Shown here piece after piece: positions 1-25,443 of a stretch of 25,443 nucleotides of DNA; the stretch's first letter is position 1; every line of letters starts with the position of its first letter. Where the stretch lies: positions 1 through 25,443 of the IMG/VR virus record IMGVR_UViG_3300025818_000164; one strand, written 5' to 3'. The translations under genes and the position numbers were made by a program. The notes beneath the pieces are model-generated. The model saw only the letters and a program-made list of their open reading frames with translations, searched no databases and had not been told where the DNA came from. Source of the stretch: a virus.

Positions 1-128
1 CAGGCCACCCACCTCGCCTCCCCGCAGGCGACCCGGCTACCGCCACCAAGAACCAGGGTCCCCCGAAGACCCTGGAAGAGGCCCGTGCCCGTGCAGAAGA
101 GCGCTTCCGAGCCACGTACGGCAACTAA
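1..128 (+). CDS. C-terminal end of a probable capsid scaffold protein (partial)
   Basis: This is an open frame entering from the left edge. Codons begin at position 3 and the TAA stop is at 126-128. The visible 41 residues start with a Pro/Ala/Gly-rich stretch and end in a charged helix rich in Glu, Arg and Ala (TLEEARARAEERF). A charged helical C-terminus directly before the major capsid gene is typical of phage scaffolding proteins, whose C-terminal helix binds coat subunits during procapsid assembly. A strong terminator follows. The scaffold call rests on gene order and composition only; a capsid protease-scaffold fusion or another head protein is possible. That a real gene ends here is well supported by the terminator. 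Confidence 0.6.
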   Translation, partial: GHPPRLPAGDPATATKNQGPPKTLEEARARAEERFRATYGN

Positions 129-151
129 TAGCAGCCCTGCATAGCACGACG

Positions 152-179
152 AAAGGCCGCCCTACGGGGCGGTCTTTCT
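152..179 (+). terminator. Rho-independent terminator after the scaffold-like gene
   Basis: An 11-bp stem (152-162 with 167-177, one G-U pair) closes on a TACG loop. The A-rich 5' foot and T-rich 3' foot (TCTTTCT) give a classical intrinsic terminator. It lies 24 bases after the stop codon and just ahead of the promoter-like site at 186-194, so it separates the upstream head genes from the capsid transcript. Confidence 0.8.
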
Positions 180-185
180 GTTTGT

Positions 186-194
186 GCTACGATA
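186..194 (+). promoter_or_regulatory. Candidate extended -10 promoter for the major capsid gene
   Basis: TGCTACGAT matches the extended -10 pattern TGNTANNNT and sits immediately after the terminator. No convincing -35 box is visible. A transcript starting about 7 bases downstream would carry a leader of roughly 115 bases before the capsid ATG at 316. The leader has a small hairpin near 282-294 and a Shine-Dalgarno-like AGAGGAAAG at 300-308. The rest of the gap from 129 to 315 shows no gene. Confidence 0.4.
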
Positions 195-315
195 GACGTC
201 ATAGGCGCAGCGGCTGGCCCAACGCTCCTAGTGCAGCAGACGGGACTGGATCCTTGAAGCTCCCCAACCCAAACCAAACCTACGCCCTACGAGGGCAGAA
301 AGAGGAAAGACCATC

Positions 316-1569
316 ATGGCTCTTGACTTTTCCGCAGCCTCGGCTGCACTCAAGGAAGATTACCAGCCCGCTATTCGTGAACAGCTGAACCAGAACATCA
401 TGCTTCTGGCGCAGGTGGAGACGAACACTGCGGACGTTGAAGGTGAAGAGGCGGTCCTGTCGCTTCACACCGGACGTAACTCGGGCGTTGGCGCTCGCGC
501 CGAGTCCGGCACTCTCCCCACCGCTGGTCAGCAGGCTTACACCAAGGCTCGCATCCCGGTGAAGTTCAACTACGGTCGCATTCAGGTGACCGGCCCGATC
601 ATCGAAGGCATGAAGTCGGACCGCGGTTCGTTCACCCGTGCCATCGACTCGGAGTCGAAGGGGATCGTTGCCGACCTCAAGCGTGACGTCAACCGTCAGT
701 GCTACACCCCGTCGACCGGCATCATCGGTACCGCTGTTACCGTCGTGACCGGCGCTTCGGGCACCATCGTGTTCGGCACCGAGGCTGAGGCCCGTCGTCT
801 TGAGGTCGGCATGCTTGTCGACATCTACGACGGCGACTACGCTTCGGACGACACCGGCGTTGAGGTTACCGGCGTGAACGTCAGCACCAAGACTGTCACC
901 TTCGACAACCTTGATGCTGCGGTCGACGCTGGCGACTGGATCGTGCGTGCGGGTGTTGTTCCGGTTGCCATCAGCTCAAAGGCTACCGAGGACTCCGCCA
1001 ACGAGATCCACGGTCTGGAAGACATCATCAACGATGGCTCCAGCACCGCCGGTCACTCGGGCGGCATTGCCAGCCCGTGGCTCCACGGCATCGATGGCAG
1101 CTCGACCACGATCTGGTCTTCGTATCAGAACGCCGTCGGCGCTGCTCCGACCGACTCGGTCTTTGAGGAAGCGATGGACGAGGTTTACCTCGACAGCGGT
1201 CAAGACGTTGACCTCATCGTCACCTCTCACAAGGCCAGCCGGGCGTTCGCTGCGACGCAGAAGTCGCAGAAGCGTTACATGAACAACCTGGATCTCCAGG
1301 GCGGCTTCAAGGCGCTTAGCGTCCAGACCGGCCGTGGCGAGGTTGCGCTCTACCCCGAGCGTGACTGCCTTGACGACGTGGCGTTCCTGCTCAGCACCGA
1401 GAACGTCATTCAGTGGGTCATGAGCGACTGGTCGTTCATGGACCGTGACGGTTCGGTGCTCAGCCGTGTGGCGAACACCGATGCCTACGAGGCCACGCTG
1501 TACAAGTACCACGAGCTTGGTACCGACAAGCGTAACGCCCACGGCAAGCTGACCGGCCTGACCGTCTGA
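316..1569 (+). CDS. Major capsid protein (HK97-type fold likely)
   Basis: This 417-residue protein probably forms the shell of the head. The N-terminus (MALDFSAASAALKEDYQPAI) is followed by a segment resembling an N-arm and E-loop (about residues 25-100). Next comes a beta-rich stretch with many Val, Thr and Asp residues (about 140-215) that looks like an inserted surface domain. The C-terminal half contains VDLIVTSHKASRAFAATQK and other pieces expected of the P and A domains of this fold. The length fits phage capsid proteins. The start has a good ribosome site (AGAGGAAAG, 7 bases upstream). High-expression placement agrees: own promoter-like site, terminator upstream and hairpin downstream. 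The alternative is another HK97-fold shell protein such as a coat of the P22/SU10 class; that it is the main coat is fairly sure. Confidence 0.85.
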   Translation: MALDFSAASAALKEDYQPAIREQLNQNIMLLAQVETNTADVEGEEAVLSLHTGRNSGVGARAESGTLPTAGQQAYTKARIPVKFNYGRIQVTGPIIEGMKSDRGSFTRAIDSESKGIVADLKRDVNRQCYTPSTGIIGTAVTVVTGASGTIVFGTEAEARRLEVGMLVDIYDGDYASDDTGVEVTGVNVSTKTVTFDNLDAAVDAGDWIVRAGVVPVAISSKATEDSANEIHGLEDIINDGSSTAGHSGGIASPWLHGIDGSSTTIWSSYQNAVGAAPTDSVFEEAMDEVYLDSGQDVDLIVTSHKASRAFAATQKSQKRYMNNLDLQGGFKALSVQTGRGEVALYPERDCLDDVAFLLSTENVIQWVMSDWSFMDRDGSVLSRVANTDAYEATLYKYHELGTDKRNAHGKLTGLTV

Positions 1570-1580
1570 TCCTGATTCGT

Positions 1581-1602
1581 GGCGGGGGCTTCGGCCCCCG
1601 CC
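1581..1602 (+). terminator. UUCG-loop hairpin after the capsid gene
   Basis: A perfect 9-bp GC stem (1581-1589 with 1594-1602) closes on a TTCG tetraloop, 11 bases after the capsid stop. No T-tract follows, so it may act as a partial terminator or protect the 3' end of the capsid mRNA rather than stop transcription fully. The next gene has a strong Shine-Dalgarno (AAAGGAGG, 1618-1625) and can be read from the same transcript. Confidence 0.55.
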
Positions 1603-1630
1603 CGGGTCCCGACCCCGAAAGGAGGGCCGC

Positions 1631-1957
1631 ATGGCTCTCACAATCACCAAGTCAGCAGCAGGCGTTATGGGCGACAAGCGGTACTTCATCGGTACCGTGG
1701 CGTTCGACTCCTCGTACCCCACGGGTGGTGAGGCTATTGCGGTCTCCGACCTTGAAGGGTTCGAGGTCCAGATTGACGCACTAATCATCAACGCTCAGTC
1801 GTCGCTCGTGCCGACGAAGGTTGTCTCGTACGACCCGTCGACCAGCAAGCTGGTTATCAACGTCGAAGACGGCACCTCGGGCATCAGCGCTGAAGCGGCT
1901 AACGCTTCGGACCAGTCCGGCGTTGTCGACGTGCAGTTCCTCGCTTTCGGCGAGTGA
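1631..1957 (+). CDS. Small virion protein, possible capsid decoration/cement protein
   Basis: This 108-residue protein begins MALTITKSAAGVMGDKRYF and contains the segment TVAFDSSYPTGGEAI (near residues 24-38). I recall that pattern from short beta-rich proteins encoded right after the coat gene in many podoviruses and siphoviruses. The protein is rich in Val, Ser, Thr and Asp and has no Cys, membrane segment or catalytic motif, as expected for a protein on the outside of the capsid. A very strong ribosome site (AAAGGAGGG, 1618-1626) implies high expression, fitting a protein needed in copy numbers near the coat. Decoration is inferred from position and from remembered family resemblance. A head fibre or other minor head protein is the main alternative. 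Confidence 0.65.
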   Translation: MALTITKSAAGVMGDKRYFIGTVAFDSSYPTGGEAIAVSDLEGFEVQIDALIINAQSSLVPTKVVSYDPSTSKLVINVEDGTSGISAEAANASDQSGVVDVQFLAFGE

Positions 1958-1959
1958 TC

Positions 1960-1975
1960 TGACAGCTACCTGTCA
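1960..1975. repeat. Short inverted repeat before the terminator
   Basis: TGACAG and CTGTCA form a perfect 6-bp inverted repeat around a 4-base CTAC spacer, just after the stop of the decoration-type gene and 3 bases before a 13-bp terminator stem. It could be a small hairpin adding to the terminator or a protein-binding site. Nothing else in the window repeats it by eye. Confidence 0.3.
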
Positions 1976-1978
1976 CTA

Positions 1979-2008
1979 AGAAGGCCCGGGCTTCGGCCCG
2001 GGCCTTCT
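1979..2008 (+). terminator. Strong hairpin terminator with UUCG loop
   Basis: A perfect 13-bp stem (1979-1991 with 1996-2008) with a TTCG loop ends in TTCT. The T-tract is short, but the stem is one of the strongest in the window. It separates the coat and decoration pair from the next transcript, whose extended -10 candidate starts 8 bases later. Confidence 0.7.
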
Positions 2009-2015
2009 GCCGTTG

Positions 2016-2024
2016 TGGTAGCAT
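2016..2024 (+). promoter_or_regulatory. Extended -10 box for a leaderless transcript of the 2032 gene
   Basis: TGGTAGCAT fits TGNTANNNT. The hexamer ends 7 bases before the ATG at 2032, so transcription would begin at about that codon. This favours the 2032 start over the in-frame ATG at 2023, which lies inside the promoter box. No Shine-Dalgarno precedes either ATG. Confidence 0.45.
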
Positions 2025-2031
2025 GAACGCC

Positions 2032-2478
2032 ATGCCCCTGAAGCCTGTATTTGACCCCCGCCAGCAGATCGCTGACCGTCTCATCCGGCCGTTGCGTGAA
2101 GGCAAACCGGAGCTGGGATGGCAGGGTGATCCGTCGCTGGTTCTCGTGTTTGAGCGCATCTCGAACCGGTGGGAGTTGTGGCGGCACGAGCCGCTGCAAG
2201 GCGAACCGGATCGTCACATTATGGTCGCTAAGGGCCCGGTGGGGCAGGACTTGAACGAGGATGCGGTCAACTTGTTGATTATGCGGCTGCGGGATGCGGA
2301 CACGCACCGGGGCGGTAACAGTGCCGAGTCGATCGTTGAGAACGCTATTGCGCACAACGACCGGTTGACGAAGAACGCTAACGCTAAGGCAGCGGACGCC
2401 ATTGCTGAGCCTTTGGCTAAGTTCTATCACGAGGCAGGCAAGGCTCTAGGCGTTACGCAGACTACGTTCGGGTTCTAG
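2032..2478 (+). CDS. Hypothetical virion-block protein
   Basis: I do not recognise this 148-residue protein. It starts MPLKPVFDPRQQIADRL. The middle is charged and Trp-containing (RWELWRHEPL), and the C-terminal third is an Ala/Asn/Lys-rich helix (NAKAADAIAEPLAKFYHEAG). It has no membrane segment, signal peptide or Cys motif. It lies between the coat/decoration pair and the head-tail adaptor, in its own transcription unit, so a minor head or head-completion role is plausible but unproven. The start at 2032 was preferred because the extended -10 at 2016-2024 would produce a transcript beginning there. Starting at 2023 adds only three residues (MNA). Confidence 0.7.
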   Translation: MPLKPVFDPRQQIADRLIRPLREGKPELGWQGDPSLVLVFERISNRWELWRHEPLQGEPDRHIMVAKGPVGQDLNEDAVNLLIMRLRDADTHRGGNSAESIVENAIAHNDRLTKNANAKAADAIAEPLAKFYHEAGKALGVTQTTFGF

Positions 2479-2479
2479 G

Positions 2480-2488
2480 TGCTAGACT
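2480..2488 (+). promoter_or_regulatory. Extended -10 box for a leaderless adaptor transcript
   Basis: TGCTAGACT fits TGNTANNNT. The hexamer ends 6 bases before the ATG at 2495, the spacing expected when transcription starts at the first base of the start codon. No Shine-Dalgarno lies upstream of that ATG, which supports leaderless expression. The box begins 2 bases after the upstream TAG stop. Confidence 0.5.
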
Positions 2489-2494
2489 CGTAGC

Positions 2495-3112
2495 ATGGCT
2501 ACGCAGCTCTCCGAAATCCGCACCGAGATCCTTGAAACGGCCGGGCTGGCGTCCGACGACTCCCGCTTCCCGGACGCTACTATGAACCGCATCGTCAACC
2601 GGGCGCTGCGGGCAATCAACGCTGAACGTGATTGGCCGTGGAACCAGCGGCAAACGAACCTAACGACCACCGCTAACGTCCAGTACACCAACTTTCCTAC
2701 CCAGCTGTCTAAGGTGCTGCGGCTGGAAATCGAAGGCCGTAACTTGCAGCAGGTGACCCCGCAGGAAGGCGGCACCTACTCGCAGTTGACCGGCGAGCCG
2801 CACGTTTACTGGGTTGAGCACGACAAGATCCACTGGGGCCCGGTCCCCGACGGTGCGTACACGGTGTACTGCGCCTACCACGGCTACGAAGACGCCCTGT
2901 CTGCCGACGGCGACACCCCGAACCTTCCCGACCGGTACATTGACTGGCTTGTTCAGACCGCTCTGGTCCAAATTTCTCAACGTATCCGAGACACCGACCT
3001 GTACTCGATGGCTGACCGTGAACGTCGTGCCTGGTCCCGTAAAGCCGCCGACGACGCCCGCAGGTCCGCTGCATCATCAAAGGTGAAGTCACGAGACGAT
3101 TGGTGGATCTGA
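2495..3112 (+). CDS. Head-tail adaptor (connector) protein
   Basis: This 205-residue protein probably forms the ring below the portal that joins head and tail. The N-terminal half has the layout typical of this group: a helix (LSEIRTEILETAGL), a short loop with DSRFPDATMNRIVNRALRAI, then INAERDWPWNQRQ. After that come beta strands and a second helical region near residues 145-190 (LPDRYIDWLVQTALVQISQRI). The pattern of an LPDxxxNRxxNxALRxIxxExDW segment is what I associate with HK97 gp6-like or SU10-type adaptors and T7 gp11-like tail tube A proteins. The stop at 3110-3112 is followed directly by the ATG of the next gene at 3114, so the two are co-translated. A tail-tube role is the alternative. 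Confidence 0.7.
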   Translation: MATQLSEIRTEILETAGLASDDSRFPDATMNRIVNRALRAINAERDWPWNQRQTNLTTTANVQYTNFPTQLSKVLRLEIEGRNLQQVTPQEGGTYSQLTGEPHVYWVEHDKIHWGPVPDGAYTVYCAYHGYEDALSADGDTPNLPDRYIDWLVQTALVQISQRIRDTDLYSMADRERRAWSRKAADDARRSAASSKVKSRDDWWI

Positions 3113-3113
3113 C

Positions 3114-4721
3114 ATGAAACGCTCCGTGCGCACGTACTCGGAGTGGCGTCAGGGTTCATCGGCTTCGGCCGATCCAGGCAGCTCCGAATACAACAGCGAG
3201 AACGCTCAGGTTTACGAGAACGGCAGTCTTGGGCCTCGACCGGGTTGGAAAGCTATTTCTGACTCGGCGGGGACCCGTGTCTTTGACCCGGCAACCGACT
3301 CGCTGCTGGGCCTGAGCTGGTATCAAGAAACGGACGCCGCCGAATATCTGGCGGTCGTGTTCGACGATGCCGGTACCGCCAAGTTTGACACGCTGCCGTT
3401 AGCGTCCCCGACGTGGGCTGCCGGTCAAACCCTGACCGACCTGGCAACCGGCGCAGACAACCTGTACCCGCCAAACTACGACGACACCGCCAAGGTTCTG
3501 ACCTCGTTCGACGGGTCGATCCTGTCCGCCCTCGGCCCTCATCTGCTGTTCGCCACGGCCAGCTCGATCGGCACCGTCGCAGCGATCACTACCGCCGACG
3601 GTGACGCCCGATCGGTGACCGTCAACCGAGAACGAGCCTACTACTGGGGCATCAACGCCCGCCCCGGACGTATCTACTACTCCAACGCCGCCGACTTCTC
3701 GACGGTAGAAGCAACGTCGTCGTTTGACACGAACGCCGACGTTGACTCCTATGCCGGTGCTCCGACGGGTGCGTGGTCCGTAAAGAACGCTCTGCTGATC
3801 GCCTGCAAAGACAACCGGTGGCTTGTCCTGACCGGCGCCTCGCCCGATACCGGCTCGCTCAAAGAGCTAGGGCAAGACGTTGCCCCTATCCACGGCACCG
3901 CTACGATCGTAGACAACCAGCTGTGGTTCCTGTCCCCGACGGGCCACGGTCTCGTGGTCGCCACCCCAAGCTTTGTTGAGTCAGAAACGCTGCGGCATAT
4001 GTCGCCGTTGGCGTACCCGGGATCGAGTCTTGCCCGCCCGAACAACTCGTTCATGCCGCAGTCGGCGGTGGGTGACGACATCAACGGCAACCTGATGCTG
4101 CCGGGCCGGTTGACTGGAGATAACGACGAGATCGTTGCGGTCGAGCGAGTCAACGAAGTGTTCAACCTGTCTCGCTGGGACACCGACACTGCCCCGCAAG
4201 ACATCGTGTTCTCGGGCGGGCGACCCAACGAAATGTACGCTGCTGCGGACCTTGGCACGTCGTGGGCGTTCTACAGCCGAGATCACACCCTGAACCGTCC
4301 AGCTAACTCCGGCGACAGCAAGTCGGTGTCGTTGGCAAACGAAGCCAACACTGCTTCCGGCACGGACGTGGTCGTTGATCTCGGTGAGGTGTCTGCCCCG
4401 GGCGGCAAAATCGTTCGACCGATCAAGGTCGTGCTCGACATCGACTACTGGAAGGGCGGCAACTACTCTGCACCGGAGTTGGCTGTAGACGCAACGGTGC
4501 TTGGCACGGAATCCACCACCCCGGAGGATTCGATTGTTCAGCAAACGGTCACGACGACCGGTTGGGCTGACACGTCCGGCGACTCCCCGTACAAACGTCG
4601 AGTTCCCGTGGCGTTGCCAAACACACAGTTCGGCACCAAGTTCCGGATCCGGCTCACGTACGACAACATTGCCCTAGACAGTGTGCAGGTGTACTACGAC
4701 GAGCAGGATGACCCCAGATGA
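3114..4721 (+). CDS. Probable tail nozzle/stopper protein
   Basis: This 535-residue protein is beta-rich with few helices. The N-terminus reads MKRSVRTYSEWRQGSSASAD and continues with a region (NGSLGPRPGWKAI) I associate with the start of podoviral tail-tube B or nozzle proteins that fold as beta-propellers. Repeated short strands rich in Trp, Tyr, Asp and Gly run from about residue 40 to 350. A separate beta domain occupies the last 140 residues, from the VVVDLGEVSAPGGKIV segment onward. It begins one base after the adaptor stop and ends in a 4-base ATGA overlap with the fibre gene, so adaptor, nozzle and fibre are made together. The function is inferred from order and fold type; a receptor-binding or hub protein is possible. 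Confidence 0.55.
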   Translation: MKRSVRTYSEWRQGSSASADPGSSEYNSENAQVYENGSLGPRPGWKAISDSAGTRVFDPATDSLLGLSWYQETDAAEYLAVVFDDAGTAKFDTLPLASPTWAAGQTLTDLATGADNLYPPNYDDTAKVLTSFDGSILSALGPHLLFATASSIGTVAAITTADGDARSVTVNRERAYYWGINARPGRIYYSNAADFSTVEATSSFDTNADVDSYAGAPTGAWSVKNALLIACKDNRWLVLTGASPDTGSLKELGQDVAPIHGTATIVDNQLWFLSPTGHGLVVATPSFVESETLRHMSPLAYPGSSLARPNNSFMPQSAVGDDINGNLMLPGRLTGDNDEIVAVERVNEVFNLSRWDTDTAPQDIVFSGGRPNEMYAAADLGTSWAFYSRDHTLNRPANSGDSKSVSLANEANTASGTDVVVDLGEVSAPGGKIVRPIKVVLDIDYWKGGNYSAPELAVDATVLGTESTTPEDSIVQQTVTTTGWADTSGDSPYKRRVPVALPNTQFGTKFRIRLTYDNIALDSVQVYYDEQDDPR

Positions 4722-6613
4722 GCGGGCGCACATTCACGTATCAGGGCAACTACGACGACTTCGTCCGCTACCTGCTTCCTGACGTTGAAATGTCAGATCG
4801 GCGTAAGTCGGTCGGCATTGGCGACAGCATGCTTCGTGAGGTCGAAGAGTTCTTGAACCGGTTCGTGGTGACCGCCGTCAACGACGCTGGTGACATCATC
4901 TTTGACGCCGCAGGTTCGTACACGTTCCAGGGCGACGTGATTATCGGTGGCGAGCTTCAGTCCAGCAACTGGGTTGATGACACGGTCGGGTGGCAGTTGC
5001 GGTCCGACGGCACGTTCGAGTTCAACAGTTCCGGCGATGTCCGGGGCGATTTGGGCGTGCACGGCGACATGACGATGTTTACCGGCGGCGCTATGAAGAC
5101 GAACGCTTCTGGTTTGCGTGCGGAGATTTCGGAAGCTACGACCTCGACGTCGATCGTTGGTGGTTCTGCGGACTTTGCCGGTGTTGACTTGTTTACGGGT
5201 GACGCTGGGGAGCTAGAGCCCGGCTTGTTGGGCGTGTCGAACAGTGCTGCCGGGTACTCTACGGTGGTGCTTGCTGGTGCTGATCTGGCTGGCGCTGCTC
5301 AGCGGTCTTACGTGTACTTTAGTTCTACTACTGCTGGTAATACTGAGACTCGGTTGAGCGATCCGTCCCGGACGTATTTGACGGCCGGTAGTTCTTCGGT
5401 TGACATCAACCAGACCGGCATAAACGTCAATGTTGCTGACGGAGATTTGGACCTCGCTGTAAAGAACCTTCCTTCCGGCAGTTATCAGGACAAGATCAAC
5501 TTGGCGGAGGATCTGTTCAAGGTCACGTTGAGCAATGCTGAGCGGATGCGGTTGGACACTACTGGGCTTGGTATCGGCACGAACGCTCCCGCTGTTCCTT
5601 TGCATGTTGCTAGTTCCGACCCGGAAATGCTTCGGCTGCAACTAAACGACACGTCGGTTGCTGGCGGCTACATCGGGTTCCATCACAACAGCGGACGCAT
5701 CGGGTACATCGGGTTTCCCGACAACGATGATCTTCACATCAAGAATGAAGACTCGGATGGCCTGATCTACTTCAGCACGAACAACACGACTCGGATGGCG
5801 ATCGAAGCTGGCGGTCAGGTCGGTATCGGCACGTCCACACCGAGCTCCCAGCTGCACGTCAACGCAGGCACCGTGAACAACGTAGCTTCGTTTGAGTCGA
5901 CCGATGCCGGTGCGATCATCAGCGTCATGGACAACTCAACGACGGGCAGCGCCTACGTCGGCATCCGTGCCGACGGCAACGATCTTAGTCTTCGTGCGGG
6001 TAACTCTAACCGAGTAAGGATTGTCTCTAGCGGTCAAACAAGATTCACCGATGGCAGCATCTCAGATCTTGGAACTTCGTTCGCCAGCGACACCGACACG
6101 GGCACGTATCTACACTCCACAAATATGTTCGGCGTGGCTGCTGGAGGAAACCCAACGATCGTCGGCACCTCGACTGGCGTGGCAATCAACAACTCGACAG
6201 CCTCAACTTCGGGCACCCGATGCAACCTCGTTAGCGCTTCGGTCGGCGGCGTCTCCATGCTCGCCCTTCGGAAGCACACGTCGCTGCGCCAGCACAAGTC
6301 AGACATCGTGGATTTCAATCTGACCGACGAGCAGTTCATGGCGATCCAGCCTCGGTCGTTTATCTGGAACGGCCAATACATCGGACCGAACGGCGAGTTC
6401 GGAACGACGACCGGCGACGACGTCGACAACATCATTCCAGAAGGATCGCACCTCATGCGCCGTAGCGGGTTCATCGTGGAAGAACTTGCCGAGGTTGACC
6501 TGCATCTCGTCGGAGACGACGCCGTCGACTTTGATGGGGTCACTGCGGCCCTCGTAGCGCAAGTACAAAAGCTACAGCGCCGCATTGACAGTCTTGAGTC
6601 AGCTCATACGTGA
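4718..6613 (+). CDS. Tail fibre with C-terminal intramolecular chaperone (peptidase S74)
   Basis: This 631-residue fibre probably binds the host surface. The N-terminal part (1-60) should attach to the tail. A WQLRSDGTFEFNSSGDVRG segment follows, a style common at the shaft start of phage fibres. The shaft is beta-rich with two GIGT-x-x-P-x-x-x-LHV units at residues 285 and 369. From about residue 515 the sequence looks like an S74 chaperone: S522 and K527 have the Ser-x4-Lys spacing of the self-cleavage dyad (TSLRQHKSD), and the end is a coiled coil (AALVAQVQKLQRRIDSLE). In that family the chaperone drives trimer folding and is then cut off just before the Ser. The gene starts inside the nozzle stop (ATGA). 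Confidence 0.8.
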   Translation: MSGRTFTYQGNYDDFVRYLLPDVEMSDRRKSVGIGDSMLREVEEFLNRFVVTAVNDAGDIIFDAAGSYTFQGDVIIGGELQSSNWVDDTVGWQLRSDGTFEFNSSGDVRGDLGVHGDMTMFTGGAMKTNASGLRAEISEATTSTSIVGGSADFAGVDLFTGDAGELEPGLLGVSNSAAGYSTVVLAGADLAGAAQRSYVYFSSTTAGNTETRLSDPSRTYLTAGSSSVDINQTGINVNVADGDLDLAVKNLPSGSYQDKINLAEDLFKVTLSNAERMRLDTTGLGIGTNAPAVPLHVASSDPEMLRLQLNDTSVAGGYIGFHHNSGRIGYIGFPDNDDLHIKNEDSDGLIYFSTNNTTRMAIEAGGQVGIGTSTPSSQLHVNAGTVNNVASFESTDAGAIISVMDNSTTGSAYVGIRADGNDLSLRAGNSNRVRIVSSGQTRFTDGSISDLGTSFASDTDTGTYLHSTNMFGVAAGGNPTIVGTSTGVAINNSTASTSGTRCNLVSASVGGVSMLALRKHTSLRQHKSDIVDFNLTDEQFMAIQPRSFIWNGQYIGPNGEFGTTTGDDVDNIIPEGSHLMRRSGFIVEELAEVDLHLVGDDAVDFDGVTAALVAQVQKLQRRIDSLESAHT

Positions 6614-6619
6614 TAAGCT
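6611..6619 (+). promoter_or_regulatory. Extended -10 box overlapping the fibre stop codon
   Basis: TGATAAGCT fits TGNTANNNT, and its first three bases are the fibre stop codon. The hexamer ends 6 bases before the ATG at 6626, so the transcript would be leaderless. A TTGACA occurs at 6585-6590 but is 23 bases from the -10, too far for a standard -35. Confidence 0.5.
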
Positions 6620-6625
6620 GTGCGC

Positions 6626-6778
6626 ATGAATGAATCAGCCCCCTTGACCTTTACCGACGAACAACTAGTCGCCGCTCTTCGAGTGGGCCCAGAGTCACTT
6701 ATGGCTCAGGTTTCGATTATCGCAATGCAAATGGAGCTGGCGCAGCGTCGAGCTGCCGACAACAACGAGGAAGACTGA
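6626..6778 (+). CDS. 50-residue protein of unknown function
   Basis: This short frame encodes 50 residues beginning MNESAPLTFTDEQLVAALRV and ending in a charged helix (MELAQRRAADNNEED). Two helices are likely (about 11-20 and 25-44), with a Met-rich middle and no Cys or membrane segment. It sits in the 168-base gap between the fibre and the SLH protein, preceded by an extended -10 at leaderless spacing. Its end contains the Shine-Dalgarno (GAGGAAGA) of the following gene. Exact fit of promoter, frame and next ribosome site argues it is real. The function is unknown; a small assembly chaperone is one guess. Confidence 0.65.
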   Translation: MNESAPLTFTDEQLVAALRVGPESLMAQVSIIAMQMELAQRRAADNNEED

Positions 6779-6781
6779 CCA

Positions 6782-7657
6782 ATGGCCCAGATGGCGACCC
6801 GAGGTGACCTCGCCTCAGCACTGTTCAACGCACTCGGCATCGAACCCACATCCAGTGGGCGCTTTGGCGATGCCGGAGAGCTAGACGCCGCCACCTCGAC
6901 CCTCGCTGATCTGGGCATCACGAACGGCATCGGCGGAGGCCAGTACGGCACCGCCCAACCCACGACCCGGGGGCAGGCGTTCACCATGATCGCCCGTGCC
7001 CTCGGGCTCGCTGACGCCAACACCACTATCCAGCAGGCGTCGCAGGCGCTCGTCAACGCTGGCATCGTGCAAGGCTACGGCGGCGACCCGAACAACCTCG
7101 GTATCAACGACCCGCTTCAGCTTGACCACCTCGGGCTGCTTGTCAACCGGCTGGAGCCCGAGTTGGAGCGGCCGTCCGGCGATATTGGCGGCGGCACGGT
7201 GGCCGACCGTATCGTTGACCAAGCCGACCAGGCCCGTGACGAGAACGTGGCCCGGCAGGACCCTGCGTACGCTGCGTACCTTCGGGGCGTGGGCATGCGG
7301 TCCGCTGAGATCGCTGACGAGATCGCTTTGCGTCAGGACCTGTTTGCTGAGGACGCACGTCGACGTTCGGATGCGTACGCTCGGGCGCAAGAGCAGGCCA
7401 TGCAAGGCATCCAGACCGGGTTCGAGCAGCGTGGCTTGTTCCGTTCCGGCACTCGAATGCGGTCCGAAGCGGAGAAGCGTCAGCAGTTGGGGTACGAGCA
7501 GGAAGCGGCGCAGGCTGGGGCTCAGCGAGAGTACGAGTCTGCTATTCGTGCGCTAGAGCAGCAGCAGACTGCGCTTGACCGTGAAGCCGAGCAGGAGCGT
7601 ATCGCTGCGGCAGCTCGGGGTATTGAGACGGAGATCGAAGAACCGTACAATGGCTGA
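6782..7657 (+). CDS. SLH-domain protein, probable internal/ejection virion protein
   Basis: This protein has 291 residues. Residues 1-125 look like two to three S-layer homology repeats: a helix RGDLASALFNALGI, the FGDA turn, LADLGITNGIGGG, then TTRGQAFTMIARALGL and a third partial unit ending LQLDHLGLLVNRL. SLH domains bind pyruvylated cell-wall polymers in bacteria. Residues 140-291 are a long charged helix or coiled coil (Arg, Glu, Ala and Gln rich) without membrane segments. It follows the fibre and precedes two more helical genes, which suggests a T7 gp14-like ejection protein or a wall-contact tail part. The ribosome site GAGGAAGA is 7 bases upstream of ATG. The SLH call is fairly good; the role is inferred. 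Confidence 0.65.
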   Translation: MAQMATRGDLASALFNALGIEPTSSGRFGDAGELDAATSTLADLGITNGIGGGQYGTAQPTTRGQAFTMIARALGLADANTTIQQASQALVNAGIVQGYGGDPNNLGINDPLQLDHLGLLVNRLEPELERPSGDIGGGTVADRIVDQADQARDENVARQDPAYAAYLRGVGMRSAEIADEIALRQDLFAEDARRRSDAYARAQEQAMQGIQTGFEQRGLFRSGTRMRSEAEKRQQLGYEQEAAQAGAQREYESAIRALEQQQTALDREAEQERIAAAARGIETEIEEPYNG

Positions 7658-8804
7658 ACCTCGTAAACTTGACCCGGAGTTGTCAGAACCGGAGCGTCGT
7701 GATTTGGTGCGGCGGATCACTGAACGTGGATCTCGCGGGTATCAGGCAGAAGAAACGACGGTGCAGCCGAGCGTAGATTACGCTGCGGCAGCTGAGGCTG
7801 CGGTTAGGGCCGATCCGGTGGTGTTGCCGCCGTCCGCTCAGGAAGAGCTGGCAGGAATCACGGGTCAGGTAGCGGATGAGGCTCAGCGGTTTGCTGCGGC
7901 GCAGCGTGAGATCTTTGAGCGGGGTCGGCAGCGCGAGTTGGAGGCCGGTCAGCGGTATTTCGATCAGGGCGCTTTGGTGCGTGAAGCGACCGACTTTGCG
8001 TTGGCCCGGTATTCGGAACAGTTGGCGGAGGATGAACGGCGACGTCAGGAAGCTGCCCGACGGGCCGCCAGCGCCTTCCAGAGCTTCTCTCCCGCCCCCA
8101 CAGGCGATTCTGGTACTAGGACACCTGGAGCGCTTGAGCTGGCGTCTCCGGAGCTTCAGGGGCCTCGTCGGATTGTTCGTCAGCCCGACCCGGATCTGGT
8201 CGACGACGCTTACGAGAACTTCTTTGCTCGCCTGCCTGAGGACCAGATCGACGACGCTAACCTGTTGACGCAGGCGTACGACGGGATCTTTGACGAGGGC
8301 ATGACCGCCGCTCAGGCGTACTTTGCTCTTGGTAAGAGCGAGGCAGAAACTCGCAAGCTGCTTGCCGAAGGCATGGACGCTGCTGGCATGGCAACCTACG
8401 ACGCTAACCGGATGGCAGGATACATCGTCACGGCGTACGCCCCGTTGTGGGAAGGCGACTTCTCAGACAACCCGCTTGACCCGTTCCGGTTTGATCCCGC
8501 AGGGATTGAAGAACGGACCCGGGTTCCCGACGGCTACATCGCACCAAACACGCCCCGCCCGAGCACGTACCTGACGAGTGTGTTGAGGTCAGAACCGGCT
8601 GGCGGCCGGGACTACACCGCACCGGTGACCGGCCAGGCGGCGAGCACTCAACGACCTGCGACGTACTCTACGACCCCACGCCGGAACCCAGCCACACGGC
8701 CCACGACACGGGCACGGCCCGACATGGCGGGAGCACCGTATGCAAGTGCCGCCTTTGAGGACACGGCATACGGGGAACTCCTAGCGAAATACGGCATCGG
8801 CTAA
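7650..8804 (+). CDS. Coiled-coil virion protein, possible ejection-complex member
   Basis: This 384-residue protein starts MAEPRKLDPELSEPERRDLV. I chose the ATG at 7650, which overlaps the upstream stop by 8 bases; an earlier in-frame start at 7575 lies well inside the neighbour and has no advantage. Residues 50-160 are a long Ala/Glu/Arg/Gln-rich coiled coil, followed by a Pro-rich linker. A mixed helical domain (about 190-290) contains FARLPEDQIDDANLLTQAYD, and the tail is Pro/Thr/Arg-rich and likely disordered. No known domain was recognised. Context between the SLH protein and the giant protein, all in one run, suggests a T7 gp15-like internal protein. This is by position and composition only. 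Confidence 0.6.
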   Translation: MAEPRKLDPELSEPERRDLVRRITERGSRGYQAEETTVQPSVDYAAAAEAAVRADPVVLPPSAQEELAGITGQVADEAQRFAAAQREIFERGRQRELEAGQRYFDQGALVREATDFALARYSEQLAEDERRRQEAARRAASAFQSFSPAPTGDSGTRTPGALELASPELQGPRRIVRQPDPDLVDDAYENFFARLPEDQIDDANLLTQAYDGIFDEGMTAAQAYFALGKSEAETRKLLAEGMDAAGMATYDANRMAGYIVTAYAPLWEGDFSDNPLDPFRFDPAGIEERTRVPDGYIAPNTPRPSTYLTSVLRSEPAGGRDYTAPVTGQAASTQRPATYSTTPRRNPATRPTTRARPDMAGAPYASAAFEDTAYGELLAKYGIG

Positions 8805-8807
8805 ACT
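8802..8807 (+). promoter_or_regulatory. -10 box for a leaderless giant-protein transcript
   Basis: TAAACT begins with the upstream gene's TAA stop codon and ends 6 bases before the ATG at 8814. There is no TG extension here and no clear -35. No Shine-Dalgarno precedes the ATG, so leaderless translation is the simplest reading. Confidence 0.4.
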
Positions 8808-8813
8808 AGCTCT

Positions 8814-11800
8814 ATGAGTATCCTTGAACAGTTCGAGGAAGACGGTCAGCCGACGGGCACGATCCCGTCAGCCCCTACCCCCGGCCCCGTAGTAACGACA
8901 GCCCCGGCAGCTCCGAGGTCTGCCCGGGACCGGATCGTTCAGGGCGCACAGAACGCCGTCGCCAAAGCAAACCAAGACGCCGCCGACGCCCAGTTCGCTA
9001 TTGACACGGACGTTGAAGAAGGTGTCGACCCGGCACAAGTCAACCAGCTGCTGTCCGGTCTGGGGCGACTCAACTACGTCGCAACGCAAGACGAAGGCGA
9101 CGAAGACCTACAGAACTTTGTTGCCTACAAGCTCAAAGCACTCGTTGACCAGGGGCTTGCCCCGGAGGAATCTCTTCGCCAGTACGGGCTGGCCGAGGTT
9201 GATCTTCCTGACGACCCTAACTTCTTTCAGAAAGCCGTCGGGGCAGCCATCGAAACTCCAGTGCTGGGCGACGTCCTTGAATACATCACGGACGTGTCCG
9301 AGGGCTTCACGACGGCGTGGGCTTTGGCGATGGCCGACGACCAGAACCGGCATTGGGAAATGTTGGACGCTATCGGCACGGGCCTTGCTGGTAACGACCA
9401 GAAGCAGGAATACCTGGATCTCGTAGATAAAGACGGCGACGGTGTCGTCAACTTCCGAGAGATGCTCGGACTTGACCCGAACGCCGGTGAACGAGACGAC
9501 GCTGACAGTTTCCTTGAGAAGGCATTCAACTACGGTATCGGTGCCGCAGACACGCTCGGGCTCGTCGGCACCGACCCCACCTCTTACGTCACGTTCGGTG
9601 TCGGCACCGTTAGCAAAGCCCGCCTCGGCATGCGTGCTCTCGAAGAGGTAGGCGGGGAAGCTATGGTGGCTGCCGTCCGGCGTGGCGGCATTCAGGTGCT
9701 CGACGAGGTGCAGCAGCAGGCCGTTCAGCGCAGGCTAGTTGAGATCATTTCGGAGAGTGCCGACACGGTGCGCCGCCGCCCTAACGAGGTTGCTCGGGGT
9801 ATCGCTGCTGGGTCTCAAGAAATGATCGAGCACCGTGCCGTGCAGCAGATGGTCCAGATGATGCGTTACCAGAACGCTATCGCCCGAGGCGGCCGTGCCG
9901 TCCGATACGGGATGCCGGGCCGTCGCCAGTTCGGAGATCTCGTACCTGACCTTCCCCGAGTGCGGTCGTTGTACGACGTCGAACCTCGGTTCACTGGAGC
10001 TAGGGTCCGTCGTGGAGTGACGGATCTTCCTGCCGTGCAGCGGGTCGCTCGTGGCCTTGACTTTATCAAGCCCCGTGCCGCTCTGAAGCGTGCGTTCGGC
10101 GGCCGCATCGAGCGAATCATTGACGACGTGCGTGTGCAGGCAGGCAGCCTGCCCGATCATTTGCTTGACGACATGAACCGGCGGGCCGTTGGTGCCCAGC
10201 AGCGGGCCGTGCGTGAGATGAACGACAGTCTCGCTGCGAAGGTTCCCGGCATGCGCCGGGTGGGTGCGGCCGACACGTTGGAAGACTTGAACGCTTTCGT
10301 GCGTGAAGCGTTGGAGGGCGGACGTGCGCCCGGCGGTGTGGGCCCGCAGCTTGACGCTGCCCAGCAGGTCGCCAAGGTCGTTGATGACCTAAACCGCCGA
10401 GGCTTGCCTCGTGCCGCCGAGTACGTCGAGACGATGGCTGCGATTCGTCAAACGGTCGAGGACGCAGCCCGGCGTGCTGGTCTTCCTGAAGAGTACCTGA
10501 ACCTGCGCTACATGCCTCGCACCCTGACGCGTGAGGGAGAACAGCTTGTTCGTCAGAACCGAGCGCTAGCCGAAGAGATAGGTATTTCTCCTGATGCCGT
10601 GGCGCAGCGAGAGTTCTCTTTCCAACGTCCTCGTGATCCTCGTCTTGCAGAGATGACGATTGAGGAAGCCAACGAGACACTCAAGAAGCAGTTTGGACTT
10701 CCCGACGGCGTCAAGCTGTTCGAGGACGACCCGCTTACTGCGTTCGCTGTTCGTGGCAAGTCGGCGTTCCAGGCCGCTACCACGGTGGACCTGCTCAACG
10801 GGTTGACTAAAGAAACGCTCGACGGGTTCCCGCTGGCGGTGTGGGACGACTCCCTTGAAACGGCAGCGGAGCAGGCGTCTCGAAAGGCACAAGCTGAAGC
10901 TCGCAAGCAGGCTGAGAAGGCTGCTCGTGCAGCGCTCCCGAAGGGCAAGTCGAAGAAGGCGTTGCAGGCTCGTGAGGCGTTTGAGAAGTCTCTGAAAGAT
11001 CAGAAGAAAGCAGCGAAGAAAGCGGAGGAGCAGCTAGCGCGTTCCCGTGGCCGGATGACTAAACAAGCTCTTGAGCGTAAATACACGAGGGTAGACACCC
11101 CGAACGGCGCCATTTACGTGCCCGAGGAAGTCGCTACAGAGCTGCGCCAAGTCCGTGACTTGATCGTCAACGATGCTGACCTTCGTGGCCTGAACGACTT
11201 CTTCCAGAGCTGGACCCGTACCTGGGGCGGCTGGGCCACCTCACCACTCATCGACGGCATCGGCTTCCACTCCCGTAACGCTACCGGCAACATGATGCTG
11301 AACGCCATCAAGGGCATCGTGAACCCGGCCACCTACGCCCGGGCCGGTGGTATTCAACGCAAGATGTACCGTGCCCGGACAGCGATGAAGAGAGAGAACC
11401 TGTCCTTCGAGGATGCGATGGACCGGGTAAAGATGAGCAACAGGCAGAAAGCGTTTGCTCGACAGGCCCGCCAGTACGACATCATGGGCGCTGGCTTCTT
11501 TGACGACCTCGCTCTTGACAGCAGGCAGTCAAGGCTGTGGGATGTGTTGGGCGAGAACAAGTTCATCTCGACGGGTCGTGCGATGGGTTCGGCCATCGAG
11601 CACAACGCCCGCATGGCCCACTACATCCACATGATCGACGAGGGCCTCGCCCCGGCGGACGCTGCCCGCTCCGTCCGACAATCCCTGTTTGACTACTCGG
11701 ACTTGACAGCGGTCGAGCGCCGCATCCGGTACCTGTCCCGGTTCTACACGTTCATGCGTAAGAACACCGGGTACCAGCTGTGGGCTCTTACCCGATACCC

Positions 11801-13226
11801 GGGTCGTGTGGCTCAGCTCGAATCACGAGTGGAGAGCGGTCTAGACCTCGAAGGCGTTCTTGGGTTGGAGATGGCCGGGTATGCCGGTGAGCGTGGGGAC
11901 ACGTTCTTGGACCCGTTCGGATTGAAGGGCGCTACCGCTCAGATTGACACGCCGTTTAGCGCCGCCACGGAGACGGTGCGTCCGTTGCTGCTGCTCGGGG
12001 CCGAGCTTACGGGTGCAGAAGATGTGCCCGATGAAGAACTCTTCCGTTCGTTCATGGACCTCACCTCCGGTGGTCCTCGTGCCCTGGCTGACTTGGCCTA
12101 CGAGAAGATCACCGGCGTTGACCCGTTCACTGGCGCTCCTGCCAAGGGAGGCGCCGAGCAGACCTGGATGGCGCTTGCGGACGCTGTAATCGGCCCGGCG
12201 TGGTCGTCCATTGACCGTGCCGTGCAGCGAGCTACCCGTGGCGAAGGTCTCGGACCGATCGGTAACGAACCGTCTCGGACCGCAACTATTGGTGAGCCCG
12301 GCGGCGGGCTGGATCTGTTCGGCCTGGTAGAGGTCCCCGAGGTCGTCATCTTGTCGAACATCCTCGGCCTCAACGTCGCCCCCTACGGCGACGAGAACGT
12401 CATCTCAAATATGTATGCGATGATCGAGCAGACCGACAATCTGCTGAAAGACATCGAGGGTGCACCCACCATCGAGCAGCTACGCCGCAACGGCATCCTG
12501 CCGCCAGCTCCCAGGTCCCCGTCTCGTGCCGAGTCTGTCAGCCTTCAGGAACAGATTGCAGAAGACCAGGCCGCCGGGCTGGACACGACCCTGCTGGAGG
12601 AACGCTACCAGCAGGCGCTGCTCGACGAGCAGGAGCGGGGCACGATCATTGACGAGGAGACCGGCGAGTACACGACCCGCCTCGGCCGTCTTTCTGACTA
12701 CTCGCTGTCAGCCGCTTTGTACGTGCTCGACGACGACGGCAACCCGAGCCTCGACGAAGACGGCAACCCGAAGCCATCGCAGGGCAAGCTCGCCAAGGTG
12801 CTGTACTCGATCGACAACCCGGGCGATGCGTTCCTCGACGACGACGGCACACCGTTCGACGAATACGACATCCCGGTTCGCTGGTACAACGCTTCACAAA
12901 CAGAAGTGCTGGAGTGGGCCAAGCAGGTCGGCGCTCCGCTGTCCGAGCGGGGCAACGTCATTCTGGCGACGCAGAACGCCTGGAACCAGACGTTCCCGGA
13001 CAACCCGTACTACGGCGAGACGAATGTGATCGACCGTGTCCTCGGCGGGCTCGTCCCGATCCAGGGCATCTACACGTTCGTTGACGATCAGGGTCAGACG
13101 CAGGAAGTGCGGGGCCCGGTATCTGCCGCCGAGATCCTCGGCACGACGCCGCAGGTCCCGTCAGGACCGTCCGCACTGTCCGACGGTGACTCGCCCAGCT
13201 CCATCATGGGGATCCTCGGCGGGTAA
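8814..13226 (+). CDS. Giant internal virion protein, probable DNA-ejection protein
   Basis: This 1470-residue protein is the largest in the window. After a Pro/Ala-rich start it carries a canonical EF-hand loop at residues 205-216 (D205, D207, D209, N213 and E216 at the calcium-ligand positions). Residues 240-650 are mainly helical. A Lys/Ala/Glu coiled coil follows (about 685-755), then a region with VPEEVATEL and FHSRNATGNMMLNAIKG (near 820-840), features I associate with large phage virion proteins. A Trp/Tyr-rich helical stretch YTFMRKNTGYQLW follows. Near the end, three DDDG or DEDG-N/T-P turns lie at 1306-1347. Length and position resemble T7 gp16 (about 1300 residues), but no lytic transglycosylase motif was seen. 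A tape-measure-like role is the alternative. Confidence 0.65.
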   Translation: MSILEQFEEDGQPTGTIPSAPTPGPVVTTAPAAPRSARDRIVQGAQNAVAKANQDAADAQFAIDTDVEEGVDPAQVNQLLSGLGRLNYVATQDEGDEDLQNFVAYKLKALVDQGLAPEESLRQYGLAEVDLPDDPNFFQKAVGAAIETPVLGDVLEYITDVSEGFTTAWALAMADDQNRHWEMLDAIGTGLAGNDQKQEYLDLVDKDGDGVVNFREMLGLDPNAGERDDADSFLEKAFNYGIGAADTLGLVGTDPTSYVTFGVGTVSKARLGMRALEEVGGEAMVAAVRRGGIQVLDEVQQQAVQRRLVEIISESADTVRRRPNEVARGIAAGSQEMIEHRAVQQMVQMMRYQNAIARGGRAVRYGMPGRRQFGDLVPDLPRVRSLYDVEPRFTGARVRRGVTDLPAVQRVARGLDFIKPRAALKRAFGGRIERIIDDVRVQAGSLPDHLLDDMNRRAVGAQQRAVREMNDSLAAKVPGMRRVGAADTLEDLNAFVREALEGGRAPGGVGPQLDAAQQVAKVVDDLNRRGLPRAAEYVETMAAIRQTVEDAARRAGLPEEYLNLRYMPRTLTREGEQLVRQNRALAEEIGISPDAVAQREFSFQRPRDPRLAEMTIEEANETLKKQFGLPDGVKLFEDDPLTAFAVRGKSAFQAATTVDLLNGLTKETLDGFPLAVWDDSLETAAEQASRKAQAEARKQAEKAARAALPKGKSKKALQAREAFEKSLKDQKKAAKKAEEQLARSRGRMTKQALERKYTRVDTPNGAIYVPEEVATELRQVRDLIVNDADLRGLNDFFQSWTRTWGGWATSPLIDGIGFHSRNATGNMMLNAIKGIVNPATYARAGGIQRKMYRARTAMKRENLSFEDAMDRVKMSNRQKAFARQARQYDIMGAGFFDDLALDSRQSRLWDVLGENKFISTGRAMGSAIEHNARMAHYIHMIDEGLAPADAARSVRQSLFDYSDLTAVERRIRYLSRFYTFMRKNTGYQLWALTRYPGRVAQLESRVESGLDLEGVLGLEMAGYAGERGDTFLDPFGLKGATAQIDTPFSAATETVRPLLLLGAELTGAEDVPDEELFRSFMDLTSGGPRALADLAYEKITGVDPFTGAPAKGGAEQTWMALADAVIGPAWSSIDRAVQRATRGEGLGPIGNEPSRTATIGEPGGGLDLFGLVEVPEVVILSNILGLNVAPYGDENVISNMYAMIEQTDNLLKDIEGAPTIEQLRRNGILPPAPRSPSRAESVSLQEQIAEDQAAGLDTTLLEERYQQALLDEQERGTIIDEETGEYTTRLGRLSDYSLSAALYVLDDDGNPSLDEDGNPKPSQGKLAKVLYSIDNPGDAFLDDDGTPFDEYDIPVRWYNASQTEVLEWAKQVGAPLSERGNVILATQNAWNQTFPDNPYYGETNVIDRVLGGLVPIQGIYTFVDDQGQTQEVRGPVSAAEILGTTPQVPSGPSALSDGDSPSSIMGILGG

Positions 13227-13232
13227 CGCAGA

Positions 13233-13257
13233 AGAGCCGGGCCCGTGGCCCGGCTCT
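13233..13257. terminator. Hairpin terminator between convergent gene blocks
   Basis: An 11-bp stem (13233-13243 with 13247-13257) closes on a 3-base loop, 6 bases after the giant-protein stop. It sits between the + strand virion genes and the - strand lysis genes, so it may stop transcription from both sides. T-tracts are weak in both directions. A second small hairpin (CCTCC/GGAGG, 13272-13285) lies just after the stop of the facing gene. Confidence 0.65.
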
Positions 13258-13285
13258 CCGCAGATACTGCACCTCCTCTCGGAGG

Positions 13286-13423
13286 CTACTGGCAGCTATC
13301 GCAGACGTCTGGGTTCTCGACCCCGCACACAATGAGCTCGTCGTCATCGACGTCCATCACGAAGTCAAACTCGCCACGGTACTCCGCCAGCGCCTCGGTC
13401 TCGTTGGTTTCCGTCGGAGCCAT
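13286..13423 (-). CDS. 45-residue acidic cysteine-motif protein
   Basis: This very short frame encodes MAPTETNETEALAEYRGEFD followed by an acidic stretch (DVDDDEL) and three cysteines, C33-x7-C41-x2-C44, at the C-terminus. The ATG overlaps the holin TGA by one base (TGATG), a standard coupling arrangement, and the frame ends just before the hairpins closing the block. The three Cys could be part of a metal site, perhaps shared between two copies, but no family is recognised. Placement at the end of the lysis set suggests a lysis regulator such as an antiholin, which is only a guess. It has no membrane segment. Confidence 0.6.
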   Translation of the reverse strand: MAPTETNETEALAEYRGEFDFVMDVDDDELIVCGVENPDVCDSCQ

Positions 13424-13671
13424 CAGTCAAACGCCCCCGCCGTGTTGGGAGGGCCGACCCGCTTCGAGGCGAGGGAGGTAAGGAGGCTGAGCACAGCGCC
13501 ACCGAGGCCGTACAGCCACGGTTCGGGATCGAGGAAGAAAGTCAAACTGACTTCTGCTTCCAGCACGTTCTCGGCACCGACACGTAGGATCACGGCTTGT
13601 GCGAAGGTCTTGACTGCCCGCTCTGCGGCGTCTACGCCCCAGGTGGACCAGCGTTTCAGGTAGAGGTTCAT
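13423..13671 (-). CDS. Holin (phage r1t-type)
   Basis: This 82-residue membrane protein probably permeabilises the host membrane to let out the endolysin. The first third (WSTWGVDAAERAVKTFAQAV) has the W-x-x-DAAERAxKTFAQ signature I recall from r1t-like holins of actinophages. It is followed by AENVLEAEV and a second hydrophobic segment (GLGGAVLSLLTSLASKRVG). Two membrane spans fit a holin of this class, as does the length. The start has both a GAGGGG ribosome site and a TGATAGGCT extended -10 that overlaps the upstream stop. Gene order supports the call: the endolysin, a one-span membrane protein and this gene are on the same strand. Confidence 0.85.
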   Translation of the reverse strand: MNLYLKRWSTWGVDAAERAVKTFAQAVILRVGAENVLEAEVSLTFFLDPEPWLYGLGGAVLSLLTSLASKRVGPPNTAGAFD

Positions 13672-13678
13672 ACCCCTC

Positions 13679-13687
13679 AGCCTATCA
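13679..13687 (-). promoter_or_regulatory. Candidate extended -10 box ahead of the holin
   Basis: On the - strand, TGATAGGCT fits TGNTANNNT; its first three bases are the metallophosphoesterase stop codon. The hexamer ends 7 bases before the holin ATG. Unlike the other cases the 7-base spacer (GAGGGGT) is itself a ribosome site, so this match may be chance. Confidence 0.3.
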
Positions 13688-14509
13688 GAAGTACCGGCTG
13701 CCTAGATCCATCGGCACTGCGTGTGCTTCTGCCCCTTCGAGCACCACACCGCACCCGACGATCGGCTTAGCGGAGTACACGATGCCGTAGGCCATCGCCG
13801 CCGAGTGGGCGTCCACGCCGCACCCGGTCTGGAGACCAAAGACCCGAATGTTCGAGTTGGCGTGGTACCAGGCACCCAGCTGGGAATGGTGGTGGCCCTG
13901 AACAACGGATCGGAACTCGGCCATAGCGTTCTTGAACGCCGCCTGCTGCCCGCCCTTGGCTTTGTCGCCGTGCCGGTAGATGACACCGTCGATCTCTAGG
14001 TCGTCGTAGCGGGGACGCCATTCCCAGCCCGGCGTGTCCCACATGGCGGCCGGGTCCTTGAGCAGTTCGGGAAAGATGCCGACCTCTTCGGCCCGCCGCC
14101 ACGGCAACGCACCGTGGTTGCCGAGGGTGACTTGAGCTACCGGGAAAGCATCCACCAGATGTCGCAGCTGTTCCTTTGCTGCATGATATTCTTCTTCTGG
14201 AGTTTGCGGGGTGAGCGGCGTGCGATGGTAGCTGATAGCCGCCCAGTCCACCACGTCTCCAATGTGGACCACTCGGTCACAATCGTATCTTTCGTAGGTT
14301 TCTTGCAGGAACTCGACGTAGCCGTCGAGCATCACCGGGCAGTGGGTGTCACCGATGATGAGCACCCGGTTCTTGCCGGTGGGGTTGTCCGCCTTCGAGA
14401 GGCGGTGTCGGAATGTCGAGTAGGCCATGCCTGCCTGTTCGGCGGCGGCCTTGATTGTGCCCAGCTCATGGACGAGCTGAGCGCATTCGTTGGGGGTCAT
14501 GTCACTCAT
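13685..14509 (-). CDS. Metallophosphoesterase with N-terminal helix-turn-helix
   Basis: This 274-residue calcineurin-like phosphoesterase should use two metal ions to hydrolyse phosphoesters; the substrate is unknown. All core motifs are present: GDTH (D54, H56), GDVVD (D85, D88), GNHG (N131, H132), H180 in RHGD and GHHHS (H206, H208). Residues 8-38 (CAQLVHELGTIKAAAEQAGM onward) look like a helix-turn-helix, suggesting nucleic-acid binding. The ATG at 14509 has the ribosome site GGAG and lies 13 bases after the upstream stop; a second ATG at 14500 is possible. The gene sits inside the lysis set, between two membrane proteins, which is odd for a DNA or RNA enzyme. A DNA-end or RNA-processing role is a guess. 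Confidence 0.85.
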   Translation of the reverse strand: MSDMTPNECAQLVHELGTIKAAAEQAGMAYSTFRHRLSKADNPTGKNRVLIIGDTHCPVMLDGYVEFLQETYERYDCDRVVHIGDVVDWAAISYHRTPLTPQTPEEEYHAAKEQLRHLVDAFPVAQVTLGNHGALPWRRAEEVGIFPELLKDPAAMWDTPGWEWRPRYDDLEIDGVIYRHGDKAKGGQQAAFKNAMAEFRSVVQGHHHSQLGAWYHANSNIRVFGLQTGCGVDAHSAAMAYGIVYSAKPIVGCGVVLEGAEAHAVPMDLGSRYF

Positions 14510-14522
14510 TGACGCTCCGTTG

Positions 14523-14741
14523 TCAGAAGACGATGTCTTCGAGTTTGGTAATCCGTCGATCGTGGTCTTCTAGGGTGGTGTCTTGCCGGGCGGAACGCTC
14601 GGCCACGTCTTCTCGTAGGACGTACAGATCATCGTGAAGCGTGTCGTGCTTGTTCGACAGTCCCCGCATCCACGCCATCGCTCCGACCAGGAACGGAGTT
14701 AGGGTGCCGATGATAGCGAACAGCAACTCGGTGTTGGTCAT
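14523..14741 (-). CDS. Small membrane protein with coiled coil, possible second holin or holin partner
   Basis: This 72-residue protein has one hydrophobic segment at about residues 5-26 (LLFAIIGTLTPFLVGAMAW), followed by a charged coiled-coil tail rich in Asp, Glu, His and Arg (HDTLHDDLYVLREDVAERSA). The topology recalls small phage lysis proteins of the XhlA or LydA-accessory type. The ATG overlaps the endolysin stop (ATGA), so it is coupled to the endolysin. The role could be antiholin, second holin or spanin-like anchor, but the Gram-positive setting makes a spanin unlikely. The lysis assignment is from position and topology. Confidence 0.7.
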   Translation of the reverse strand: MTNTELLFAIIGTLTPFLVGAMAWMRGLSNKHDTLHDDLYVLREDVAERSARQDTTLEDHDRRITKLEDIVF

Positions 14742-15430
14742 GTCTTCAGTCGCTCTCTAAGCTCCTGAAGCACCTGCTCCACGATGTTGGGAAGTTCTCG
14801 ACGGACAGCGTCACGCACCTGCTGCGGTGTGACCTGCCCGGGGTCGCCCTTGTCGCCCTTGTCGCCCTTCGGGCCCCGAGGCCCTCGGGTAGCGGCTGCT
14901 GGTGCTGGCGCCGGTGCCGGTGCTGGGGCACTCAACTCCAGCTTGATAGCTTCCAGCTCTACCCGGCCCGAGTCTCCCGGGCAGGCAGTAGCGGACCGGT
15001 CCGAGTGTCCACGCACCTTCGACGGGTCGCCGCCGGTAGCCCACCGAGCGACCCGCATCAGCGACTCGTGCTGCGCTGGGGTGATGGCCGGGCTGTTGCC
15101 GGGGATGTGCACGGTGAGCGCCTTGGACGCCTTCGAGGTCGACGCACGGCGGAGATCTCGACCTTCCCAGATCTCGCCGTCAGCGAACACGAACGTCTGG
15201 TAGAAGATGTCTGACCAGCGCTTCGTCTTCTCGTGGTAGCGTTCGATGCCGAGCAGCCACTTCTGCTTGTCCTCGAAGGACAGGCTGCGAGGCCCAGCCC
15301 CTCCGGTGTGGTGAAGCTCGAACTCGGTGATGTCGGACACGCCACGAGTGAGCCTAGCTTTAGGCTCGCTCTTGTCCCATCCCCGACGCTTCACGTCGAG
15401 CAGGCCGTAGTATTCCTCAAGTCGTCCCAT
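14738..15430 (-). CDS. Endolysin: N-acetylmuramoyl-L-alanine amidase with collagen-like linker
   Basis: This 230-residue enzyme should cut the bond between muramic acid and the peptide stem. Residues 30-160 form an amidase_2/PGRP-type domain: FELHH (H40/H41), RWSDIFYQTFVFADGEIWEG in the middle, and GHSDRSATACPGD with H142 and C150. The H-x7-C spacing matches the zinc ligands of T7 lysozyme. T148 occupies the site of T7 K128. A Pro-Ala linker (168-179) precedes five Gly-X-Y triplets (183-197, GPRGPKGDKGDKGDP), then a C-terminal helix (VTPQQVRDAVRRELPNIVEQ onward). There is no signal peptide, so export should need the holin. No separate cell-wall-binding domain is recognisable; the tail may play that part or make multimers. 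Confidence 0.9.
   Translation of the reverse strand: MGRLEEYYGLLDVKRRGWDKSEPKARLTRGVSDITEFELHHTGGAGPRSLSFEDKQKWLLGIERYHEKTKRWSDIFYQTFVFADGEIWEGRDLRRASTSKASKALTVHIPGNSPAITPAQHESLMRVARWATGGDPSKVRGHSDRSATACPGDSGRVELEAIKLELSAPAPAPAPAPAAATRGPRGPKGDKGDKGDPGQVTPQQVRDAVRRELPNIVEQVLQELRERLKT
14843..14869. repeat. Three perfect 9-bp tandem repeats inside the endolysin linker
   Basis: GTCGCCCTT occurs three times in a row (14843-14851, 14852-14860, 14861-14869). On the - strand it encodes Lys-Gly-Asp units of the collagen-like segment. Such a slippage-prone tract can change linker length in multiples of three residues without breaking the frame. Confidence 0.8.
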
Positions 15431-15434
15431 TGCG

Positions 15435-17918
15435 CTATTCTACCCCATCTGGGAACACGGCCTCGACCGGCATGACCCATACTTTCTTGGCTTTGTCACC
15501 CAACGGCGGGGTGCGGCGAGTGTAGTAGGCGCCGTACTCGGCCTGTAGCTGATCGGTGATCGTCTTTGCGTTGTTGCCGGGCAGCACTGCGATCTGTCCC
15601 CGGCGCACGTCCGACACGAACCCTTGCGCCTGCACGATCAACTCGTCGCCCTCGACCCACACGTTCTGGCTAGCGAACCGGTCGCCCAACGCCCACCCCA
15701 ACGCTTCGAGGGTGGGGTTCGAGGATGTGACCTCGACGGTGGTGTCGACGATGCCGGACCAGTCAGGGTCGCTGAGCGGCGATTGACCTTTGAGTGTCAG
15801 GAAGTCGTTGAGGAGACGCCAGCCGAGATCAAGCACACCGATGTTGTAGCGGACACGGTCCGGTAGGCTGCTGGGCCCGCCGGGACGCACCTGAAGCGTG
15901 CCGTATTCCTGCACGGTCTTGACGACGTACGTCAGGTAGTCGTGGGCGATGGTGCCGTCGTCGGTGTCGTGAATGAAGTCGAGGGCCCGGCGGTGCCGTG
16001 GATCTCGAGTTTCTGGGCGGATGATGCGCACGAGGATCATGCGTTCGGCGTGCGACGTTTCGCTGATCGACTGTTCACCGGCGATCACGATCGGGGCGTC
16101 CGTGCGGACGTTCTGCGCCACGTTCCAGTTGTCTCCGCCGGACGACTTGCTCGACTCGATGCCGTTGTAGGCGTCTCGTGCCAGCTGTTCGAGGCGGATC
16201 ATCGCTTCGGAGCGGGCACCGGGCCGGTACTCGTCGAACACTACCGGGAAGGCGTTGGTGCTGCCGATGAACGCTTCGACCGCCCAAGGGGTCGACGACG
16301 ACAGGGTCTTGAAGATGTGTGACCCAGTCAGCACGGGGATGATGGCCTGGACGGTCGTCGTCTTGCCGCTGCCCGAGGTTCCGGCCACGTTCAGGATCGG
16401 AAACTGGGGGAGGAGGGAGCGGAAGGGGGCCGCCGCCGCCCAGGCCAGGATGGGGTCGGTGATGGCGTGGTCGTTCATGGCTCGCATGGCTTGCACGATG
16501 CGGGCGTCGCCTACGCCTTCTGACACTTGGATGTCAAGGTCTACTCGGTTGCCGTGGGGCACGTACCGGACTTTGCTGTCACCGATGGAGCCGTTGGCCC
16601 ACACGATGTGTCCCTCGTGCAGCCCGGCGATGTCGGCCGAGCCTTCCTGCGGGCAGAAGATCGACTCGGCCTTGAGATCGGAGGCGACGAGGGCGGCGTC
16701 AGTGTCGGAGCCTGCCCACATGAGCCCTCGGGCGTTGGCCCACCGGCGCAGCGACACCTTGGTGGCGAGGTCGTCAGCGAGCGCCAGATGTTCACGGCGG
16801 CCGTCGCTGACCTCGTAGGACAGGGCGCCCTCGGGGTTCTGCATGACTCGGGTGGGGCGCAGCACGAAGTCGGACAGCTGCTGCCCGGGGTTGCCGTCTC
16901 GGGTGGCACGGTGGTACCGGCCGTTGAGTTTCAGCAGGCCCGGCATGGCGGGCTCGTACGGGCGGGCGCCTCGAAGCAGGGCAGGGATGTCGACCACTGA
17001 CGACAGGTCCTTGCCTTCGGGGACGGGCACGATCTCGACCTGATTGTCGAGCGCTAGTTCGGTGGCCCACACGATAGAGGCGTCCCGCCCGGCCGAATCA
17101 CCGTCGAATGCGATCAGCACCCGTCGGCCGGTCAGGCGGGACGCCATCTTCTCGGGACGTGTACCGGCCCCCGACGGCAGTCCCAAGAACACGTAGTCCT
17201 TGGTGGAGTGGGTGCCTGACCACACATCCGGTTCTCCTTCACATAGTACCACAGGCACGTCGTCGTTCTCGTCGAGCCACTCGCCGTAGAACAACGTCCA
17301 CCGGCCTCGGGTGCCTGCGGCCGACTGGAACTTCTCGCCGGGGCGCCGGTACTTGTACGCCACGAGTTGCCCGCTGGCGTCGAGGTACGGGGCCTTGATC
17401 TCGCCTCGGTGTGCGCTGACCCGGAACACGCTTTCGAGCCACTCGGCAGGGATGTCGGAGATGTTGTCTTCTCGCAGCCGCATCCAGTTCGACAGCATCT
17501 CGGTGTCGGCCTCAAGTTCCCACGTTGCCATCTCGGCACGGGCAGCTTCGACGTCGAACGATCCGGTCGTGCGTTCTGGCTCGGGCGCCACCCAGTCGTC
17601 GCTGCGGTACGCAACGTAGAGGGTGCGGGCCAGTTCAAGGCGTTCGGAGAACGTCTCACGGGCGGGGTCGATCATGCCGATCAGGTCGAGGATGTCGCCG
17701 CCTTCGGTGCGGGCCATGTCGCGCCACCGGTCAACGATGCCGTCGTCTTCCTCCGGGTAGCAGGCCAGGCTCGGGTTCGAGTCCCGACGCCACGGTGTCA
17801 GGTACAGCAGGTCCCGGCCCTTGGCGGTCTGCGGTGCGTGCCCGGCCTTGTGCAGCACGTACGTGACCGGCATGCGTGCCTTGATCTCGTCGATGCCTGC
17901 TAGCTCAGGGAAGTTCAT
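15435..17918 (-). CDS. DNA primase-helicase (TOPRIM plus P-loop ATPase)
   Basis: This 827-residue fusion probably lays primers and unwinds DNA at the phage fork. Residues 1-100 resemble a primase N-terminal segment (WRRDSNPSLACYPEEDDG), but the usual zinc Cys/His set is not seen (only C53). A TOPRIM domain lies at about 222-300: CEGEPD (E227, E229) and FDGDSAG (D272, D274). The C-terminal half has Walker A GTSGSGKTT (513-521) and Walker B VVFDEY (D562, E563), a DUF927- or P4-like ATPase arrangement. The ATG at 17918 was chosen because GAGGAG lies 5 bases upstream and because the longer open frame (to 18005) runs through the tRNA-like element. The stop is 4 bases before the endolysin start. 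Confidence 0.85.
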   Translation of the reverse strand: MNFPELAGIDEIKARMPVTYVLHKAGHAPQTAKGRDLLYLTPWRRDSNPSLACYPEEDDGIVDRWRDMARTEGGDILDLIGMIDPARETFSERLELARTLYVAYRSDDWVAPEPERTTGSFDVEAARAEMATWELEADTEMLSNWMRLREDNISDIPAEWLESVFRVSAHRGEIKAPYLDASGQLVAYKYRRPGEKFQSAAGTRGRWTLFYGEWLDENDDVPVVLCEGEPDVWSGTHSTKDYVFLGLPSGAGTRPEKMASRLTGRRVLIAFDGDSAGRDASIVWATELALDNQVEIVPVPEGKDLSSVVDIPALLRGARPYEPAMPGLLKLNGRYHRATRDGNPGQQLSDFVLRPTRVMQNPEGALSYEVSDGRREHLALADDLATKVSLRRWANARGLMWAGSDTDAALVASDLKAESIFCPQEGSADIAGLHEGHIVWANGSIGDSKVRYVPHGNRVDLDIQVSEGVGDARIVQAMRAMNDHAITDPILAWAAAAPFRSLLPQFPILNVAGTSGSGKTTTVQAIIPVLTGSHIFKTLSSSTPWAVEAFIGSTNAFPVVFDEYRPGARSEAMIRLEQLARDAYNGIESSKSSGGDNWNVAQNVRTDAPIVIAGEQSISETSHAERMILVRIIRPETRDPRHRRALDFIHDTDDGTIAHDYLTYVVKTVQEYGTLQVRPGGPSSLPDRVRYNIGVLDLGWRLLNDFLTLKGQSPLSDPDWSGIVDTTVEVTSSNPTLEALGWALGDRFASQNVWVEGDELIVQAQGFVSDVRRGQIAVLPGNNAKTITDQLQAEYGAYYTRRTPPLGDKAKKVWVMPVEAVFPDGVE
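15437..15442 (-). promoter_or_regulatory. -10 box for a leaderless endolysin transcript
   Basis: On the - strand TAGAAT ends 6 bases before the endolysin ATG (15430) and overlaps the primase stop codon by one base. No Shine-Dalgarno precedes the ATG. The spacing equals that of the + strand cases, which suggests a separate late transcript for the lysis genes. Confidence 0.45.
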
Positions 17919-17938
17919 ACATGCTCCTCGTGTCCTCG

Positions 17939-18016
17939 TGGTGGACGTGCCGGGGATCGAACCCGGGTAACCCGCACCTGCACGTAGCCGGTGCAGCGAA
18001 GCCAACCTTCACGCCC
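17939..18016 (-). tRNA. Atypical tRNA or tRNA-like element, anticodon uncertain
   Basis: The - strand shows a 7-bp acceptor stem (GGGCGTG, 18016-18010, with CACGTCC at 17949-17943, one G-U pair), a perfect 5-bp T arm around TTCGATC, discriminator A and an encoded CCA (17941-17939). Length without CCA is 75. The remainder folds poorly. A stem CTGCAC/GTGCAG closes the loop CGGCTAC (anticodon would be GCT, Ser, but position 33 is G, not T). An alternative stem with a G-A mismatch closes CTACGTG (anticodon ACG, Arg). The D arm is only AAG/CTT, directly abutting the acceptor. It may be a divergent functional tRNA, a decaying copy or a tRNA mimic. It sits 20 bases before the primase start. Confidence 0.55.
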
Positions 18017-18020
18017 ATGT

Positions 18021-18052
18021 GCCCCCCGGGTTCCGGACCCTGCCCGGGGGGC
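18021..18052 (-). terminator. Strong GC hairpin upstream of the tRNA-like element
   Basis: A perfect 10-bp stem (18021-18030 with 18043-18052) closes a 12-base loop that can itself pair in part. No T-tract follows on the - strand. It ends 4 bases before the tRNA-like 5' end, so it could be a weak terminator, a processing signal or an mRNA end stabiliser after the SSB-like gene. Confidence 0.5.
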
Positions 18053-18108
18053 GTCTGCTGTCGGCGGCGGCGAGAGGAGAGCAAACCTTGCCCGGACCGC
18101 CTAAGGGA

Positions 18109-18618
18109 TCAGATGTCCCAGGGATCGCCGCCCTCGACGGCCGGTTCCGGGGCGGCCTCTGCGGCCGGTGCCGGGGCGGGGGTGGGCTTCGGCTGGGCCG
18201 AGCCCGGGTCGTCCTGACGCTTGCCGAGGTACAGGTTGGTCCACTTGCCGTCCTTCGACAGCTTGACCTCGAAGCTCCACTGCTGGCCGACGGCGGTCTG
18301 CACGGCGGCGGACGAGTCGGCGTTGAGCATGGCACCGGTGATGCCGAGCTTCTTCATGTCTCGGGCGGCGAACGCCTGAGCCTTCTCGCTGAACGTCAGG
18401 TTCAGCCAGATCGTGTCGCCGGACACGTCGTGGCCCTCGGCGGACACCGAGCCCTCGGCGGCCTTGAACAGGAACCCGGCCTTCGGGTCGCCCGCCTGGG
18501 ACTCACCGAAGTTGGCGGACACGATCGACCCACGGTACTTGCCGGGGGTCAGGTCTTCGGACGGGCCGAAGCCTTCGTCCACTGCGCTGTCGAAGATCGA
18601 CTCAAAGTCGAAGCTCAT
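18109..18618 (-). CDS. Probable single-stranded DNA-binding protein
   Basis: This 169-residue protein probably coats ssDNA during replication and recombination. The first 20 residues are acidic and aromatic. Residues 22-115 have the order of a phage SSB-like (DUF669 or gp2.5-type) OB fold: LTPGKYRGSIVSANFGESQA, then DTIWLNLTFSEKAQAFAARD and MKKLGITGAM, then QQWSFEVKLSKDGKWTNLYL. The tail is Pro/Ala-rich and ends in an acidic GGDPWDI, like the partner-binding tip of SSB proteins. The gene starts in a 4-base ATGA overlap with the upstream unknown gene and lies one gene after a Sak4-like ATPase. In many phages Sak4 acts with an SSB. The assignment rests on pattern and context. Confidence 0.7.
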   Translation of the reverse strand: MSFDFESIFDSAVDEGFGPSEDLTPGKYRGSIVSANFGESQAGDPKAGFLFKAAEGSVSAEGHDVSGDTIWLNLTFSEKAQAFAARDMKKLGITGAMLNADSSAAVQTAVGQQWSFEVKLSKDGKWTNLYLGKRQDDPGSAQPKPTPAPAPAAEAAPEPAVEGGDPWDI

Positions 18619-18920
18619 GATTGGTTGTCACTTTCGTCGGTGTTGAACAGTTCGGTCTGATTATCGTCGTGATATTGCGGGGACTTCAAGTCTTTCCGCA
18701 GATTCTTTGCGTCGTCCTTCGCCATGATGAACGACTGGCGCCCGACCCACCCGGGGGCGATCTGGAACTCGAAGGTGACAGCAACGAGAGCGTGGAGCTC
18801 CCCTTCGCTGCCGGTGGCGTCGAGGCCAGTAACTGCCCAGCCGTTCACGACGGCATTCGGCAGGTCCATAGTCTCGGTGCCCTCGGGCAGTTCGGTCTCG
18901 GTGATTGTATCAGAACCCAT
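18615..18920 (-). CDS. Hypothetical protein between Sak4-like ATPase and SSB
   Basis: I do not recognise this 101-residue protein. It begins MGSDTITETELPEGTETMDL, and the central part is beta-rich (LHALVAVTFEFQIAPGWVGR). A charged C-terminal segment follows, with KDDAKNLRKDLKSPQYHDDN and a Asp/Asn/Gln-rich end. It has no Cys, membrane segment or known motif. It overlaps the ATPase stop by 11 bases and the SSB-like start by 4, so it is translated with both. The tight coupling suggests it works with the recombination set, perhaps as a loader or structural partner, which is unproven. Confidence 0.7.
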   Translation of the reverse strand: MGSDTITETELPEGTETMDLPNAVVNGWAVTGLDATGSEGELHALVAVTFEFQIAPGWVGRQSFIMAKDDAKNLRKDLKSPQYHDDNQTELFNTDESDNQS

Positions 18921-19650
18921 TGCGCATTCCGTTCAGTAGTTGGGTCAGGTTCCAGGTCAACTCGTCCGTCTCGTCGTCGATACGGATCGGGATGACCCCG
19001 TTGAAGGTACGGCGCAGCACCTTGGTGCGGTCGCCTGCGGTGATGCCCTGACGGGCATCGACCAACAGCTCCCTGTCTTGGGTGCCGTCGCTGTTCATCT
19101 GACCTACCCGAAGGTAGGCGAGGGTGTCCATCTGCCCGGCCAGCGACCGAGCCATTGACCCCTGAATGTCAGGAATGATCTTGTCATCCTTCGTGTTGCC
19201 GAGCGCCACGAGCACGACCACCTCCACCGGCGAACCGGGGGCCTTGGTCAGGTCACGGATCTCCCGCAGCACGGGGTCCATCTTGTCTAGCAGGGTGCCC
19301 CAGTCCTGGAGCTTCATGCCGGACGTGGTCACGGCACGTTTCGCCTGCTTCTGCAACTCGGTGATCGAGTCGAGGATGACCGACCGGAACGGGTGGGTGC
19401 CCTTCTGCAAGTAGCGGTTGACCCGCTCCAGCAGTTCCCAATCGGTGATGTGAACGACGACACTGACGTCGTCTTTCACGTCGGGTGGGGGCCCGGCGAG
19501 CGGATCCCACGCTACCGTTTCACTGGCAAGCCATTCGGTACCGCCCTCGGCATCCAGAATCAGGCGGGGCCCCGGGGCCGTCTCGGCCAGTGAGGTCTTG
19601 CCTGTCTTCGGTTCGCCAAACAGCAGCAATCGCCATCGCTTGTTGCTCAT
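18910..19650 (-). CDS. Sak4-like RecA-fold ATPase (single-strand annealing)
   Basis: This 246-residue P-loop protein has Walker A GEPKTGKT (12-19), the LILDAEGGTEWL segment typical of AAA_24/Sak4 proteins (30-41) and Walker B VILDS (91-95). A mixed alpha/beta RecA-like core follows to about residue 200. Sak4 proteins help anneal or exchange strands in phage recombination, usually with an SSB. The ATG at 19650 was chosen because it overlaps the upstream nuclease stop by 4 bases (ATGA) and has AGGAAGGA upstream; the longer frame to 19749 extends into that gene without gain. Neighbours support the role: a Cas4/AddB-like nuclease before it and an SSB-like gene shortly after. Confidence 0.8.
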   Translation of the reverse strand: MSNKRWRLLLFGEPKTGKTSLAETAPGPRLILDAEGGTEWLASETVAWDPLAGPPPDVKDDVSVVVHITDWELLERVNRYLQKGTHPFRSVILDSITELQKQAKRAVTTSGMKLQDWGTLLDKMDPVLREIRDLTKAPGSPVEVVVLVALGNTKDDKIIPDIQGSMARSLAGQMDTLAYLRVGQMNSDGTQDRELLVDARQGITAGDRTKVLRRTFNGVIPIRIDDETDELTWNLTQLLNGMRNGF

Positions 19651-20549
19651 TCGGTTCCTTCCTGCCCCTTCGGGCGGTAGTGGATGTCGACGATCATTTC
19701 GGGATCGTCGCCATATTGGTGAGCGAGGCAGATGTCCTGCACTCGACACTTCCAGTCACACTCGGTGGTGACGTTGAACACGTAGTCCTCCACGTCGACG
19801 GAGGCGGTGACCTTGTCGACGATGCCGGTCAACACGGCACGTAGCTGCTGAGCGTGAGACTTGTAGGCGTCCTCGTTGAGAGGCACCCACGGGCGGGCGT
19901 AGTACGGGCCGGGCTTGGTGCGCTTCACCTTCCGCACCTGGGTGGTGCGGACACGATCGGCACGCCAGCCCTGCTCCTGACGCAGCATCATAGCGTACCG
20001 GCCCAACTGTTGGATGTGGCCGAGGCTCGAACCGAGCGGGCCGACCGTCTTCCAGTCGTCGATGATCTTGATGCCGTCGTCGGTCTCGATGAGTCGGTCG
20101 ACACGGCCGTGGATGCGGACGGTCCAGCCGTTGACGTCCTTGACCGTGCCGGTGACGGGCACCTCGACCCCGATCGTGGTCTCCCCGACGTCAGCGCCGT
20201 CCTGAGCGATGTCGTCGATGTGCCCGTACACCATCACCTCGACCAGTTCACGAGCCTTCGCCACTTCCGGGTCGAGGGAATGGAACCCCTGCTCGGTGAT
20301 GTAGGCGTCGGCCGCTAGGACCGGGTCAGCACCGAGGTAGTGAGCGCCGATCATCTCGTGGAACAGGGTGCCGGTGTCGACCGTGGCCCACGGCCGCTGC
20401 CTATTGGGATAATCAGGCTCGATACCCAGCACGTATTCGTAATAGAAACGGCGAGGGCAGTTGAGAAATGCCTGAATAGCTGACTGTCGAATGTCAATAT
20501 GCTTCGACTCGTGGTCGATCTGTACTCGCAGGTTCGGGTCGGTCGTCAC
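19647..20549 (-). CDS. PD-(D/E)XK exonuclease with Fe-S cluster cysteines (Cas4/AddB-like)
   Basis: This 300-residue nuclease probably resects DNA ends. It shows RQSAIQAFLNCPRRFYYEYV with C31, H64 in FHEMI, GRVDRL with D151, IIDDWKT with D165 and K167, then the QQLGRYAMM motif (Q181, Y185). C264, C268 and C274 near the C-terminus (CDWKCRVQDIC) join C31 in the layout of an iron-sulphur staple, as in Cas4, AddB and phage RecB-like nucleases. The start codon is GTG, in a 4-base GTGA overlap with the small gene upstream, and the stop overlaps the Sak4 start. There is no CRISPR array or cas gene nearby, so a recombination or genome-processing role fits better than adaptation. Confidence 0.85.
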   Translation of the reverse strand: MTTDPNLRVQIDHESKHIDIRQSAIQAFLNCPRRFYYEYVLGIEPDYPNRQRPWATVDTGTLFHEMIGAHYLGADPVLAADAYITEQGFHSLDPEVAKARELVEVMVYGHIDDIAQDGADVGETTIGVEVPVTGTVKDVNGWTVRIHGRVDRLIETDDGIKIIDDWKTVGPLGSSLGHIQQLGRYAMMLRQEQGWRADRVRTTQVRKVKRTKPGPYYARPWVPLNEDAYKSHAQQLRAVLTGIVDKVTASVDVEDYVFNVTTECDWKCRVQDICLAHQYGDDPEMIVDIHYRPKGQEGTE

Positions 20550-20710
20550 TTCTTGCCCTTCTTGTTCAGGCGCTGGCGCACCAGCCGCTGCCGGTTAGCC
20601 CACGCACGCTTCGACGCAGCGCACGGCTCGGTGCCCTCACGCTTGTGCCGCACGTAATCGTTGTGGATGTCTTCGGGACCGTAGTCCTCGCACGTCTTCG
20701 GCTCGCTCAC
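20546..20710 (-). CDS. 54-residue basic protein with Cys/His motif
   Basis: This short frame starts at GTG (20710-20708) in a GTGA overlap with the helicase stop and ends in a GTGA overlap with the nuclease start. Both junctions match the coupling seen along the operon, which is good evidence the gene is real. The protein reads SEPKTCEDYGPEDIHNDYVR, continues with HKREGTEPC and ends in a Lys/Arg-rich helix. C, H, H and C in this order recall short actinophage proteins with a C-x-n-H-x-n-G-E-x-P-C pattern, perhaps a small zinc site. It could bind nucleic acid or the flanking helicase and nuclease. Confidence 0.7.
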   Translation of the reverse strand: MSEPKTCEDYGPEDIHNDYVRHKREGTEPCAASKRAWANRQRLVRQRLNKKGKK

Positions 20711-22458
20711 GCCTTGGTCCTCATCAACTCCCGAGCCTTGTCCCGCAGGACCTGCTCGGCCATCTCGCCCTTGGACTGTAGGGCCTCAATCACGGCCTCG
20801 TCAACAGTATCCCGAGACACGAGGTCGATAATGTGCACCCGCTCGGCGTCCTGCCCGTTGCGGTACACCCGAGCCTCGGCCTGCAACGAGTCACCGTAGC
20901 TGTAGCCTCGCTGCATGAACACGGCCGTGTCCGCAGCGTACAAGTCGATGCCGGTGCCCCCGGCAGCGAGCGTAGCGAGCGCCACCCGAGCCTGCCCGGC
21001 CTGGAACTTCTGGATGTGCACGTCCCGCACACCTGGGTCGACAGCGCCCGTGATCTGGATCGACTCGATGCCCTTCGCCGTCAGCTTCCCGGCCAGTAGC
21101 TCGACCAGCTTACGAGACTGAGCGAACACGACGATCTGCCGGTCCTCGTCCATCTCGTCGAGGATCTCCAGCACGGCGTCGATCTTGTTCGACGGGGCAT
21201 CGAGCGCCACCACCTCACCGTCCGGCGAGATCACCGGGGTAGCCGACGCAATCTGACTGAGCCGTGTCAACAACGCCAGCGGGTCGGTCGCAACGAGGAT
21301 CCCGTCGTCGATGGCGACGATCATGTCCTTCACCATCTTGTTGTACGCCGTCTTCTGCTTCGCCGTCATCTCGATCTCACGCACGTCGAGGACACTGTCC
21401 TCGGACAGCAGCCCGCCACGCAACGGCGGCAACGTCAGCACCTCGCCGGTGGTGCGGCGGATAAAGTTCATGTCGAACCACGACGTGAACTCCGGCTCCC
21501 GCAGCATGTTCAGGCCCATGTCCTTCGGGCCCCAGTTGGTCTCAATGTACGCCACGTACCGGTTGTGCCACTTGTGCCTGGACTTACCGAACGAGTCCGG
21601 GTCGTAGAACCGGCCGATCGCCCAGAGATCACCGGGCGTGTTCAGCGTCGGGGTGCCGGTCAACGCCCACCGGTACTCGGCGCCGTGCGCCACCGCCCAC
21701 AACGCACGAGTCTGCTTGCTGTTCGGATCCTTGGCACGGTGCGCCTCGTCGGCAATGACCGTACGCCACCCAATCTTGTTCAGCGGACCCGCCGACCGTT
21801 CCTTCTCGGTCAGCCGCTGCGACCCGTACCCGGCGACACGAGACAACGTACGCAACGCCTCCCAGTTGACCGACACAAGGATCGCCTCGCCCGCCAGCCA
21901 CGCCGCATGGGCATCTTCGAGCACCTGCTCCTTCTGCTTAGCGGTGCCGTGCACCACGAACGTGCGGACCTCCGGATACCACACCTCGGCCTCACGGGCC
22001 CACCGGTGCTTCATCGAGTTAGGCGACACGACCAGCGTCGCACCACGAACCTGACGTGCAGCTGTCAAAGCCATCACCGTCTTGCCCGTACCCATCTCAT
22101 CCCCGAGCAGCATCCGCTTCCGTTCGAGCAGCATCCACACCCCGACCACCTGATAGTCGTAAAGGCGCTCGTCCCACGACGCCACCGTCTCAGCCCCAGA
22201 CTTGACGGCCTCGACCCAGCCCTTCGTCTTCTTGATCGCCGCCATCAGCGACGAGGCACGATCCGTCGGAGAGAACCCCGGCAGCTTCCCCACCTCGGAG
22301 GCAACAGCGATCATGTTCGAGGCCGTCACCGGCCCTTCCCACTCGCCCGCCTCGGCGTTGACCTGCAAGCCAGGCAGCCGGGACAACACGTCAGCGAGAC
22401 GAGACGGCGCATCCACCGTCAACCGCATCGTCTTCGGATCAGCGTCCACCAGAATCAT
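20707..22458 (-). CDS. SNF2-family DNA helicase/translocase
   Basis: This 583-residue superfamily 2 protein should move along double-stranded DNA using ATP. Residues 1-95 are an extra N-terminal domain of unknown fold. The first RecA-like domain has Q103 (YDYQ), Walker A LLGDEMGTGKT (117-127), DEAH (237-240) and LTGTP (266-270). The second has VVFAQSRKLVELLAGKL, a GGTGIDLYAAD segment and the arginine-finger motif QAEARVYRNGQ. That order is diagnostic for SNF2-like helicases, which are common in actinophage replication blocks. The gene overlaps the resolvase stop by 4 bases (ATGA) and the downstream small gene by 4. Likely jobs are fork or recombination-intermediate remodelling. Confidence 0.9.
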   Translation of the reverse strand: MILVDADPKTMRLTVDAPSRLADVLSRLPGLQVNAEAGEWEGPVTASNMIAVASEVGKLPGFSPTDRASSLMAAIKKTKGWVEAVKSGAETVASWDERLYDYQVVGVWMLLERKRMLLGDEMGTGKTVMALTAARQVRGATLVVSPNSMKHRWAREAEVWYPEVRTFVVHGTAKQKEQVLEDAHAAWLAGEAILVSVNWEALRTLSRVAGYGSQRLTEKERSAGPLNKIGWRTVIADEAHRAKDPNSKQTRALWAVAHGAEYRWALTGTPTLNTPGDLWAIGRFYDPDSFGKSRHKWHNRYVAYIETNWGPKDMGLNMLREPEFTSWFDMNFIRRTTGEVLTLPPLRGGLLSEDSVLDVREIEMTAKQKTAYNKMVKDMIVAIDDGILVATDPLALLTRLSQIASATPVISPDGEVVALDAPSNKIDAVLEILDEMDEDRQIVVFAQSRKLVELLAGKLTAKGIESIQITGAVDPGVRDVHIQKFQAGQARVALATLAAGGTGIDLYAADTAVFMQRGYSYGDSLQAEARVYRNGQDAERVHIIDLVSRDTVDEAVIEALQSKGEMAEQVLRDKARELMRTKA

Positions 22459-22916
22459 CGAGTCAACTCCTCTCGAACGTAGTCCCCAGCGTCGCCGGGA
22501 TCCTTGGCGAGGTACGTTAGCAGGTGACGTGCCGCATCCCGTGCATGGTCCTCGCCCTTCACGTACCAGCCCATCCGCTTCAGCTTCAGGTCATCACCGA
22601 ACCGCTTCGCCTGCGCCGGTGTCTGCTCCACATAGGTGACGTTAGGGCGAAAGTGACAGAACCCGTCGACCCACCCGATGATGTAACGGGGGTCGTCCTG
22701 GTTCGTCAACTGGTGCGTGTTGGCACGCACGTCCCACCGTTCAATGATGACGGTCGTGTCCCGGTGAGTGACACCGACGGTGCGGTCCACCCACCACTCG
22801 GTCTCGTACCGGTCACCGATCTGATCCGAACCGAACAGCCACTCGCCGTCCTCCCAGATCAGCCACGCCAAGCCGGTCGTGCCGCCCGGGTCGATCGCAA
22901 CGTACAGGTCACTCAT
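22455..22916 (-). CDS. RuvC-like Holliday junction resolvase
   Basis: This 153-residue RNase H-fold protein has AIDPGGTTGLAW with D9, VIIERW with E59, VEQTPAQAKRF and the C-terminal GEDHARDAARHLL with D123 and D127. These give the acidic set expected of RuvC-like resolvases, which cut four-way junctions so that branched replicated DNA can be packaged. The length is near that of RuvC. The ribosome site GGGGAGAG lies ahead of the ATG; the start overlaps the polymerase end by 8 bases, and the stop overlaps the helicase start by 4. An alternative is another phage RNase H-fold nuclease. Confidence 0.8.
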   Translation of the reverse strand: MSDLYVAIDPGGTTGLAWLIWEDGEWLFGSDQIGDRYETEWWVDRTVGVTHRDTTVIIERWDVRANTHQLTNQDDPRYIIGWVDGFCHFRPNVTYVEQTPAQAKRFGDDLKLKRMGWYVKGEDHARDAARHLLTYLAKDPGDAGDYVREELTR

Positions 22917-24702
22917 AGTTCTCTCCCCAATGCTGGAACGGGCCCTCTGCCTGGCAGGTCAACGGGATGTCCCAACGGTGATCTTCCATCAAGTCCTTGA
23001 TCTCGTGCGCCATGTCATGCTGCCCCTTCGGCACCGACAACACCACCTCGTCGTGCACCGGCACGATGATACAGTCAGACAGCCCGGCCTTGTCGATGCG
23101 CACGAGCGCATCCTTCAACACGTCCGAGCCCGTGCCCTGCATCAGCCCGTTGATCGCCTTGTACGTCTCGTCCTCCGGCATCGAGAACCGGCGGCCCCCT
23201 CGGGTCATGACATAAGCCATACCCTCGGAGGCCGCACGCTTCCCCGCCAACAGTGCAGGCTTACCGGGGTAGTTGCCACCAATAGCATGATCGCCGGTCA
23301 TGTCCCGCACCGTAGGAAACTCAAGAAACAGCTTCGTCAAGAACCCCTCCACCTCGATGCGAGACAGCCCCGAGGCGAGCGACAACGTGTCAGCGCCCGC
23401 ACCGTACGTGAACGCCAACAGGATCACCTTAGCGGTGCCACGTCGAGGGTCAGACTTGCCGATCGACGGGTCGTTCCACACGATCCGGGCGACGTGCGTG
23501 TACAGGTCGTCGCCTCGGGCGTACGCCTCGGTCATGCCCGGATCCTTCGACAGGTTGGCAAACAAGCGAGCCTCCTGCCCGTCGTAGTCAATCGCCCACA
23601 ACTCGCAGCCCGGCTCCGGCAGCACGCACCGGCGGATCGCACCCGCACTACCCTTCGACGGCAACGTCTGCAACGCAGGCTTCGTGATCGACATGCGGCC
23701 CGTCTTCGCCCGCAACGTATGGATCCCAGGGTGCACCCGGCCACCCGACGCAGCGAACGGTTCGAGGTACGCACCGATCCACTTCACCAGACGCTTGTAC
23801 TCGACCAGCGGTCGGGCGATCTCCGGGTGCGTCTCCGACAGGGCGTTCAGCACCAGCTTGTCGAGCACCGCCTGCCCCGTCTCCGTGAAGTCCTCGGGCT
23901 TCCACCCGGCGTCCCGCAGGATCGCCTCGACCTGACGGTTCGAGTTAGGGTTCGAGATCCCCTGCGCCTGCAACAGGTCACGCAACGTAACCGAACGTGC
24001 CAGCCACTCACGACGCACCTGCTCGGCGTACTTGTGGTCGATCCGCATGCCCCGCACCTCGGCACGGTACATGATCGACAGGGCCTGATGCTCACGCTCG
24101 CACGCTTCTGACATTCCAGCGTCAACAACCCGCTGCTGAAGGATCCGCACCACCCGCTGCGTGATGAGCGTATCGACGCACCCGTACTGCCAGTACGCAG
24201 GCCAGTCGACCGGCACCGTCTCCCACGACCAGCCGTGCACCCCCATCTCGTGCTTCAGCTTCGCCTCACCGACCGTCGCCCACCGGCCCAACTCCTCAGC
24301 CGCTACACCCTTCAGCCCGTGCCGCAGGTGCGGGCCCAGCAGGTGATGCAGAATGTAGCCGTCGACCACCTGATGCCAGTGCGGCACCGGGAACCCGTCG
24401 CCTTCGAGGGCGTGCATGTCGAACCCGGCGTTCCAGAACGCCACGGGCAGGCCCTTGTCTCGGATCGTCGAAAGCGCCCGCATCAAGGGCCGCCCCCACC
24501 ACACCGTGGGGACGGCCCAGCTACAACGATCGTCAGCGAACTGCACCAAGCGCGTGAACGAGTGCTGCGTCCAGTCGAGGCCACGGGTCTCGGTGTCGAT
24601 TGACACCATCCCGTCAATGCCGTCGACCCACTCCAGGAACGCATCCACGTCCACCTGTTCGGTGACGAGCGTCAACTCCCACTCGGGGAGGTTGTGCTTC
24701 AC
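22909..24702 (-). CDS. polA: DNA polymerase I (family A) with 3'-5' exonuclease
   Basis: This 597-residue replicative polymerase has both an exonuclease and a polymerase domain. Exo motifs: IDTET (D36, E38), FWNAGFDMH (D95) and YGCVD (Y173, D177), so proofreading should be active. Polymerase motifs: A, IDYDGQEARLF (D372); B, RRGTAKVILLAFTYG (K425, Y433); C, VPVHDEVV (H550, D551, E552). The residue matching E. coli F762 is Leu429. There is no 5'-nuclease domain, as in T7-like and other phage enzymes. The ATG is in an ATGA overlap with the upstream gene. Motif A reads DYDGQEAR where many family members have DYSQIELR, but the catalytic Asp and the Glu are kept. Confidence 0.95.
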   Translation of the reverse strand: MKHNLPEWELTLVTEQVDVDAFLEWVDGIDGMVSIDTETRGLDWTQHSFTRLVQFADDRCSWAVPTVWWGRPLMRALSTIRDKGLPVAFWNAGFDMHALEGDGFPVPHWHQVVDGYILHHLLGPHLRHGLKGVAAEELGRWATVGEAKLKHEMGVHGWSWETVPVDWPAYWQYGCVDTLITQRVVRILQQRVVDAGMSEACEREHQALSIMYRAEVRGMRIDHKYAEQVRREWLARSVTLRDLLQAQGISNPNSNRQVEAILRDAGWKPEDFTETGQAVLDKLVLNALSETHPEIARPLVEYKRLVKWIGAYLEPFAASGGRVHPGIHTLRAKTGRMSITKPALQTLPSKGSAGAIRRCVLPEPGCELWAIDYDGQEARLFANLSKDPGMTEAYARGDDLYTHVARIVWNDPSIGKSDPRRGTAKVILLAFTYGAGADTLSLASGLSRIEVEGFLTKLFLEFPTVRDMTGDHAIGGNYPGKPALLAGKRAASEGMAYVMTRGGRRFSMPEDETYKAINGLMQGTGSDVLKDALVRIDKAGLSDCIIVPVHDEVVLSVPKGQHDMAHEIKDLMEDHRWDIPLTCQAEGPFQHWGENYE

Positions 24703-25208
24703 GAGGCCGTCAACTGAAGGACGTTGGCCTGCTGCGCCCGCAGCAGCGAACCCTTCGAGTCGAAATCCACCCGGCCACCCTCGTCGAACTGCATGCGGAA
24801 CCGCTCGCCGTCAGTGTAGATGTCGCCCGGCTTGCCCTCGTAGATCCCTCGGGAATCGAGACGCCACCCGGTGTCGGGCTCCTCGGCCTCCTCCTCCTCC
24901 TCGGGCTCCTCGGGGGCAGCGCCTGGCGCCGCCGGGATGACATCGGCAGCGCACGCAGCGTACCCGGCGATGTCCACGAGATGATCGAGCAGATGCGGCG
25001 ACGCCTGAATCCGAGCCACCTTCACCAGCACCATCATGATCGCCGTGTCGTACGGCGTCACCTCACCCCGGCCCTCCAGATACAGATTCCAAAGGTCAGC
25101 GATCCGCTGAAAGTTCTCCTCGGGCGGGGCATAGTCTGCGTTGCGGTCAGCCATCACCGCCCGCTGCGTCGCCTCGATCACCTGCTCACGGCCTGTCGTG
25201 TCACTCAT
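24699..25208 (-). CDS. DUF6378-like phage protein with acidic insert
   Basis: This 169-residue protein begins MSDTTGREQVIEATQRAVMA. Residues 20-85 (DYAPPEENFQRIADLWNLYL, then TPYDTAIMMVLVKVARI and DHLVDIAGYAA) match a conserved helical domain I recall as DUF6378, found in many phages and of unknown function. Its His/Asp/Glu arrangement is reminiscent of all-alpha nucleotide pyrophosphohydrolases, but that is only a resemblance. A Glu-rich acidic run (about 98-110) links to a small C-terminal beta domain with Arg and Asp. The ATG at 25208 has a strong ribosome site (GGAGGG) and overlaps the whiB stop by 8 bases; the longer frame to 25250 lies inside whiB. Confidence 0.75.
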   Translation of the reverse strand: MSDTTGREQVIEATQRAVMADRNADYAPPEENFQRIADLWNLYLEGRGEVTPYDTAIMMVLVKVARIQASPHLLDHLVDIAGYAACAADVIPAAPGAAPEEPEEEEEAEEPDTGWRLDSRGIYEGKPGDIYTDGERFRMQFDEGGRVDFDSKGSLLRAQQANVLQLTAS

Positions 25209-25443
25209 CTGGTCCCTCCTGCTCGGGATCGTAGTTGGTCTTTCGGGCACGGCGCAACACCTTACGCTCGTCCGGGGTCAGCCCTCCCCAGATACCGAAC
25301 CGTTCGTTTCTTGACAACGCAACGTCAAGACACTGCTGCCGGACATCGCACCCGGCACAAATGCCACGAGCGAAAGCGATCACGTCCTCGTCCTCCTCCT
25401 CGAAGAACGCATCGAGCATGGCGGCCGTCTCCGCAGGGTTCGC
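25201..25443 (-). CDS. whiB: WhiB-family Fe-S transcription regulator (partial, start outside window)
   Basis: The visible 80 residues show ICAGCDVRQQC (Cys-x2-Cys-x5-Cys) and FGIWGGLTPDERKVLRRARK, the turn and basic tail of WhiB proteins. These bind a [4Fe-4S] cluster and act with the main sigma factor of actinobacteria. WhiB proteins need a fourth Cys near the N-terminus; none is visible. The frame stays open to the right edge through ANPAETAAMLDAFF, which resembles the segment just after that first Cys, so the ATG at 25419 is probably internal and the true start lies to the right. The stop overlaps the next start by 8 bases. It is the first visible gene of the early block and may regulate phage or host promoters. 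Confidence 0.88.
   Translation of the reverse strand, partial: ANPAETAAMLDAFFEEEDEDVIAFARGICAGCDVRQQCLDVALSRNERFGIWGGLTPDERKVLRRARKTNYDPEQEGPDE

Follow-up and report, generated by a model that had tools for sequence, protein, structure and literature searches.

Many late genes of this virus and of related uncultured viruses, probably of actinobacteria, encode virion and lysis proteins and carry a TANNNT box 6 or 7 nt before their start codons, and this arrangement is real and kept across distant relatives. The reading that we favour, and consider very probable, is that the boxes are -10 promoters of the primary sigma factor, which would generate leaderless mRNAs and break the late block up into some ten units. 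According to this model, the box is a -10 element (TANNNT, mostly TGN-extended and without a recognisable -35) that would be read by the host primary sigma. With the start codon lying 6–7 nt downstream, transcription would begin at the first base of the ATG or GTG, and the ribosome would then take the 5′ start codon of the leaderless mRNA without Shine-Dalgarno (SD) pairing. A leaderless promoter about every one to three genes would split the late block into units beginning at the small terminase, portal, g3, adaptor, g7 and g10 genes. The endolysin and holin, which end the leftward replication arm, would each have a start to themselves, while the capsid, scaffold and post-terminase genes, whose box lies farther upstream, would retain a leader. 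We infer the identity of the sigma factor, the 5′ ends, the activity and timing of the promoters and their effect on protein amounts from sequence. The 5′ ends of boxed genes would be expected on the A of the ATG, and at spacing 7 a one-base leader could arise. Unequal protein output among the late units is plausible; in mycobacterial work, protein yield from leaderless reporters can fall below that from a reporter with a strong leader (PMC7148126). The boxless replication arm may be just one long polycistron, in which case its internal genes could not be leaderless.

The window, that is, the whole stretch analysed, is a 25.4-kb IMG/VR virus record (25,443 nucleotides; 62.5% GC), whose gene calls and starts are computational. 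Its rightward genes form the right part of the late block, from capsid to g10 on the plus strand (starts: capsid 316, g2 1631, g3 2032, adaptor g4 2495, g5 3114, tail fibre g6 4718, g7 6626, g8 6782, g9 7650 and g10 8814). One of them, g8 (6782–7657), matches the S-layer homology domain PF00395, which is odd for a phage particle protein. The minus strand encodes a holin, metallophosphoesterase, endolysin, primase, Sak4-like protein, exonuclease, helicase and DNA polymerase. A 78-nt element immediately 5′ of the primase gene (17939–18016, minus strand) matches the tRNA-like domain of tmRNA (RF00023, 32.1 bits against a gathering score of 47; E 1.3e-11 on 231 bp). It encodes the CCA, its acceptor pair is G3.U70-like and the mRNA/tag part is missing; an identical copy occurs in relative L017 and a pattern search found none in more distant relatives. 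A gathering-threshold Rfam scan of the window was empty.

Relatives were obtained from scans of viral contigs, and nearly all of those used have 42–100% terminase or portal identity; an alignment of seven capsid sequences was too diverse to serve as a search query. The left part of the late block is missing from the window and is supplied by the overlapping relatives L011 and L043, which carry the small terminase, large terminase, portal and scaffold genes. L043 also includes a divergent region, flanked by small genes that run leftward and by the late block, which runs rightward. Within this early/late region (L043 5225–5770) there are long G-rich and C-rich runs, as well as a leftward promoter-like site, TGTTACAAT, which lies some 100 nt ahead of the first gene read in that direction. 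The WhiB gene found in L017 (3921–4235), together with kinship to Arthrobacter, Microbacterium and Cellulosimicrobium phages, points to an actinobacterial host; when bacterial genomes were scanned with portal and terminase, neither a close prophage nor a host emerged. The boxed genes of the window are as follows.

2016..2024, plus strand: g3 box TGGTAGCAT (TGG-TAGCAT-N7-ATG2032)
2032..2478, plus strand: g3, 148 aa, predicted leaderless
2480..2488, plus strand: g4 box TGCTAGACT (TGC-TAGACT-N6-ATG2495)
2495..3112, plus strand: g4, SU10-type adaptor (PF24175), predicted leaderless
6611..6619, plus strand: g7 box TGATAAGCT (TGA-TAAGCT-N6-ATG6626)
6626..6778, plus strand: g7, 50 aa, predicted leaderless
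8802..8807, plus strand: g10 box TAAACT (GGC-TAAACT-N6-ATG8814)
8814..13226, plus strand: g10, large late-block protein, 1470 aa, predicted leaderless
13679..13687, minus strand: holin box TGATAGGCT (TGA-TAGGCT-N7-ATG13671)
13423..13671, minus strand: holin (phrog_443), predicted leaderless
15437..15442, minus strand: endolysin box TAGAAT (TAGAAT-N6-ATG15430)
14738..15430, minus strand: endolysin (phrog_1493), predicted leaderless

The four plus-strand boxes had been listed in a first-pass annotation and proved exact, as did the absence of an SD at the four genes and the TG extension at three of them (2032, 2495 and 6626). Fusion of the box to the preceding stop codon also holds at 6611, where the TGA stop of g6 supplies the TGN, and at 8802, where the TAA stop of g9 forms the first half of the box. 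The holin box, whose TGN likewise comes from the TGA of an upstream stop, and the endolysin box were absent from that list. The claim that the boxes are used in virion genes was too narrow, since lysis genes are boxed too. For g3, ATG2023 is an in-frame alternative, and ATG2032 is favoured because homologues begin at the box-spaced ATG (ATGCCC in L046, L057 and L058).

Is the box more frequent at gene starts than chance would allow, as had been proposed? Counts over the whole window (5 forward and 5 reverse, with 1 and 4 for the reversed pattern as control) were too weak to decide, and the tests were therefore made at gene starts. Six of the 25 genes in the window have TANNNT 6–7 nt before an ATG or GTG, compared with 0.38 expected from background spacings 10–30 (P 1.7e-6), and the box thus passes the proposed test; the 4 other pattern matches are antisense or internal. 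Among 150 genes from 11 loci, 20 boxes occur at spacing 6 and 10 at spacing 7, and every other spacing from 0 to 30 has 0–5. After dereplication, 27/91 late genes of the close group are boxed versus 2.8 expected, and 16/42 versus 0.4 expected in the distant relatives L050 and L064. In L064, 10/21 plus-strand genes are boxed, and the motif occurs at no spacing from 0–20 of its called genes except 6–7. None of the 48 early or replication genes has a box, against 43/133 late genes (Fisher 2e-7, a value that overstates independence because the lineages share ancestry).

Boxed starts have other features in common. An SD 5-mer is found at 0/43 boxed genes versus 39/90 unboxed late genes (P 8e-9, ignoring shared ancestry). 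The start codon is ATG in 35, GTG in 7 and TTG in 1, and a pyrimidine occupies position -1 in 38 of 43 (C 26, T 12). These properties fit the mycobacterial leaderless rules. The TGN extension is present in 23/27 boxes of the close group, compared with 2/16 in L050 and L064, where most boxes are not extended -10 elements. In these two distant relatives GTG starts are commoner (6/16) and the leaderless geometry is retained with TGN mostly missing, as if host or sigma preference differed. A position table of the boxed sites contained no -35 signal, and a sigma-70 -35/-10 scan gave nothing above shuffles, which is expected because there is no -35.

The arrangement is conserved gene by gene. A TANNNT at spacing 6 or 7 precedes the portal gene in 9/9 lineages, in the forms TAAGAT, TACAAT, TACGAT, TAGGAT, TATCAT, TAGGAT, TAGACT, TAACCT (with a GTG start) and TAGTCT, and precedes the adaptor gene in 6/6, including L050 at 36% protein identity. 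Both boxes therefore persist despite changed letters. The boxes of g3, g7, g10 and the first late gene are retained in most lineages where these are covered (g3 in L046, L057, L058, L050 and L064; g7 in L011 and L012; g10 in L011, L012 and L050). In L012, an inserted gene of 210 aa separates g3 from the box, so that the inserted gene is now boxed and g3 lies behind it; because the newcomer took over the box, the box is a property of the transcription unit and not of the gene. The endolysin of relatives L018 and L019 has a strong SD and no box, which indicates that the mode is switchable and not fixed at every gene. Retention of box and spacing at orthologues in about ten lineages argues for the leaderless mRNAs that had been suggested from the window.

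TGN-TANNNT boxes also precede the post-terminase, scaffold and capsid genes in several lineages, 19–122 nt before the start at the loci measured. At the capsid gene the distance is about 90–125 nt and the leader is retained. The capsid unit of the window comprises these features.

151..178, plus strand: terminator-like hairpin before the capsid promoter (fold z -8.4)
185..193, plus strand: predicted capsid promoter TGCTACGAT, a leadered extended -10
316..1569, plus strand: major capsid gene (phrog_14242), leadered, with a GA-rich SD-like stretch upstream
1979..2008, plus strand: terminator-like hairpin between the capsid unit and g3 (z -5.0)

The capsid promoter box is present before the capsid gene in L012, L013, L046, L057 and L058. 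A hairpin similar to the first occurs in the same place in L012 and L013, with folds not significant versus shuffles, and one between the capsid unit and the g3 box is also found in L012 and L046. Leadered boxes are mostly followed by an A 6–8 nt downstream, often within AGCCCC or ACCCCC. This is the position that the A of the ATG occupies at leaderless sites, which gives indirect support to the predicted transcription start. The predicted capsid leader (194–315 in the window) measures about 110–160 nt in relatives, which have common motifs such as GGCTGGACC and no clear conserved fold. Taken with the leaderless boxes, the leadered boxes and the two terminators support the earlier suggestion that the late block would be divided into many units.

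Could the boxes be something other than leaderless promoters? About half of them overlap an upstream stop codon (19/41, by range used), as would be expected of a by-product of the stop codons (TAA, TAG, TGA) that precede starts, or of base composition. However, the final T is needed (TANNNT 29, versus TANNNA 3, TANNNC 3 and TANNNG 5 at the same place) and the enrichment is limited to spacings 6 and 7, so that a stop-codon artefact is controlled for; moreover, early genes have none, and g3 sites set off by a terminator have no stop codon nearby. These final-T and spacing controls rule out the by-product, to which we give practically no chance. The fixed distance to the start codon might instead denote a translational signal within a longer mRNA, with no promoter involved. 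This is just as hard to believe, given that the box is also found 19–122 nt upstream of leadered genes, stays with its unit after the gene insertion in L012 and lies downstream of terminators.

Two further explanations accept the boxes as promoters. In one, transcription would start a few bases earlier or within the gene, producing short leaders or a start codon chosen otherwise. The occurrence of both spacings, 6 and 7, and the ability of initiation to wobble by 1–2 nt agree with this, but wobble would not force a sharp 6–7 peak, these genes lack an SD and their start codons are in phase with the predicted +1, and we consider such a shift improbable. Less probable still, to the point of being remote, is that the boxes are read by a phage-encoded sigma factor or polymerase instead of the host sigma. 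Restriction to late genes does suggest a phage-timed reader; yet eight related records contain no sigma region 2 or 4 domain and no PF00940/T7-type polymerase match (for the latter the control was silent and the records may be fragments), and the motif is a common actinobacterial -10.

How might a promoter read by the host primary sigma be restricted to late genes? WhiB7 binds region 4 of SigA (PMC3905903) and AsiA spares TGn/-10 promoters (PMC2613000). It is conceivable, although we think it unlikely, that the leaderless extended -10 boxes are a phage-timed late class and that the phage WhiB binds sigma region 4 and blocks -35-dependent promoters; as part of the same doubtful proposal, late promoters that consist of TGN/-10 only would escape the block. 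Three close-group contigs have WhiB and both contigs without TGN lack it, while L021 has TGN boxes and no WhiB. The idea draws on few, related genomes and is a lead only. If true, the phage WhiB would be the actinobacterial counterpart of AsiA in T4, and the cell would be moved to SD-independent late messages.

Leaderless genes are common in Actinobacteria (PMC3160421), in mycobacteria a 5′ ATG or GTG is necessary and sufficient (PMC4633059), and TANNNT is found 7–12 bp before transcription start sites with no -35 consensus (PMC3898074). The boxed genes resemble the TA-led leaderless genes of Actinobacteria, which have TANNNT about 12–13 nt before an ATG or GTG start and no SD (PMC3160421, PMC3898074). 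They differ in that here the boxes are on phage late genes and, in the close group, 85% are TGN-extended versus 7% of M. tuberculosis TANNNT promoters (PMC3898074). Among phages, a +1 at the start codon's first base is likewise predicted for SigA promoters in Cluster O mycobacteriophages (Corndog) and for the promoter of Adephagia gene 90 (PMC4351075, PMC11373665). Those promoters are few and are divergent or serve a single gene, PL2 among them, for a leftward gene inside the structural operon, whereas the boxes described here are serial, lie in the rightward late block and are conserved orthologue by orthologue. The late region of T7, where phi promoters follow in series and the capsid gene is succeeded by the Tphi terminator, is alike in having several promoters in the structural block and, by annotation, a promoter and a terminator that belong to the capsid unit. 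T7, however, uses its own polymerase and makes leadered transcripts, while here the -10 boxes are host-like and most units are predicted leaderless. The literature searched contained no serial, late-only, orthologue-by-orthologue leaderless system. Leaderless genes in actinobacteria and isolated leaderless promoters in phages thus have precedents, and what appears new, judging from the literature and genomes compared, is a conserved late-only system that operates gene by gene.

The same gene-start test was applied to other phages. A small sample (Jasmine 0/48, DS1 2/51, phiC31 1/47, PA6 1/24) led us to reject the pattern as a general feature of actinophages, and T7, as an outside control, gave 1/43. 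Microbacterium phage Shocker (L038) gave a weak 4/58 (P 0.19), with TANNNT exactly 6 nt before ATG at 3582, 16907, 18521 and 23449 and none at spacing 7, a hint of the system in cultured Microbacterium phages.

The structural genes of tailed phages are usually pictured as a single long late operon tuned by ribosome-binding sites. The late block described here resembles instead a succession of short units headed by promoters of the host type. Within it, the low-copy portal and adaptor are predicted to be set as leaderless and the capsid as leadered and set off by terminator-like hairpins, and this per-gene leader state is conserved in distant relatives. Start sites and unit boundaries can thus be predicted for each gene from sequence alone. 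The system also bears on the annotation of start codons and operons in such phages, since gene callers that rely on the SD can put these starts in the wrong place.
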